Shown piece by piece: positions 1 to 64,000 of a stretch of 64,000 bases of DNA. The stretch comes from Candidatus Dormiibacterota bacterium. Lineage in GTDB: Bacteria > Acidobacteriota > Polarisedimenticolia > Gp22-AA2. A program made the position numbers and the translations under genes. The DNA lies in assembly GCA_035635555.1 (NCBI GenBank), contig DASQAT010000013.1:124001-188000 (forward strand), written 5' to 3'. The notes beneath the pieces were generated by a model. That model was not told the origin of the DNA. It did not search any database and worked only from the letters and a program-made list of their open reading frames with translations. The first letter of the stretch is position 1; each line of letters begins with the position of its first letter.

Positions 1-264
1 ACCGTTGTGAACGAGCACCCTGATCAAGTCTCCGCGGCCGAGATCGAGATGGTCCTCGTGGACCAAGTCCGCGACACGAGGTTCGAGGATCAGCAAGCCA
101 GTGAGGCCCGCGCCCTAGCGGCCCCGATCTGGGAGGTGCTCCTCGTGCTCGAGAAGGAGAGGATCCTAAAACTCCTGGTCGAGCGGATCGAATACGACGG
201 CAGGACGCTTGCGGTCAGGGTTCGGGTCCCGGCGCTCGTTGGCGAGGTCAGGAAGGCGTCATGA
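1..264 (+). CDS. Serine site-specific recombinase, C-terminal end (partial)
   Basis: Only the last 87 codons are visible. The frame is open from base 1, so the gene begins upstream and the first internal start (GTG at 7) is probably not the real one. The tail has a long acidic/Arg-Ala helix and then the segment LLVERIEYDGRTLAVRVRV. I recognise that as the closing part of large serine recombinases of phage, ICE and transposon type, where a helical region leads into a short beta segment. The catalytic N-terminal domain lies outside the window, so activity cannot be judged. Its stop overlaps the ATG of the next reading frame (ATGA at 261-264). It sits at the edge of an accessory gene block, which fits a mobile-element origin. 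Confidence 0.6.
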   Translation, partial: TVVNEHPDQVSAAEIEMVLVDQVRDTRFEDQQASEARALAAPIWEVLLVLEKERILKLLVERIEYDGRTLAVRVRVPALVGEVRKAS

Positions 265-744
265 GCAGTTCGATCCAGACCGTGACCTACGAGCTTCGCA
301 GATCCGACCTGTCTCAATCCCCCCCTCAAGGGCGCGGCTGGGTACTTCGGCAATGGAGACGCCGTGGAGCCTGAGACGTGGATGGAGCCGGACGGTCTGG
401 GGCTGCTCGACGATCGTATGTTCGTGGCGCGCGCCGTCGGTCGGTCCATGGAGCCCGCCATCCACGACCGAGACTTCGTCGTGTTCCGGAGCAACCCGGT
501 CGGGACGCGCCAGAACAAGATCGTGCTCGCGCAGTACCGGAGGCCGGCTGACCCCGAGACTGGAGGATCCTTCTCGGTGAAGAAGTACTCGTCGGGGAAG
601 CGGCCCGATCCAGAGACGGACTGGCGCCACACCCGAATCATGTTGTCGCCGCTCAACCGCGAGTACCAACCGATCGTGATTCCGGGGAATCAGGCGGAGC
701 ATTTCCAGATCCTCGCAGAGCTTGTGGCCGTGCTCGGAAGATAG
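261..744 (+). pseudogene. S24/LexA-like peptidase-domain protein, frameshifted in a C7 tract
   Basis: The second half (GTG 364 onward, 126 codons) carries an S24-type domain. The motif VGRSMEPAIHDRDFVVF contains the nucleophile Ser (residue 28 from GTG 364), and FSVKKY supplies the candidate general-base Lys (about residue 73). The best start is ATG 261, which overlaps the recombinase stop and reads MSSSIQTVTYELRRSDLSQ. That frame switches to the S24 frame only if one C of the seven-C run at 319-325 is dropped. The joined product would run on as PLKGAAGYFGNGDAVEPE, which matches the entry into S24-like domains found at the C-terminus of some DUF3427-type helicases. As read, the gene is broken. 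A sequencing error in the homopolymer, a real mutation and phase variation are all possible. No helicase domain precedes it here. Confidence 0.6.
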
Positions 745-916
745 GAGACGACCACTGGTGAGCTTCGACCTGCCCAGCGCCATTTTGGACTCGACCACGG
801 CGCAGCGGGTGGCGCGCGCGGCGACGTGTCGATCTACGACCTCCAGCTCCGAAGGACGCCCGGGAGCAGCGATCGGCGGCCCGGTGGGGGCTCGTCATGG
901 AAGGAGTGCATCCTAG
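745..916 (+). other. Short gap with a doubtful small reading frame
   Basis: A GTG at 758 opens a 52-codon frame ending at 916, with AGGAG about 10 bases upstream. I recognise no family in it. A second frame directly after the preceding TAG also stays open through this gap and includes a protein-like stretch (VSIYDLQLRRTP), so this may be eroded coding sequence from an older gene. No promoter is clear. Either call is weak. Confidence 0.2.
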
Positions 917-1519
917 GTGACGTTTCCCGGTCGAGCGGACGAGATCGCGCTCCATGAGCGTGTTCTGGCCGGAGATCCCGTCGCCCCTGTCGATGTCTTC
1001 AAGGCTTGGATGGATCCGCTCGTGAATGCCCTGCGGGCGGATCTTCGTTGTTCAGACGACGAGGCCTACGACAGCGGCATCGATGCCGTGCTTGCGTATC
1101 TGGAGGAGCCCGGGAAGTACGATCGAGGCAAAGGTCGGCTGAGCAGCTATGTGATGGACATCGCAAAGAAAAGAGCCATAGATCGGCTGCGGACTCGCAC
1201 GGCCGCCGAGCGCCGCGATGACGGGTATGCCGCAGCTGTCGACCTTCGCACGATGAATCCGAAGGATGTTCTAGAAGCGGAGGTCGAGGCGAGGGAGCTA
1301 TGGCAGAAGGTCGAAAATGCAGTTCCAGACGAGCGCGACCGGCGGATGCTCAAGCTCATCCTCGAGGGCGAGCGCTCGACGGACGCCTTCGCCGAGGCGC
1401 TCGAACTGGGCGTCCTTTCGCCGCTCGCTCAGCGCCGTTTGGTCAAGCAGCATCGCGACCGGCTGATGAAGGTGCTCGAGCGCCTGGGAACGAGGTTGGG
1501 CCATGACGAAGACGCCTAG
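917..1519 (+). CDS. Sigma-70-like (ECF-type) protein
   Basis: A 200-residue protein with a GTG start. Residues about 30-105 resemble sigma-70 region 2: an acidic helix, then KYDRGKGRLSSYVMDIAKKR and AIDRLR, the pattern used for core RNA polymerase and -10 contact. Residues about 130-195 look like a region-4 helical bundle (VPDERDRRMLKLILEG) but are divergent in the recognition helix. It is the first gene of a plus-strand operon and its 3' end overlaps the next gene by 17 bases. The likely role is a dedicated transcription factor for the downstream defence-type genes; that role is inferred from position. A non-sigma regulatory helix protein is the alternative. Confidence 0.6.
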   Translation: MTFPGRADEIALHERVLAGDPVAPVDVFKAWMDPLVNALRADLRCSDDEAYDSGIDAVLAYLEEPGKYDRGKGRLSSYVMDIAKKRAIDRLRTRTAAERRDDGYAAAVDLRTMNPKDVLEAEVEARELWQKVENAVPDERDRRMLKLILEGERSTDAFAEALELGVLSPLAQRRLVKQHRDRLMKVLERLGTRLGHDEDA

Positions 1520-1865
1520 CTGGCTCGACCACGCGGCGCGCCACAGCAGCGAGCGCCCCTGGACGTTGGGAGCGGTGCTGGAAGAGTACAGCCGCGTGGA
1601 AGGTGTGACGCGCGCGGAGACCGCCTCGTTCCTCGGTTGTGACGTCGATTCACTCGCCTGGCTTTCGCTCTGTCGAAAGCCTGCACCCGATCAGTTTTTG
1701 GAGGACGTCTCGCGGATCGCCGAGCGATTTCAGATCGATGGGCTCAAGCTCGCGCAGCTCATTCGGCGCGTCGATGCCATCGTCGTCCTGCGCCGGACGA
1801 CCACGGCAGAGGAGGAGACGTTGCTCCTTGCAGCGCGCGACCGCGACGAGGAGACGGAAGAGTGA
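1503..1865 (+). CDS. Small helical (HTH-like) accessory protein
   Basis: A 120-residue protein that I cannot assign to a named family. It is predicted all-helical, with the segment VTRAETASFLGCDVDSLAWL resembling a helix-turn-helix of XRE type and a following conserved-looking LSLCRKPAPDQFLEDVSRIA stretch. The C-terminal 20 residues are strongly acidic. It overlaps the sigma-like gene upstream by 17 bases and the metallopeptidase gene downstream by 4 (GTGA), so all three are translationally coupled. In ImmA/IrrE pairs the peptidase usually acts on a neighbouring HTH repressor. This protein is the obvious candidate substrate, or an anti-sigma partner. Both ideas are inference from the arrangement. 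Confidence 0.5.
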   Translation: MTKTPSWLDHAARHSSERPWTLGAVLEEYSRVEGVTRAETASFLGCDVDSLAWLSLCRKPAPDQFLEDVSRIAERFQIDGLKLAQLIRRVDAIVVLRRTTTAEEETLLLAARDRDEETEE

Positions 1866-2614
1866 GCCGCAACTGGCTAGACGAAGCCCTTCGGGCGGCT
1901 GGGCTTCGATCCGAATCCAGCTTCCCGCGGGATCTGATGGCCGACGTTGTGATGCAGCTGCCGGTGTCCATCGTCCCGCTGGCTGGCCTGTCGGCGCACG
2001 CTGTTCGTCGGTGGCTCGGGCAGCGCGGCATTCAGCACGAGGTCAACGACACGGACCGAGCCCTTCACGGATGCCTTGTTGCAAGAGCCGGCCAAGGGAT
2101 CTTGTTCATTAACGCTGGCGACGAGGAGTCGGAGCGCAGGTTCACTCTCGCTCACGAGATCGCCCACTTCATCCTCGATCACCTTCTTCCACGCCTGAAA
2201 GTGCTCAAGGTCTTCGGCAACCACATCCGACCCGTACTCGATGGTGAGCGCCCCCCAACACGCGAGGAGATGCTCTCCGCTGTGCTCGATCGGGTGCGAC
2301 TGGGCGTCCAAGTCCACCTGATGAGCCGGGGAGCCGATGGTGCTGTCTGCGCATGGGATGTCGAAGAGAGCGAGCAGCGCGCAGACCGTTTGGCGCTTGA
2401 GCTGCTGGCACCCGCGCATGCCGCAACAGCAGGTCTACGCCGCGTGATCGGCGAGACTGCGGAGCCGGCAGTGCAGCAGAAGCGCGCCGCTCAGAACCTG
2501 AGCGAGCGCTTCGGCCTTCCCGCCGACGTGGCCGACTCGTATGTACGACTCCTTCTCGATAGGCGGCGACGGCAGCCGTCCCTCAGTGAGGAGATCTTCG
2601 GGGGGAGAAAGTAG
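1862..2614 (+). CDS. ImmA/IrrE-family metallopeptidase
   Basis: A 250-residue protein with a GTG start overlapping the preceding stop. The zinc motif HEIAHFILDH puts His98, Glu99 and His102 in the HExxH arrangement. It is preceded by a beta-rich segment ending GILFINAGDEESERRFTLA, typical of the ImmA/IrrE (COG2856) fold. Members cleave or inactivate HTH repressors in response to DNA damage or mobile-element signals. The protein is longer than minimal ImmA because of an insert and a C-terminal helical region with an SERFGLPADVADSYVRLLL helix. A strong AG-rich site lies between its stop and the next ATG 2 bp away. It probably switches the operon on, through the sigma-like or helical protein. 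Confidence 0.8.
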   Translation: MSRNWLDEALRAAGLRSESSFPRDLMADVVMQLPVSIVPLAGLSAHAVRRWLGQRGIQHEVNDTDRALHGCLVARAGQGILFINAGDEESERRFTLAHEIAHFILDHLLPRLKVLKVFGNHIRPVLDGERPPTREEMLSAVLDRVRLGVQVHLMSRGADGAVCAWDVEESEQRADRLALELLAPAHAATAGLRRVIGETAEPAVQQKRAAQNLSERFGLPADVADSYVRLLLDRRRRQPSLSEEIFGGRK

Positions 2615-2616
2615 GC

Positions 2617-3864
2617 ATGGCGGACCGGCACCCAGAGCCCAGCACGATTGGCGAGCGCGCGCAGGCACGCCCGGTTGCGCCCGCATTGGATGATGAGGAG
2701 CTCGAAGAACTCCTCGGCGACCAGGAGTACGAAACGGCGTTCGGCGAGGACCTTGAGCGGACCCTCGACGTTGATACCTGGGCTACTGGGCTCGACTGGG
2801 AAGGCGCGGTCGCCCGTCTCAAAACCGAGATCCGATCCGCCGTCGAGCGAGAAGATGCCCTACGGCGGCTCGTTCGCGATGAGCTCCTCCCCCGTATTGG
2901 CCAAGCGGCCAATGCGCCACCTGAGGCGGGCGTGTATCGGACAACGGCGGAGGAGATTGCGAAGGTACACGAGGGGCTTCTGTTTCCAGGTCGCGTCGAG
3001 GCGGTCGATGGGACCTCCGCGACCCACGAGACGCTGCCCCTTGGCATCACGCAGATTGGGGTCGCCATAGTCAGCTACGGGGGTGTCTCCGCCACCTTCG
3101 CGCAGCGCGTTTTCAGGAAAGAGATCGCTGGCAAGGCCGCAGACCCCGTGAAGACCGCGATGGAGATCATCGATCGACGCGACGGGCGAGCCGGCGTCGG
3201 ACAGCCCGACGGGATGTCAGAGCTCGCTCGGCGTGGCATCATGACCTACGCTGAGCGCAAGATCCTCATCGACAAGGCCAGTGCTGAGTGGCGACTCGGC
3301 CACGGGGCTCCGATCCCGTACGAGCTGCTCACCGGGTCCGGAAGCATGCGGCTGCTCCAGGCCTCGCTCGCGGTCGTGGCCCGCCTGATCGAGCACGAGC
3401 GGTTCGTGTTCGTGCCGAGTGCCCCCGGAGAGCGAGGGCTGCTCACTCTGGGGAATGCGCTGGCGGCCGGCGAGTTCGCGATCCTGGGCACGATCGAACG
3501 AAGGATCGAAGCGGTCGTCGAACGAGGTCACTACGCCACCAAGAAGCACGACTACAAGGGCGAGGCGATGAGATTCGTGCGGCAGTATGGCCCCGAGGTT
3601 CTGTACGGCCTGTACTGCGCCTCGGAGCAATCACCCCCCTACTTGTTCTACGCCCATCGAAAGCACATCCACATGGCCGCGCGGATCGCCATCGCGGACA
3701 GCATCCTGCGCCCCGCGCGCGGCTTCCCGATGCTGATCGATGTTGCGGATGCCACGTGCAAGAGCGCATTTGGGGCGGCTGGCTTCGTCGGGCTGATTCA
3801 CGATGCGTACAGCCAAGCAGGCGTACCGTTGAAGTACTTCGGCGAGCGTGACACGCGTCGGTAA
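2617..3864 (+). CDS. nurA: NurA-domain nuclease
   Basis: A 415-residue protein with an RNase H-like NurA domain. The first conserved acidic site is at VDGT (Asp131), leading into the strand GVAIVSYGG. A late acidic strand LIDVAD carries Asp375. The first 100 residues are acidic and helical. NurA is the 5'-to-3' exonuclease and endonuclease partner that loads onto HerA hexamers in archaeal end resection. Here the nurA gene lies 15 bp upstream of a herA gene, the usual pairing. It is longer than stand-alone archaeal NurA, as is common for bacterial versions. The C-terminus (LKYFGERDTRR) matches the family's closing strand. Sequence divergence from archaeal NurA is high, so the call leans partly on the HerA neighbour. 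Confidence 0.75.
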   Translation: MADRHPEPSTIGERAQARPVAPALDDEELEELLGDQEYETAFGEDLERTLDVDTWATGLDWEGAVARLKTEIRSAVEREDALRRLVRDELLPRIGQAANAPPEAGVYRTTAEEIAKVHEGLLFPGRVEAVDGTSATHETLPLGITQIGVAIVSYGGVSATFAQRVFRKEIAGKAADPVKTAMEIIDRRDGRAGVGQPDGMSELARRGIMTYAERKILIDKASAEWRLGHGAPIPYELLTGSGSMRLLQASLAVVARLIEHERFVFVPSAPGERGLLTLGNALAAGEFAILGTIERRIEAVVERGHYATKKHDYKGEAMRFVRQYGPEVLYGLYCASEQSPPYLFYAHRKHIHMAARIAIADSILRPARGFPMLIDVADATCKSAFGAAGFVGLIHDAYSQAGVPLKYFGERDTRR

Positions 3865-3879
3865 GGGAGGAACATCGAG

Positions 3880-5841
3880 ATGGAAACCAGGAACACCGAT
3901 GGAGCCGAAGCCGTGAAGCCGGGAGCTGCCGATTTTCTGAAGCCGGCTCCCCCGGACGTACTCGCCGAGCTCGACGAGGTCGCTGCCGTCGGGCGTGCAC
4001 GGCTTGCTTCGCTGGATCCGGAACTCGCGGACGCCGTGGGGTTCACGCACTTCGACACCTCGTCGAGCGAGGACAATCTCCTCACGGTGCTCTTGACCCG
4101 TGACGACCTAAACCGCCTCGCGTCCCAGACGCTCGTGCGGATCAAGTCGCGCGATGACAAGCGCTCCTACTTGGGGGTGGTCGTGAGAGGTCCGTTCTCG
4201 GAGCCCGATGCTGTGGCGCCCAACTCGACCATGGCCGTGGGCGTCATCGTGCAGGGCAAGAAGGTTCAGTACACGTTCGACTACCACGGGCGCGCCGAGG
4301 TGGAGATCCTCGGCGAGGAGAGCGGAGACAACCTCGTGCCGCCACGTTACCGGCCGCGGCCGAAGAGTCCCGTCTACGTCATCGACGAGGAGGAGAGCGC
4401 TCGCATCCTCGGGGTGGGCGGCGACCTCTGCCTCGGGCAGGTCGTCGGCTACCAGAGCATGGAGGCGAGGATCCCGTCGAAGGAGAAGTCGGTGCTACCG
4501 CGCCACACGGCCGTCATCGGCACGACGGGCGGCGGTAAATCGACGACGGTCGCGTCGCTCATCCACCGTGCGCAGGAGAGCGAGATCGCGACCGTCGTGT
4601 TCGACGTGGAGGGCGAGTACACGCACATTGACGAGCCGACCGACCACGCCCCAATGCTCGACGCGCTCAGGGGACGTGGGCTCAAGCCGCAGGGTGTGCG
4701 CGAGCTGCACATCCTCCACCTGACGGGGCGTGAGACTACGAACCCCACGCACAAGAACCGTCACCCGTTCGCCTTGAAGTTCTCAAGCCTCTCGCCGTAC
4801 GCGATCGCTGAGATCTTGGAGATGTCCGACGCCCAGCAGGAGCGATTCCTGCGCGCCTACGACGTGACAAAACTACTCCTCGGTGACTTCCGCATCTTCC
4901 CGTCGAGCGATGCCGAGGCCCGCGAGGCCCTCGAGGTGGACGAGCTGACGACAGGCTACCCTCGGATGACCATCCATCACATCCTCGACGTGGTGAGCGC
5001 ATATATCCATAGCCTCAGTGACGGGGGCAAGGCCGAGGCGAAGGGCGAATCAAAGGGGGGCGGCCCACGTCGGAGCGGCTCGGCCATGGAGGCCCTCGGC
5101 GCTGAGAGCGAGGAAGATGCCACGGCGGCCAGCAGCCTCCAGCTCTTCAGCGAGTTCAAGACGAATCCGTCGAAGGTGCGCCAGCGAGTCGCCGTGCAGC
5201 CCAGCAAGAGCGAGATCAGCTGGAAGGCCCTGGCGGGCAAACTCCACCGGTTACGGCGGCTGGGCATCTTCGACGCCCGCAACGTCGCCGGCGTTGAATA
5301 CGCCGCGATGCTGACGTCCGGACGCGTGTCTGTGATCGACCTCTCGGACACAGACTCCCCGCAGCTCAACAACCTCGTGATCGCGGACATTCTGCGCGGT
5401 CTCCAGGATGCGCAGGAGGAGCGCTACAAGAAGGCGGCCGCGGCCGGGACACGCGTCGTGCCGACGCTGATCATCATCGAGGAGGCGCACGAGTTCCTAT
5501 CGGCCAACCGAATCGCGCAGATGCCCGTGCTCTTCCAGCAGGTGGCCAGGATCGCCAAGCGTGGTCGCAAACGGTGGCTCGGCTTGGTCTTCGTCACGCA
5601 GCTGCCGCAGCACCTGCCCAACGAGGTGCTCGGCCTGGTCAACAACTTCATCATCCACAAGATCACCGACAGCATGGTCATCAGCCGCATGCAGAGGACG
5701 GTCGGGAGCATTGATCAGAGCCTCTGGAACCGGGTCCCTCGCCTCGCACCGGGGCAGGCGCTCGTCTCTTTCGCGAGCTTCGCGCGCCCGCTCATGGTCG
5801 CGATCGACCCCGCGCCGTGCAAGCGTCTGCTGGTGGAGTAG
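3880..5841 (+). CDS. herA: HerA-like hexameric DNA translocase/ATPase
   Basis: A 653-residue protein of the FtsK-HerA superfamily (DUF87). An N-terminal HAS-barrel-like beta region (about residues 30-190) precedes Walker A GTTGGGKSTT (residues 214-223, Lys220). Next comes the DVEGEYTHI strand, then Walker B with LIIIEEAHEFL (Glu534/Glu535). The C-terminal block RIAKRGRKRWLGLVFVTQLP is the usual arginine-finger and sensor region, and the protein ends with the family's closing helix. It would form a hexamer that pumps DNA into the NurA nuclease. A clear GGAGG site precedes the ATG. Residues about 370-430 form a charged low-complexity insert (GGKAEAKGESKGGG). The next gene starts 3 bases after its stop. 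Confidence 0.9.
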   Translation: METRNTDGAEAVKPGAADFLKPAPPDVLAELDEVAAVGRARLASLDPELADAVGFTHFDTSSSEDNLLTVLLTRDDLNRLASQTLVRIKSRDDKRSYLGVVVRGPFSEPDAVAPNSTMAVGVIVQGKKVQYTFDYHGRAEVEILGEESGDNLVPPRYRPRPKSPVYVIDEEESARILGVGGDLCLGQVVGYQSMEARIPSKEKSVLPRHTAVIGTTGGGKSTTVASLIHRAQESEIATVVFDVEGEYTHIDEPTDHAPMLDALRGRGLKPQGVRELHILHLTGRETTNPTHKNRHPFALKFSSLSPYAIAEILEMSDAQQERFLRAYDVTKLLLGDFRIFPSSDAEAREALEVDELTTGYPRMTIHHILDVVSAYIHSLSDGGKAEAKGESKGGGPRRSGSAMEALGAESEEDATAASSLQLFSEFKTNPSKVRQRVAVQPSKSEISWKALAGKLHRLRRLGIFDARNVAGVEYAAMLTSGRVSVIDLSDTDSPQLNNLVIADILRGLQDAQEERYKKAAAAGTRVVPTLIIIEEAHEFLSANRIAQMPVLFQQVARIAKRGRKRWLGLVFVTQLPQHLPNEVLGLVNNFIIHKITDSMVISRMQRTVGSIDQSLWNRVPRLAPGQALVSFASFARPLMVAIDPAPCKRLLVE

Positions 5842-5844
5842 GTA

Positions 5845-8421
5845 GTGGACGCCGCTCTCAACACCAAGACCGCGTTTGTCGACCTTCCTGACCTTCCTTT
5901 CATCAGCGCAGGGAAGGAGACCGGCAAGATCCAGGTCCGCATCAGCTATCGCATTATCGAGCTCTTCTCGGAGGGCCTTTACTCCAGCCCGAATAAGGCA
6001 GTCGAGGAGCTCGTCTCGAATGCCTTCGACGCCGGCGCGACGAAAGTCCACGTGATTCTTTCCCCCGACCGTACCGTTCCTGACGCCGTTATCGCAGTGA
6101 TCGATGACGGTACGGGAATGCAGCCCGACGACCTGCGCCGGCACTGGCTGATCGGCGTGAGCAACAAGCGGGAGCTCAAGAAGCCACCCAAAGGGCGAAA
6201 GCAGATCGGCAAGTTCGGGATCGGGAAGCTCGCGACCTTCGTGCTCTCGAGCCACCTGACCCACGTCTGTAAGGTCGATGGGAAGTTCTTCGCGACAACG
6301 ATGAACTACTCACAGATCCCTCAGGGGCAGGGCAGAGGAATCCACGCCGAGGACATCGTCGAGTTGCCGCTGCGCGAGCTCACCGATGCGGAAGCGAAGG
6401 CGGCGCTGTCGCCGATCATCCAGGGCTCGAAGCTCGGCTACCGAGCTATCAAGCTTTTCGGCAAGGGGGCCGCGCCGACGTGGACCGTCGCCATCATGTC
6501 GGGCCTGAAGGACATGGCGCGAGAGATCAAAAAGGGCCGCCTGTCGTGGGTGCTCCGAACAGCGATGCCGCTCCGCGACGATTTCAAGCTGTACCTCGAC
6601 GGCGACGAGCAGGCGCCGTCGAAGGCGGCGACACCCCCACTCAAGAAGTGGGTCCTCGGGAAGGATCTCAAGAGTTTACCCAAGCCCGCCCCAGAGGACC
6701 TCGAGGTCACGGTCGCCAAGAAGGTCCCACCCGAGCAGCACTACGGCCTCACGCACCCAAAGCTCGGTCGCATAACGGGATACGCGGAGGTTTACGAGGG
6801 GCTTCTCACTGAAGGCAAGTCGTCCGAGATCGATCGCAGCCACGGCTACTTCGTCTACGTCTGCGGAAGGCTCATCAACCTCGGCGACGAGCTATTCGGC
6901 ATGGAAGCGCTGCGGCACGGGACGTTCGCGCGCTTCCGGATGGTCGTCCACATCGACAGACTGGACGATGAGCTCCGCTCGTCACGAGAGGCCCTCCGCG
7001 AAGGAACGCTCGTTAACGTCGCTCGGAACATTCTCCACGCGGTGTTCAACCATGCCCGGAAGTGGCTCGAGGAACACGACGCCAAGCAGGCGCCAGGCAG
7101 GCGCGCCACGGGGCAGATTGCCGATAGCCCGTGGAGTCTCACGCGTCGCCCCCTCATTGGGCTTCTCGCCGCGGCACTCGAGGGGAAGGTCGCGCCCCGC
7201 TACCTCAGGTATCCCACCAACCTCGGCAAGCCAGCGAGGCAGAAGCTGCTCGAGGTGCTTCAGCAACGAGCCGAGAGCGACGAAGGCCTCGTTCTCAAGA
7301 CGGAGCTGGCGGAACTGTCTCAGGATCAGGGGTTCGCCGTCCTCGACATCGAAAGTGGGACACTCCAGATCAACACCTTGCATCCGTTCGTTGCCGCGCA
7401 CCGGGAAGATTATGAACGCGGGAGAGAGACTCTGGGCTTGCTCGCGATGGCAGAGGTCCTCACCGAAGCTCATCTCCACGAAGTTGGCGTCGGACCAAGC
7501 ATAGTGGCCGAGGTCATGAGCCGGCGTGATGAAATGCTCAGGCATTTCGCGCGATCTATGAAGCGCACTGCTTACATCGTCGCGCAGGCCGTCGAAGATG
7601 CCAGCACTGACGAGAACAAGCTCGAAGAAGAACTCGTCGCGGCGTTTGACAGCATTGGCTTCAATGCCGTGCGCATAGGTGGAAACGGGAAGCCCGATGG
7701 CAAGGCCGAGGCACCACTGGGTGCGGGAGGCGGCGGCAAGGAACGACGCTACGCGGTTTCCCTCGAAGCCAAGAGCAAGGAGATGCTCGGGAAGAAGGTG
7801 TCCGCAAAGACCGTGGGCGTTTCGACGGTGGCGCTTCACCGGGACGAGTACGGCTGCGACCACGCCATAGTTGTCGGTCCAGACTTTCCGACTGGCGAAG
7901 GCGAAGGCGCTTCGCTTGTGAAACAGCTGAAGGCGGACAGAGCGAAGACCGGCAAGACGATCACCGTCGTCAAGACCGTAGACCTGGCCCGTCTCGTTCG
8001 CCTCGTGCCTGTCAAAGGCGTTGGCCTCGACCGGCTTCGGGATCTCTTCCAGAACTGCGCAACCCCAGAAGAGGCCAAGAAGTGGATCGACGGCCTGCTG
8101 GCCGAAAAACCGAGCAAGCCGCCGTACAACGCGATTCTCGACACGATTTGGGCTCTCCAAGACGACGTTCCCGCGGAGGCCGTCGAATTCGCCGCCGTCA
8201 CCACCGCCCTACGGAAGGACAAGCAGATCGAGATCAAGAAGGCGGAACTCATCGATCTCTGCAGGGCCATGTCTAGGATGAACCCCCACGTGGTAGTTCG
8301 CGACAATACGGTGGAGCTGACTCAACGCCCAGACCGCATCCTGGAGGCGGCCGGTGCCGTGCTTCGCCAGTTTCCTGAAGAGGAGCAGAAGAGCACCATC
8401 TTCAAGGCGGTCAAGAAATGA
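5845..8421 (+). CDS. GHKL (Hsp90/MutL/MORC-type) ATPase fused to a PD-(D/E)XK nuclease
   Basis: An 858-residue protein with a GTG start. The N-terminal GHKL fold has an N-box at residues 54-64 (EELVSNAFDAG), the DDGTGM lid motif at 87-92 and GKFGIGKLA at 122-130; all three ATP-binding motifs are intact. The middle third (about 200-560) has no motif I recognise and probably acts as transducer and coiled region. Near residue 611 a restriction-endonuclease-like core begins: GKPDG (Asp618) and SLEAKSK (Glu641, Lys643) give the D...ExK triad of an Mrr-type nuclease. MORC/MutL-type GHKL proteins in prokaryotic R-M-like operons are established. Here the ATPase clamp and nuclease are joined in one chain beside HerA-NurA. 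Its stop lies 5 bp from that of the opposing methylase. Confidence 0.85.
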   Translation: MDAALNTKTAFVDLPDLPFISAGKETGKIQVRISYRIIELFSEGLYSSPNKAVEELVSNAFDAGATKVHVILSPDRTVPDAVIAVIDDGTGMQPDDLRRHWLIGVSNKRELKKPPKGRKQIGKFGIGKLATFVLSSHLTHVCKVDGKFFATTMNYSQIPQGQGRGIHAEDIVELPLRELTDAEAKAALSPIIQGSKLGYRAIKLFGKGAAPTWTVAIMSGLKDMAREIKKGRLSWVLRTAMPLRDDFKLYLDGDEQAPSKAATPPLKKWVLGKDLKSLPKPAPEDLEVTVAKKVPPEQHYGLTHPKLGRITGYAEVYEGLLTEGKSSEIDRSHGYFVYVCGRLINLGDELFGMEALRHGTFARFRMVVHIDRLDDELRSSREALREGTLVNVARNILHAVFNHARKWLEEHDAKQAPGRRATGQIADSPWSLTRRPLIGLLAAALEGKVAPRYLRYPTNLGKPARQKLLEVLQQRAESDEGLVLKTELAELSQDQGFAVLDIESGTLQINTLHPFVAAHREDYERGRETLGLLAMAEVLTEAHLHEVGVGPSIVAEVMSRRDEMLRHFARSMKRTAYIVAQAVEDASTDENKLEEELVAAFDSIGFNAVRIGGNGKPDGKAEAPLGAGGGGKERRYAVSLEAKSKEMLGKKVSAKTVGVSTVALHRDEYGCDHAIVVGPDFPTGEGEGASLVKQLKADRAKTGKTITVVKTVDLARLVRLVPVKGVGLDRLRDLFQNCATPEEAKKWIDGLLAEKPSKPPYNAILDTIWALQDDVPAEAVEFAAVTTALRKDKQIEIKKAELIDLCRAMSRMNPHVVVRDNTVELTQRPDRILEAAGAVLRQFPEEEQKSTIFKAVKK

Positions 8422-8426
8422 CGCTT

Positions 8427-9650
8427 CTACGGCTTGACGAGATCGAGAAGAACTTCGGTCCGCAGCCTGTTCTGAAGCATTCGCCCCGAGCCGCGCGAGG
8501 ATGGCGGCGGCAGGTACCTGCGGTTGGGAGGAAGCTTTCTGCGGCGCTGCCGCGCGATCTCAAAGCCATGACGCTCGCCAAGGCAGGTCAACGCGCCCGA
8601 GTTGCGAACGTACACGCCCCGCATCGTGCAGTCGCCCACGACCAAAACTGCACGCCCGCCTCGTACGAGAACCCGGCGCAACTCGCCCATCATCTTGTCC
8701 ATGTCGGCCACGTATCGCCCCAGCAACTTCTTCTGACGGAGAGAAAGACGATCGAGATCGCCCATGCGGCCCATCGCTCGGTTGATCATAGTGTCTTCAA
8801 TATCGGCACCCGCAGAGACCTCGGTTCCGATGTTCGCGGCCCTGACCCGGCGAAGGGCACCTACCGCGTGTCCCATCCACACGAGCGAGAACTTGTGACC
8901 ACGAAGGTAGTCGATGGCGTTGAGGTAAGGCGGGGACGAGACCACAACATCGATCGTTGAAGCCTCCAGTGGAAGGCTCCGCGCGTCAGCCATTTTTACA
9001 ATCGCGCGCGAGCCGACTTTTTCGACCGCGTTGAACGGCGTGGCGGCAAGTACAACTCGCACAGCCCGCAAGAAGTGGTCGAGGGGGCGGATGACGCTCT
9101 TGCCCAAAACCTTGTGCGGGCGGCTGTGCGCCACATCGAGCGCTAGAGAGGCACCGGCCTGCTTCGTGATGATCATCCGCGAGAACGCGCACCAGAGAAC
9201 GTCCCGGAGCGGTTTGGTCGGGACGTCGGAGATCGCTTGTGCGAGAGCGGCGAGCTGGCGGCGGTTGGTCTCGTCGAACCAGTACCGGACGAACGCGCGA
9301 GTCTCTTCGTCGGCGCCGGCGGGATATGCATCCCGAAGCGACAGGCGGGGTGCCCGCTGCTTTGCGACGTCGTGCGCTCGCTCAGCCATGCGGAGGGTCG
9401 ATGACTCGTTCGTGTCCCCGCACCAGACCCGAGCCAGCAGAACCGCGAGGGGATCTGTGTCGAAGCCGATCGATTCGTGCCCGAGAGTTCGGGCGACCAC
9501 GAGGGTAGTACCCGACCCAGCCATCGGGTCGAGAACGCGAAGGGGTCGGCCGCTCGACCGGCGGAGTTCGTTCCAGGGGATGGATGCTGCCATCCTCGCG
9601 GGGAAGGGATGAATCGGGCGGGGGATCATTCCTCTGGTCTGCATCTGCAC
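8427..9650 (-). CDS. Site-specific DNA methyltransferase (SPPY type)
   Basis: A 407-residue DNA methylase. Near the N-terminus HPFPARM is followed by the AdoMet-binding motif DPMAGSGTTL (motif I). The catalytic motif is SPPYLNAIDY (motif IV) around residue 245, so the order is that of beta-class amino-methyltransferases. SPPY favours N4-cytosine, though some N6-adenine enzymes also carry it. Start options are GTG 9650, ATG 9644 (10 bases after an AGGAAAAG site) and ATG 9629. It is on the opposite strand to the HerA/NurA/GHKL operon and ends 5 bp from it, so it is transcribed independently and could be made first, as expected for a protective methylase. No target-recognition domain stands out; specificity may reside in residues 90-220. 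Confidence 0.8.
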   Translation of the reverse strand: MQMQTRGMIPRPIHPFPARMAASIPWNELRRSSGRPLRVLDPMAGSGTTLVVARTLGHESIGFDTDPLAVLLARVWCGDTNESSTLRMAERAHDVAKQRAPRLSLRDAYPAGADEETRAFVRYWFDETNRRQLAALAQAISDVPTKPLRDVLWCAFSRMIITKQAGASLALDVAHSRPHKVLGKSVIRPLDHFLRAVRVVLAATPFNAVEKVGSRAIVKMADARSLPLEASTIDVVVSSPPYLNAIDYLRGHKFSLVWMGHAVGALRRVRAANIGTEVSAGADIEDTMINRAMGRMGDLDRLSLRQKKLLGRYVADMDKMMGELRRVLVRGGRAVLVVGDCTMRGVYVRNSGALTCLGERHGFEIARQRRRKLPPNRRYLPPPSSRGSGRMLQNRLRTEVLLDLVKP

Positions 9651-9691
9651 CTTTTCCTGGCCACGGAATCAAGCGCGCAGAGCAACGGGCC

Positions 9692-9911
9692 CTACCGTGA
9701 AATCAAGCGCCGTCCGAGATCCAAGTTGATAAGACGGTTAGATGAGCGCTTGAACGCTTATCCCGAAGGTCTTCGCGACGCTCGCCAACTGCTCATCGTC
9801 TTCAAGGTTGACCGTGTCGCCCTTCAGTGCCTTGCAGAGAAACCGTTCTGGCATCAGGAGGTCAGCGGCGAACTGATTAGCCTGCATTTCTTTGAGATCA
9901 GTCCCCTCGGC
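9692..9911 (-). pseudogene. Decayed ImmA/IrrE metallopeptidase fragment
   Basis: Reading the minus strand from 9911 gives EMQANQFAADLLMPERF, the C-terminal helix signature of ImmA/IrrE peptidases. It is followed by DDEQLASVAKTFGISVQAL, the family's closing region. The frame then hits TAA near 9736. Shifting one base restores NRLINLDLGRR and a stop at 9692-9694, so there is a frameshift near 9739. The HExxH half is missing: homology begins exactly where the neighbouring diguanylate-cyclase gene stops (9913). It is therefore a 5'-deleted and frameshifted remnant at a recombination joint. It is unlike the intact ImmA/IrrE at 1862-2614 in its preserved residues, so I take it as a different paralogue. 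No function is expected. Confidence 0.7.
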
Positions 9912-9912
9912 C

Positions 9913-10884
9913 TCAGCGCGCCCCGGCCAGAGAGCGCTGGTCGAGGTGCGTGCGGTTGCGGCCGGCCCCCTTGGCGCGGTAGAGGGCGTCGTCGGCGGCC
10001 TTGACCAGATCCTCGGGACGCTGGATCCGGTCGTTCAGGGGGAAGGTCGCGACGCCGGCCGAGACGGTGATCCGGATGATCGGCTCGGGGGCGTCGGCGC
10101 CGTGGAAGCGGTCCGCCTCGGTGACGCGACGGATCCGCTCGGCGAGACGCTGGCCATGCACCGCGGTCGTCTGGGGGAGGAGGGCGACGAACTCCTCCCC
10201 CCCGTAGCGGGCGATGATGTCGGTCTCGCGCGACGAGCGCACCATGATCTCGCCGAACCCCTTCAGGACGCGATCCCCCGCCGGGTGGCCGAAACGGTCG
10301 TTGACCTCCTTGAAATGGTCGATGTCGAACACCGCCAGGGTCAATCGGTTTGCGTAGCGCCTCGCCCGCTTGAACTCATCCGTCAGCCGCTCCATGAAGT
10401 GGCGGTAGTTGTAGAGGCCGGTCTTCTCGTCGAACTGGATGAGGTGGGCCATGCGCTCGTTGGCCCGCCTGAGCTCGTCGTTGGCCTGCTCCAGGGCGCG
10501 GAACACCTCGCGCTTCTTCAGCATCGTGCGGACGCGGGTCTCGACCTCCTCGTACTGGAACGGCTTCATGATGAGGTCGTCGGCGCCCGTGTCGTCGAAG
10601 ATGGCGGAGCGGCGGGTGTCCTCGCGGCCGGTGAGGACGATGACGGGGACGGTGGGGTCCCCCCTCTTCAATTCGCGCGCCACGCTCAGGCCGTCGACTT
10701 CGGGCATCACCTTGTCGACGAGGACGAGATCGGGCGGGTCCTGGCGGGCGATGTCGAGCGCCTCGCGGCCGTCACGCGCGCAGCGCACGTAGTAGTCCTG
10801 GGCCGACAGCCACTCGCGCAGCAGGCCGAGGTTGTCTTCCCTGTCGTCCGCGATCAGGATCTTGTAGTGATTGCCGTCACCCAT
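9913..10884 (-). CDS. Response regulator with GGDEF diguanylate cyclase output (PleD-like)
   Basis: A 323-residue protein. The receiver domain (1-125) has the acidic pair Asp13/Asp14, the phospho-acceptor Asp57 in LVLVDKVMPEVDG and the Lys of IMKPF. A coiled linker follows, then a GGDEF domain with active-site RYGGEEF around residues 226-232 and an intact RETD inhibitory site five residues before it. The enzyme should therefore make c-di-GMP from GTP and be product-inhibited. The ATG follows the ftsZ stop by a single base, so it is the last gene of the division operon. The coupling suggests that c-di-GMP output is tied to division-gene expression. The upstream sensor kinase is not in the window. 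Confidence 0.9.
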   Translation of the reverse strand: MGDGNHYKILIADDREDNLGLLREWLSAQDYYVRCARDGREALDIARQDPPDLVLVDKVMPEVDGLSVARELKRGDPTVPVIVLTGREDTRRSAIFDDTGADDLIMKPFQYEEVETRVRTMLKKREVFRALEQANDELRRANERMAHLIQFDEKTGLYNYRHFMERLTDEFKRARRYANRLTLAVFDIDHFKEVNDRFGHPAGDRVLKGFGEIMVRSSRETDIIARYGGEEFVALLPQTTAVHGQRLAERIRRVTEADRFHGADAPEPIIRITVSAGVATFPLNDRIQRPEDLVKAADDALYRAKGAGRNRTHLDQRSLAGAR

Positions 10885-10885
10885 G

Positions 10886-12130
10886 TCAGTCCATCTGCTT
10901 CCTCAGGAACGTGGGCACGTCGAGCTCGTCCTGAAGCGACGCGTAGCCGGTGACCGCCCCCGCGTCGGCTGTGCGGGCGGTCGCCTGCGGGACGGGCGGG
11001 CGCCTGAGGAAGGTCGGCGAGTCGAGATCGCGCCCCGGGCGCGCCTGGGCGTCGGTCGCCATGGGGCGCGGGGAGTAGCCGCGCTGCGCCGCGGCCGTCG
11101 CCGCCGCGACCTGGACCTCGGCGGCCTGGCGGCCGTCGCGGTTGAAGCCGGTGGCGATCACGGTGATCTTCACTTCGTCGGTCATCGCCTTGTCGATCAC
11201 CGTCCCGAAGATGATGTTCGCCTCGGGGTCGGCGGTGCGCTGCACCAGGCTCGAGGCCTCGGCCACCTCGTGCAGGGTCATGTCGGTGCCGCCGGTGATG
11301 TTGATCAGGATGCCGCGTGCGCCGTCGATGGTCGCGTCTTCGAGAAGCGGCGACGAGATGGCGCGCTGCGCCGCCTCGATGGCGCGGTTCGGTCCGGAGG
11401 CCACGCCGGTCCCCATGAGCGCCATCCCCATGCCGCTCATGATCGTCTTGACGTCGGCGAAGTCGAGGTTGATCTCGCCCGGGATGGTGATGAGGTCGGA
11501 GATCCCCTGCACCGCCTGGCGCAGGACGTCGTCGGCGAACAGGAACGCGGCGCCGAGCGGCATCGCCTTGTCGACCGAGTTCAGGAGCTTCTCGTTCGGG
11601 ATGCAGATGACGGTGTCGACCGCCTCCTGCAGCTCGTGCAGCCCCTGGTCCGCCTGGTCGCGGCGCTTCTTCCCCTCGAAGCCGAACGGCTTGGTGACGA
11701 CGGCGACCACGAGCGCCCCCAGCTCCGAGGACAGGCTGGCGATGATCGGGACGGCGCCGGTGCCGGTGCCGCCGCCCAGGCCCGAGGTGATGAACACCAT
11801 GTCGGCCCCCTGCATCGCCTCGATGATCTTCTCCGAGTCCTCGAGAGCCGCCTGGCGCCCGATGTCGGGGTTGCTGCCGGCCCCCAGCCCCTTGGTGAGC
11901 TTGGCGCCGATCTGGATCTTCAGCGGGGCGCGCGAGCCCTTCAGCGCCTGGCAGTCGGTGTTGGCGACCATGAACTCCACCCCCTGCAGGTTGGTGGAGA
12001 TCATGCGGTTGACGGCGTTGCTGCCGCCTCCGCCCACTCCGATTACCTTGATGTTGGCTCCGACGGCCTTGTTCTCGTCGAAGGACAGCCTCAACGCGGC
12101 CTTCGAGTGCTTGTCGTCCATCAGGATCAT
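10886..12130 (-). CDS. ftsZ: Cell division GTPase FtsZ
   Basis: 414 residues from ATG 12130, chosen because GAGGAG lies 6-7 bases upstream; an upstream-extended frame only reads through ftsA. The tubulin signature GGGTGTG and the N-terminal [16 protein letters not shown] nucleotide loop are intact, as is the NLDFADV T7-loop region. The protein polymerises into the Z-ring and binds FtsA. The C-terminal conserved peptide appears twice: [11 protein letters not shown], then about 25 residues later [12 protein letters not shown] at the extreme end. A single copy is usual. An Ala-rich spacer precedes both. ftsA ends 11 bp upstream and the diguanylate cyclase begins 1 bp downstream. Confidence 0.97.
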
Positions 12131-12141
12131 GCGGGTCTCCT

Positions 12142-13377
12142 CTAAAAGAGTTCGCTCAGCCAGCCTCTCACCATGTCGCCCATGCGGGAGAGGACGAAGG
12201 GATGGTGCAGTTTCTGCGGGACGCTCTGGCGCCGCCGCGCGCCGTACAGGGTCAGTCCGACCACCGTGCTGTGCTGCGGCGTCGCGACGGTGTCGGAGAT
12301 GCCGCCGAGACCGGACGGCGAGCCGCGCCGCACCGGCACGTTCAGGCAGCGCTCGGCCATCTCCTGGATCCCCTCCAGCATCGAGCCCCCACCCGTCAGG
12401 ACGACACCGGCGTGGATCGAGCGGTCGAAGTTGCTGCGCGCGAACTCCTCGGCGATGAGCGCGAAGATCTCCTCGACGCGCGGCTGGATGATCTCGCACA
12501 GGAGAGTGCGCGACAGCACGCGCGGCTTGCGGCCGCCGACGATCGGCACCTCGATCGTGTCCTCGTCCCCGACCAGAGAGGCGAGGGCGCAGCCCCGGTT
12601 CTTCTTGAGCCTCTCGGCCTCGGGGATCGGGGTGCGCAGGCCCACCGCGATGTCGTTGGTGACGTGCTCGCCGCCCGTCGGCAGCGCGGCGATGTGGCGG
12701 ATGGCGCCGCGCTCGAAGATCACCAGATCGCTGGTGCCGGCGCCGATGTCGATGAGCGCCACCCCCATCTCCTTCTCGTCGGGGGTCAGCACGGCATCGG
12801 CCGCGGCGAGCTGCTCGAGCACGACCTCTTCAACTTCGACGCCGGCGCGGTTGACGCTGTTGACCAGGTTCTGCGCGGCGGTGACCGAGGCGGTCACGAT
12901 GTGCACGTTCGCCTGCAGCTTGGAGCCGGTCATGCCGGCCGGGTCGTGGATGCCGTCCTGGTCGTCGACCATGAACTCCTGCGGCAACACGTGGAAGATC
13001 TCGCGCTCGGGCGGGATGTTCACGGCGCGCGCGGCGGCCAGGACGCGCTGCACGTCGTCGCGCGTGACCTCGTGGTCCCGTCCGGAGATGGCGACGACTC
13101 CGCGGCTGTTCAGCCCGCGGACGTGCGCCCCGGCGACGCCGACGAAGGCCCGGTCCACGGAGCAGCCGGCCATGAGCTCCGCCTCCTCCACCGCCTGCTT
13201 GATCGAAGAGACGCAGGCGTCGAGGTTCACCACGACCCCCTTGCGCATTCCGCGCGAGGGGGCCGAGCCGAAGCCGACGATGTCGATGGCGCCCGCGTCC
13301 CGGGGCTCGGCGATCAGGACGCAGACCTTGGTCTGGCCGATGTCCAGTCCCACGAGGTGGGTGCTGGGTCGTGGCAT
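12142..13377 (-). CDS. ftsA: Cell division actin-like protein FtsA
   Basis: 411 residues. The actin-fold phosphate loops [10 protein letters not shown] (about residue 8) and [14 protein letters not shown] are present, along with the adenosine motif [13 protein letters not shown]. The 1C domain lies between them. The last residues, [14 protein letters not shown], form an amphipathic membrane-targeting helix. FtsA tethers FtsZ filaments to the inner membrane and recruits later division proteins. The length is normal for the family. Its ATG follows the ftsQ stop by 1 base and ftsZ starts 11 bases after its stop. That gives the conserved ftsQ-ftsA-ftsZ order with near-contiguous translation. Confidence 0.96.
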
Positions 13378-13378
13378 G

Positions 13379-14239
13379 TCAGTCTCCCTTCACGGCGACA
13401 CGAGGTCGGAACGCGATGCGGTCCCGGAACCTCAGATCGACGTACGCGCCGTCGCCGAAGTCCGTGGCGAGGTAGTCGCGCAGCGTCAGATAGCGGTCGA
13501 GATTCGCTCCAAAATCGCTCGGATTGAGGCGCACCGACGGCCCCCCCTGGTTCAGCCGCAGCTCCAGGCGGTCGTCGCGCGACAGGTCGATCTCCGAGAT
13601 GTTCTTCGCCAGGTCCCGCTGGTTCTCCTGCAGCCAGGCGACGAGCCGGACACCGCGCTGCATCTGCGCGCGCGCGCGGGCGGCGTTCCGGTCGTCCAGA
13701 CCGACGAGAATCGGCCAGGAGTAGTCCTTCGTCTGGCCGCCGAAGGGATCGATGGCGACCCCCTCGTCGTCCACCAGCCACACCCGGTCGCGCAGCAGGG
13801 CGAGCCCTCCCGGCGCGCGCTCCTCGATGGCGCAGAAAATACCGTCGGGCAGGACGCGCTTGACGACGGCCCGCTTCACCCAGCGCCGCGCCTCGAGGTC
13901 CCGCCCCAGCCGCGCCGGATCCAGCCGGAACAGGTTCCGGCCCATGGCCCGCGACAGCGATCGGCGCAGCTCCCCCTCCGGCGCGTAGCGCGTCTCGGAG
14001 AACTCGATCCGCCGGAGCCGGAAGCGCTGGGAGTGGGTCAGGTAGTGCCGAGCGCCGTACGCCGACCCGCCGAGGAGCGCCGTGCCGAGGACCAGGGCCG
14101 TGAGGACGGCTCCGCCAAGGCCGCGGCGGCGCTTGCGGAGAGCGCCGCTCCGGTCGCGTCGGAGGATGCGCAGCGGCTCGGTGTCGGCGCCGGCGCGCGT
14201 CGCGTCGATCGATCCCGTGGCGGGACGAAGGCGCTTCAT
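13379..14239 (-). CDS. ftsQ: Cell division protein FtsQ/DivIB
   Basis: 286 residues with a basic cytoplasmic tail (1-40), one membrane span (about 41-62), a POTRA domain beginning near RRIEFSETRY (residue 76) and a beta domain to the end. The POTRA segment contains the typical NLFRLDPARLGRDLEARRWV region and the following KRVLPDGIFCAIEER strand. It belongs to the FtsQ-FtsL-FtsB subcomplex that activates septal synthesis. The ATG overlaps the murB stop (ATGA at 14236-14239). The N-terminal tail is longer and more Arg-rich than in E. coli but normal for high-GC Gram-negatives. Confidence 0.9.
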   Translation of the reverse strand: MKRLRPATGSIDATRAGADTEPLRILRRDRSGALRKRRRGLGGAVLTALVLGTALLGGSAYGARHYLTHSQRFRLRRIEFSETRYAPEGELRRSLSRAMGRNLFRLDPARLGRDLEARRWVKRAVVKRVLPDGIFCAIEERAPGGLALLRDRVWLVDDEGVAIDPFGGQTKDYSWPILVGLDDRNAARARAQMQRGVRLVAWLQENQRDLAKNISEIDLSRDDRLELRLNQGGPSVRLNPSDFGANLDRYLTLRDYLATDFGDGAYVDLRFRDRIAFRPRVAVKGD

Positions 14240-15177
14240 CTCCAGACGATCACCTCCGTCTCGAGCGTGATGCCGGTCTTCTTGCTCACTTCGTCGCGCA
14301 CCCTGTCGATGAGGAGGAGGACGTCCCGGAACGTGGCCCCGCCCCGGTTGACGATGAAGTTGGCGTGCACGTCCGAGACGACGGCACGGCCGACGGCCGT
14401 CCCCTTCAGGCCGCTCTGGTCGATGAGACGCCCGGCGTGCCCCTCCTCCGGGTTCTTGAAGATGCAGCCGGCGTTCTTCGCACCGGTCGGCTGGGTCGAC
14501 ACACGGTGGTCGTGGTAGGCGCGCATCCGCTCGCGCACGCGCGCCGGGTCGTCGGGGAGGAGATGCAGGGTCGCGGCGGCGATGAAGCGGTCGCCGACTC
14601 CCGGGCTGCGGCGGTAGGCGAACGTTCCCGCTCCGGCCGCCAGCTCTTCGATACGCCCCTGGCGGGTGATCGCCGTGAGCGAGGCCACGGCGTTGCCGAA
14701 CATCCCCTCGTGCCAGCCGGCGTTCATGCGCACGCAGCCGCCGACGCTCCCGGGGATCCCCTCGGCGAACTCGATCCCGGACAGACCGGCAGCGGCCGCC
14801 CGCTTGACCAGGCGCGGCACCGGGTAGCCGGCGCCCGCCAGGACCTTGTCACCCTCGATGCCCGGCTCCTCCTGGAGCGACTCCGACGAGATCACCACGA
14901 ACGACGGCCCCTCGTCCGCCACCAGGAGGTTCGAGCCGGCGCCCAGGAAATCGAACGGCACCCCGGCCTGGAACAGACGCTCCATCACGGGCGCCAGCTC
15001 CTCCGGCCGGGCCGGCGCCAGCAGGAGAGGCGCCTCGCCGCCGACTCCGAGCGACGTGCGTGTCCTGAGCGGCACGTCGCGCAGCACGCGCACGGGCGAC
15101 TCCCTGAGGATCGCCTCCGCCTCCGTCATCCAGTGCTTCACGGCCGTCATCGGCATCGTTCCCGGGCCTGCGCTCAT
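14236..15177 (-). CDS. murB: UDP-N-acetylenolpyruvoylglucosamine reductase MurB
   Basis: 313 residues from ATG 15177, which shares its A with the murC stop (TGATG). The frame stays open further upstream, but only as a shadow of murC. An FAD-binding region begins with RTRTSLGVGGEAPLLL and has the DFLGAGSNLLVADEG loop. The substrate domain contains FAEGIPGSVGGCVRMNAGWHE and later GCIFKNPE with the catalytic Glu near the end. The type I MurB pattern is evident: reduction of UDP-GlcNAc-enolpyruvate with NADPH to UDP-MurNAc. Internal ATGs at 15156 and 15150 are weaker start options. Confidence 0.94.
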   Translation of the reverse strand: MSAGPGTMPMTAVKHWMTEAEAILRESPVRVLRDVPLRTRTSLGVGGEAPLLLAPARPEELAPVMERLFQAGVPFDFLGAGSNLLVADEGPSFVVISSESLQEEPGIEGDKVLAGAGYPVPRLVKRAAAAGLSGIEFAEGIPGSVGGCVRMNAGWHEGMFGNAVASLTAITRQGRIEELAAGAGTFAYRRSPGVGDRFIAAATLHLLPDDPARVRERMRAYHDHRVSTQPTGAKNAGCIFKNPEEGHAGRLIDQSGLKGTAVGRAVVSDVHANFIVNRGGATFRDVLLLIDRVRDEVSKKTGITLETEVIVWR

Positions 15178-16553
15178 CACTTCCGCAAGTGCCTGACGAA
15201 CTCCTCGCCGGCCTTGTAGACGCTGCCGGCGCCCATCGTGATCACCATGTCCCCCTCGCGCGCGCGCTCCTTGAGCCAGTCCGGCACATCCTTCAGGCTC
15301 TTCACGAGCGTCACGTCCTTGTGGCCGTGGGTCTTGATCGCCTGCGCCACCGCCTCGACCGTGACGCCGGGGATCGGAGCCTCGCCGGCCGGGTAGATGT
15401 CGCACACCGCCAGGACGTCGGCGTCGTAGAAGGCGCGCGCGAACTCGTTCAGGAGCGCCTGCACGCGCGTGAAGCGGTGCGGCTGGAACACGACCACGGT
15501 GCGCCGGCCGAACCCCTTCTTGGCGGCCGCGAGGGTCGCCAGGATCTCCGAGGGGTGGTGCCCGTAGTCGTCGATGACCATGATCCCGCCGTGCTCCCCC
15601 TTCAGCTGGAAGCGGCGGTCGGCGCCGCTGAAGCGCGAGAGCTCGGCGGCAATCGTCTCGAACGGCACCTCGAGGTCGAGACCGCAGGCGATCGCCGCCA
15701 GCGAGTTGGCGATGCTGTGGCGCCCCGGCACGCGCAGCGTGATCCCCCCGATCTTCTTCCCCTGCAGCAGCACCGTGTACGCCGCCTTGAATCCCTGGAG
15801 CTCGATGTCGGACGCCGACAGGTCGGCCTGCGCCGTGAACCCGTAGGTCACGACGCGCCGCGACAGGCGGGGCAGGATCTCCTGCACGCGCGTGTCGTCG
15901 AGGCAGACGACGCCGACGCCGTAGAACGGCACCTTGTTCAGGAAATCGGCGAAGGCGGTCTGCAGACGCGACAGGTCGCCGTAATGGTCGAGGTGCTCGG
16001 CGTCGATGTTGGTCACCACGGCGATGGTCGGCGTGAGGCGCAGGAACGACCCGTCGCTCTCGTCCGCCTCGGCGACCAGCAGGTCGCCGCGCCCGAGCTT
16101 GGCGTTGCTGCCGAGGACGTTGAGCCGCCCGCCGATGATGATCGTCGGGTCGAGGCCGGCGCCCGACAGCACCTGCGCCACCATCGACGTGGTCGTGGTC
16201 TTGCCGTGCGAGCCGGCGATGGCGATGCCGTACTTGATCCGCATCAGCTCGGCCAGCATCTCGGCGCGCGGGATCACCGGGATCTGCCTGCGGCGCGCCT
16301 CCAGCACCTCCGGGTTGTCAGGTTTCACGGCCGAGGAGATGACGACGACGTCCGCGTCCCCGACGTTCAAGGCCGCGTGACCGCGGGTGATCCGGCCGCC
16401 CAGGGCCCTCAGCCCTTTGACCGTGGCCCCTTCCTCGAGGTCGCTCCCCGTCACCTGGTAGCCGAGGTTGATCAGGACCTCGGCGATGCCGCTCATGCCG
16501 ATCCCTCCGATCCCGACGAAATGGATGCGGCGCGTCTTGCGGAGCATCACCAT
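15177..16553 (-). CDS. murC: UDP-N-acetylmuramate-L-alanine ligase MurC
   Basis: 458 residues. The N-terminal Rossmann motif [17 protein letters not shown] and the ATP loop [10 protein letters not shown] identify MurC, as does [10 protein letters not shown]. It adds L-Ala to UDP-MurNAc in the cytoplasm. It overlaps murG by 7 bases if ATG 16553 is used. The second ATG at 16547 gives a one-base TGATG overlap like three other junctions of this cluster and may be the true start. The length is normal. It is followed directly by murB through another TGATG. Confidence 0.96.
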
Positions 16554-17623
16554 GCCTGCATCTCCGCGACCATGTCCACAATCCGGACGGCGGCGTCGGG
16601 GCGCGCCAGGAGAAGGGCCGAGCGCTCCATCGCGGACACCCGCCCCGGGTCGGAGCGCAGCCGCAGCAGGGCCTGCGCCAGCGCCTCACCGGTGAGGGAC
16701 GACTCCTCCATCAGAAGCGACGCGCCCGCCTCCGCGAACTTGCGCGCGTTGTAGCGCTGGTGGTCGTGGGCCGAGGTGGGCAGGGGAACGAGGATCGACG
16801 CCTTCCCGCAGACGGCGATCTCCGACACGCTGCCGGCCCCGGCGCGCGCGAGCACGAGATCGGCCCACTCGTAAGCCCTCAGGATGTCCGTGATGTACGG
16901 CAGCACCTGGGCCTCGAAGCCCGCGGCCTGGTACGCGGCGGCGACCCGCCCGTGGTCGGCGGCCCCGGTGCCGTGCAGGAAGCGCAGGGCGGGCCGCTGC
17001 TCCTTCAAGTGGGGGAGCGCCTCGACGACCGCGCCGTTGATCGCCTTCGCCCCCTGGCTCCCTCCGAAGATCAGCACGTTGAACGTGTCGCCCCGCGCCT
17101 TGCGCTTCGCCTGACGGAACTCGGCGCGGATCGGGTTCCCGGTCACCACGCCGCGCCCGCCGAAATAGCGCCGGGTCTCCTCGAACGACACCGCCACACG
17201 GCGCACCCACGGCGCCAGCAGCCGGTTGGTCAGACCGGGGTAGTAGTTCTGCTCGTGGATCAGGCTCGGGACGCGCAGCATCACCGCCGCCAGGACCAGG
17301 GGCCCGGAGGCATAGCCGCCGACCCCGATCACCACTCTCGGTCTCTTGCGCATGAGCGTCCGGATCGACTGGGCGAAGCCGGCCATCGCCCGTCCGATCC
17401 CGCGTATCCTCCCGGTCAGCGACTTGCCCACGACACCGCCGCTCCGGATGGCGATCAGCCTGTACCCGTGCGGGGCCAGGATCGTCCGCTCCAGGCTCGT
17501 GCCCGCACCCGCGAACACGATCTCGACCCCCGGGCGCCGCGTCTCGATCTCCTGGGCGATCGAGATGCCGGGGTACAGGTGCCCTCCGGTTCCGCCTCCG
17601 GCGACGACGATCGTGTCGGCCAC
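16547..17623 (-). CDS. murG: Lipid II synthase MurG
   Basis: 358 residues from a GTG start 10 bases after the ftsW stop. The N-terminal glycine loop [15 protein letters not shown] and the second-domain motif [13 protein letters not shown] are diagnostic for MurG. This is the peripheral inner-membrane glycosyltransferase that moves GlcNAc from UDP-GlcNAc to lipid I. The donor-site region [15 protein letters not shown] is present (the H-x4-G-type loop reads VLARAGAGS). The length is typical (about 355). No good ribosome-binding site is seen at the GTG, which points to coupling with ftsW. Confidence 0.95.
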
Positions 17624-17633
17624 CGGAGAATCG

Positions 17634-18725
17634 CTAGGACGAATGCTGCGAGATGTTCAGCAGCACCCCGAGAGCGCACAGACTGACGACCAGGCTCGAG
17701 CCGCCGTACGACAGGAACGGCAGCGGGATGCCCTTCGTCGGCATCAGGCCGAGCGTCACCGCCATGTTCATCATCGCCTGCGCCACGAACCAGGTGGTAA
17801 TCCCCATCCCGAGGTAGTACCCGCCCCGGTCCGGCGCCCCGGCCGCGGCCACGACGCCGCGCCAGAACAGCACGCCGAACGCGGCGATCACCGCCGCGGC
17901 GCCGATGAGACCCAGCTCCTCCGAAATCACCGAGAACACGAAATCGGTGTGCGGCTCGGGCAGGAAGAACAGCTTCTGGCGGCTCTCCCCGACGCCCTGG
18001 CCGTGCAGGCCGCCGCTGGCCACCGCCAGGATCGACTGGCGCACCTGGAAGCCGGCCCCCAGCGGGTCGTCGTCCGGATTCATGAACGAGAGGATGCGGC
18101 GCACGCGGTAAGGCGCCTGCAGGATCAGGAGACCGATCGCGACGGCGCAGGCGCCGCCCGAGACCAGCAGGTACTTCCAGCGCAGGCCGGCCAGGAACAG
18201 GAGGACGATCGTCAGGAGGATGTAGATCGCAGCGGTGCCGAGATCGGGCTGCAGGTAGACCAGGAGCGCCAGCTGCCCGACGACGACGGCGCAGGGGATG
18301 ATCGTCCCGACCACGTCGTTCACCTGCGCCTCCTTGCGGGCCATCAGGTAGGCCAGGAACAGCACGAGCGCCAGCTTGCCGATCTCGGACGGCTGGAACT
18401 GCGCGGGTCCCAGGACGATCCAGCGGTGCACCTGGTGCGTGCGGTCGGAGGCCAGGGCGACGATCAGCAGCACAGTGCTCACGAGGATGCCGAAGTAGAC
18501 GACCGGCCGTTTCAGGAGACGCCGGTAGTCGATGTGCATCGCGACCACCATCCCGCCGATGCCGACTGCCGCCGCGATCGCCTGCTTGACGAGAAACAGG
18601 TGGGCGTTGCCGAAGCGCTCCAGGGCGATCACGGCCGAGGCGCTGTAGATCATGACCAGGCCGAACAGCGTGAGCCCGATCCCGACTCCGAACAGCGTCC
18701 TGTCGAATGCCAGCTTGCGCGCCAT
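17634..18725 (-). CDS. ftsW: SEDS glycosyltransferase FtsW
   Basis: 363 residues from ATG 18725, which shares a base with the murD stop (TGATG); the longer upstream frame is only a murD shadow. There are about ten membrane spans. The SEDS hallmark PEPHTDFVFSVISEELGLIG sits in the large periplasmic loop, and the GIPLPFLSYGGSSL motif lies near the C-terminus. It polymerises septal glycan from lipid II together with FtsI. Placement between murD and murG favours FtsW over RodA. The protein is compact, without long tails. Confidence 0.95.
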   Translation of the reverse strand: MARKLAFDRTLFGVGIGLTLFGLVMIYSASAVIALERFGNAHLFLVKQAIAAAVGIGGMVVAMHIDYRRLLKRPVVYFGILVSTVLLIVALASDRTHQVHRWIVLGPAQFQPSEIGKLALVLFLAYLMARKEAQVNDVVGTIIPCAVVVGQLALLVYLQPDLGTAAIYILLTIVLLFLAGLRWKYLLVSGGACAVAIGLLILQAPYRVRRILSFMNPDDDPLGAGFQVRQSILAVASGGLHGQGVGESRQKLFFLPEPHTDFVFSVISEELGLIGAAAVIAAFGVLFWRGVVAAAGAPDRGGYYLGMGITTWFVAQAMMNMAVTLGLMPTKGIPLPFLSYGGSSLVVSLCALGVLLNISQHSS

Positions 18726-20113
18726 CAGGACCTCGGCCCGAGGGCCTGGACGAGGCCGCGGAAGTCTTCGCCGCGCTCCTCGAATCCGCTGTACTGGTCG
18801 AACGAGGCGCACGCGGGCGCCAGGAGGACGACGCCGCCGGGACCGGCTTCCACCCGCGCCGCCTCGACGGCCTCCTTGAGGGTCGCGACCTTCGTCGTCG
18901 GGACGATCGACCCGAGCTGCGCCGCGATGACGTCGCGCGCCTTGCCCATGAGCACGAGGTGCGCCACGCGCTCGCGGATGAGCGGAACGAGCCGCGTGAA
19001 ATCGCCCCCTTTGTCCTTGCCGCCGAGAATCAGCACGATCCCTCCCGCAAAGCTCTCCAGCGACTTCATCGTGGCCGCGACGTTGGTCGCCTTGGAGTCG
19101 TTGTACCAGGTCACTCCATCGAGCTCCCGCACCTTCTCGAGCCGGTGCGGCAGCCCCCGGAAATCGGCCAGCGCGCGCTCGGCCCGCGGCAGCGGCACGC
19201 CGCACAGATCGGCGACGAGGAGCGCCGTCATGACGTTCTCGACGTTGTGCGTTCCGAACAGCCGGATCGACGCAAGGGGGATCGCCCGGATGTCGCGTCC
19301 CTCCCGGCGGACCACGATGCGATCGTCCTTGAGACAGGCGCCGCCGTCGACGAGCGTCGTCCTGCTGAACGGGTGGACGCGCGCCCGGATCGTGCTCGCC
19401 AGGCCCCAGACCTCGGGATCGTCCCGGTTCAGGATGGCGTGGTCGGACGCCCCCTGATTCCTGAAGATGCGCGACTTGGCCTGGTAGTACGGGACCTCGG
19501 ACTCGTAGCGGTCCTGGTGGTCGGGAGCGAGGTTCAAGAGGGCGGCGATCCAGGGACGGAACGAGTCGATCCCCTCGAGCTGGAAGGACGACAGCTCGAT
19601 GACGTAGTAGTGGTCCGGCGAATCCTTGTCGATCAGGTCGGTCAGAGGCAGCCCGATGTTGCCGCAGGCCGTGGCCTTGAGCCCGGCGCGCGACAGGATG
19701 TGGGCGGTGAGGGCGGTCGTCGTGCTCTTGCCGTTGGTCCCGGTGATGCCGATCAGGAGCCCCTTCAGGAACCACGACGCCAGCTCGATCTCCCCCGCGA
19801 CGCGCACCCCCTTCGCCTTCGCCCCGGCGATCGGTCCGATCGTGAGCGGCACGCCGGGACTCACGGCGACGAGATCGGCGGCCGCGAAGCTCGAGGCGTC
19901 GTGCCCGCCGAGCTCGAGCTTCGCCCCCGCGCGACCGAGAGCCGCGACCTCCGGGCCGAGGGCCGCGGCCGGTTTCGCGTCCGTCAGGACGACGGCGGCC
20001 TGACGCGACATGAGGAAGCGCGCCATGGCGACGCCGCTCTTCGAGGCCCCCACCACGACGACGCGGCTCCCGGCGAGTCGGGGAGGGGTCGGCGAATCAG
20101 GAAGCGCGTTCAT
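18725..20113 (-). CDS. murD: UDP-N-acetylmuramoylalanine-D-glutamate ligase MurD
   Basis: 462 residues from ATG 20113, 8 bases after the mraY stop. The N-terminal Rossmann segment is RVVVVGASKSGVAMARFL, the ATP loop is GITGTNGKSTTTAL, and VIELSSFQLEGI is the MurD-typical strand. The late DSKATN loop (YNDSKATNVAATMKSL) and the ILGGKDKGGDF motif are present too. It adds D-Glu to UDP-MurNAc-L-Ala. The length is normal for MurD (about 450). Confidence 0.96.
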   Translation of the reverse strand: MNALPDSPTPPRLAGSRVVVVGASKSGVAMARFLMSRQAAVVLTDAKPAAALGPEVAALGRAGAKLELGGHDASSFAAADLVAVSPGVPLTIGPIAGAKAKGVRVAGEIELASWFLKGLLIGITGTNGKSTTTALTAHILSRAGLKATACGNIGLPLTDLIDKDSPDHYYVIELSSFQLEGIDSFRPWIAALLNLAPDHQDRYESEVPYYQAKSRIFRNQGASDHAILNRDDPEVWGLASTIRARVHPFSRTTLVDGGACLKDDRIVVRREGRDIRAIPLASIRLFGTHNVENVMTALLVADLCGVPLPRAERALADFRGLPHRLEKVRELDGVTWYNDSKATNVAATMKSLESFAGGIVLILGGKDKGGDFTRLVPLIRERVAHLVLMGKARDVIAAQLGSIVPTTKVATLKEAVEAARVEAGPGGVVLLAPACASFDQYSGFEERGEDFRGLVQALGPRS

Positions 20114-20121
20114 GGGCCCCT

Positions 20122-21207
20122 CTACCGCAGCTTGAGCGTGGACAGCCCGAGGAGAGCGAAGATGATGGCGACGATCCAGAAGCGGATCACGACCCTCTGC
20201 TCCGGCCAGCCCCCGAGCTCGAAATGGTGGTGGATGGGCGCCATCCGGAAGATCCGCCTGCCCCGCAGCCGGAACGAGCCCACCTGCAGGATCACCGACA
20301 GAGCCTCGACGACGAACAAGCCGCCCACGAACACCAGCAGGATCTCCTGCTTGATCACGACCGCCACCGTCCCGAGCGTGGCGCCGATCGCCATCGAGCC
20401 GACGTCGCCCATGAACACTTCCGCCGGGTTGCAGTTGAACCACAGGAAGCCGAGCGACGCCCCCACCAGCGAACCGCAGATGATCGCAATCTCCCCGCCC
20501 CCCTTGACGTTCGGGACGTCGAGGTAGCCGGCGACCTTCGCGTGACCGGCGATGTAGGCGAGGATCGTATACGTCGCCGAAGCGATCATCGAGGAGCCGA
20601 TCGCCAGGCCGTCGAGCCCGTCGGTGAGATTGACCGCGTTCGCCGCTCCGACGATCACCAGCATCGCCCAGGGGACGTAGAGAGCTCCCAGGTCGGGTGT
20701 CCACTTCTTGAAGAACGGAAACGAGAACTGCGTCGTGTAGCGCCCCTGATCGGCGAGCCACAGGAGCCACAGACCCAAGCACAGCGCCACGACAATCTGC
20801 AACGCGAATTTCTGCAGCGAAGTCAGCCCGAGGGACCTCTTCCGAGTGATTTTGAGGTAGTCGTCGGCGAAGCCGATGACCCCGTAGAGGAGCATGGATA
20901 CGAGAACCATCCACACAAATGGGTTGGTGAGATCTGCCCAGAGGAGGGAGGGGAGCGCCACCGCAATTAAGATGAGAAGCCCCCCCATGGTGGGTGTTCC
21001 TTTTTTCGTTTGGTGGGAAAGAGGTCCCTCGGGTCTGATGTGCTGCCCAATCTGGAACTCCCGCAATCTTCGGATCAGCCCCGGTCCTAAGGCGAGACTG
21101 ATCAGCAAAGCGGTCAACGTCGCGAGCGCGGTCCGGAAGGTGATGTACCGGACGACGTTCATGATCCTGATGTCGGGATAGAAAGAGAACAGCAGGTGAT
21201 AGAGCAT
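20122..21207 (-). CDS. mraY: Phospho-N-acetylmuramoyl-pentapeptide transferase MraY
   Basis: 361 residues with about ten membrane spans. The diagnostic motifs are GTPTMGG in the first cytoplasmic loop, FADDYLKITRK (catalytic Asp pair), NLTDGLDGLAIG, FMGDVGS and the MAPIHHHFE loop. It makes lipid I by moving phospho-MurNAc-pentapeptide to undecaprenyl phosphate at the inner membrane. ATG 21207 shares its A with the murF stop (TGATG). The extra N-terminal segment and the length match E. coli MraY (360). Confidence 0.97.
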   Translation of the reverse strand: MLYHLLFSFYPDIRIMNVVRYITFRTALATLTALLISLALGPGLIRRLREFQIGQHIRPEGPLSHQTKKGTPTMGGLLILIAVALPSLLWADLTNPFVWMVLVSMLLYGVIGFADDYLKITRKRSLGLTSLQKFALQIVVALCLGLWLLWLADQGRYTTQFSFPFFKKWTPDLGALYVPWAMLVIVGAANAVNLTDGLDGLAIGSSMIASATYTILAYIAGHAKVAGYLDVPNVKGGGEIAIICGSLVGASLGFLWFNCNPAEVFMGDVGSMAIGATLGTVAVVIKQEILLVFVGGLFVVEALSVILQVGSFRLRGRRIFRMAPIHHHFELGGWPEQRVVIRFWIVAIIFALLGLSTLKLR

Positions 21208-22637
21208 CAGGGGCGCCCTCCGGCGCCCGGCGCGCCCGCCTTCGAGAGGAGGGCCTCGACGACGCGCTCCATCCTCATGCCGCGCGATCCCTTCACCAGG
21301 ACGAGATCGCCGGGGCGCGCGGCGGAGACGACGAACGGGGCCGCCGATTCCGAATCGGGAAAATGACGCACCTCGACGGCACCCGCGGCGCGCGCGGCGT
21401 CGGCGGCGCGCGCGCTCTGCGGGCCGACGGCGACGAACAGATCGATCCCGGCCTCGGCGGCGAGCTTCCCGAGACGGACGTGCGCCCTGCCCTCGTAGGG
21501 GCCGAGCTCGAGCATGTCGCCCGAGACCAGGACGCGCCGGCCGCTCGGCTCGGCGGCCGTGAGGGCCTCGATGGCCCGCTCCATCGCCGCCGGGTTGCTG
21601 TTGTAGGAATCGTCCAGCACGTCGATGCCGTTCGGCAGCCGGTGCAGGACACCGCGCATCCCGGCGGGGCGGGCGCTCTCGAGGCCGTGACGGATCTCCT
21701 CGTCGTCCAGCCCGCAGGCGACGCCGATCGAGGCGGCGGCGAGGGCGTTGTAGATGTTGTGCCGGCCCGGCAGGGAGAGACGCACGGGGACGCTCCCGCC
21801 GTCGTGGCGCAGGACGAACCGCGAGCCGCCCAGCCCCTCCACCTCGATGGCCTCGGCGCGGACGCGGGCCTGCCTCGCGCCGATGCCGTAGGAGATGCCC
21901 GGTCCCGCGAACGCCCGCCCCAGTCGGGTGACCAGACGATCGTCGGCGTTGTAGACGGCGACCGCGTCCTTCCGCATCCCCCGGAACAGCTCCCCCTTCG
22001 CCTCGGCGATCCTGTCCAGCGTGCCGAAGTGCTCGAGATGGACCCGCAGGACGTTCAGGATCGCCCCGACATCCGGGTCGGCGATCTCGACCAGACGCGC
22101 GATTTCGCCCTTGTAGCTCATCCCCATCTCCAGGACCGCCGTCTCGTGGTCCGCGCCCAGTCGCAGGAGCATCAGCGGCAGCCCGTAGGCGTTGTTCAGG
22201 TTCCCTTCCGACTTCAGGACGCTGAAGCGTCCTCCGAGCACGGCCGCGGTCATCTCCTTCGCCGTGGTCTTGCCGGCGCTGCCGGTGATCCCGACGACGC
22301 GGAGCGGGCGCGCCCGGCGCACGTGCGCGCCGAGATCCTGCAGCGCCCGCGTCGTGTCCTTGACCCGGACGAGCGCCGGCGCGTCCGGGTACTTCGCCTC
22401 CGTGCCCTTCGCCACAACCGCCACGGCCGCTCCCTTCGCGAGGGCGGCGTTCACGAAGTCGTGGCCGTCCATCCGCGGCCCGACGATGGCGAAGAACAGA
22501 TCGCCCGGCCGCACCGTGCGCGAGTCGATGCTGTATCCATCGATCTCGCGCTCCGCTCCGCCCACCGGCGGCCTCCGGCCGAGGACCAGACGGCCGCCCA
22601 CAGCCTTCGCGATCGCGGCCAGGCTCAGGCGGGCCAT
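21207..22637 (-). CDS. murF: UDP-MurNAc-tripeptide-D-alanyl-D-alanine ligase MurF
   Basis: 476 residues from ATG 22637. The frame is open to ATG 22706, which would overlap murE by 20 bases, and neither start has a good ribosome-binding site. I chose the inner start because MARLSLAAIAKAVGG matches the usual MurF beginning. The N-terminal DSRTVRPGDLFFAIVG motif, the ATP loop GITGSAGKTTAKEM and the VLDDSYNSNPAAM motif are diagnostic. It adds D-Ala-D-Ala to the UDP-MurNAc tripeptide. No ddl gene is present in this cluster, so D-Ala-D-Ala must come from elsewhere. Confidence 0.94.
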   Translation of the reverse strand: MARLSLAAIAKAVGGRLVLGRRPPVGGAEREIDGYSIDSRTVRPGDLFFAIVGPRMDGHDFVNAALAKGAAVAVVAKGTEAKYPDAPALVRVKDTTRALQDLGAHVRRARPLRVVGITGSAGKTTAKEMTAAVLGGRFSVLKSEGNLNNAYGLPLMLLRLGADHETAVLEMGMSYKGEIARLVEIADPDVGAILNVLRVHLEHFGTLDRIAEAKGELFRGMRKDAVAVYNADDRLVTRLGRAFAGPGISYGIGARQARVRAEAIEVEGLGGSRFVLRHDGGSVPVRLSLPGRHNIYNALAAASIGVACGLDDEEIRHGLESARPAGMRGVLHRLPNGIDVLDDSYNSNPAAMERAIEALTAAEPSGRRVLVSGDMLELGPYEGRAHVRLGKLAAEAGIDLFVAVGPQSARAADAARAAGAVEVRHFPDSESAAPFVVSAARPGDLVLVKGSRGMRMERVVEALLSKAGAPGAGGRP

Positions 22638-22686
22638 GACACGCGGGCCCCCGGCCGCCGGCGCCTCTCCATGGCCGCCCGGACCC

Positions 22687-24228
22687 TCACCCGGCGAGAG
22701 GCCCATGACGCGACGATCGCCGCGCCGACCTCAGAATGTCCCGCGCGACCTCGCGATCGTCGAACGGGATGGTCCGCTCGCCCAGGATCTGGTACGTCTC
22801 GTGCCCCTTGCCGGCGATCACGACGCAATCTCCCTCCTCGGCGAGGGACAGGGCGCGCCGGATCGCCTCCTTGCGATCCGGGATCACCAGGCAGCGCTCC
22901 TTCCCGCTCTGCCCGCCGGGATCGCCGGTGTGCGCGCGGCGTGTCCCCGGCAGGATCTCCTCGATGATCGCCATCGGATCCTCGCTCCGCGGGTTGTCCG
23001 ACGTCACGACCACGATGTCGCTCCCGGCCGCCGCCGCGAACCCCATCAGCGGGCGCTTGCCCCTGTCCCGGTCGCCGCCGCAGCCGAACACCGTCACGAT
23101 GCGCCGCGGCCTGAGATCGCGCACCGCCAGGAGGAGGTTCTTCAGGGCGTCGTCCGTGTGGGCGTAATCGACCAGGACGGTGAACGGCTGTCCCTCGTCG
23201 ATCCGCTCGAAGCGCCCCGGGACGCCGGTCACCGATCCCAGGCCCCGGGCGACGGCGTCATGCCCGACACCGAGCGCCAGGGCGGCGGCTGCGGCAGCCG
23301 CCATGTTCAGGGCGTTCGGCCGGCCGAGGAGAGGCGAGCGGACCTCGAGGCGCCCGCCGGGCGTCGCGGCGGGGCCGGCCGCGATCTGAAGGATGATCCC
23401 TGTGCCGCTGACGGCGGCCTGCACGGACGACAGCCGGACGTCCGCCCCCTCCGACTCGCCGAAGGTGACGACGCGCGCCTTCGTCAGGGAGCGCAGGCGC
23501 CGGGCGTGCGGGTCGTCGGCGTTCAGGACCGCCACCGCGGCGCCGGACAGGTCCCGGAACAGGATTGCCTTCGCGCCGAAATACGCGTCCATCGTGCCGT
23601 GGAAGTCCAGGTGGTCCTGCGTCAGGTTCGTGAACACGGCGGCCTTGAAATCGACGCCGGCCACCCTCTCGAGCACCAGCGCGTGCGACGAGACCTCCAT
23701 GGCGCAGGAGCGCGCCCCGGCGGTGGCGTATCGATCGAGGAGGCGGTACAGGTCGAGCGACTCCGGTGTCGTCCGCCCGGCCTTGGTCTCGTCGCGGTTG
23801 TACCGGTACATCACCGTCCCCAGAATGCACGGCTTGAGCCCGGCAACCCTCAGAATCGCCTCCAGGAGGAAACAGACCGTCGTCTTCCCGTTGGTGCCGG
23901 TGACGCCGATCATCAGCATCCGCTGGTCGGGCCTCCCGTAATAGTTGCGCGCCGCAAGGGCCAGCCCGCGCCGGTCGCTGTCGACCTGCACCCAGGCGAC
24001 CTTCGCCCCGATGCGGTCCGGCGCGCGGCGCGACAGCACCGCGTTCGCCCCCCGGTCGATCGCCTGCTCGACGTAGTCGTTCCCGTCGCTTTTCTCGCCG
24101 TGCAGGGCGGCGAACAGGAACCCCGGCTCGACGGCGCGCGAGTCGTAGGCCAGCCCGCGAATCGGCGTCTTCGGATCGCCGCTGAGCCGCGCGTCCTGGA
24201 TGCCTTCGAGAATCTGCCCGAGCTGCAC
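22687..24228 (-). CDS. murE: UDP-MurNAc-dipeptide:meso-diaminopimelate ligase MurE
   Basis: 513 residues from GTG 24228, chosen because AAGGA lies 5 bases upstream and the protein then starts like MurE (VQLGQILEGI). ATG 24258 would add ten Arg-rich residues. The motifs are GLAYDSRAVEPGFLF, the ATP loop GVTGTNGKTTVCFLLE, VDYAHTDDAL and TSDNPRSEDP. The DNPR box is the established determinant for meso-diaminopimelate, so this organism makes DAP-type peptidoglycan. The normal length is about 495. It lies 50 bp downstream of ftsI. Confidence 0.95.
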   Translation of the reverse strand: MQLGQILEGIQDARLSGDPKTPIRGLAYDSRAVEPGFLFAALHGEKSDGNDYVEQAIDRGANAVLSRRAPDRIGAKVAWVQVDSDRRGLALAARNYYGRPDQRMLMIGVTGTNGKTTVCFLLEAILRVAGLKPCILGTVMYRYNRDETKAGRTTPESLDLYRLLDRYATAGARSCAMEVSSHALVLERVAGVDFKAAVFTNLTQDHLDFHGTMDAYFGAKAILFRDLSGAAVAVLNADDPHARRLRSLTKARVVTFGESEGADVRLSSVQAAVSGTGIILQIAAGPAATPGGRLEVRSPLLGRPNALNMAAAAAAALALGVGHDAVARGLGSVTGVPGRFERIDEGQPFTVLVDYAHTDDALKNLLLAVRDLRPRRIVTVFGCGGDRDRGKRPLMGFAAAAGSDIVVVTSDNPRSEDPMAIIEEILPGTRRAHTGDPGGQSGKERCLVIPDRKEAIRRALSLAEEGDCVVIAGKGHETYQILGERTIPFDDREVARDILRSARRSSRHGPLAG

Positions 24229-24278
24229 GTGTCCTTCGCTTCGCCGCGCCCGTCGCATCGCGGGCGGGCCGCGGCGTT

Positions 24279-26519
24279 TCAGTAAATCACCACGCAGGGC
24301 GTGGCCGGAGTGACGGGTGTCCCGGGATCGGGATCCTGGCGCGTCACCCGGCCGCCCTTGACGTCATTGCGGCAGACCAGGCCCCGCGCCGCCAGGGACT
24401 CGTTCGCCTGGCGCAGGCTCATCCCGGCGAGGTCCGGCATGACGGCGCCGCCAGGAACGGGCTGTGCCGTCGGGTCGCCGAGGGCGGCGTGCACAACGGT
24501 GGCCGGCCCGAAGCCGCCGGTCGCCGCGACCGCCATCCCGCGATCCCGGAGCACGGCCTTGACCGCGAGCGCCGCGACACCGGGGCGATCGAATCTCCCC
24601 CTCCGCGCTTCGTCGTCGGCCGGGCCGGCGCCGCCGCCGGTCGACAGGGAGGCCCGCAGGGAGCGATCGAAGACCAGGGGATCCTCGTGGTCCGGCGGCA
24701 CCTTGAGGTACATCAGCGTCGGCTGCGCGATGCGCGCGAACACGGGGGCGGCCACGTCCCCGCCGTGGAACTTCGCCCCCTTCGGCTCGTCGACCATGAC
24801 CACGATCGCCAGGGCCGGCCGGCCCGCGGGCACGAATCCGGCGAACCACGAGACGTGCTTGCCGCGCGCGTAGTGCCCGCTCTGGTCGATCTTCTGCGCC
24901 GTGCCGGTCTTGCCTCCCACGGTGTAGCCGGGGATCGACGCGGCCTTCCCGGTCCCCTCGGTCGTCACCGACTGCAGCATGGCCCGCAGGACGCGCGCGG
25001 TCGTCTCGGAGATCACGCGCCGCGACTCGGGAACCCCCGCCCCCTTCCCAGGACCGCCGTCCGCGGCGGCGGGGGTGTCGGAGTCGGGGGCGCCGATGTC
25101 GGCCTGGGTCGGAGACGAGGCGCCTGGCGCCAGCGGAGAGCGCCCGCCCTGGGCCGGCAGGAGAGCCTGCACCAGCCGCGGTCGAACCCACACGCCATCG
25201 TTGGCGACGGCTCCCAGCATGGCCGCGAGCTGCAGCGTGGTGACTCCGATCTCCTGGCCCATCGCGATCGAGGCCTGGGACAGCCCCGACCAGTCGGAGA
25301 CGTCGCGCAGGATGCCGGGACTCTCGGCGGGGAGATCGATGCCGGTCTTGTGGCCGAACCCGAAGCCCCGGATGTAGGAGATGAACTCGGAGGCCCGCAG
25401 TCTCTGCGCCACCTTGATGGCGCCGACGTTGCTGGACTTCGCGAGGACTTCGGTGAACGTCAGGTTGCCGTACGGCAGGCGGTCCTCCTTGAAGCGGTGC
25501 TTCGCCACGACGATCGAGCCGTTCTCGCACCAGATGACCTCGTTCGGATGGACCCGCCCGGAATCCAGGGCCGCTGCCGCGGTCACGACCTTGAAGGTCG
25601 ATCCGGGCTCGTAGTAGTCGGTCGTGGCGCGGTTGCGCCGCGCCGACTCGCGCGCCTCGGAGTAGTCGTTCGGATCGAAGGTCGGCCGGCTGGCCAGCGC
25701 CAGGACCTCCCCCGTCTGGGGGCGGAGGACCGCCACGGTGGCCCCCTCGGCGGAGGTCTCCGCCATGACGTCGTCGAGCGCCCGCTCGACGGTGTACTGG
25801 ATCACCTCGTCGACCGTCAGGGACAGGCCGTATCCCGGCGTCGGATCCTTCTGCTCGCGATCGAGCACTCGGCCGCCGCGACCGTCGCGCAGGGAGACGA
25901 GTCGTCCCGGGGCGCCGCGGATGGCGCCGTCGTACATGAACTCCAGGCCGTCCAGTCCCTGGTTGTCCATGCCGCAGGCGCCCACCAGGTGCGCCGCCAG
26001 AGTGCGTTTCGGGTAATAGCGGCGGCTCTCGCGCACGAAGCCGACGCCGCGGATCTTCAGGGATTCGATCCTCCTCCTCAGATCAGGCGTGATCTTTCTC
26101 TTGATCCACACGAAGCGCCGATCGCTCGACAGGCGTGCGTACAGCTCGGACGCGGGGACGCCCACCACGGACGCGAGCCTTCGGGCGGCGCCGGCCGGGT
26201 CGGCCACGTCGCCGGGCTCGGCGAACGCCGAGTCGACGTCGAGGCTGACGGCCAGCTCCCTGCCGTTGCGGTCGAGGATCGGCCCCCGCGGCGGGTCCAG
26301 CGTGATGGTCTTCTCCTGCTGCGAGCGCGCCTGGTCGAGGAGCTCGGGAGCGCGGACGACCTGCAGGTGGGCGCAGCGGCCGAGGATCGCCAGCAGGCCC
26401 GCGCCCACCGCGACGACGAGGAGGATGAGCCGGGCCCGCAGCGCCCGCGGTCTGTGCGTCCGCTCGTCACCACGCGCCCGGCGCCGTCCGAATCCGGTCC
26501 ACTTCATCGCGCGATCCAT
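24279..26519 (-). CDS. ftsI: Septal transpeptidase FtsI (PBP3) with PASTA domain
   Basis: 746 residues from ATG 26519, which is preceded by GGGAGGGACG; a longer frame to 26738 reads only ftsL antisense-type sequence. The basic tail and one membrane anchor (about residues 28-48) are followed by the dimerisation domain (GPILDRNGRELAVSLD) and the transpeptidase. Its active-site motifs are STFK (Ser307), KSSN (SxN) and GGKTGTAQK (KTG). The C-terminal 60 residues form a PASTA domain (MPDLAGMSLRQANESLAARG). It cross-links septal peptidoglycan with FtsW. A Pro/Gly-rich insert of about 30 residues lies just before the KTG region. PASTA on FtsI is common outside Proteobacteria. Confidence 0.94.
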   Translation of the reverse strand: MDRAMKWTGFGRRRARGDERTHRPRALRARLILLVVAVGAGLLAILGRCAHLQVVRAPELLDQARSQQEKTITLDPPRGPILDRNGRELAVSLDVDSAFAEPGDVADPAGAARRLASVVGVPASELYARLSSDRRFVWIKRKITPDLRRRIESLKIRGVGFVRESRRYYPKRTLAAHLVGACGMDNQGLDGLEFMYDGAIRGAPGRLVSLRDGRGGRVLDREQKDPTPGYGLSLTVDEVIQYTVERALDDVMAETSAEGATVAVLRPQTGEVLALASRPTFDPNDYSEARESARRNRATTDYYEPGSTFKVVTAAAALDSGRVHPNEVIWCENGSIVVAKHRFKEDRLPYGNLTFTEVLAKSSNVGAIKVAQRLRASEFISYIRGFGFGHKTGIDLPAESPGILRDVSDWSGLSQASIAMGQEIGVTTLQLAAMLGAVANDGVWVRPRLVQALLPAQGGRSPLAPGASSPTQADIGAPDSDTPAAADGGPGKGAGVPESRRVISETTARVLRAMLQSVTTEGTGKAASIPGYTVGGKTGTAQKIDQSGHYARGKHVSWFAGFVPAGRPALAIVVMVDEPKGAKFHGGDVAAPVFARIAQPTLMYLKVPPDHEDPLVFDRSLRASLSTGGGAGPADDEARRGRFDRPGVAALAVKAVLRDRGMAVAATGGFGPATVVHAALGDPTAQPVPGGAVMPDLAGMSLRQANESLAARGLVCRNDVKGGRVTRQDPDPGTPVTPATPCVVIY

Positions 26520-26541
26520 CGTCCCTCCCAGAGCGCCCCCG

Positions 26542-27132
26542 TCAGGGCGTCTCTTCCGGTTGCTGACTTCGAGGCGTCGCAATGCCGACCAGGGGGAACA
26601 TCCCGACGCCCGCCTCCACTGCGGTCTCGTCAGTCGTTCCGGCGCTCTTCGGTGGCGCCGGTCTCCGGCGCGGACGCCGGGCCTTCTTCGCCGCGGAGCC
26701 CGCCTGCGGCCTGGACGGAGCGCCGGCCGCCACAGCACCGTCCCCGCCGCCCGCGGCTTCGGCCTCTGTCCCCACCTCGTTGATCTTTCCGTCGATCACG
26801 GCGACGCGTCTCACGTCGGTGGGGGACGGATCGACGAGGCCGAGCTCCTTGCGCGCCAGACGCTCGATCCGGTCCGGCGACAGCAGGAACGAGCGCTCGA
26901 CCGTGAGCTGCTTGCTCTGCTCCTGGAGCTGCTGGCGCTCCTTCTTGAGCGCCTCGACCTCGTAGGAAACGCGCAGGAACTCGACGCGCTGCCAGACATA
27001 TACGAGAAGCGGCACCACGATGGCCGCTCCGCAGAGCAGGAGCCTGCGCAGCTCGCGCGCCCGGGCGCGATCCTTCTCCTTCACCAGACGGGCATTGATC
27101 TGCAGACGCATGCTCGAGGCGGCGTGGCTCAC
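26542..27132 (-). CDS. ftsL: Cell division protein FtsL with long low-complexity tail
   Basis: 196 residues from GTG 27132. The GTGA overlaps the rsmH stop and GGAGAG lies about 7 bases upstream. A single membrane span (about 31-48) is followed by a coiled coil (50-82, VEALKKERQQLQEQSKQL) and the RIERLARKELGLVDP segment typical of FtsL. It should pair with FtsB and FtsQ. The last 80 residues are Ala/Pro/Lys/Arg-rich and of low complexity, which roughly doubles the usual size (about 100-120). The C-terminal tail would be periplasmic. The family identity rests on the membrane-plus-coiled-coil pattern and the position between rsmH and ftsI. Confidence 0.85.
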   Translation of the reverse strand: MSHAASSMRLQINARLVKEKDRARARELRRLLLCGAAIVVPLLVYVWQRVEFLRVSYEVEALKKERQQLQEQSKQLTVERSFLLSPDRIERLARKELGLVDPSPTDVRRVAVIDGKINEVGTEAEAAGGGDGAVAAGAPSRPQAGSAAKKARRPRRRPAPPKSAGTTDETAVEAGVGMFPLVGIATPRSQQPEETP

Positions 27133-28070
27133 GCGGCGCTCTCCAGGCGCTCCGCGGCGCGCAGCCTCGCGCTGCGGCTGCGCGGGTTGTCCCGGACCTC
27201 CTCCGGCGAGGGGCGCAGGGCGCGGGGCGTGATCAGGCGCACGACACCCGGGCGGCCGCAGACACACACCGGCAGATCGCGCGGGCAGACGCAGCGACGC
27301 GTCAGGCTCCGCAGCGTCCGCTTGACGACGCGGTCCTCCAGGGAGTGGAAGGAGATCACCGCGATCCTGCCGCCCGGCTCGAGACAGGCCGTCGCATCGG
27401 CGAGCAGGTGGTCGAGACCCTCGAGCTCGCCGTTCGTGGCGATGCGCAGGGCCTGGAACGTGCGGGTCGCCGGGTGGATGCGGCCCGGCCCGGGAGACGC
27501 GGCGGCCACGATCGCGGCGAGCTCGCGCGTGGTCGCGATCGGCCCACGGTCGCGCGCCCGCGCGATCGCCCTGGCGATCCGCTTCGCCCTCCTCTCTTCA
27601 CCGTGCTCCTTCAGGATCGCCGCGAGCCCCTCCTCCGGGAGCGTGTTGACAAGGTCCGCCGCCGTGCCGCTCTGCGAGCGATCGATCCTCATGTCCAGAG
27701 GCCCGTCCGCCTGGAACGAGAAGCCGCGCCCCGGATCGTCGAGCTGCAGGGACGAAATTCCGAGATCGAGCAGGAGTCCCGATACGGGGGGGGCATCGAT
27801 CGCGTCGAGAAGCGCCGGGATCCGCCGGTAGTCGGCGTGCTGCACGATGACCCGCGCTCCGAACGGCCGAAGCCTGCGCCGGGCCGCCTCAGCCGCATCC
27901 GCGTCCCGGTCGCAGCCGAACAGGCGTCCGTCGGGTGCGCTGGCGCGCAGGATGGCCTCCGCGTGTCCGCCGGCGCCGACCGTCCCGTCCACCCAGAATC
28001 CGCCGGGGCGGCAGGCGAGCGCCGCGAGCACCTCCCGCAGGAGGACAGGCTCATGGGTTCGTCCGTCCAT
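27129..28070 (-). CDS. rsmH: 16S rRNA (cytosine-1402 N4)-methyltransferase RsmH
   Basis: 313 residues (MraW). HEPVLLREVLAAL and VDGTVGAGGHAEAIL (AdoMet loop) open the protein; GLLLDLGISSLQLD and FSFQADGPLDMRID follow, and the end contains VISFHSLEDRVVKRTLR. All are diagnostic. It methylates C1402 in the ribosomal P-site region. A short Cys-containing segment (RRCVCPRDLPVCVCG) near the C-terminus could bind a metal; a CxC pair there is frequent in this family. Normal length. mraZ ends 21 bp upstream. Confidence 0.96.
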   Translation of the reverse strand: MDGRTHEPVLLREVLAALACRPGGFWVDGTVGAGGHAEAILRASAPDGRLFGCDRDADAAEAARRRLRPFGARVIVQHADYRRIPALLDAIDAPPVSGLLLDLGISSLQLDDPGRGFSFQADGPLDMRIDRSQSGTAADLVNTLPEEGLAAILKEHGEERRAKRIARAIARARDRGPIATTRELAAIVAAASPGPGRIHPATRTFQALRIATNGELEGLDHLLADATACLEPGGRIAVISFHSLEDRVVKRTLRSLTRRCVCPRDLPVCVCGRPGVVRLITPRALRPSPEEVRDNPRSRSARLRAAERLESAA

Positions 28071-28091
28071 GTCGGTCCGCTTCGCGCGCTC

Positions 28092-28529
28092 TCATGAGAT
28101 GCCGTGATCGGACAGGATCTTGAGCTCGTCGTCATCGAGAGGAGTGATCTGGGACTGGAACTTCTCGTGATTCCAGACGTCCAGGCAGGTCAGGTTGCCG
28201 ATCACGATCACCCCGCCGCCGGTTTCGCTCTTCTGCCGCAACATGGGATGGATGAGGATCCGCCCCTGGTCGTCCATGGTCGCGGGCTGACCGTAGTAGT
28301 TCACGAAATTGCGGAACTTCGCGAGGGACGGGCCGAGGGAGGAGCTCGCGGCCAGCTTCTTCTCGATCTCGATCCAGACCGTCATCGGGTAGATCCGTAC
28401 GAAGTCGCCGGTGTGGGTGGTCACGAAAAACTCCCGGCCGTACGCTTCCTCGATGTATCCTTTGAAGAGGGAGGGAATCTTGAGGCGCCCTTTGTCGTCG
28501 ACCTTGGCGGGAGAGCTTCCCCTCAGCAT
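28092..28529 (-). CDS. mraZ: Transcriptional regulator MraZ
   Basis: 145 residues with two AbrB-like SpoVT halves. The first half contains KVDDKGRLKIPSLF (residues 9-22) and the second has DDQGRILIHPML (about 86-97), each carrying the DxxGR signature. MraZ rings bind tandem boxes upstream of the dcw operon and usually repress it. The start has GAGGAACGG 4-12 bases upstream. It is the first gene of the operon, about 107 bases after the predicted transcription start, and the matching tandem boxes are present at 28614-28637. Confidence 0.95.
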   Translation of the reverse strand: MLRGSSPAKVDDKGRLKIPSLFKGYIEEAYGREFFVTTHTGDFVRIYPMTVWIEIEKKLAASSSLGPSLAKFRNFVNYYGQPATMDDQGRILIHPMLRQKSETGGGVIVIGNLTCLDVWNHEKFQSQITPLDDDELKILSDHGIS

Positions 28530-28613
28530 TCCGTTCCTCGTCGGCGGTTCACGGACGTCGCAGCAATGTCCGCCGTCGCTGATTTGCTTTTCTTGAATTC
28601 TATGGGTGCGTGG

Positions 28614-28637
28614 CCACTTTAGACCACTTTACTCCAC
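28614..28637 (-). promoter_or_regulatory. MraZ operator: three GTGG boxes with 10-bp period
   Basis: On the plus strand CCAC occurs at 28614, 28624 and 28634. On the coding strand this reads as three GTGG boxes with exactly 10-bp spacing, two of them within AAAGTGG. One box per helical turn is the known architecture of MraZ operators (TGGG-type boxes in Enterobacteria, AAAGTG-type boxes in Mollicutes). The array begins at the predicted transcription start, so bound MraZ would block initiation or early elongation. The rest of the leader to the mraZ ATG (28530-28613) shows no further repeat. Confidence 0.75.
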
Positions 28638-28643
28638 GGCGGC

Positions 28644-28672
28644 AATATAAAGACTCCTCACCGGCTTGTCAA
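28644..28672 (-). promoter_or_regulatory. Sigma-70 promoter of the dcw operon
   Basis: The minus strand reads TTGACA (28672-28667), a 17-base spacer, then TATATT (28649-28644). This is a consensus -35 and a near-consensus -10 at ideal spacing. Predicted transcription starts near 28637. The -35 lies inside a perfect palindrome TTGTCA-A-TGACAA (28666-28678). The remaining intergenic DNA up to the beta-barrel gene (28679-28851) has no clear promoter for that gene. It holds only a strong GGAGGG ribosome site at its end and one isolated AAAGTGG. Confidence 0.8.
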
Positions 28673-28678
28673 TGACAA
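28666..28678. repeat. Perfect 13-bp palindrome over the dcw -35 box
   Basis: TTGTCA-A-TGACAA is a perfect inverted repeat with a one-base centre. It overlaps the -35 element completely, so a dimeric protein bound here would compete with RNA polymerase. It could equally be a chance consequence of having TTGACA next to its complement. No second copy was noticed in the window. Confidence 0.4.
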
Positions 28679-28851
28679 ACTTCTACATGGACAACCGGAT
28701 AGCCCCGCCCATGCAATTCTCCAATATGTGGCGTGAGGTGACGGGGCACCCCACAACATCCTGTGCAAAAGTGGGTCCGATCCGTTTGCAGATAGTGAAA
28801 TGAAGGGGGACCGTGTGGTAGCATCCGCAACAGTGCCGCGGAGGGTCTGCC

Positions 28852-29403
28852 GTGAAGCGGATCGCGCCTCTTGCCCGGTTCACAGTGCTCGTTTCGCTTC
28901 TCGTGCCGTTCTCCGCCATGGCGGCCAGCCAGCCGGGGGGCTATTCCTTCACCGCCAGCATCGGGGAGTCCGGCCCGAAGGGCGACAGCGCCTACCGTTC
29001 CGACCAGGCGATCAGTTTCGCCCTGCAGTACCAGAAGAGCGGCTACGCCGCCTATCGCGCCACGGCGGGCCTGCTTTCGATGAGCGGTCGGGAGAGCATC
29101 AGCCCGGCCGCCGGCACGCGTGACGCCGACGCCTTCTTCGTCACGGGGGATCTCGTCTTCACGCCGCGCTTCAGGGTCATGCATCCCTTCGCCGCCGCCG
29201 GTGTGGGCTTCTACGACCTGCGCCTGACCGACAGCCAGAACACCCAGAACGGCATCGAAATCGGCATCAACTGGGGCTTCGGTCTCGACGCCCAGATCCT
29301 GAGATGGTTCGCGGTGCACGGCGAAATCGCCTACCACTACCTCACCGGAGACATCTCCAGTCCGATCCAGATCATCGTGATCGGTGGGCGCTTCGACTTC
29401 TAG
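28852..29403 (+). CDS. Outer-membrane beta-barrel protein
   Basis: 183 residues with a GTG start and GGAGGG 8 bases upstream. A signal peptide covers about residues 1-24 (cleavage after AMA). The rest is a run of short amphipathic strands with alternating aromatics (YSFTASIG, FALQYQK, YRATAGLLSM, FVTGDLVF, FAAAGVGFYDL, GIEIGINWGFGLDAQ). It ends in GGRFDF, the terminal-Phe signature for BamA-dependent insertion. About eight strands fit the length, as in OmpA/OmpW-like barrels. No substrate can be inferred. It is divergent from mraZ. Confidence 0.75.
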   Translation: MKRIAPLARFTVLVSLLVPFSAMAASQPGGYSFTASIGESGPKGDSAYRSDQAISFALQYQKSGYAAYRATAGLLSMSGRESISPAAGTRDADAFFVTGDLVFTPRFRVMHPFAAAGVGFYDLRLTDSQNTQNGIEIGINWGFGLDAQILRWFAVHGEIAYHYLTGDISSPIQIIVIGGRFDF

Positions 29404-29430
29404 GAGCGCCGACAGGCAGGATACTGGTCG

Positions 29431-29459
29431 TTGTCGGCGGCCCGATCCCAACGTACACT
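29431..29459 (+). promoter_or_regulatory. Probable promoter of the subtilase gene (near-leaderless)
   Basis: TTGTCG (29431-29436), 17 bases, TACACT (29454-29459). Initiation about 7 bases later would fall near 29466, three bases before the ATG at 29469. No ribosome-binding site precedes that ATG. The arrangement is what a leaderless mRNA would show. Confidence 0.45.
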
Positions 29460-29468
29460 TACGTCCCC

Positions 29469-31850
29469 ATGAACCTGCTCCGGATTCGCGGGCGTGGCTA
29501 CCTGCTGGTTCCGATCGCCGTTCTCCTGAGCGTGTCGGCTTCGAGCGCCGTTCACCCCGTGGGACCCGACGCGGGCACGGCCGCCACGGGTTGGGAGCGC
29601 AAGCTCGACCCGTTCCTGAGGCGGATCGCCTTCGGCACGCGAAGAGAGCAGGGACGGTTCATCGACGCCGTGCCCGGCCGGTCGGAGCAGGCGGTGCGCG
29701 CGCTTCCCTCCTTCGTGCTGGCGGAGAGATCCGGGACCCCTGTCGTGCGCGTCAAGGCGGGATATGCCGGGAGCGCCTCAGGCTCCCGCCGGGGCCGCGA
29801 GGCGCTGCGGCAGGCGCTGTCCGACATCGGCGTCGAGATCAGGGGACAGGTGGGGGACGTCCTGTCGTTGACCGTTCCGGCGGCGTCGATCGAGCCGCTG
29901 GCACGGCTGCCGGAGATCGCCTGGCTGAAGGCGTCGCATGCGTACCGCCTGCTCAACGAGGTCAGCACGGCGTCGGCGCAGGTCGCCTCGGATCAGGCGA
30001 ACACCGCCTTCGACCGCGGCGCGGGGGTGATCGTCGCGGTCGTGGACACGGGTATCGAGTGGACCGATCATGACGTCAGGAAGGCCGACGGCACGACGCG
30101 TCTCCTGGGGATCTGGGACCAGACGCTGACCGATGCGGCCCACCCTCCGCCCGCCGGCTTCTCCTTCGGGGCCTTCTACCCGAAGGCCGACATCGACGCG
30201 GCGCTCGCCTCGGGCGGCTCGCTGCTGACCGGCGACGGCCACGGCCACGGGACGCACGTCTCCGGCACCGCCGCCGGGAACGGCCTGGAGACCGGCAACG
30301 GTGTCCCCGCCGGGACGTTCGCGGGTGTGGCGCCGGAGGCCGACCTGCTCATGGTGCGCGTGTTCGACAACACCGGCACCTTCTGCAACGCCTGCGATCT
30401 CACCGCGGCGGTGCAGTTCATCGCGAGCACGGCGGCGGCCGCCGGGAAGCCGTGGGCCGGCAACATGAGTCTGGGGACCGACCTCGGAGCGCACGACGGG
30501 ACCGATCCGGACGAGATGACGATCGACGCCGCGACCGGCCCCGGCACGCGCGGAGCGGTGATGGCGATCGCCGCGGGGAACTCGGGCGGCCGCGACAACA
30601 GCGCGCATCCCATCCACTGGGGAGCGCCGTTACCGGCGGCCGGCGCTTCGATCAGCAACACGTTCAACCTGTCCTACACGCCGAGGAGCGGCGCCGACAA
30701 CGACGACGTCTGGATCGATCTCTGGTACGAGGGGGCGGACTCCGTCACCCTCCAGATCGTCAGCCCCACATCGATCGTGGTCGGCGCTACGCGCGGCGCC
30801 GACTCCGGGATCGTCTGCACCGGCGACGGTGCGGTTCAGGTGGACGCCACGAACGCGCCGGACCCCGTCAACGGCGACAACGAGGTGTTCGTGCAGATCT
30901 GGGACAGCAGCGCCTGCAGCCCGACGGTCGCGCCGCGCAACGGAACCTGGACGATCCGGATCGCGACCAGCGCCCTGGCCTCCCCGGCACCGTCGTTCGA
31001 CCTGTGGGACGAGTCCGACGCAGCGCCGACGGGGTTCGTGAGCCTGGCCGTGTCCAACCTCGGCAAGACCGTCGGCATTCCCGGGACGTCGCGCCGGGCG
31101 ATCACGGCCGGCTCGTACGCCGACAAGGATCGCTTCATCAATGTGACCGGGATGCAGACGATCGCGTCCCTCAGCACCGTCTCCGGGGTCGGGAGCCTCT
31201 CCGGTTTCTCGTCGCTCGGACCGACGCGCGACGGGCGGATCAAGCCGGACATCGCGGCTCCGGGCGAGTGGATCGGCTCGTCGCTCGCCGGCGCCATCCA
31301 GTCGACGCGGGGGACGGCGTTCACCGAAAGGGATGGTGTGCACGGCGACATCCGGGGCACCAGCATGGCCACGCCGCACGTCGCCGGCACGGCCGCGCTC
31401 CTGCTCGGGATCAACCCGTCCCTCTCGGGACCCGAGATCAAGGCGGCGATGCAGCGCTCGGCCCGATCCGACTCGTTCACCGGCGTGCCGGGCCCGTTGC
31501 CGAACACGTTCTACGGATACGGCAAGCTGCGCGCCCTCGAGGCCGGATACCAGGCGGCCTCGATGGTCACCGACCTGGGGGCCACCTCGCCGACGACGTT
31601 CGGCGGGAGCGACAGCCTCTACGTCGACACGTACAACGTCTACCGTGGATCGATCCCCGGGCTCAGCGCCACCGTCTACGGCACGTGCCTCCAGAGCGGA
31701 CTCCCGTCGCCCCTCTTCCTCGATCAAGCGACCCCCCCCCGCGGGCAGGCGTTCTTCTACCTGGTGACCGGCGTGCACGCCGGCGTCGAGGGGATCCTCG
31801 GCGTCGACGGCGGCGGCGGCATCGAGCCGAACAACTCTCCCTGCCTCTAG
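29469..31850 (+). CDS. Secreted subtilisin-like serine protease (S8)
   Basis: 793 residues with a signal peptide (about 1-29) and an I9-like propeptide region (about 45-165). The peptidase S8 triad is Asp193 (VVDTGIEWTD), His260 (GHGTHVSGTAAG) and Ser632 (GTSMATPHVAGTAALL), with the oxyanion Asn in AIAAGNSGG. A large insert between Asn and Ser (about residues 375-590) looks like a beta-sandwich (P/galactose-binding-like). The last about 100 residues contain a short fibronectin-like segment. Extracellular proteolysis is expected. I chose this ATG because it starts the signal peptide; the open frame extends upstream without a better start. Confidence 0.92.
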   Translation: MNLLRIRGRGYLLVPIAVLLSVSASSAVHPVGPDAGTAATGWERKLDPFLRRIAFGTRREQGRFIDAVPGRSEQAVRALPSFVLAERSGTPVVRVKAGYAGSASGSRRGREALRQALSDIGVEIRGQVGDVLSLTVPAASIEPLARLPEIAWLKASHAYRLLNEVSTASAQVASDQANTAFDRGAGVIVAVVDTGIEWTDHDVRKADGTTRLLGIWDQTLTDAAHPPPAGFSFGAFYPKADIDAALASGGSLLTGDGHGHGTHVSGTAAGNGLETGNGVPAGTFAGVAPEADLLMVRVFDNTGTFCNACDLTAAVQFIASTAAAAGKPWAGNMSLGTDLGAHDGTDPDEMTIDAATGPGTRGAVMAIAAGNSGGRDNSAHPIHWGAPLPAAGASISNTFNLSYTPRSGADNDDVWIDLWYEGADSVTLQIVSPTSIVVGATRGADSGIVCTGDGAVQVDATNAPDPVNGDNEVFVQIWDSSACSPTVAPRNGTWTIRIATSALASPAPSFDLWDESDAAPTGFVSLAVSNLGKTVGIPGTSRRAITAGSYADKDRFINVTGMQTIASLSTVSGVGSLSGFSSLGPTRDGRIKPDIAAPGEWIGSSLAGAIQSTRGTAFTERDGVHGDIRGTSMATPHVAGTAALLLGINPSLSGPEIKAAMQRSARSDSFTGVPGPLPNTFYGYGKLRALEAGYQAASMVTDLGATSPTTFGGSDSLYVDTYNVYRGSIPGLSATVYGTCLQSGLPSPLFLDQATPPRGQAFFYLVTGVHAGVEGILGVDGGGGIEPNNSPCL

Positions 31851-31956
31851 GACCCCGCCTCATGTATCCTGCGCCGGCCCGCGCCGCAGCCGCAGCGCGG
31901 GAGACCGCGTCGACCCGAAGCTCGACGACCGGGACGCGGAGGCCTGAGCAGGACGA

Positions 31957-33410
<1,454 letters not shown>

Positions 33411-33414
<4 letters not shown>

Positions 33415-35639
33415 GGAGCCACGCGATCGTCGGGTTCGTCGCCGCGCCGGCGCTCGCGGTCCTGGTGCTCGCGGCTGCGGGGCCGCGGCGCGACGCACCC
33501 CGCGCTCCGGCACCGGCGGGGACGGGCGCGGCGGGGATCTTCGGCTTCCACGCAGGGTCGCTGGCGCGCCAGAGGGAGATCGAAGCGCTCCTCCTCGGCC
33601 TGCCCGACGCGAAGCGCGTCGACGAGCACGCGCGCGTCCTCACCAAGGACCCGCACGTCGCCGGCACGCCGGAGAACGACGCCGTGGCGCGTTACATCTT
33701 CGAGCGTTTCAAGGAGGCCGGGCTCGAGACCACGATGAAGACCTACCAGGTGTACCTCGGGTACGTGAAGAGCGCCCTGCTCGAGCAGGTCGAGCCCGAG
33801 ACGAAGCGCCTGACCCGTCCCGAGGAGGGGACGCCCGAGGACAAGGACGCGGCGGACCCGCGCGCGGCGCTCACCTGGAACGCCTACTCCCCGTCGTGCG
33901 ACCTGACGCGCGAGGTGGTGTACGTGAACCACGCCCGCCCCGAGGATTTCGACGAGCTCGATCGCCTCGGGGTGTCGGTGAAGGACCGCCTGGTCCTGGC
34001 GCGCTACTTCGACGGATACCGCGGCGGCAAGGCGCAGGAGGCGGAGAAGCGCGGGGCGGCGGGCATCATCTTCTACAGCGACCCGATGGAGGACGGCTAT
34101 TTCCGGGGCGACGTCTATCCGCGCGGACCGTGGGGCCCCGACGGCCACGTGCAGCGGGGGGCGGTGGTGTACGACTACATCGTCCCCGGCGACCCGCTGA
34201 CACCGGGGTGGGCCTCGCTCCCCGGCGCGCGACGGATCAAGCCGGCCGAGTCGGAGATCCTGCCGCGCATCCCGGCCGTGCCGATCTCCGGACGGGACGC
34301 GCTGGTCGTCTTCAAGAGCCTGGCGGGGCCGGCGGTGCCGGAAGGCTGGCAGGGGGGCCTGCCGCTGACCTACCACGTCGGCCCCGGTCCGTCGCGCCTG
34401 CACCTCAAGATCGAAGCGTCGTTCGAGACGCGCGCCATCACCGACGTCATCGGCGTCCTGCGCGGCAGCGACGAGCCGGACCGGCAGATCATCCTCGGGA
34501 ACCACCATGACGCGTGGGTGTACGGCGCGGTGGATCCGTCGAGCGGCACCGCGACGATGCTCGAGCTGGCGCGCGTCGCCGGCGAGCTCAAGAAGCGCGG
34601 CTACCCGCCCCGGCGCACGCTCGTGTTCGGCAATTGGGATGCCGAGGAATGGACGCTGACCGGCTCGACCGAGTGGGGCGAGGAGCGCCGCGACGACCTG
34701 GCGCGCAACGGTGTCGCCTGCCTCAACGTCGACTCATCGACCTCGGGTCCGACCTTCCAGGCGTCGGCGGTCCCGTCGATGCGGCGCCTGATCTCCGAGA
34801 CGCTGCGCGACGTGCCCGATCCGCGGAGCGGCGCGGACCTCTACACCGCCACGCTGCGCGCCGCCGGCAGGGACAGCTTCAAGTCGACGTACAACGCCTC
34901 CTCGGTCGGGAAGCAGGAGCACGAGGTGACCTACGACATCCTGGGGAGCGGCTCGGACTACACCGTCTTCTTCAACCACATCGGCATCCCGTCGCTCGAC
35001 GCCGGATTCGACGGCCCGTACGGCGTGTACCACTCGGTCCTGGACGATTACTTCTGGATGAGCCGCTTCGGCGATCCGGGATTCAAGTACCACACCGCGA
35101 TGGTGCGGGTGTGGGGGCTCCTTGCCTACCGCCTCGCCAACGCCGACATCCTGCCGTTCGAGGAGTCACCCTACCCTGCGGACGTGGCGGCCTACCTGGA
35201 CGACGTCGAGAAGGGGGCCCGCGCCGCGGCGCCGCGCGGCAAGGACGCGGCCGCATCCGGCGCGCTCCCCGACCTCGCGGACCTGCGAGCGGCGCTCGCC
35301 GAGTGGGATAAGGCGGCCGACGATCTCGACACGAGGGTCGCGGCGGCGCTCGGCGGGCCGTCGCGTCCCTCCCCCGAGGCGCTCACGCGCGTGAACACCG
35401 CGATCATGAAGACGGAGAGGGACCTCCTACGCGCGGACGGACTCCCGAAGCGACCCTGGTTCAAGCATCTCGTCTACGCACCCCTCCCGACCTACGCGGC
35501 GGAGACGCTTCCCGGATTGCGCGAGGCAGTCCACGACGGCGACGCCCACCGGGCACGCGAGCAGGCGCAGGCCCTGGCCGTCGCCATCCGTACGCGCGCG
35601 GCGACCATCGGAGAGGCTGCGAAAACGCTCGAACGCTGA
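33411..35639 (+). CDS. M28B glutamate carboxypeptidase II-like metallopeptidase
   Basis: 742 residues from the ATG overlapping the permease stop. A signal peptide or membrane anchor (about 1-24) is followed by an N-terminal M28 part, a PA domain (about 150-330, GYRGGKAQEAEKRGAAGIIFYSDP) and the zinc core. The core ligands are NHHDAW (His, Asp), NWDAEEWTLTGSTEW (Glu-Glu) and LNVDSS, with a late YHSVLDDYFW His. The C-terminal transferrin-receptor-like dimerisation domain is present. The architecture matches human PSMA/NAALADase, which removes C-terminal Glu from peptides. Activity on Glu-containing peptides is inferred. It shares an operon with the permease. Confidence 0.93.
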
Positions 35640-35641
35640 AC

Positions 35642-37615
35642 TTACGAGTGTGCCGGTGGAGAACTTCCCGTCTGTAGCGTAACGGCGCGGGATTCTTCCT
35701 CCAATAGCGCCGACAGCGATTGTTTCAGCGCGCTGTAATCCGCGACCGGAATTTCCCGCTTGGAGAACGTTATGGAGCGCTTCACCAGGAGCATGTCGCG
35801 CCCGTTGTCCCCCTTCACCTCGTAGCTGCTCGCCGCCGAGAATCCGGGCGCAGTGAGATTGCGCCCTTCAGGAAGCTTCCTGACGTGCTTGCCGGGAGGG
35901 AGGTAGAGACGCACTTCGGAGGTCTCGCTCGAGAGATTCTCGAAGAAGATCGGATGATGCCGACTGGATGGAGCGGCCATGCTCGCGACGTTGGGGAATC
36001 GAACGAGATGCAGTGAGAGAACATCAAGATTCCCAGCCCGTACGACGAATCGTGGGACTTTGAATCGGATGACCAGCTTCAATGAATCGTGAGCGTCCTT
36101 GGGCTGGATCACGTCGTGCCCCAGCAGCACCGCCCCGGGACAGATGCGGGCCATGAAGCGGGCCAGGGCGTCCTCTCTTTCGGTCGGCTTTGTGTCCGCG
36201 ACGAAACCGGCGAACTCGGTCCTGTCCTGCCCGAACGCTTCGATGCTGTAGCTTCCCTCCAAGTCGCCGTTGTCGCCCAGTGACGCGGTCACCAGCCACT
36301 GGATCCGATTGTGATCCGCGGGGGACAACGGGGTCTGGATCATGTCCCCGGATCCATCCTCTTTCACCACCAGAGCGTTCGCGCCCTGGTCCCTCCAGGG
36401 CAGGTCGCCGAAAGGAGCGGTCTCCGAGGTAGGGTCCATGAGCAGATATCCGTCCGCCTCCGGCAGCGCGGCGATCACGTGGTTGAAGTCGGAAGATGGG
36501 TAATCCCGATCCGTGAGTCCCGATTCTCGTGTCCGTATCAGGACAGGGAAGGTCTGGACGCCCACGGCCTGCAGCATGGCGATGACGAGCGTCGCCTTAT
36601 CCTTGCAGTCTCCATACCTGTTCTTGAAGACCGAGCCGTTGTCGTGGGGCTGCCAGCCTCCAATTCCCAGCTCGATCGCCACGTAGCTGATGCTCTTCTG
36701 GACGAACTCATAGACACGCTGCGCCTTGGCCACTGGATCCGAGAGCCCTGCCGTCAATTGCCGTGCTTTCGCGGCCACCTCTTCAGTAGGAATCTGCCTC
36801 TCGCGCGACAAGTCCCGCGTCCACCGGGCGATGCCGTTCCAATCCGTCGCGTCCACCCTGCTGTTGTCGTAGAGATAAGACCGTAGATAAATCCGCACGT
36901 GCGGAACAATGTCCCGATCCGGAGGCATCATCGTTTCGCTCTTGACGGCCTCCACGTCCTGTACCCGCCAACGGTGGGTCACCACACCGTCCTTTTCCTC
37001 GCTCCCGTATTCTGGCGAGCCCTGGACCGCGAAGCGCAACGGAAACGAGGAGTCGGCCCGCAGCGTAAAGGTTTTCGAGCGCACCGGAATCGTCTCTTGA
37101 AAGTCAAACCTGCTGTACCACTGCAGGTAGAACAGATTATGGAGATCCTGCTCGTACTGATATTCCAACGTGGCGCCTGGAACAAGCCCCGGAAATGTGA
37201 CGGATCGATGCTTCGTGTCCCCATAGAGTTCGAACGATTCGAAGGCGGCTCCATCGAAAAACTGCTGTTTCTTGACCTCGGAGCGCTTCCCCTGCGGGGA
37301 TATGACAGCGGCATGGAAATCGCGAACCGTGACGGAGGGGTTGTAATAGATCGAAGCAACGTCGAATTCATCGACTCCCTTGGCGGTCAGTATCTTGGTG
37401 CGATTGGAGTAATGGACGCGCGCCAGGGTTTCCGAGACGATCTCGATATCGAGGTGCTCCTCCAGGAGAACAGCATCCTGCCCGCTCTCGATGTCCGCGG
37501 CGCGTGGTGGAGAGGGACCCGGGGAGAAGGCAAGTGCAGAACAGGCGAGCCACACCCAGGCCACAATTCTTCGCGGCCCACTCACCCGACGGACACCGTG
37601 GCAGAAAATCGTCAT
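35642..37615 (-). CDS. DUF3857 / transglutaminase-like exported protein (active-site Cys present)
   Basis: 657 residues with a signal peptide (about 1-40) and an N-terminal DUF3857 beta domain (about 60-240). A transglutaminase-like core follows with Cys337 in YGDCKDKATL, His379 in FNHVIAAL and Asp394 in LLMDPTS. A C-terminal DUF2569/3858-like beta region closes it. The catalytic triad is complete, unlike the two paralogues that follow on the other strand. Function within the family is unknown; periplasmic peptide hydrolysis or cross-linking is a guess. It ends 2 bases from the M28B stop (convergent) and starts 84 bases from the divergent paralogue. Confidence 0.85.
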   Translation of the reverse strand: MTIFCHGVRRVSGPRRIVAWVWLACSALAFSPGPSPPRAADIESGQDAVLLEEHLDIEIVSETLARVHYSNRTKILTAKGVDEFDVASIYYNPSVTVRDFHAAVISPQGKRSEVKKQQFFDGAAFESFELYGDTKHRSVTFPGLVPGATLEYQYEQDLHNLFYLQWYSRFDFQETIPVRSKTFTLRADSSFPLRFAVQGSPEYGSEEKDGVVTHRWRVQDVEAVKSETMMPPDRDIVPHVRIYLRSYLYDNSRVDATDWNGIARWTRDLSRERQIPTEEVAAKARQLTAGLSDPVAKAQRVYEFVQKSISYVAIELGIGGWQPHDNGSVFKNRYGDCKDKATLVIAMLQAVGVQTFPVLIRTRESGLTDRDYPSSDFNHVIAALPEADGYLLMDPTSETAPFGDLPWRDQGANALVVKEDGSGDMIQTPLSPADHNRIQWLVTASLGDNGDLEGSYSIEAFGQDRTEFAGFVADTKPTEREDALARFMARICPGAVLLGHDVIQPKDAHDSLKLVIRFKVPRFVVRAGNLDVLSLHLVRFPNVASMAAPSSRHHPIFFENLSSETSEVRLYLPPGKHVRKLPEGRNLTAPGFSAASSYEVKGDNGRDMLLVKRSITFSKREIPVADYSALKQSLSALLEEESRAVTLQTGSSPPAHS

Positions 37616-37623
37616 GAACCGGA

Positions 37624-37651
37624 TTGACAGTGTATGTGCTGCGAGTAGAAT
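37624..37651 (+). promoter_or_regulatory. Sigma-70 promoter for the Cys-less DUF3857 genes
   Basis: TTGACA (37624-37629), 16 bases, TAGAAT (37646-37651). Initiation near 37658 would leave a leader of about 42 bases carrying GAAGGAGG before the ATG at 37700. This is among the best promoters in the window. It lies in the 84-bp divergent gap; no equally good promoter is seen for the minus-strand gene. Confidence 0.7.
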
Positions 37652-37699
37652 ACCAGCAAACTTCTGTTCTGAATAGTCCCGAGATCGAAGGAGGCATCA

Positions 37700-39745
37700 A
37701 TGACTGCAACCCTCCGCCGATGGCGCCACGCGTCGGTTCTTGCCTGCCTGGGCCTGATCTTGGCCATGCTCCCCGCGGATGGAAGTCACCTTGGGGCTCC
37801 GGCGCTGGCAGCCGACCGATCCGCGGAGGTCTGGCCCGAGATCTCCCCGGAGGAGCGGAGCCTCAAGCGCGTGGATCAGGATCCCGAGGCCGATGCGGTC
37901 GTGCTCCTGAACGAGCGCAATGGCAAGATCCTCAAGGAGGCTGACGAAATACTCAACGTGCTGGATTATCACCTGCGGTACAAGATTCTCACCGAGCGAG
38001 GGAAGCGCTACGGGGAGTTCGAGATTCCGGCCGGCAAATATTCACGCGTCAGCAACATCCGAGCGCGCACTGTGAAGCCTGACGGCACGGCGATCGTAGT
38101 TCCGTCCGATCAGATCTTCGAGAAAGTCGTCTTCCAGGTCGCTGACTACAAGGAGACCGCCTGGGTGTTCCATTTTCCCGCGGTCGAGCCGGGTGTCATC
38201 CTGGAGGTTCGATACGACCGCCATGACTACAGTCTCCTCTTCATCGACCCGTACTACTTCCCCCTGTCGGAATTCACCCTGAGGTCGCGCATGACGCAGG
38301 CGATTCCGGAGGACATGGGCTACACGGTTCTGTGCGATCTCTGCCCGAACAATCAACAGCCGACGGTGTCTCCCTGGCGCGAGGGCAAAGCGAAGGGCCA
38401 GATGTACACGATGGAGCTTCGCGATATTCCCGGCTACAAGTCCGAGGACCTGATGCCCCCGGAGAGGGACGCCAGCCCGAGGCTGGAGATGCTGCTGGCG
38501 CACTGGAAAAATCGCGCGATCTGGGGGCTCGGACGCCAGAATCAATTCTTCATCGACTGGCCGTCGGTGGCCCTGTATGCCTGGAGCTACTACCAGGATG
38601 CGATGAAGACAGGCCTGTCGGACATCAGGCCGGTCGTGGAGGGCTGGGTCCAGGGGATCAGCGACCCTCAGGAGAAGACGAAGGCGGTCTTCCGGCATGT
38701 CCAGCGAGACTTCCGCTATCGCCCCTTCGAGCGGGTCTTCGGTGCCTCGCACTCCATCGCCTGGATTCTCAAGAACAAGATGGCGGATAACGAAGACAAG
38801 GCGGTGTTGCTTATGACGGCTCTGAAGGCGATCGGCATCGATTCGCAGACTGCGCTCGTTTCCGGCAGGGACGGGGGATCGCTCAATCCGAACTTCTTCA
38901 GCTTCTCGCAGTTCACCCACACCGTGGTTGCCGTGCCCCAACAGGGAGGTTCTCCTCTGTGGCTTGATCCCACCGTCAGCTACTCGGCCTATGGCTTCGT
39001 TCCCTGGAAGGATTCGGGCGCAGACGCACTTCTGATCAAGGACGGCAAGGGTCAGATGCTCACGCTCCCGGTGAAAAATGAGCTGAGCGCCAGCAGGTAC
39101 AAGGTGCTGGTGAAGCCGCGGAAGGACGGTCAGGCTGACGTTGACGTGGAGGCGGAATTCACCGGCGAAGACGCAGTTGACCTGCGCGAGGACTTGGTAC
39201 CGGCCGCCGAGACGGCGCGCAAGACATACCTGGAGACCTGGGTTCAGAAGAAGCGCAACGGCGCCGTCCTGAGCTCCTACACGATCGAGGACATCGAGGA
39301 TCAGGACAAGCCATTGCGTCTGAAGATGAGTCTGCAGATTCCCGGCCTGGTGACGAGCGCCGACGAGGTGGTGCTCGTTCGGGGGTGCGTGCTCACCTGC
39401 AAGGAGAGCAATCCAGTCTCCAGAGCACAGCGTCAATATCCCTTTTACGTCGATCGTGGTTGGAACGAGGACGAATCCGTCGTGATTCAGGCTCCCCAGG
39501 GTATGAAGCCATCCCAGGCACCGCCTCCTTTCAGCACCAGGTCGTCGGTTGCCACTCACACCTTCAGCTGCATGTCCCTGGAGGACAAGAGCATGAAATG
39601 CTCGCACGCGTTCGTCGCGCGGCGCAATCGCTGGCCGGCAAGCGAACAGACGAATGTGCGCGCCATGTTCGACAAGATCGTCGAGGCCGACCGCACGACC
39701 GTCGCCTTCGAGCGCTCCGATGCGACCTCGGCCGGAGGCCACTGA
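37700..39745 (+). CDS. DUF3857 protein with degenerate transglutaminase-like site (Cys lost)
   Basis: 681 residues with a signal peptide (about 1-38) and a GAAGGAGG ribosome site. The DUF3857 domain is followed by the transglutaminase-like fold. The family's GDCKDKA becomes ADNEDKA, with Asn364 in place of the nucleophile, while His407 (FTHTVVAVP) and Asp423 (LDPT) remain. A CDLCPN pair (Cys211, Cys214) and a late RGCVLTC pair are shared with the next gene and absent from the paralogue at 35642. A catalytic role is unlikely; a binding or structural role is more plausible. It is followed 26 bases later by its closest paralogue, so the pair is a tandem duplication. Confidence 0.85.
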   Translation: MTATLRRWRHASVLACLGLILAMLPADGSHLGAPALAADRSAEVWPEISPEERSLKRVDQDPEADAVVLLNERNGKILKEADEILNVLDYHLRYKILTERGKRYGEFEIPAGKYSRVSNIRARTVKPDGTAIVVPSDQIFEKVVFQVADYKETAWVFHFPAVEPGVILEVRYDRHDYSLLFIDPYYFPLSEFTLRSRMTQAIPEDMGYTVLCDLCPNNQQPTVSPWREGKAKGQMYTMELRDIPGYKSEDLMPPERDASPRLEMLLAHWKNRAIWGLGRQNQFFIDWPSVALYAWSYYQDAMKTGLSDIRPVVEGWVQGISDPQEKTKAVFRHVQRDFRYRPFERVFGASHSIAWILKNKMADNEDKAVLLMTALKAIGIDSQTALVSGRDGGSLNPNFFSFSQFTHTVVAVPQQGGSPLWLDPTVSYSAYGFVPWKDSGADALLIKDGKGQMLTLPVKNELSASRYKVLVKPRKDGQADVDVEAEFTGEDAVDLREDLVPAAETARKTYLETWVQKKRNGAVLSSYTIEDIEDQDKPLRLKMSLQIPGLVTSADEVVLVRGCVLTCKESNPVSRAQRQYPFYVDRGWNEDESVVIQAPQGMKPSQAPPPFSTRSSVATHTFSCMSLEDKSMKCSHAFVARRNRWPASEQTNVRAMFDKIVEADRTTVAFERSDATSAGGH

Positions 39746-39771
39746 AGTCCCTTCGCGAGCAGGGAGGAACC

Positions 39772-41781
39772 GTGGATCACCAGGGCCTGCTGCGCAGTAA
39801 GTATGCGAGCGCGGTCATGGGCTTGCTGATATTCGCCGCATCAACCGACGCGATGTCCCTCCGCGCCGCGGTAAAGGACGAGGCAGTCCCCTGGCCGGAG
39901 ATCTCGGAGCAGGAGCGCGCCCTGAAATCCGTCCAGCAGGATCCGGAGGCGGACGCGGTCATCCTGCGGCAGACGCGCCGGGGAAAGATCGTCGAGGAGA
40001 ATCATTTCGTGACGAACTACCTCGACTATCACTGGCGCATGAAAATTCTCAATGAGAGGGGCAGGAAATACTCCGAAGTGCACATCCCCTCGCGCAAGTA
40101 TTCCGAGGTCAGCGGAATCGAGGCGCGCACGATCAAGCCGGACGGCACGGTCCTGCCGGTTGCGCCGGACCAGATCTTCGAGAAGCTGGTCGAAAAGGGG
40201 CGGGGGTACAAGCTCACCGAATTCGTGTTCAATTTCCCCGGCGTGGAGCCGGGCGCCATCCTCGAGTATCGGTACAAACGGCACGTCAGCAGCATCATCT
40301 ACATCGAGCCCTGGCTCTTCGCCGGTCCCGAGTTCACGCTCTACTCCCGGATGTCGCAGGCGGTCCACGAGGCCACCGCGTACAGGATCCTGTGCGACAA
40401 GTGTCCCAATCCGGAGCCCGAGTCGACGCCTTGGAAAGAAGGGAAGGTGAAGGGCAAGCTGCTGACGGTCGAGATGAAGGATGTCCCCGCCTACAGGGAG
40501 GAACGAATGATGCCGCCCGTGGCCGAGGTGAGTCCCCGCATCGAGATGGTGCTCAGGGCCCTCGAGGGGGCGCAGTGGGCGGCTCTCGGGCGGGAGGACA
40601 ATCTCTTCACGGACTGGGATTCGGTAGCGAAATACACGCGCTTTTACTACGCGAAGGCCTACAAGCTCGACGAAGTCTCGATGAAACAGACGGTGAGCGG
40701 CTGGACCCAGGGGGTTGCGAGCCAGGACGAGAAGCTCAAGGCGATCTTCCGACACGTCACCGATGATTTCCGCTACGTGCCGTACGACGACGTGTACGCA
40801 AACACATCATCCGTCGGCGACATGCTCAAGAAGAAGTCGGCCGACAACGAGGAGAAGGCCGTCCTGCTCGTCGCCGCATTGCGGTCGATCGGAGTGCCGG
40901 CGAACATCGTCCTTGTGGTCGGGAAAGACAAGGGAACGCTGATCACGACCTACTATAGCCTCTCCCAGTTCAGCCACGTGATCGTCGCCGTGCCGCAGCC
41001 GGACAACACGGCGATCTGGCTCGATCCGACCGTCGCCTACCTCCCCTACGGCTTCATGCCCTGGCAGGACTCGGGGGCGGGGGCGCTGTACATCACCGAA
41101 ACGGGTTCCGCGCTGATCAACCTGCCACAGAAGGACGAGATCAGCGGCACGCGCTACCAGATCACGGTCAAGCCGCGGGCGGAAGGCCCCGCGGAGCTCG
41201 ACGTGGTAGCGGAGTTCCAGGGCGAGGACGCCATCGAGATGCGGCAGGAGCTCCTGCCGGCGTCCGAATCGGCGCGCACGGCTTATCTTCAGTCCTGGCT
41301 CAAGGAGAAGCGGCCCGGGGCGGCGCTGAAATCGTTCCAGGCCGAAGACCTGGAGGCGATCGACAAGCCGCTGCGTCTCAAGATGACCATCGAGGCGCCC
41401 GAGCTGGTGACGAAGGCCGAGTCGCTTCTGCTTGTTCGTGGCTGTGTCCTGGGCTGCGAAGACTCGAACCCGATCTCGCGCGCCGAGCGTTCCTATCCGT
41501 TCTACGTCGACCGGGGCGTGAACAGCGAGCAGACGGTGACCATCGTGCCGCCGGCGGGGATGAAGGCGGCGGCGCCGCCGAAGCCGGTGGCGTTGAAGTC
41601 GGTCCTCGGCAGCCTGACCGTCTCGTGCTCGTCGCAGGGAGACGGCTCGATGCGCTGCACCCGGCGCTTCACGGCGCCGCGCGGCCGCTGGCCCGCCGCC
41701 GAGCAGGACAACATCCGGAAGATGTTCGGCTCGATCGTCGAAGCGGATCGGACGATGGTGGCGTTCCAGGAAGGGTCCTAG
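39772..41781 (+). CDS. DUF3857 protein, second Cys-less paralogue
   Basis: 669 residues from GTG 39772, preceded by GGGAGGAACC; a longer open frame exists upstream but overlaps the previous gene. A signal peptide of about 32 residues is followed by PWPEISEQERALK, nearly identical to the paralogue. The active-site region reads ADNEEKAVLL with Asn359 in place of Cys. His402 (FSHVIVAVP) and Asp418 (LDPT) are kept. The CDKCPN and RGCVLGC pairs are conserved. Both copies keep His and Asp but share the same Cys loss, so the loss predates their duplication. Its stop shares CTAG with the convergent aminotransferase stop. Confidence 0.85.
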   Translation: MDHQGLLRSKYASAVMGLLIFAASTDAMSLRAAVKDEAVPWPEISEQERALKSVQQDPEADAVILRQTRRGKIVEENHFVTNYLDYHWRMKILNERGRKYSEVHIPSRKYSEVSGIEARTIKPDGTVLPVAPDQIFEKLVEKGRGYKLTEFVFNFPGVEPGAILEYRYKRHVSSIIYIEPWLFAGPEFTLYSRMSQAVHEATAYRILCDKCPNPEPESTPWKEGKVKGKLLTVEMKDVPAYREERMMPPVAEVSPRIEMVLRALEGAQWAALGREDNLFTDWDSVAKYTRFYYAKAYKLDEVSMKQTVSGWTQGVASQDEKLKAIFRHVTDDFRYVPYDDVYANTSSVGDMLKKKSADNEEKAVLLVAALRSIGVPANIVLVVGKDKGTLITTYYSLSQFSHVIVAVPQPDNTAIWLDPTVAYLPYGFMPWQDSGAGALYITETGSALINLPQKDEISGTRYQITVKPRAEGPAELDVVAEFQGEDAIEMRQELLPASESARTAYLQSWLKEKRPGAALKSFQAEDLEAIDKPLRLKMTIEAPELVTKAESLLLVRGCVLGCEDSNPISRAERSYPFYVDRGVNSEQTVTIVPPAGMKAAAPPKPVALKSVLGSLTVSCSSQGDGSMRCTRRFTAPRGRWPAAEQDNIRKMFGSIVEADRTMVAFQEGS

Positions 41782-43535
41782 GAGCGCAGCGAATTCTCCA
41801 GTTTCGCGAGAGCGCGGTCGAGGCGGGCGACGAGATCGTCCATCTCGGCGGGCGTGATGGTGAAGGGTGGCGCGACGATGACGTGGTCGCCGTCCTGCCC
41901 CTCGCGCGTGCCGGAGCCGGGATAGATCAGCAGCCCTTCGCCCAGGGAGTGCTCGTAGAGACGGCGCGACGCCCGGAGGGACGCGGGGAACGGCTCGCGG
42001 CTCTTGCGGTCCTTCACCATCTCGATCCCCCACATCATGCCGAGGCCGCGCACGTCGCCGACGATGCGGTGGCGGCGCAGGGCGAGGAGCTTCTCGCCCA
42101 GGACCTTCCCCATGCGGGCGGCGCGGGCGATGAGACGGTTCTTCCGCACGTAGTCGAGGACGGCGATGCCGACGGCGGCGGACAGAGGGTTGGCGCTGTA
42201 GGTGAAGCCGTGCTCGAAATAGCCGCGCCCGCGCTCGAGCGCCTCGGGGATGAAGTCGCGCGCGATGACCGCGCCGAGGGGAGCGTAGCCGCCGGACAGG
42301 CCCTTGCCGACGACGATCATGTCGGGGACGACGTCCCAATGATCGACGGCGAAGTTCCTGCCGGTGCGGCCGACGCCGGTCATCACCTCGTCGGCGATCA
42401 GAAGGACGTTGTGCTTCGTGCAGATCTCGCGCGCTCTCTTCCAGTAACCGTCGACGGCGGGCACCGCACCGAGAGTGGCGCCGACGATCGGCTCGGCGAG
42501 GAACGCCGCGACGCTTTCGGGGCCCTCCTGGTGGATCGCCGTCTCGAGCTCCTCGATGCAGGCGATGCCGCAGGACGGGTACTTGAGCCCGTACGGACAG
42601 CGGTAGCAGTAGCACGGCGGGATGTGCGGCATCGGCGCGAACATCGGCGCGTACAGCTCGCGGCGCGCCACGTTGCCCGTCACCGACAGGGCCCCCATGG
42701 TGCTGCCGTGGTACGACTGCCAGCGGGCGATGATCTTCGACTTGCCGGGATGACCGGTCTCGACGTGGTACTGCCGCGCCAGCTTGAGGGCGGTCTCGAT
42801 CGCCTCGCTCCCCCCGGAGACGAGGTAGACGCGGCCGGTCTTCTTCATGTCACCCGGAGCCAGCGCGGCCACACGCTCGGCCAGACCCGCGGCTTCCCGG
42901 GTGATGAACTGCGAGGAATGCGCGAAGGCGAGGCGCTTCGCCTGCCGCGTCATCACCTCGGCGATCTCGGCCACGCCGTGGCCGATCGAGCAGACGACCG
43001 CGCCGCCGCAGCCGTCGAGGTACTTGCGACCGGCGCTGTCGTGGATCCAGATCCCCTCGGCGCGGACCGCGACGGGGTAGGCCGTCTTCAGATTCCGCGG
43101 GAAGAGGTGCGTCGCGCCGGCGGAGGCGCCTTCGGCGTCCGCCGCCGCGCCGGGGGACTCGGCGGCCGGGGCGATTGACCCGGCCTGCCCCTTGACGATT
43201 CCCGGCGAGGGACGCGAGCGCGGCCGCGAGCCGGCCTGGCGCTCGCGCAGGAACGACTCGTCCTCTTCGTCGTCGTGGGGCTCGGGGTCGTCCTCGTCAT
43301 CAGGCTCGCCGAGGAGCATGCCGATCTGCTCCGCCTCCTTGAGCGCTTCCTCGACCAGGAGCGCCGGCTCTTCGATCAGAGTCTTGAGGGAGGCGGCCGC
43401 CTTGGCCGTCGCCCTGACGAGCGCCGGTCCTTCGAGGATCGGCTTGACCGCGCGCGTCTTCTTCGGGGCCGTCTTGCGCCGCGCGCCGCGCGTCGCCCGC
43501 TTGGCGCTCCTGCGTCTTTCCGCGTTTCGTTTCAT
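41778..43535 (-). CDS. Class III aminotransferase with long charged N-terminal tail
   Basis: 585 residues. The PLP fold-type I core begins near residue 141 (HLFPRNLKTAYPVAV). It has the SGGSEAIETALKLARQY cofactor-phosphate loop, LLIADEVMTGVGRTG (Asp that binds PLP N1) and the Schiff-base Lys in MIVVGKGLSGGYAPLG. A Cys-rich insert CYCYRCPYGLKYPSCGIAC is typical of the omega-amino-acid transaminase branch. The first 140 residues are unusual: a Lys/Arg-rich histone-like stretch, a helical part and an acidic DDEDDPEPHDDEEDE block. No better internal start exists. It lies 20 bp downstream of a CoA-transferase operon, which suggests amino-acid or omega-amino-acid catabolism; the substrate is unknown. 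Confidence 0.88.
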   Translation of the reverse strand: MKRNAERRRSAKRATRGARRKTAPKKTRAVKPILEGPALVRATAKAAASLKTLIEEPALLVEEALKEAEQIGMLLGEPDDEDDPEPHDDEEDESFLRERQAGSRPRSRPSPGIVKGQAGSIAPAAESPGAAADAEGASAGATHLFPRNLKTAYPVAVRAEGIWIHDSAGRKYLDGCGGAVVCSIGHGVAEIAEVMTRQAKRLAFAHSSQFITREAAGLAERVAALAPGDMKKTGRVYLVSGGSEAIETALKLARQYHVETGHPGKSKIIARWQSYHGSTMGALSVTGNVARRELYAPMFAPMPHIPPCYCYRCPYGLKYPSCGIACIEELETAIHQEGPESVAAFLAEPIVGATLGAVPAVDGYWKRAREICTKHNVLLIADEVMTGVGRTGRNFAVDHWDVVPDMIVVGKGLSGGYAPLGAVIARDFIPEALERGRGYFEHGFTYSANPLSAAVGIAVLDYVRKNRLIARAARMGKVLGEKLLALRRHRIVGDVRGLGMMWGIEMVKDRKSREPFPASLRASRRLYEHSLGEGLLIYPGSGTREGQDGDHVIVAPPFTITPAEMDDLVARLDRALAKLENSLRS

Positions 43536-43554
43536 CGTCTCGTCCCTGCCGGCC

Positions 43555-44328
43555 CTAGGAAGCCTTGGATCGAAGGAAGATTCCCTGAGGGTCGAGCTCC
43601 TCCCTGATGATCCGGATCTCCTCGGAGGTTGGCGGCGGGGTCTCCGTCAGGTCGTCCGCGACCTTCACGTCCCAGCCGATGTTGTCCTTGATCGTCGCGA
43701 CGGTGACCCCGGGGTGGACCGACACGAGGACCATCTCACGTGTCGTGGGGTCGAACCGGTACACCCCCATGTCGGTGATCACCAGCTCGGGGCCGCCCTT
43801 GAGCCCGAGGGTTTCGCGCTCGCGGCCGCCGCGCAGGTAGCCCGGGCTGGTGACGAAGTCCACGCGCTCCGGCAGCGTGCGCTTCGAATTGCCGATCGTG
43901 ATCACGACCCTCTTCGCAAGGGCGGCGATCTCGCAGGCGCCGCCGCTGCCGGGCAGGCGCACCTTCGGCTTCCGGTAGTCGCCGATGACCGTCGAGTTGA
44001 TGTTCCCGAAGCGATCGACCTGCGCCCCGCCCAGGAAGCCGACGTCGATGAGACCGCGCTGAAGGTACAGGTTGAACACGTCGAGCATCGGCACGACGGC
44101 GAGCGACCCGGTCACGAGGCACGGGTCGCCGATCGAGATCGGCAGCCGCCTGGGCACGCAGCCGACGGCGCCCGACTCGTAGATCATGCAGATCCCGGAC
44201 GCGTGCATGCGGTAGGCGAGGTTGACCGCCAGCGACGGGACGCCGATGCCGACGAAGACGACGTCGCCGTTCTTCAGCTCCTTGGCCGCCCGCGACACCA
44301 TCAGCTCGGAGGTCGTGTAGTCCGGCAT
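43555..44328 (-). CDS. CoA-transferase subunit B (class I)
   Basis: 257 residues. GVPSLAVNLAYRM and the catalytic-Glu segment MIYESGAVGCVPRR identify the beta subunit of class I CoA-transferases (glutaconate, 3-oxoacid or 3-oxoadipate type). GFLGGAQVDRFGNINSTVIG is also characteristic. The Glu forms the glutamyl-CoA thioester. It starts 16 bp after subunit A and ends 19 bp before the aminotransferase start, so the three form an operon. Substrate choice within the family is not readable from the motifs. Confidence 0.88.
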   Translation of the reverse strand: MPDYTTSELMVSRAAKELKNGDVVFVGIGVPSLAVNLAYRMHASGICMIYESGAVGCVPRRLPISIGDPCLVTGSLAVVPMLDVFNLYLQRGLIDVGFLGGAQVDRFGNINSTVIGDYRKPKVRLPGSGGACEIAALAKRVVITIGNSKRTLPERVDFVTSPGYLRGGRERETLGLKGGPELVITDMGVYRFDPTTREMVLVSVHPGVTVATIKDNIGWDVKVADDLTETPPPTSEEIRIIREELDPQGIFLRSKAS

Positions 44329-44344
44329 CGCCCCTGGACTCTCC

Positions 44345-45250
44345 TCAGAAACCGTAGTTGACCGGCGCGCACATCTGCCGATCGGCCTGGAGCCCGCCCA
44401 CGCGCGCCCCCATCTTCCTGACGTACGCGGCGCGGTCGGGAAGGCCGTGCACCCACTCGTCGAGATACCCCTGGAACGACGCCTCGTCGCGCGACACGGC
44501 GTCCCATTTCATGTAGAAGTCGTTGTCGCGATCGTACGCCCCCTGCACGAACGACGGGTGCGCCCCGAACGGCTCGTGAACCACGGCGCTGACGATGATC
44601 CCCGGGATGAGCGTGCGGTTCGGATCCGAGCGGATGACCGACGGATCGACGACCTCCTCCACCGACACGATGACGCGCTTGCTGGCGAAGGCCGCCTCCT
44701 TCTGCACGCCGTACAGGCCCCAGACCTGCGTGTTGCCGTCGGCGTCGGCCCGCTGCGCATGCACGATCGTCACGTCCGGGTTCAGCGCCGGCACGCACCA
44801 CAAATCCTCCTCGCCGTACGGCGAGCGCACCTTCTTGAACAGCGGGTTCGCCGCCGTCAGATCGGTCCCCGGGTAATTGCGCGTGGGCAGGAACGGCAGG
44901 TTCGACGCGCCCGCCATGAAGCGCAGCACCATCCCGAAGTGCGTGTACTCCTCGATCGCGAGCGGTCCCGGCTTCCCCTGCTCGACCGCGCGCCGGAAGG
45001 CGTGCAGCGGGCCGACACCGGGGTTGCCCGCCCACGAGAAGATCATCTTGCGGGCGCATCCCGCGAAGATGAGCTGGTCGTAGATCAGGTCCGGCGTCAG
45101 CCGGGCCAGGGTCAGGTCGCGCTTCCGCTGCCGGATGATCTCGTGCCCGGCGGCGAACGGGATGAGGTGGGTGAACCCTTCCATGACGACGAGATCGCCG
45201 TCGCGCACGAAGCTCGCGATCGCGTCCTTCATCGTCATGAGCTTGGCCAT
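44345..45250 (-). CDS. CoA-transferase subunit A (class I)
   Basis: 301 residues from ATG 45250, chosen for the GGAG about 8 bases upstream; the frame continues upstream to 45301. The N-terminal VRDGDLVVMEGFTHLIPFAAGHEIIRQ segment is that of the alpha subunit, with the oxyanion-type GFTHLIPF loop. The later part (PDVTIVHAQRADADGNTQVWG) is typical as well. It pairs with subunit B at 43555-44328. The length is closer to glutaconate CoA-transferase A (about 320) than to SCOT or 3-oxoadipate A subunits (about 230), so a glutaconate-type or aromatic/side-chain-acid substrate is possible. Confidence 0.87.
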   Translation of the reverse strand: MAKLMTMKDAIASFVRDGDLVVMEGFTHLIPFAAGHEIIRQRKRDLTLARLTPDLIYDQLIFAGCARKMIFSWAGNPGVGPLHAFRRAVEQGKPGPLAIEEYTHFGMVLRFMAGASNLPFLPTRNYPGTDLTAANPLFKKVRSPYGEEDLWCVPALNPDVTIVHAQRADADGNTQVWGLYGVQKEAAFASKRVIVSVEEVVDPSVIRSDPNRTLIPGIIVSAVVHEPFGAHPSFVQGAYDRDNDFYMKWDAVSRDEASFQGYLDEWVHGLPDRAAYVRKMGARVGGLQADRQMCAPVNYGF

Positions 45251-45327
45251 CGCGATCTCCGTCGTCCCGGCAGGAGGCGGCCCGAAGTGCCCCGTGGACA
45301 AGAGGTTTGGGTCTGCGCGGGGGCGGA

Positions 45328-45333
45328 ATCATA
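45328..45333 (-). promoter_or_regulatory. Extended -10 promoter for the CoA-transferase operon
   Basis: On the minus strand TGC precedes TATGAT, giving an extended -10 (TGnTATGAT). No -35 is recognisable. Initiation near 45321 gives a leader of about 70 bases to the subunit A start. The gene pair is divergent from the lipoprotein gene. Confidence 0.4.
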
Positions 45334-45411
45334 GCACAGGTGTGGCGCGCGCCTAGGCGGCGCGGGGCGGCCTGAACACGCGTGAAGACACGCCGGGGAG
45401 GGGATGGACTC

Positions 45412-45420
45412 TGGCATAAT
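45412..45420 (+). promoter_or_regulatory. Extended -10 promoter for the lipoprotein gene
   Basis: TGG followed by CATAAT (45415-45420) forms an extended -10 without a visible -35. A start near 45427 gives a leader of about 23 bases carrying GGGGAGGAAG before the ATG at 45450. Confidence 0.4.
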
Positions 45421-45449
45421 GCCGGGCGTTGACCGGGGAGGAAGCGACG

Positions 45450-46109
45450 ATGGCGGCACGCGATGCACTCCGAGGGGCGACGCGTTGCGCCGGCCTGGCG
45501 ATGGCGCTCGTTGTCGCGGCGGCGTGCGGAGGTCGGACGCAGGAACAGCCGGCCGCGGCGACCCCGCTCGAACCGGTTCCGGCCCATGCGCCGTCGATGC
45601 CGGGACAACAGGGTAACGAGGCGACGCAGGAGGGGGCGCCGGCGGGCGGGGTGCGCTGGACCGCCCCGAAGGAGTGGATCGAGGTGACGCCGTCCTCTCA
45701 GATGCGCCGGGCGCAGTACCGTCTTCCCGCGGTGTCCACCGACAAGGAGGACGGCGAGTGCGTCGTCTACTACTTCGGGGCCGGACAGGGCGGCGACGCG
45801 CAGGCGAACATCCAGAGGTGGGTGGCGCAGTTCAGCGGATCCGGATCGGAATCGCCCCGCACCACCGAGATCAAGGTGGGCGACCTCGAGGTGAGCCGCG
45901 TCGAGGTCGGCGGGACCTACACGCCGTCGCCGATGTCGATGATGGGCGGCCCCCCGCCGCAGCCGAAGCCGGGCTCCATCCTGCTCGGGGCGATCGTGCC
46001 GGGACCGGACTCCAACTGGTTCTTCAAGTGCACCGGCCCCGAGAAGACCATGAAGGCCAACGAAGACCGCTTCGACTCGCTCCTGGGCTCGCTTCAAGTC
46101 AAGCGCTGA
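45450..46109 (+). CDS. Predicted lipoprotein of unknown function
   Basis: 219 residues from ATG 45450 with GGGGAGGAAG upstream. A hydrophobic signal ends in VVAAAC, a lipobox, so the mature protein starts at Cys near residue 29. A Pro/Ala/Gln-rich linker (about 32-70) leads to a globular domain of about 130 residues with RWTAPKEWIEVTPSSQMRRAQYRLP and a closing KANEDRFDSLLGSLQVKR. This resembles PsbP/DUF1795-like small domains used in envelope proteins, but I do not assign a family. It is convergent with the D12 methylase, 12 bp away. Confidence 0.6.
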   Translation: MAARDALRGATRCAGLAMALVVAAACGGRTQEQPAAATPLEPVPAHAPSMPGQQGNEATQEGAPAGGVRWTAPKEWIEVTPSSQMRRAQYRLPAVSTDKEDGECVVYYFGAGQGGDAQANIQRWVAQFSGSGSESPRTTEIKVGDLEVSRVEVGGTYTPSPMSMMGGPPPQPKPGSILLGAIVPGPDSNWFFKCTGPEKTMKANEDRFDSLLGSLQVKR

Positions 46110-46121
46110 ACCCAAAAGGCC

Positions 46122-46964
46122 TCACACGTTCCGAAGCGCCAGCACCTCGCGCGCCGGCGTCCGGTCGCCGGTGCACGAGATCCGGCGGGGCGCCTGCACG
46201 TACAGAAGCCTGAATCCGGCGGTCCCGTACAGACGTACGATTCGATCCGTCGCCTGGTTCGACAGCACCACCGGACCCCTGTGCGCGGAGAGCCTGTCGA
46301 CGAGCCGGACCTGGTCGTCCCAGGAGAAGCCCTCCTTGGCGTACTGCGTGAACTCCACGTCGTAGGGCGGGTCGGCGTAGACGAAATCCCCCTTCTCGAA
46401 CGGAACCTTCTCGAAGTCCACGCTGATGAAGTCCCAGCGCGCGAGGGTTCTCCGGTAGCGCGTGAAGTCGCGCGTGTACGTGATCCTGGCGTACCGGCCG
46501 AAGGGAACGTTGAAACTTCCCCGCCGGTTGAACCGGCACAGCCCGTTGTATCCCGTCCGGTTGAGGTAATAGAAGAGCCCCGCCGCCTCGCGACCCTCCT
46601 CCCTGCCGCGTGCCAGAAGCGCGTTGAATCGCGCGCGGCGCGCGTAGAACATCGTCTCGTCATTCTTCATCGACTGCTTGATCACCAGACCCTGCTTCAG
46701 GCTGCGATAGAAGGCGATGACATGCGGGTTGATGTCGTTGAGCAGCGCGCGCCCCGGGGCGAGGCCCAGGCTGACCGCGAGGCCGCCGCAGAAGGGCTCG
46801 ACGAGGCGTCTTTGAGCGTGGGCCGCCCAGAGGGGACGCAGATGCGGCACCTGCCAGCGCTTCCCACCCGCCCACTTGAGCGGCGGCCGCGGCGGTACGA
46901 TGGGCTCGGTGTCTGACGGACGGGCCGCCGGGTCCTTGCGCTCCGGAGTCTGGAGTGTCGGCAC
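46122..46964 (-). CDS. D12-class (Dam-like) DNA adenine methyltransferase
   Basis: 280 residues from GTG 46964. Motif I is PPLKWAGGKRW, followed by VEPFCGGLAVSLGL, the long central LFYYLNRTGYNGLCRFNRRGSFNVPFG region, and the catalytic YADPPYDVEFTQY (motif IV). The order is alpha-class N6-adenine, as in Dam and DpnM, which methylate GATC; the exact target here is unknown. No restriction enzyme lies beside it, so it looks like an orphan methylase. The frame is open upstream through the neighbouring 275-bp inverted-repeat element to 47129. The chosen GTG abuts the last codon of a small frame inside that element (TAGTG). Confidence 0.9.
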   Translation of the reverse strand: MPTLQTPERKDPAARPSDTEPIVPPRPPLKWAGGKRWQVPHLRPLWAAHAQRRLVEPFCGGLAVSLGLAPGRALLNDINPHVIAFYRSLKQGLVIKQSMKNDETMFYARRARFNALLARGREEGREAAGLFYYLNRTGYNGLCRFNRRGSFNVPFGRYARITYTRDFTRYRRTLARWDFISVDFEKVPFEKGDFVYADPPYDVEFTQYAKEGFSWDDQVRLVDRLSAHRGPVVLSNQATDRIVRLYGTAGFRLLYVQAPRRISCTGDRTPAREVLALRNV

Positions 46965-47164
46965 TAGGAGTGTGTCCGAGTAATGGCATGGGTCGCGTTC
47001 GTGGCGCCGCGGGGTCGGCCGCGAGGCGCCGCGACGACCGCGATGTGAGTCATCGCGGAGGAGCGGCAACAACGTGGACGGCCCCGCGCCGCCACGAACC
47101 CGTTGGGCACATAGGGATTGCGGCCCCATGCTTCGTTGCTCGTCGTCAACGATGCAACCAGCAT
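46964..47164 (-). CDS. Small reading frame inside the inverted-repeat element
   Basis: 66 codons from ATG 47164, with a perfect GAGGAGG ribosome site 5 bases upstream. The product begins MLVASLTTSNEAWGRNPYVP and ends ATHAITRTHS; the last residues are encoded by the left terminal repeat. I recognise no domain. The C-terminal half is low-complexity Arg/Ala because it covers a palindromic arm, so only the first 25 residues look protein-like. The stop codon overlaps the start of the D12 methylase (TAGTG), so translation could feed into that gene. Confidence 0.35.
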   Translation of the reverse strand: MLVASLTTSNEAWGRNPYVPNGFVAARGRPRCCRSSAMTHIAVVAAPRGRPRGATNATHAITRTHS

Positions 47165-47222
47165 CGTTTCCTCCTCAAGCCTCGCCTGGGACTCGCAAGC
47201 CCCATGTGCGCGGCCCATGCCA

Positions 47223-47240
<18 letters not shown>
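46966..47240. mobile_element. 275-bp MITE-like element with 27-bp perfect terminal inverted repeats
   Basis: The left end AGGAGTGTGTCCGAGTAATG... (46966-46992) is the exact reverse complement of the right end (47214-47240), 27 of 27 bases. Inside are a second arm pair (46998-47014 with 47082-47098, 16/17) and two perfect 8-bp hairpins with 5-base loops (47038-47058 and 47148-47168). No transposase is encoded and no target-site duplication is evident (left flank GCACT, right flank GGGTC). It lies between the start of the D12 methylase and the 3' end of the M1 aminopeptidase gene, whose stop codon falls inside the right repeat. A non-autonomous transposon or a structured-RNA repeat are both possible. 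Confidence 0.7.
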
Positions 47241-49925
<2,685 letters not shown>

Positions 49926-49992
49926 TGTGGCTCCGGATGGCGCGAGATCCCGTCACGTTACCGCGACGGACGATCCCGGTCAAGCCGAGAGT

Positions 49993-50539
49993 CTAATTCT
50001 TTGGGCCAGGACCCAACCGTATCTCGATGGTCGGCGGGAGGCTGGACGAGATACTTCCGAACTCCGAGCCATCGATGTCGCACGCGGCGCCGAATTCCTG
50101 GGCCAGCTTGACCCTGAAGCCCAGGATGTGCCCCGCGAAGTCCTGTCCGCCACGCAGCCCGGTGCGGAAGATCTTGGTGATGTTGAATCTGAACGATTTC
50201 GTCGGGTCGTTCGCGTCGGTCTGGACGAGATCCCCCTCGTAGTAGGACAGTTCGTGCGTGTTCGGGGGCATTGGGAAAGACACGGTGCCGCGCGTTTCCG
50301 TGAGCACCAACGTCGCCTCCCGGACGTGTCCCGGCAGAGCGGGGACGATGAACTCCACGAAACCGCGCCTGGGGGGAACGGTGTGGCAGGTCGATTGGAC
50401 ATTGACTATTACCGGAAGCGGCTGGAGGGCCTCCAGCGACCCGGTGACCCGGGGGGAGCACGACCACGTCCTGTGCGAGGATGGCCGTGGGAAGAGAGGC
50501 CAGCACCACGAGAAGTCCCGTCCGCAACAATCGGCTCAT
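49993..50539 (-). pseudogene. Small secreted protein, frameshifted at a six-G run
   Basis: ATG 50539 (GGAGGTG upstream) opens a clear signal peptide MSRLLRTGLLVVLASLP ending near ILAQ. After about 30 codons the frame loses protein character. The adjacent frame continues with beta-rich sequence (PLPVIVNVQSTCHTVPPRRG, then VREATLVLTETRGTVSF and HELSYYEGDLVQTD) to the TAG at 49993. Removing one base of GGGGGG at 50451-50456 joins the two halves into a protein of about 181 residues. A short start inside the second half would leave it without a signal peptide. I recognise no family. It could be a true pseudogene or a homopolymer sequencing error. Confidence 0.6.
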
Positions 50540-50616
50540 GTGTTGCACCTCCATACCTGCTGCGCGGCAGCAGCGGACACACGACCCTCCGGCTCAAGTC
50601 GAGACGCTTCAACCCC

Positions 50617-50644
50617 TTGCCGCCCGCCGGCGAGAACCTATATT
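50617..50644 (+). promoter_or_regulatory. Promoter of the GIDE-domain gene
   Basis: TTGCCG (50617-50622), 16 bases, TATATT (50639-50644). Initiation near 50651 gives a 28-base leader carrying CGGGAG before the ATG at 50679. Confidence 0.55.
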
Positions 50645-50678
50645 GGCTGCGTCGGGAGGCGCGCCCGCCGGGAGACCG

Positions 50679-51650
50679 ATGGACTTCGATCCGAGTCAAA
50701 TCCGCAAGGGGCTGATAGGGGCCGTCGTCCTTCTGGGGACCGCCCGGATCGCCTTCCCTCACCTCGCGCGGTCCACCGGCGAGCGCCTCATCTTCGACGC
50801 GCTCGCCGTTCTCGTAGGGGCGGGTCTCATCGTCTTCGGGTTCATCCTCCTGCGGCGCAAGCGCCTTCTCGAAAACGTCCCGACGTCCCGGATACGCTCG
50901 GTGGCGATGGGGTTCGCGGAGCTCCTCGGCAGCGCGAAGAACAGGACGCCGCTGGTCGCGCCGTACTCGGGGATCCCCTGCGTCTACTACCGCTGCCTCC
51001 TCGAAGAGGAGAGACAGCGCAGCCGGGGGGGCCGCGAGTGGGCGACCCTCGAGCAGGGGGAATCGTCCGACCCGTTCTACTTGCAGGACGAGACCGGCGC
51101 CCTCCTCGTCGATCCCGCGGGGGCCGAGACCGTGCTGGAGCGCAGCTACCGGCAGATCGAGCGGGGCGAGGGTTGGCTGGGGCGGCGCAAGCGCTACAGC
51201 GAATGGTGGATCGTCACGGGGCAGAAACTGTTCGTCGCCGGCACCGTGAGGCGTCTGCGGGACGCCGTCCTGGAGCGGCGCGCCGCGCTGGGGGACCGCC
51301 TGCGGACTCTCAAGCACGATCCGGAGCGGATGAAGACGTTCGACGCCGATCACGACGGTCAGATCAGCACGGAGGAGTGGGGGAACGCCGTGCGCTCGGT
51401 GCAGGACGACCTCGTCCGCGAGGACGCGGCGGCGCCCCAGGAGCCGACCGAGGACACGGTCGCCATCGGCAAGGGGAGCGACGAGACGACGTTCGTGATC
51501 GCCGCGCGCGGCGAGAAATCACTCCTGCTTCGTCTCCGACTCGAGGTGGCGGGGTCGCTCGTCGGAGGGGCCGTCGCCGTGGTGGTGTTCTCGATCTCGC
51601 TTCTGACGCGCGCCGGTCTCCTGCGGGGTGGGTTCGTCTTTCCCTGGTGA
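50679..51650 (+). CDS. Membrane protein with GIDE-type domain and EF-hand
   Basis: 323 residues from ATG 50679. Two N-terminal membrane segments (about 12-30 and 38-58) are followed by a GIDE-like region around SGIPCVYYRCLLEEE and the WWIVTGQKLFVAGTVRR closing strand. In eukaryotic MUL1/MAPL this region precedes a RING; no RING is present here. Residues 222-233 form a complete EF-hand loop (DADHDGQISTEE). One C-terminal span (about 295-317) closes the protein. Calcium binding is expected from the loop. The role is unknown; related bacterial GIDE proteins are uncharacterised membrane proteins. It converges on the CRTAC1 gene, 4 bp away. Confidence 0.65.
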   Translation: MDFDPSQIRKGLIGAVVLLGTARIAFPHLARSTGERLIFDALAVLVGAGLIVFGFILLRRKRLLENVPTSRIRSVAMGFAELLGSAKNRTPLVAPYSGIPCVYYRCLLEEERQRSRGGREWATLEQGESSDPFYLQDETGALLVDPAGAETVLERSYRQIERGEGWLGRRKRYSEWWIVTGQKLFVAGTVRRLRDAVLERRAALGDRLRTLKHDPERMKTFDADHDGQISTEEWGNAVRSVQDDLVREDAAAPQEPTEDTVAIGKGSDETTFVIAARGEKSLLLRLRLEVAGSLVGGAVAVVVFSISLLTRAGLLRGGFVFPW

Positions 51651-51654
51651 GCCG

Positions 51655-53910
51655 CTATTTCCCTGCGGCGCCCGCGGGAACCGGACGGGTGGCGAAGCGG
51701 AAGGTCTTGAGCGGAATCTCCGCCAGGTTCTGATCCCCTTCCGTGATCGTGAACGCCCGGTCCGGCGTCACGTCCTTGAAGGTCTGCACGATCCCCGAGG
51801 TCGGCCATGTCACCCGGATTTCCGCGATCGAGCGCGCGTCGCCCAGGCCGATCTCCTGGCGCAGGGGGTTGCCGCCGAAGGAGCCGCCGCTCGTGACCGA
51901 CCGGTGGATCTCGCGCGGGCCGCCGGGGGTGTCGACCACGATCCGGATGCGGCAGCCTATGGCGGCGCGGTTCGTCTTCACGCCCACGAGCTTCAGCTTG
52001 ACGAAGTGGTTGCCGTGCCCCGGGTTCTCGTACAGCACGTTCCTGAAATGATCCGCCTCGTACACGCCCCCCATCACCTCATAGATGTCCTGGTCGCCGT
52101 CGTCGTCGAAATCCGCGAACGACACGCCGTGTCCCTTCTGGAGGTGGCCGAACCCGCCCGATGTCGTCACCTCCTGGAAGAACCGCCCCTCCGCGTTGCG
52201 GAACATCCGGTTGGGGATGAGCGTCCCGAGGTTCGGGTCGCCGGTGCCGACGTAGAAATCGAGCCAGCCATCGTTGTCGAGGTCGCCGTAGTTCGATCCC
52301 ATGGCGTGCAGGATCTTGTAGAGATGCGCGTCGCGCGTCATGTCCTTGAAGGTGCCGTCATGCTCGTTGTGGTACAGGCGGGCGCGCTCCGCGGTGTGCG
52401 GCAGCCCCATGTAGTCGGCCGTGAAATCCTTGACGTTGTCGATGTTGTACCCGGCCACGAAGAGGTCGAGCCAGCCGTCGTTGTCGTAGTCGAAGAACCA
52501 GGTCGGGAAGCTGTAGACCGGCTCGGTGACGCCGGCCGCCGCGGCGACCTCGGTGAAGGTCCACTCCGTCGGCCCCCGGCCCCCCGGCTTCGGGCCGTCG
52601 TTGCGGTACAGGCGGTTCGGCTCCTTGCGGCAGGAGGCGTAGAGGTCCGGGCGGCCATCGTTGTTGTAGTCGCCCGCGGTCACGCCCTTCACCATGCAAT
52701 CGATGGTCAGGCCCGAAAGCGCGGCGCACTCGGTGAACGTGCCGTCGCGGTTGTTGTGGTACAGCTCGCTCCGGTTGGGATCGTCCTTGGTGCTCTCGTT
52801 GCCGATGACCACGTCCAGCCAGCCGTCGTTGTCGTAGTCGAACCAGGCGGCCGTCTGCGTCGGATGGAGCGACAGCATCCCGGCCTCCTCGGTCACGTCG
52901 TCGAACGTGCCGTCGCCGTTGTTGTGCAGGAGCGAGTTCGGCAGGTGCCCCGCCTTCCCGAGCCAGCCGCCGCGCAACATCAGGACGTCCGGGCGGCCGT
53001 CGTTGTCGTAGTCGGTCTGCACGATGTTCAGGGACTGGACCTCCCCCACGAGACCCGCCTCGACGGTGCGATCGCTGAAGGTGCCGTCGGCGTTGTTGTG
53101 GAAATAACGCAGCTGACCGTGCAGGCCGGTGGACGACGCCATGATGTCGAGGTAGCCGTCGCCGTCGAAGTCCTCGGCGATCGAGCCGCCGGCGTAGTCG
53201 TCCATGTCCAGACCCAGGCCGGGCGCGATGTCGTGGAAGCGCTTGATGTCGTAATCCGAGTCGAACGCCTTCGGCGGGATCAGCCACTGCTTCGGGACCC
53301 CGTCGGGATACTCGCCGAGGGTCATCGCGGCGATGTTCATCCACCAGCGGGCCGACTGATCGTCGGGGTTCTGCTTCATCTCCTCCAGCAGGACCGCCAT
53401 CGCCTCGCGCGAGCCCTCGGGCCGGGCGTGGATTCCCCCGCCCATGATCGGCATGAGGCACGACTCGGTGTTGTGGTGCAGCTGGCAGTTCTCCTGCTCG
53501 CCGAGACGCAGGTACGCGATCGCCAGGTGGTGACGCAGGAAGGTGCTGTTCTTCGGGCTGAGCTCATTCGTGCCGCCGGCGGTCGAGAAGCGCTTCAGGT
53601 CCATGAGCGCCTGGATCGCCTCCCGGGTCTTGCCGGCGTTCAGGAGCTCCGTCGCGTAGCGCGGCATCAGCTCGAGATAGTCGCGCGGGGCGAGGGTCGT
53701 CTCGATCATGGGGTGCAGGTCCTCGGCCCTCTCGCTGTTGCGCCACGGATAGTCCTTCGGCTGCGTGGTGCGGGCGATGGTGTTGAGTCGATCGGCCATC
53801 CGGCGCACCCCGTCGCCGTGCTTCGCCGCAGTGGGCGCGAGGGGGCCCCTCGAGCAGGCGGCGACGAGGACGAGGCCGACCGCCGTGAATCCGGGACGAA
53901 ATGGCCGCAT
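51655..53910 (-). CDS. CRTAC1/ASPIC-UnbV family FG-GAP lipoprotein
   Basis: 751 residues from ATG 53910. The signal ends in VLVAAC, a lipobox, so it is membrane-anchored. The N-terminal about 200 residues are helical (TPR-like). A beta-propeller of FG-GAP/VCBS repeats follows, with many calcium-type loops such as DYDNDGRPD, DFDGDGYLD and DNDGWLDF. The C-terminus carries the ASPIC/UnbV domain (SGGSFGGNPLRQEIGLGDA). These proteins are common in Acidobacteriota and Planctomycetota, and their role is presumed adhesion or glycan binding. The long open frame on the opposite strand is a GC-rich shadow of the repeats. Confidence 0.9.
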   Translation of the reverse strand: MRPFRPGFTAVGLVLVAACSRGPLAPTAAKHGDGVRRMADRLNTIARTTQPKDYPWRNSERAEDLHPMIETTLAPRDYLELMPRYATELLNAGKTREAIQALMDLKRFSTAGGTNELSPKNSTFLRHHLAIAYLRLGEQENCQLHHNTESCLMPIMGGGIHARPEGSREAMAVLLEEMKQNPDDQSARWWMNIAAMTLGEYPDGVPKQWLIPPKAFDSDYDIKRFHDIAPGLGLDMDDYAGGSIAEDFDGDGYLDIMASSTGLHGQLRYFHNNADGTFSDRTVEAGLVGEVQSLNIVQTDYDNDGRPDVLMLRGGWLGKAGHLPNSLLHNNGDGTFDDVTEEAGMLSLHPTQTAAWFDYDNDGWLDVVIGNESTKDDPNRSELYHNNRDGTFTECAALSGLTIDCMVKGVTAGDYNNDGRPDLYASCRKEPNRLYRNDGPKPGGRGPTEWTFTEVAAAAGVTEPVYSFPTWFFDYDNDGWLDLFVAGYNIDNVKDFTADYMGLPHTAERARLYHNEHDGTFKDMTRDAHLYKILHAMGSNYGDLDNDGWLDFYVGTGDPNLGTLIPNRMFRNAEGRFFQEVTTSGGFGHLQKGHGVSFADFDDDGDQDIYEVMGGVYEADHFRNVLYENPGHGNHFVKLKLVGVKTNRAAIGCRIRIVVDTPGGPREIHRSVTSGGSFGGNPLRQEIGLGDARSIAEIRVTWPTSGIVQTFKDVTPDRAFTITEGDQNLAEIPLKTFRFATRPVPAGAAGK

Positions 53911-53949
53911 GCCGCTACTATGCCGCGGGGGTGGGCCCCCGGGCAACTC

Positions 53950-54786
53950 CTACTTCGGCTCGAAGATGATCGGCAGGCCGTTGCGCGGGCTGCCGATCAT
54001 GACCACCTTGGCGTTCGTGCTGGTCGCGACCTTCTCGGTCGCCTCGATCCCCTTCCACTCCAGAAGCGCCGGGCTGATCCCCTGCGCCACGATGCGCTGG
54101 AAGTCGGCGATCCCCTGCGCCTCGATCCGCTTGCGCTCCGCCTCCTGCTTCTCCTTCTGGAGAACGAACGTCATTCTGAGCGCGTCCTGCTCGGCCTGCT
54201 GTTTTCCTTCGATCGACTGCTTGAGCATCAGCGGGAGCTGGATGTCGCGCAGGAGCACGCTCTCGATGATGACGCCGCGCGGCCCCAGCCGCTCCTCCAG
54301 CTCCTTCTGCACCTGCTTGGCGACCTCCTCGCGCGCCCCCGTGTAAAGCGCGTTGGCGTTGTGGGCCGACGTGGCGGTGCGGATGGCCGAGCGCAACGTC
54401 GGCTCGACGACCACGTCCAGGTAGCCCGGGCCGACCTTCTTGTAGATCTCGGCCGCCATCACGGGGTCGAGCCGGAACAGAAGAGAGGTGTCGAGGGTGA
54501 TGATCAGTCCCTCCTCGGACGGAACGCTGGCGGTCTCCTTCAGCTCCACCGTCCGGATCGCCATCCGGTTCACCGTCTTGAACGGAAAGATGAGATGCGT
54601 CCCTTCCGGAAGAACCTGGCCCGTCACCCGTCCGAAGAGCGTCACGACCCCGACGTGCCCCGCCGGCACGTAGGCGACGGACGCCAGGAGCGCGACCACG
54701 GCGAGCCCGCCCACGACCAGCGTGGCGACGGCGCGCGGCAGCCAGCTGTTCTTGCGTGACATGTAGATCTCGCGTGGATCGGCCAT
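53950..54786 (-). CDS. SPFH/prohibitin-like membrane protein
   Basis: 278 residues from ATG 54786, with an AGGAGG site about 6 bases upstream. One N-terminal membrane span (about 18-40) is followed by a Band-7/SPFH domain (AGHVGVVTLFGRVTGQVLPEG to about 190). A charged coiled coil follows (LQKEKQEAERKRIEAQGIADFQRI), and the end is GLPIIFEPK, typical of bacterial prohibitin homologues. It probably forms a membrane-associated ring that interacts with a protease such as FtsH; that link is from family knowledge. It is divergent from the MFS transporter across a hairpin-rich 326-bp gap. Confidence 0.9.
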   Translation of the reverse strand: MADPREIYMSRKNSWLPRAVATLVVGGLAVVALLASVAYVPAGHVGVVTLFGRVTGQVLPEGTHLIFPFKTVNRMAIRTVELKETASVPSEEGLIITLDTSLLFRLDPVMAAEIYKKVGPGYLDVVVEPTLRSAIRTATSAHNANALYTGAREEVAKQVQKELEERLGPRGVIIESVLLRDIQLPLMLKQSIEGKQQAEQDALRMTFVLQKEKQEAERKRIEAQGIADFQRIVAQGISPALLEWKGIEATEKVATSTNAKVVMIGSPRNGLPIIFEPK

Positions 54787-54848
54787 GGTGTCCTCCTGTC
54801 CTCTCTTCCTCTGTGAACGGCGCGGTGCTGGGGGGATTCTATCCGAGG

Positions 54849-55017
54849 GAGGAGCGGTGGGCCGCGCCCTGCCCCGCCGGGCACGGGTCCGGCTCGCTGC
54901 GCGACCCTCCCCTCTCTTCGCCTCGCGCCCTCCCACCGCGCACAAGCACGCGCGGTGGGTCCCGGGGCGCGAGGTCTCAGAAGGCCCGGCGCGGCAGGGC
55001 GCGGCCCACCGCTCCTC
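54849..55017. repeat. 169-bp long hairpin (nested inverted repeat)
   Basis: The outer arms 54849-54882 and 54984-55017 are inverted copies matching at 33 of 34 bases. Inside lie further arms: CCTCGCGCCC (54921-54930) with its complement at 54965-54974, and CCCACCGCGC (54932-54941) with its exact complement at 54950-54959. The centre is a short loop, ACAAGCAC. The whole could fold as a cruciform or as a long RNA stem. It occupies most of the 326-bp gap (54787-55112) between the divergent SPFH and MFS genes. No coding potential is seen. It may be a palindromic repeat element or a MITE; copy number in the genome is unknown. Confidence 0.75.
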
Positions 55018-55065
55018 GGCACGGGTTGCGACCCGACTCGGCGCTGGAACGGCTCAGACGAGGGG

Positions 55066-55071
55066 TAGAAT
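55066..55071 (+). promoter_or_regulatory. Possible -10 element for the MFS gene
   Basis: TAGAAT matches the -10 consensus at five of six positions, 42 bases before the ATG at 55113. The -35 region (around CTGGAA, 16 bases upstream) is weak. It lies directly downstream of the long hairpin. Confidence 0.3.
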
Positions 55072-55112
55072 CGCGGTCGTTGTCGACGGGGTGGGATCGA
55101 GGGACAAAAACT

Positions 55113-56657
55113 ATGGCTGGGTTGCTGTCTCGGGAGCGGATCGTTGCGCCGGCGGGGTTCAACCGGTGGCTGGTGCCGCCGGCTGCGCTGGCGATCCACC
55201 TTTGTATCGGGCAGGCGTATGCCATCAGCGTGTTCAACCTTCCGCTCAGCCGAGCGATCGGCATCACGCAGCCGGCCGCCTCGGACTGGAAGCTGACGAC
55301 GCTCGGGTGGATCTACACGCTCGCCATCGTGTTCCTGGGGCTGTCGGCCGCGTTCGCCGGCACCTGGCTGGAGCGCGCCGGGCCGCGCAAGGTGGGGGTG
55401 GTCGCGGCCTGCTGCTGGGGCGGCGGGTTCCTGATCGCAGCGCTCGGAGTCCACCTGCACCGGATCGTCCTCATCTACCTGGGATACGGGGTCATCGGCG
55501 GATGCGGGCTGGGACTCGGCTACGTGTCGCCGGTCTCGACGCTCATCAAGTGGTTCCCCGACCGGCGCGGCATGGCGACCGGGATGGCGATCATGGGGTT
55601 CGGCGGCGGCGCCTTGATCGCCGCCCCCCTGTCCGACGCGCTCATGGGCCGCTTCGCATCCGCCTCATCGGTCGGCGTCGCCCCGACGTTCGTGGTGATG
55701 GGTCTCGTCTACTTCGTCGCGATGCTCGCGGGAGCGCTCGCCTTCCGCATCCCGCCGCCTCATTGGACGCCCGCCGGATGGACGCCCCCGGCGAGCCGTC
55801 AGGCGCACGTCGCGCGCGGCCACGTGCACGTGGACAAGGCGGTCAGGACGCCGCAGTTCGCGCTTTTGTGGGCCGTGCTCTGTCTCAACGTGACGGCCGG
55901 TATCGGGGTGCTGGGGCAGGCCTCGCCGATGATCCAGGAGATCTTCAAGGGAAGGGTCTCCGCTTCGGCCGCCGCCGGGTTCGTCGGGCTCCTCAGCCTG
56001 TTCAACATCGGAGGCCGGATCGTCTGGGCCTCGCTGTCCGACTTCCTCGGGCGCAGGCGGACCTATTTCATCTTCTTCGCGCTCGGCGCCGCGCTGTACG
56101 CCACCGTCCCGTTCACCGGGCGCGCCGGCAGCGTGCCGCTGTTCGTCGCCTGCGTCTGCCTGATCCTGACGATGTACGGAGGCGGCTTCGCCACCATCCC
56201 GGCCTACCTGGCCGACCTCTTCGGCACGCAGTTCGTGGGCGCCATCCACGGCCGCCTGCTGACCGCGTGGTCTGTGGCCGGTGTCCTCGGCCCGGTGCTC
56301 GTCAACTACATCAGGCAGCTCCAGATCGATCGCGGTGTTGTGAAGGCGGATGCTTACAACCTGACGATGTACATCATGACCGGAATCCTTCTCCTCGGCT
56401 TCCTGTGCAATTTCGCCATCCGGCGCGTCTCGGAGCACAACTACATGACGCCCCACGAGCTCGAGGCCGAGCAGAGCGTGCTGCGCCGATCGGCGGCCGG
56501 GGCGGCCGCCTCGGCGGTGCCTGTCGACGCCCCGACCGCGGGGACAATGGCACCGGCGCGCCTGCTCGTGGCGGCTCTCGCCTGGCTGCTCGTCGGCGCG
56601 CCGCTCGCCTGGGGGATCGGGTCGACGCTCCGCAAGGCCCTGCAGCTGTTCCGCTGA
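55113..56657 (+). CDS. MFS transporter, oxalate/formate antiporter (OFA)-like
   Basis: 514 residues from ATG 55113 with GAGGGA about 9 bases upstream. Twelve membrane spans are split by a cytoplasmic loop around residue 215-250. The first span contains LCIGQAYAISVFNLPLSRAIG, and YGVIGGCGLGLGYVSPVSTLIKWFPDRRGMATG is the hallmark of the OFA branch (an expanded loop-4/5 motif). LSDFLGRRRTYF is the second-half MFS signature. It exchanges small carboxylates; oxalate/formate is the founding case and the actual substrate here is unknown. The C-terminal 60 residues include an extra hydrophobic segment. Confidence 0.85.
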   Translation: MAGLLSRERIVAPAGFNRWLVPPAALAIHLCIGQAYAISVFNLPLSRAIGITQPAASDWKLTTLGWIYTLAIVFLGLSAAFAGTWLERAGPRKVGVVAACCWGGGFLIAALGVHLHRIVLIYLGYGVIGGCGLGLGYVSPVSTLIKWFPDRRGMATGMAIMGFGGGALIAAPLSDALMGRFASASSVGVAPTFVVMGLVYFVAMLAGALAFRIPPPHWTPAGWTPPASRQAHVARGHVHVDKAVRTPQFALLWAVLCLNVTAGIGVLGQASPMIQEIFKGRVSASAAAGFVGLLSLFNIGGRIVWASLSDFLGRRRTYFIFFALGAALYATVPFTGRAGSVPLFVACVCLILTMYGGGFATIPAYLADLFGTQFVGAIHGRLLTAWSVAGVLGPVLVNYIRQLQIDRGVVKADAYNLTMYIMTGILLLGFLCNFAIRRVSEHNYMTPHELEAEQSVLRRSAAGAAASAVPVDAPTAGTMAPARLLVAALAWLLVGAPLAWGIGSTLRKALQLFR

Positions 56658-56674
56658 ACCCCGCGCCGCGTCGA

Positions 56675-56683
56675 TGCTACAAT
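56675..56683 (+). promoter_or_regulatory. Extended -10 promoter for the topoisomerase VI operon
   Basis: TGC immediately precedes TACAAT (56678-56683), giving an extended -10. Initiation would fall near 56690, only about four bases before the ATG at 56694, and no ribosome-binding site is visible there. This suggests a leaderless or near-leaderless transcript. Confidence 0.45.
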
Positions 56684-56693
56684 CCCCGGGCGC

Positions 56694-58541
56694 ATGGGGA
56701 GGGAGCGATTGGCGAAGAAGTCCAGGGCGGCCAGGGCCGAACCGGCGAGGACCTCTCCCAAGGCGAAGGCAAAAGCCGGGAGCGGGAAGGCGCGCGGCAA
56801 GGTCGTCCAGATGGACCTGTTCCGCGAGGAGACCGCCCAGGCGGGATCCGCGAAGACCTCCGCCCGTCAGCCCAGGTCCCACGCCTCCCGATCGAAACCT
56901 GCCGCGAAGGCGATCCCGGCGCCGGATGCTGAGGTCGCGCAACCCTCCCCGGCGGTCGCCGCCTCGAAGACGCCCGCCGCTCCGGCCCGCAGGCGCGAGA
57001 CCGCCGAGACGATGGGCCGGCGGCAGCGTGAGATCTCGGTCGCCGAGTTCTTCCAGAAGAACCGCCATCTCCTCGGCTTCGACAATCCGGCCAAGGCGCT
57101 TCTGACGGCGACCAAGGAGGCGGTCGACAACTCGCTCGACGCCTGCGAGGAGGCCGGTCTCCTGCCGGAGATCGATGTCGTCATCGAAGAGCTGGCCGAG
57201 GACCGCTTCCGCCTGTCGATCACCGACAACGGCCCGGGGATCGTGCGCAACCAGGTCGCCAAGGTGTTCGGGAAGCTCCTGTACGGATCGAAGTTCCACG
57301 TCCTGCGGCAGAGCCGCGGCCAGCAGGGGATCGGCATCTCGGCCGCCGGGATGTACGCCCAGCTCACCACCGGACAACCCGTGAAGATCACCTCGCGCAC
57401 CGGGAAGGGGAAGCCGGCCCACTTCTTCGAGATCCAGATCGACACGACGCGCAACGAGCCGAAGGTGCTGACCGACAGAGAGGTCGAGTGGGACAAGGAG
57501 CACGGCACGCGCGTCGAGATGGACCTCGCGGGCACCTACAAGAAGGGACGCCGGTCGGTGGACGACTACGTCATGCAGTCGGCGCTGGCCAACCCGCACG
57601 CCACGGTGCATTACAAGCCGCCCAAGGGGGACGAGTTCCACCGTGAGCGGCTGACCAAGGAGCTGCCGCGCGAGCCTCTGGCGATCAAGCCGCACCCGTA
57701 CGGTGTCGAGCTGGGGGTGCTCATCTCGATGCTGCGCGACACCAAGGGGCGCACGCTGAAGACGGCGTTGCAGACCGACTTCTCGCGCGTGTCCGCCAAC
57801 GTGGCGGAGGAGATCTGCAAGGCCGCCGGTCTCAACCCCGGGATGAGGCCGCGCTCGCTGGGCGTCGATCAGGTCGAAGCGCTGTTCCGCGCCATCCCGA
57901 AGGTCAAGGTGATGGCGCCGCCGACCAACAGTATCGTGCCGATAGGCGAAGAGCTCATCCTCGAGGGGCTGAAGCAGGCGGTCAAGGCGGATTTCTACGC
58001 CTCGACCACCCGCCCGCCGGCGGTCTACCGCGGCAACCCGTTCGTCGTCGAGGCCGGCCTGGCTTACGGCGGCGACCTGCCCGGCGAGGAGCTCGTCGAC
58101 CTGTGGCGCTTCGCCAACCGCGTCCCGCTGCAGTACCAGCAGTCGGCCTGCGCCATCACCCGCGGCGCCCTCACCACCGACTGGCGGAACTACGGCCTGC
58201 AGCAGGGGAAGGGGGCGCTGCCCGTCGGCCCGATGATCCTGTTCGTCCACGTCGCCAGCGTCTGGGTGCCGTTCACCTCCGAGAGCAAGGAGGCGATCGC
58301 CTCCTATCCCGAGATCATCCGCGAGCTGAAGCTCGGGCTTCAGGAGGTGGGGCGCCGCCTCGGCGGCTTCCTGCGTCACCGGCAGCGCCTGGCCGAGGCC
58401 GAGAAGAAGCGCTCGTACATCGAGTCGTACATCCCGCACATCGGCATCGCGCTCCGGGAGATCCTCGGCCTGTCGAAGGCGGAGGAGGACAAGATCGTCA
58501 GGACCCTCACCGACACGCTCGAGAAGAGCCGGATTCCATGA
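56694..58541 (+). CDS. top6B: DNA topoisomerase VI subunit B
   Basis: 615 residues. After a 105-residue Lys/Ala/Pro-rich disordered tail, the GHKL ATPase starts near FFQKNRHLLGFDNP. Its motifs are the N-box TATKEAVDNSLDACEEAG, the lid motif ITDNGPGI, and QSRGQQGIGISAAGMYAQ. A helix-two-turn-helix region and the transducer domain follow, with the switch Lys in WRNYGLQQGKGALP. It is the ATP-operated clamp of type IIB topoisomerase, partner of subunit A at 59381. The disordered tail contains VQMDLFREE (residues 38-46), which resembles a sliding-clamp-binding peptide. Topo VI is archaeal and plant-typical and only sporadic in bacteria. The stop overlaps the next start (ATGA). Confidence 0.93.
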   Translation: MGRERLAKKSRAARAEPARTSPKAKAKAGSGKARGKVVQMDLFREETAQAGSAKTSARQPRSHASRSKPAAKAIPAPDAEVAQPSPAVAASKTPAAPARRRETAETMGRRQREISVAEFFQKNRHLLGFDNPAKALLTATKEAVDNSLDACEEAGLLPEIDVVIEELAEDRFRLSITDNGPGIVRNQVAKVFGKLLYGSKFHVLRQSRGQQGIGISAAGMYAQLTTGQPVKITSRTGKGKPAHFFEIQIDTTRNEPKVLTDREVEWDKEHGTRVEMDLAGTYKKGRRSVDDYVMQSALANPHATVHYKPPKGDEFHRERLTKELPREPLAIKPHPYGVELGVLISMLRDTKGRTLKTALQTDFSRVSANVAEEICKAAGLNPGMRPRSLGVDQVEALFRAIPKVKVMAPPTNSIVPIGEELILEGLKQAVKADFYASTTRPPAVYRGNPFVVEAGLAYGGDLPGEELVDLWRFANRVPLQYQQSACAITRGALTTDWRNYGLQQGKGALPVGPMILFVHVASVWVPFTSESKEAIASYPEIIRELKLGLQEVGRRLGGFLRHRQRLAEAEKKRSYIESYIPHIGIALREILGLSKAEEDKIVRTLTDTLEKSRIP

Positions 58542-59365
58542 CCGACACCAACGCGCGCTTCGTGGGATCGATTCCGGAGAACTACGACCGCCATCTCGGG
58601 CCGGTCCTGTTCGAGCCGTACGCGCGCGACCTGGCGCGCCGCCTCGAAGTGAAGGATGGGGCACGGGTCCTCGAGGTCGCCTGCGGCACCGGGATCGTCA
58701 CGCGCCATCTGGCCGATCGCCTGCCGCCCCGGGGCCGCCTCGTGGCCACCGACCTCAACGAGCCGATGCTGGAGCACGCGCGCCGGAAAATCCCCGAGAC
58801 GAAGCCGGTCGAGTGGCGCCAGGCGGACGCCTGCGCTCTGCCTTTTCCCGACGCGTCGTTCGAGGCGGTCGTCTGCCAGTTCGGATTGATGTTCGTGCCG
58901 GACAAGCCGAAAGCGGTCCGCGAGGCGCGGCGCGTGCTGGCGCAGGGGGGGCGCCTCCTGCTGAGCGTCTGGGACTCGCTCGACCGGAACCGCTTCGCCC
59001 GGCTGGCGCACGAGACGCTGCTGCGCTACTTTCCCAAGGATCCGCCGACGTTCTACGAGGTGCCGTTTTCGCTGCACGACCGCCCGGCGCTGCGGGCGCT
59101 CTTCTCGGACGACGACTGGAGCGAGACGCGTCTCGACGAGGTGGGGCTCGAGGGACAGAGCCCATCCTCGGTCGACCTGGCGACCGGTCTCATCGAGGGG
59201 AACCCGGTCGGCGCCGGGATCCGCGAGCGCGGCGGGGTCGACACGCGGACGATCATCGAGGCCGTCGCCGCCTCCCTGGCGCGCGAGTTCGGCGACCGTC
59301 CGGTGCGTCTGCCGCTGCACGCCCTGGTCGCGAGCGCGCGGGCGGGCACGGCCGCGAAGGCATAA
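58538..59365 (+). CDS. SAM-dependent methyltransferase (class I), between topo VI subunits
   Basis: 275 residues. The AdoMet-binding motif VLEVACGTGIVTRHLA (about residues 45-60) is followed by LVATDLNEPMLEHARRK, WRQADACALPFPDASFEAVVCQFGLMF and the post-motif EARRVLAQGGRLLLSVWD. It is a UbiE/Methyltransf_11-type small-molecule or lipid methylase by pattern. The substrate is unknown and no DNA- or RNA-binding domain is seen. The ATG overlaps the top6B stop and top6A begins 15 bases after its stop, so it is transcribed within the topoisomerase operon. A role in topo VI function is possible but unproven. Confidence 0.85.
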   Translation: MTDTNARFVGSIPENYDRHLGPVLFEPYARDLARRLEVKDGARVLEVACGTGIVTRHLADRLPPRGRLVATDLNEPMLEHARRKIPETKPVEWRQADACALPFPDASFEAVVCQFGLMFVPDKPKAVREARRVLAQGGRLLLSVWDSLDRNRFARLAHETLLRYFPKDPPTFYEVPFSLHDRPALRALFSDDDWSETRLDEVGLEGQSPSSVDLATGLIEGNPVGAGIRERGGVDTRTIIEAVAASLAREFGDRPVRLPLHALVASARAGTAAKA

Positions 59366-59380
59366 AGGAGAAAGAAGCCG

Positions 59381-60466
59381 ATGGCCTCAGCGACAGTCAA
59401 GAAGATCGAGAGCACCGCCGAGGAGGTCCGCAGGACCATCCTCAAGCGCCAGAAGCCGCGCCTGCGCTTTCCGCTCCGCAGCCTGTCGAACGTCAAGTAC
59501 GATCCGAAGAAGGGATACTTCGAGATGCGCGGCCGCAAGAAGGAGCGGACGCTGACCGTCTCGACCGTGAAGACGTTCGCGCAGACCCTGCGCATGATGG
59601 CGCTTTCGAAGGAGCTGGTGGCGCAGGACGACATCGCCACCAAGAGGGAGGCGTACTACGTCTCCAAGAACTGGGAGGACGCGCGCTTCCTGGAGCAGAC
59701 CGAGTCGGACGCCGTCATGGACGACGTCGAGGCCCTGTTCGAGGTCAACCGCGAGCAGATCGGCTTCGTGCCGGAGGAGAAGGGCGGAGAGATCTCCGGC
59801 AAGCTGTTCATCGTCGACAAGGACAGCGAGACCGGCAAGCCCCTGCGCATCGACTGCACCAAGTTCGGCTCCGGCGCCTACTCGATCCCGATCTCGGTCG
59901 AGCACCTGAAGTTCGAGACCGACGCCGAATTCATCCTGGTGATCGAGACCGCCGGCATGTTCCAGCGCCTGGTCAAGCACAAGTACTGGAAGACAGCGAA
60001 CTGCGTCCTCGTGTCCATGGGAGGCGTGCCCACGCGGGCGTGCCGGAGGTTCATCCGCCGCCTGGCCGACTTCAAGAAGATCCCCGTCTACGTGTTCGTG
60101 GACGGCGACCCGTACGGCATCTCCAACATCTACAGGACGCTCAAGGTCGGCTCCGGCAACGCCGCGCACCTGAACGAATACTTCTGCGTCCCCCAGGCGC
60201 GCTACCTCGGGATCACGCCCCAGGACATCGTCGACTACAAGCTCCCCACCCACCCTCTCAAGGACGTGGACATCAAGCGCGCCCGCGACGCCATCAAGAA
60301 CGACCCGTTCTTCCAGCACCACAAGGACTGGGTCGCCGCGGTGGAGCACCTTCTCAAGATGGGGGTGCGCGCCGAGCAGCAGGCTCTCGCCAAGTGGGGC
60401 CTGAACTACGTCATCGATACCTACCTGCCGGAGAAGCTGAAGAAGCCGGAGAAGTTCCTGCCGTAG
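59381..60466 (+). CDS. top6A: DNA topoisomerase VI subunit A (Spo11-like)
   Basis: 361 residues. The winged-helix domain carries the catalytic Tyr in TKREAYYVSKNW (Tyr92/Tyr93). The Toprim domain supplies the acidic residues in LVIETAGMF (Glu) and VFVDGDPYGISNIY (Asp-x-Asp). It cuts both DNA strands with 5' overhangs and forms an A2B2 complex with subunit B. The length matches archaeal Top6A (about 370). An AGGAG site lies about 8 bases upstream. The 3' end overlaps the convergent kinase gene by 56 bp. Together with the B subunit it completes a functional-looking enzyme. Confidence 0.95.
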   Translation: MASATVKKIESTAEEVRRTILKRQKPRLRFPLRSLSNVKYDPKKGYFEMRGRKKERTLTVSTVKTFAQTLRMMALSKELVAQDDIATKREAYYVSKNWEDARFLEQTESDAVMDDVEALFEVNREQIGFVPEEKGGEISGKLFIVDKDSETGKPLRIDCTKFGSGAYSIPISVEHLKFETDAEFILVIETAGMFQRLVKHKYWKTANCVLVSMGGVPTRACRRFIRRLADFKKIPVYVFVDGDPYGISNIYRTLKVGSGNAAHLNEYFCVPQARYLGITPQDIVDYKLPTHPLKDVDIKRARDAIKNDPFFQHHKDWVAAVEHLLKMGVRAEQQALAKWGLNYVIDTYLPEKLKKPEKFLP

Positions 60467-63017
60467 ACGGCGACTCTTTTCTCGAGTTCTCCCTGGCGCG
60501 CGCCACGAGCGCGTCGAAGGCCGGAGTGCCTCGCAGCGGCTTCAGGTCGGAGTCCTTCGCCATCACCTCCCAATGCGAGTACCCGTGCGCCACGGCCTGC
60601 CCGAGCCAGTCGAGGGCCGACGTGCGGTTGCCACGCAGGACGGACATGCACCCCAGGTTGTAGAGCGTGTTCGTCGTGTCGGGGTGGTTCTCCCCCAGCA
60701 CGCGGCGTCCCCTCTCGAGCGACTCGCGGAACAGCGCCTCGGCCTCGGTGTAGCGGCCCTCGGACGAGTACACGTTCGCGAGATTGTTCATGCTCGTGAG
60801 CGTGCTCGGATGATCCTCGCCCAGGACCCGCCTCTCCCTCTCGAGGTTGTCGCGATAGAGCGGTTCGGCGTCGGCGTAGCGCCCCCGGTCGTCGAGCAGG
60901 ACGGCGAGATCGTTCGTCGCCTTGAACGTCAGCGGATGGTCGTCGCCCAGGAGACGTCGCAGTCTTTCCCGGCTATCCCGATGCAGCGCTTCGGCCTCGG
61001 CGTACCGCCCCTGGCGCTCGTACACGTTGGCGAGGGAGGTGATGTTCCTGAGGGTGACGGAATTCTCCTCACCGAGGACCCGCCGGATTTTTTCGATCGC
61101 CGTGCGGTACAGCATCTCGGCGTCGGCGTAGCGCCGCTCCTCGTAATAAACGCCCGCCAGGTCGACCATGCTGTCGAGAGTGTCCGGATGATCCTCCCCC
61201 AGGACACGGCGACGCACCTCGAGCACCTGGCGTTCGAGCCTCTCTGCCTGCTCGAAGCGTCCCTGCAGCCGGTCGATCAAGGCGAGACCGGCCATGACGC
61301 ACAGCGTCTCGGGGTGCTCTTCTCCCAGGAGGCGACGGCGCGTCTCGAGGATGCGGTCGTCGAGCTTCTCGGCCTCCGCGCGGCGGCCCAGGTTCACATA
61401 GAGCAGCGCGAGGTCGTACATCGCCGCGAGGGTGTCCGGATGCTCGTCCCCCAGGAGCCGCCGCCGCGTCGCAACCGATTGTTCCAGGATCGGCAGCGCT
61501 TTTGGATACAGGCCGAGGTTCGCGTACACCTTCCCCATGGTCTGCATCAGCCGCGCCTGGACCTCCGGCTCGTCCGCCAGCTCCTTGCCGATCTTCTCGA
61601 GCCCGCTGTCGAGAATCTCACGGACCTTGATCGAGTTCCCGCGGGTTTCATCGGGGTCCGACACCTTGAACAAGCCGGTCAGGAAGTCCGAGACCCGCTC
61701 CGCCGTCGTCGCCTCGCGATTCGCGCGGTCGCGCTCCGTGGCGATGCGGCGGGCCTGCAACGTCATCGCGATTGCGAATCCCACGAGCAGGACGAGGAGG
61801 GCTCCGGCGGCGGCGACGGGAATCTTGTGCCGTGCTACGAGCGTGCGGATCAGGTAGGCGGCGCTCGGGGGGCGGGCGAGGATCGGCCGGCCGTCGAGGT
61901 AGCGCGCGACGTCCTCATCGAGCGCGGCGACGCCCGGGTAGCGCCGGCCCGGCTCCTTCTCGAGCGCCTTGTTGACGATGACCGTGAGGTCGTGATCGAA
62001 CCGCGCCCCACTGCCCGCGGCGGACCCGAGCGGGAGCGGCGCTTCCTCGCAAACGATCCGGGCCGCCTCGGTGATTTCCAGCCCCTCCAGATCGTAGGGC
62101 AACCGGCCTGTCAGCATGCGGTACAGGATGACGCCAAGGGCGTAGACATCGGAGCGCACGTCCACTTCGTCCCGCCGGCCCCGCACCTGCTCGGGGCTCA
62201 TGTAGGGAAGCGTCCCCTGGACGCGGCCGAACGCCGTGACGGCGGTGGCGCCCTGGGCGTCGGGGTCGGTGATCCGGGCGAGACCGAAATCGAGCACTTT
62301 GATCTCGGGCACCTCACCCCCCGGCGCCTCGAGGACGAGGATGTTCGACGGCTTCAGGTCGAGATGGATGACGCCGCGCTGGTGGGCATAGGCCACAGCG
62401 GCGCAGATTTTCCGGAACAGGGCGAGACGGAGGCGAACGTCGGAGCGCGATCGCGCGGGGCCGCGCTCGTCCAGGTATTCGGACAGCGAACGCCCCTGCA
62501 CCAGCTCCATGGCGAAGAAGTGCTGCCCTTCCCCTGTGGAGCCCGACTCGTAGATCGCGGCGATGGACGGATGCTTGAGACGCGCCAGGCTGTCGGTCTC
62601 GCGCCGGAACATGCGGACCGCCTCGGCGTCGACGTGCCGTCCACCCAGGATCACCTTGAGCGCGACCGGCCGCCGCGGGCTCTTCTGCTCGGCCTCGTAC
62701 ACAACCCCCATGCCGCCGCGGCCGATCTCGCGCACCACGCGGTAGGGGCCGATGGTCGAGCCGGACGCCGAGGGCGGATCGCCGCCCGCCCCATCGTCGT
62801 CCGGCACCGCGACGCCGGTGAGATCGACCGGGGCCCCTAGGAAGTCGCCGGCCCGCTCGTCCGCCCTCAGGAGCTCCTCGATCTCGCGGCGCAGCGCGGA
62901 GTCGCCGGCGCAGGCCCGGTCCAGGAATGGTGCGCGTTGTTCAGGGGGGAGGTCGAGCGCTTCCGCGAGGATCGGCGCGATGACCGGCCAGCGATCGGGG
63001 TCGGGCAGCGACGTCAT
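60411..63017 (-). CDS. Transmembrane Ser/Thr protein kinase with TPR sensor region
   Basis: 868 residues from ATG 63017, overlapping the sigma-factor stop (ATGA). A helical N-terminal part (1-70) precedes a Hanks-type kinase (about 88-350). It has the GRGGMGVVYEAE glycine loop, VALKVIL Lys (about residue 119), catalytic HLDLKPSN (Leu in place of the usual Arg) and VLDFGLA. A membrane span (about 398-418, IPVAAAGALLVLLVG) separates it from about nine kinesin-light-chain-type TPRs of 42 residues with the recurring LGEDHPDTL motif. The kinase is cytoplasmic and the TPRs outside, a typical Acidobacteriota receptor kinase. The C-terminal 20 residues overlap top6A. Confidence 0.92.
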   Translation of the reverse strand: MTSLPDPDRWPVIAPILAEALDLPPEQRAPFLDRACAGDSALRREIEELLRADERAGDFLGAPVDLTGVAVPDDDGAGGDPPSASGSTIGPYRVVREIGRGGMGVVYEAEQKSPRRPVALKVILGGRHVDAEAVRMFRRETDSLARLKHPSIAAIYESGSTGEGQHFFAMELVQGRSLSEYLDERGPARSRSDVRLRLALFRKICAAVAYAHQRGVIHLDLKPSNILVLEAPGGEVPEIKVLDFGLARITDPDAQGATAVTAFGRVQGTLPYMSPEQVRGRRDEVDVRSDVYALGVILYRMLTGRLPYDLEGLEITEAARIVCEEAPLPLGSAAGSGARFDHDLTVIVNKALEKEPGRRYPGVAALDEDVARYLDGRPILARPPSAAYLIRTLVARHKIPVAAAGALLVLLVGFAIAMTLQARRIATERDRANREATTAERVSDFLTGLFKVSDPDETRGNSIKVREILDSGLEKIGKELADEPEVQARLMQTMGKVYANLGLYPKALPILEQSVATRRRLLGDEHPDTLAAMYDLALLYVNLGRRAEAEKLDDRILETRRRLLGEEHPETLCVMAGLALIDRLQGRFEQAERLERQVLEVRRRVLGEDHPDTLDSMVDLAGVYYEERRYADAEMLYRTAIEKIRRVLGEENSVTLRNITSLANVYERQGRYAEAEALHRDSRERLRRLLGDDHPLTFKATNDLAVLLDDRGRYADAEPLYRDNLERERRVLGEDHPSTLTSMNNLANVYSSEGRYTEAEALFRESLERGRRVLGENHPDTTNTLYNLGCMSVLRGNRTSALDWLGQAVAHGYSHWEVMAKDSDLKPLRGTPAFDALVARARENSRKESPSTAGTSPASSASPAGRYR

Positions 63018-63586
63018 GTCGCCTGCGCCCCGGACAGCTCGCGGTAGAGGAGAGCGCGGGCCGCGCGCCAGTCCCGGTTCACCGTCCGGGGGTCGAGCCC
63101 AAGTACTTCGGCGGTCTCCTCGACCGACAGCCCGGCGAAGAAGCGCAGCTCGACCATCTTCACCATGCGCTCGCTGAGGGCGCCGAGGCGGGACAGCGCC
63201 AGGTCGAGGGCCAGGATCTCCTCGGCTCGCGGCGCCACGCCCGGGCCCTCGTCGTCGAGGACCGCGGGCCGGACGCCGCCCCCGCGCTTGCGGGCCGAGT
63301 GCCGCCGGGCGTGGTCCACGACGATCTGCCGCATCGCCGTGGCCGCCACGGCGAAGAAGTGGGTGCGGTCGCGCCACTGGGCCTGCGTCTGATCCACCAG
63401 CTTCAAGTAGGCCTCGTGCACCAGGGCGGTCGTGTCGAGCGTCGACCCGGGACGGCGTCCGGCGAGCCGGGCGTGGGCCATCCCCCGCAGCCGCTCGTAG
63501 ACTATCGGTACGAGCTGATTGAGGGCGTCCTTGTCCCCGGCCCGCAGGGCCAGCAGCCGTTCGGTGATCTCTCCCACGGAGCCCAT
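63014..63586 (-). CDS. ECF sigma factor (kinase-associated type)
   Basis: 190 residues from ATG 63586; a GTG at 63610 would add eight residues and neither has a good ribosome site. Region 2 contains VYERLRGMAHARLAGRRPG and WRDRTHFFAVAATAMRQIVVDHARR. Region 4 has LRFFAGLSVEETAEVLGLDPRTVNRDW. This is the TIGR02999-like ECF group that co-occurs with Ser/Thr kinases in Acidobacteriota and Planctomycetota. Its stop overlaps the kinase start, so the two are coupled. In this group the kinase is thought to control the sigma factor, since no anti-sigma gene is present. Confidence 0.9.
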   Translation of the reverse strand: MGSVGEITERLLALRAGDKDALNQLVPIVYERLRGMAHARLAGRRPGSTLDTTALVHEAYLKLVDQTQAQWRDRTHFFAVAATAMRQIVVDHARRHSARKRGGGVRPAVLDDEGPGVAPRAEEILALDLALSRLGALSERMVKMVELRFFAGLSVEETAEVLGLDPRTVNRDWRAARALLYRELSGAQAT

Positions 63587-63750
63587 GGTCGTTTGTACTC
63601 GGCGTCCCACGCCGGTTTTTCAGCAAGTTAGCCTCTTTCGAACTGCAATTCAAGAGGGAAAACCAGGAAGGGACGGATTCCATGTCGTGTTTCCTTGGGG
63701 GAATGCGTTTATGGGATGAGAAGAAGGACTGTCACAAAGGAGAAGGGACA

Positions 63751-64000
63751 ATGCGCAGGGCGGGGGCTGTGCTGGCGGGGATGGCGGCGATCTTCGTGCT
63801 GGAGGGGATCGGGGTCACGGCGGTCCGTGCGGACGACGGGACTCTGACGGTGAAGATCCACGAGGCGATCGCCTACAAGAAGGACAACGACGATCCGTTC
63901 GGGCCGCAGCAGGACTTCTACGCGGTCGCCGGGATCGACTCCGGGCCGCCTCTGATCTCGGCCGAGGTCGGCAACCACGACCACGCGAGCTGGAACCCGC
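63751..64000 (+). CDS. Secreted protein, N-terminal part (runs off the window)
   Basis: 83 codons are visible from ATG 63751, with AAAGGAG about 10 bases upstream. A signal peptide (about 1-27, cleavage near VRA) precedes DDGTLTVKIHEAIAYKK and a beta-rich segment DFYAVAGIDSGPPLISAEVG. The remainder is outside the window. It resembles the start of exported calcium- or sugar-binding beta-sandwich proteins, but no family can be assigned. It is divergent from the ECF sigma gene across a 164-bp gap in which I see no clear promoter. Confidence 0.6.
   Translation, partial: MRRAGAVLAGMAAIFVLEGIGVTAVRADDGTLTVKIHEAIAYKKDNDDPFGPQQDFYAVAGIDSGPPLISAEVGNHDHASWNP

What the first reader, a model, noticed from the sequence alone, without database searches (positions are those of the whole stretch)
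917..9650. Candidate undescribed defence system: sigma-like + helical protein + ImmA/IrrE + NurA + HerA + GHKL-nuclease, with a convergent SPPY methylase
Six plus-strand genes with overlaps or gaps of 17 bases or less end 5 bp from a DNA methylase on the other strand. HerA-NurA is an established end-resection pair, HerA occurs in several known anti-phage systems, and MORC/MutL-type GHKL ATPases occur in R-M-like operons. Here a clamp-like ATPase with its own nuclease, a translocase-nuclease pair, a methylase for self-marking and a three-gene regulatory front end are combined. I cannot map this set to a named system. The flanking recombinase tail and decayed ImmA/IrrE fragment fit a mobile defence island.
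Basis: partly seen in the sequence, partly recalled or inferred. Interest (0 to 1): 0.88.

Follow-up and report, generated by a model that had tools for sequence, protein, structure and literature searches.

The report
Composite two-nuclease restriction-modification island
This stretch is a mobile anti-invader gene cluster in which one DNA-marking enzyme appears to be shared by two different DNA-destroying machines: a widespread clamp-like restriction nuclease, and a previously uncatalogued, stress-controlled HerA-NurA translocase-nuclease system that we also find in other bacteria and on two phage-like contigs.

Summary
Seven intact genes lie at 917-9650 as described, in a 61-65% GC tract against about 69-70% downstream. 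But they are two modules.

Module B is sigma-like, XRE-like HTH, ImmA/IrrE, NurA and HerA plus a methylase. Its gene order is kept without GHKL in Acidobacteriota, Chloroflexota and two phage contigs. The NurA model's best PDB hits are NurA. All 17 ImmA members match PADLOC CapP, the protease of CapH-CapP immune-operon controllers. Four loci adjoin CRISPR-cas genes.

Module A is a GHKL ATPase with a PD-(D/E)xK site (D618/K643 invariant in 32 sequences) plus the same methylase family, in 37 of 54 GHKL loci. It is a restriction-modification pair.

Only the window and a Myxococcota relative carry both modules with one methylase. That methylase belongs to the GHKL-partner lineage.

Best reading: a composite R-M-like island with one N4C-type methylase and two effectors, a CapP-like switch controlling NurA-HerA. 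It is not in the libraries or open papers searched. Main rival: DNA donation, as in the Thermus ICETh1 NurA-TdtA-methylase operon. No phenotype is shown.

The parts
917..1519 (+). Sigma-70-like protein (200 aa); Sigma70_r2 plus a region-4-like C-terminus by eye; first gene of the control cassette
   Evidence: 12 of 17 family members hit Sigma70_r2
1503..1865 (+). Small XRE-like HTH protein (120 aa), proposed CapH-like substrate of the ImmA protease
   Evidence: HTH_31 E=1e-4 in the L008 homologue; no hit for the window copy itself
1862..2614 (+). ImmA/IrrE (CapP-like) metallopeptidase, HEIAH intact
   Evidence: 17 of 17 members hit PADLOC capP
2617..3864 (+). NurA-fold nuclease
   Evidence: Foldseek best hits 2ygk NurA E=1.3e-5, 3tai NurA E=4.6e-4, 9x1m HerA-NurA E=1.1e-3
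3880..5841 (+). HerA-family hexameric translocase, Walker A/B intact
5845..8421 (+). GHKL (paraMORC-like) ATPase with C-terminal PD-(D/E)xK nuclease (D618, E641, K643); probable restriction endonuclease
   Evidence: paired with a methylase of the same family in 37 of 54 loci
8427..9650 (-). Alpha-class SPPY (N4-cytosine-type) DNA methyltransferase, of the GHKL-partner lineage, convergent
   Evidence: distant kin of M.DraR1
331..747 (+). Remnant: Peptidase_S24 end of a Res-type helicase-S24 gene that is intact in L008/L158; the sacsin/NOV gene next to it in L008 is missing here. Associated debris, not part of the working set

Best explanation
The locus is a composite, laterally moved restriction-modification-like island. 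Shown by comparison: it joins two modules that otherwise live apart. Module B is a methylase + sigma-like + XRE-HTH + CapP-like ImmA protease + NurA + HerA system. Module A is a GHKL-PD-(D/E)xK nuclease + methylase pair. Only one methylase, of module A's lineage, is present for both. Inferred mechanism: (1) the methylase (N4-cytosine type) marks host DNA; (2) the GHKL-nuclease is the restriction enzyme, an ATP-gated clamp that cuts unmarked invader DNA; (3) HerA (hexamer) and NurA form a translocase-nuclease that feeds on DNA ends, either phage ends or ends made by the GHKL enzyme, and degrades both strands, as the T. kodakarensis complex does; (4) the sigma-HTH-ImmA cassette keeps the dangerous nucleases low and raises them when infection or DNA damage produces ssDNA: ImmA cleaves the HTH repressor (CapP/CapH, PprI/DdrO logic) and the sigma-like protein drives the operon. 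Steps 1-3 rest on family knowledge. Step 4 rests on the CapP match and precedent.
For: Module B order is kept in loci of Acidobacteriota, Chloroflexota, Myxococcota and two phage contigs, in all but the window and L008 without GHKL. The NurA family and this ImmA subfamily co-occur in 11 of 11 NurA-bearing genomes among 181 Chloroflexota genomes (Fisher p about 1e-16). NurA fold. capP match in 17 of 17. Module A: same-family methylase next to GHKL in 37 of 54 loci, C5 methylases in other GHKL loci; nuclease and ATPase residues invariant in 32 sequences. The window/L008 methylase sits with GHKL-partner methylases (99/96); grouping it with module-B methylases is rejected (p-AU 9e-63). Module-B loci adjoin CRISPR-cas genes (L078, L101, L106, L111) or type I R-M genes (L081). 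81.9% DNA identity over 7.5 kb to a different phylum and a GC dip mean transfer. HerA-NurA degrades both dsDNA strands (PMC12977600); CapP is an ssDNA-activated protease of immune operons (PMC13373217); PprI is activated by ssDNA (PMC10904395).
Against: No phage or plasmid phenotype, methylome or protease assay exists. Sharing of one methylase by both effectors is inferred from there being only one nearby and from one lateral lineage (window + L008, effectively one event). The sigma-like protein might be structural or targeting rather than transcriptional; no consensus promoter was found upstream and no shared operator was seen. L111 has no methylase nearby and L112 lacks methylase and control genes, so the methylase may not be strictly required. 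A similar NurA-TdtA-methylase operon in Thermus works in DNA donation (PMC5365140).
Confidence: 0.6

Rival explanations
1. Two independent defence systems that ended up side by side: the GHKL-nuclease + methylase is a complete R-M pair, and sigma-HTH-ImmA-NurA-HerA acts on its own, without using the methylase (for example by degrading any free DNA ends after damage-type induction).
For: Each module occurs without the other. L111 has NurA-HerA and the control trio without a methylase in view; L112 has NurA-HerA alone. The methylase lineage follows GHKL, not HerA.
Against: Module B nearly always carries a methylase of this same family, in upstream, divergent or convergent position, and methylase lineages have been exchanged while one was retained (compare the trees). 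In the window and L008 module B kept no second methylase.
Confidence: 0.2
2. A DNA-donation machine: NurA and HerA process and pump chromosomal DNA to other cells, with the nuclease providing cuts and the methylase modulating them, as in the Thermus thermophilus ICETh1 operon (TthHB27I restriction enzyme, NurA-like, TdtA, 410-aa N4/N6 methylase).
For: Gene content is strikingly parallel: restriction enzyme + NurA + HerA/FtsK + methylase of about 410 aa on a mobile, lower-GC element. The TdtA, NurA and restriction-enzyme genes are needed for donation (PMC5365140, PMC7767461).
Against: No CapP-like control cassette is described there. Module B sits beside CRISPR-cas and on phage contigs. No secretion or competence genes were identified in the ORFs shown around module B (only selected neighbours were profile-searched). 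Homology of TdtA, TTC1878 and TTC1880 to these proteins could not be tested because no Thermus chromosome was reachable.
Confidence: 0.12
3. A damage-induced DNA repair/resection operon (HerA-NurA end resection under ImmA/IrrE control) with a passenger methylase.
For: HerA-NurA was first described with Mre11-Rad50 in archaeal repair, and ImmA/IrrE proteins regulate damage responses (PMC10904395).
Against: No mre11 or rad50 seen nearby; patchy distribution (0 of 249, 1 of 189, 0 of 199, 5 of 162, 11 of 181 genomes); lateral transfer; defence-island and phage context; recurrent methylase. The T. kodakarensis complex cannot make 3' overhangs (PMC12977600).
Confidence: 0.06

Closest known systems
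Thermus thermophilus ICETh1 operon TthHB27I-NurA(TTC1878)-TdtA-methylase(TTC1880), PMC5365140, PMC7767461
   Same: Restriction enzyme, NurA-like nuclease, HerA/FtsK translocase and a 410-aa N4/N6 methylase in one operon on a mobile element
   Different: Restriction enzyme is a fused type IIG enzyme, not GHKL; no sigma-HTH-ImmA cassette described; shown role is DNA donation. Sequence homology not testable here
paraMORC3-type GHKL + RE-fold nuclease R-M systems (Iyer, Abhiman and Aravind 2008, PMC2292703); BbrUII/HgiDII family NF050001
   Same: GHKL ATPase with C-terminal RE-fold nuclease, found with DNA methylases
   Different: Window protein matches NF050001 only at residues 32-160, far below cut-off (66.9 vs 550 bits); partner methylase here is the SPPY alpha-class type
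CapH-CapP control cassettes of CBASS and other immune operons (PMC13373217); PprI-DdrO (PMC10904395)
   Same: Adjacent HTH protein and ImmA/IrrE protease at the head of an immune-like operon; all 17 ImmA members hit the PADLOC capP model
   Different: A sigma-like gene is added in the operons seen; cleavage and ssDNA activation untested
HerA-nuclease defence systems (HerA-Sir2, HerA-DUF4297) and HerA/FtsK capture systems (PMC11291478, PMC10853773)
   Same: HerA-family translocase coupled to a nuclease, in anti-invader loci
   Different: Here the nuclease is NurA, with a methylase and CapP-like control; NurA and GHKL are not mentioned in PMC10853773, and its only 'irre' match is the word 'irrefutably'
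Archaeal HerA-NurA complex (2ygk, 3tai, 9x1l-n; PMC12977600)
   Same: Same protein folds and gene pairing
   Different: Archaeal complex linked to mre11-rad50 or CRISPR, not to a methylase-sigma-HTH-ImmA operon
M.DraR1 (Deinococcus radiodurans pCP1, DR_C0020), PMC6712171
   Same: Alpha-class MTase with motif I first and SPPY last; distant homologue (24% over residues 39-275)
   Different: Different partner (GIY-YIG R.DraR1) and far in sequence

Membership tests
GHKL-nuclease R-M pair (paraMORC3-like) | N-terminal GHKL ATPase with intact ATP-binding motifs | tested here: met
   HATPase_c_3 E=1.3e-21; N59, D87, G89, G122, G125, G127 invariant in 32 homologues
GHKL-nuclease R-M pair (paraMORC3-like) | C-terminal RE-fold nuclease with D...ExK | tested here: met
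   D618 and K643 invariant, E641 nearly so; fold itself not modelled
GHKL-nuclease R-M pair (paraMORC3-like) | Conserved neighbouring DNA methylase | tested here: met
   same-family methylase within 3.5 kb in 37 of 54 loci
GHKL-nuclease R-M pair (paraMORC3-like) | Clusters with the published paraMORC3 family by sequence | not tested
   no published paraMORC3 sequence was compared
HerA-NurA complex | HerA AAA+ translocase with Walker A/B | tested here: met
HerA-NurA complex | NurA fold | tested here: met
   Foldseek top hits NurA; TM-scores only 0.41/0.52 and no Pfam NurA match
HerA-NurA complex | Physical complex and dsDNA degradation | not testable with these tools
   needs biochemistry
CapH-CapP control cassette | ImmA/IrrE protease of the CapP family | tested here: met
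   capP model hit by 17 of 17 members, window E=3.8e-11 over residues 48-108
CapH-CapP control cassette | Adjacent CapH-type HTH repressor | tested here: inconclusive
   XRE-like HTH hits in 3 of 17 members; no PADLOC match for the window copy
CapH-CapP control cassette | ssDNA-activated cleavage of the repressor | not testable with these tools
   needs biochemistry
Catalogued PADLOC or NCBIfam defence system | System-level models for these genes | tested here: not met
   sigma, HTH and NurA proteins have no PADLOC hit; HerA hits generic HerA models; NCBIfam HerA_antiphage 70 bits against a cut-off of 800
ICETh1 TdtA transjugation operon | restriction enzyme + NurA + HerA/FtsK + about 410-aa N4/N6 methylase, co-oriented | tested here: inconclusive
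   gene content parallel; sequences unavailable; the methylase is convergent here

The most novel reading that the evidence does not exclude
HerA-NurA with an N4-cytosine-type methylase and a sigma-HTH-CapP cassette is an undescribed class of restriction-modification system whose effector is an induced hexameric translocase-exonuclease. Effectors are interchangeable on one methylase family, so GHKL-nuclease and HerA-NurA can share a single methylase, as in the window.
Probability: 0.4. Interest if true: 0.8.

Novelty: new variant of a known kind. Interest (0 to 1): 0.65.

Why it matters
HerA-NurA was long read as a repair machine; recent work suggests defence, without a clear bacterial case. 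Here is a defined bacterial gene set that ties HerA-NurA to self-marking and to a CapP-like damage switch, in several loci beside CRISPR-cas. It makes the question 'is HerA-NurA an anti-phage restriction effector, and is it methylation-gated?' directly testable. The window and L008 are natural hybrids that test whether two different nucleases can share one methylase.

Tried and rejected
Seven genes as one conserved system: rejected, only the window and L008 have it. Rare to this genome: rejected. Spread on sequenced plasmids or phages: NurA had no match in those collections; the phage evidence comes from IMG/VR only. A first NurA model from 5 sequences was useless (pLDDT 46.6) and was replaced by the 19-sequence model. 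Pfam NurA (PF09376) found no match in this genome or 40 relatives while ringing in 7 control genomes, so these NurAs escape that model. Sequence search of PDB with the NurA profile gave nothing useful. Conserved operator or promoter: none found in short upstream regions. MADS system paper search gave none. The 'decayed ImmA' reading was replaced by S24.
Full report
OBSERVATION. The tract is 61-65% GC, against about 69-70% in the region after it. The window lies at G000:C13:124001-188000 of a 4.28-Mb genome. G147, described as 'same phylum', has a contig of the same length (118,771) that bears the same GHKL-methylase genes as the Holophagales record behind L026, so the host is most likely Acidobacteriota.

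PROTEIN IDENTITIES. HerA, ImmA (Peptidase_M78), GHKL (HATPase_c_3) and the N6_N4 methylase are clear Pfam matches. The sigma-like protein is marginal alone, but 12 of 17 homologues hit Sigma70_r2. The small protein has no hit, but homologues hit XRE-like HTH families weakly. NurA has no Pfam match. A model from 19 homologues (mean pLDDT 75.5) has Sulfolobus NurA (2ygk, E=1.3e-5), another solved NurA (3tai, E=4.6e-4) and the T. kodakarensis HerA-NurA complex (9x1m, E=1.1e-3) as best PDB matches. TM-scores are 0.41/0.52 for 2ygk, so it is a divergent NurA.

MODULE A. A scan of GTDB genome contigs with a GHKL alignment gave 54 loci in many phyla and in haloarchaea. Thirty-seven have a methylase of the window's family within 3.5 kb; four others end at contig edges. 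Some of the remaining, more distant GHKLs sit beside C5-cytosine methylases, and L014 also has a Vsr gene. In 32 aligned GHKLs the ATPase motifs and D618/K643 are invariant, and E641 nearly so: a PD-(D/E)xK restriction-type site. Apart from L008, none of these loci has NurA or HerA of this type, nor do the 40 other parent genomes searched with the NurA profile. This fits the paraMORC3 description, GHKL-S5 plus RE-fold nuclease in R-M contexts (PMC2292703).

MODULE B. HerA and NurA searches found relatives without GHKL: L078, then more in the same class (5 of 162 genomes) and in the phylum of the Caldilineaceae genome G412, Chloroflexota (11 of 181); 0 of 249 in the phylum of a gammaproteobacterial MAG, 0 of 199 in that of a planctomycete MAG, and only L008's own genome among 189 of its phylum. 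Across 20 loci the order sigma-HTH-ImmA-NurA-HerA is invariant wherever the genes are present. A methylase of the same broad family lies upstream, divergent, or convergent downstream. Exceptions: L079 looks decayed, L111 shows no methylase, L112 shows only NurA-HerA; in L113 the HTH position is filled by a very divergent ORF; L107 and L129 are cut by contig ends. Two phage contigs (L081, L129) carry the set with the methylase convergent, as in the window, next to endolysin or tail genes. L078, L101, L106 and L111 lie beside CRISPR-cas genes, and L081 beside type I restriction genes. In 181 Chloroflexota genomes this ImmA subfamily is found in all 11 NurA genomes and strongly in one other, where the ImmA gene sits at a contig end. 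So the control trio is dedicated to NurA-HerA.

COMPOSITE. The window and L008 (Myxococcota) are 81.9% identical in DNA over 7.5 kb plus the methylase. This is recent transfer between phyla of a locus holding both modules and one methylase. In the methylase tree, window/L008 group with a GHKL-partner methylase (L042; 99/96). Module-B methylases fall in three or more separate places, and the L129 module-B methylase lies inside a GHKL-partner clade. Holding window/L008 with the main module-B clade is rejected (p-AU 9e-63). The HerA+NurA tree has a different shape: L106 groups with L103 and L107-L110, and L129 with L081. Module B has therefore exchanged methylases within one broad family several times, and the window is one such exchange in which the GHKL gene came too or stayed.

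METHYLASE CHEMISTRY. Motif I (DPMAGSGT) precedes SPPY, the alpha-class order. A distant homologue on D. radiodurans pCP1 matches the location of M.DraR1 (DR_C0020, small plasmid), a proven alpha-class N4-cytosine methylase (PMC6712171). N4C is inferred, not shown.

MECHANISM. Methylase marks self; GHKL-nuclease cuts unmarked DNA; HerA-NurA degrades from ends. The T. kodakarensis complex degrades both strands of dsDNA and its authors suggest defence (PMC12977600). The sigma-HTH-ImmA trio would be a CapH/CapP-type switch: capP is matched by 17 of 17 members, CapP is an ssDNA-activated protease of immune operons (PMC13373217), and ssDNA activates PprI (PMC10904395). In Thermus ICETh1 a restriction enzyme, NurA-like protein, TdtA and a 410-aa methylase form one operon; the first three are needed for DNA donation (PMC5365140, PMC7767461). 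That is the nearest known gene set and the main functional rival.

NOVELTY. No PADLOC (2023) or NCBIfam (2026) system model covers sigma, HTH or NurA here, and HerA is far below NCBIfam anti-phage cut-offs. Open-access searches found no methylase-sigma-HTH-ImmA-NurA-HerA system. Subscription papers and preprints were not searchable, so prior description cannot be excluded.

LIMITS. All functional steps are inferred. The composite is one lateral lineage. The frequency figures come from samples, not censuses. The GHKL fold and the HTH and sigma folds were not modelled.

Noticed in passing
L158 4456-13280 and L008 1738-5070: In the L008 genome a separate co-oriented set (UvrD-PDDEXK helicase, Mod-like methylase, Res helicase ending in Peptidase_S24, sacsin/NOV-C protein) ends just before the sigma gene; the window keeps only the S24 end.
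   Followed up: partly
window 331-747: Peptidase_S24 fragment, 82% DNA identity to the S24 end of the L008 Res gene; the sacsin gene between it and the sigma gene is missing in the window.
   Followed up: yes
L078, L101, L106, L111: Module B lies next to CRISPR-cas genes (cas3, cas8a1, cas7 and fused cas4-cas1 in L078; cas3 in L101 and L111; cas1 in L106).
   Followed up: partly
L081, L129: Two IMG/VR contigs with endolysin or tail genes carry module B with a convergent methylase, as in the window: probably a prophage cargo defence module.
   Followed up: partly
L108 reverse-complement about 5850-5900: Perfect 18-bp palindrome ATCAAGCGATCGCTTGAT just after a TATAAT-like box upstream of the methylase; degenerate versions in L109 and L110. 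Possible HTH operator.
   Followed up: no
L014 1270-4614: A second GHKL gene with a C5-type methylase and a Vsr endonuclease, upstream of the first GHKL-methylase pair in the same contig.
   Followed up: no
window 35000-41000: A second GC dip (about 0.60) in a 0.69-0.70 background; possible further island, not examined.
   Followed up: no
window 10886-16553: Right after the island lie minus-strand genes that by eye look like ftsZ, ftsA, ftsQ, murB and murC (a dcw cluster).
   Followed up: no
G1261 contig C52 20613-21344 (L122): In this genome the CapP-like ImmA gene is on a different contig from NurA-HerA (L112): a second or split copy.
   Followed up: no
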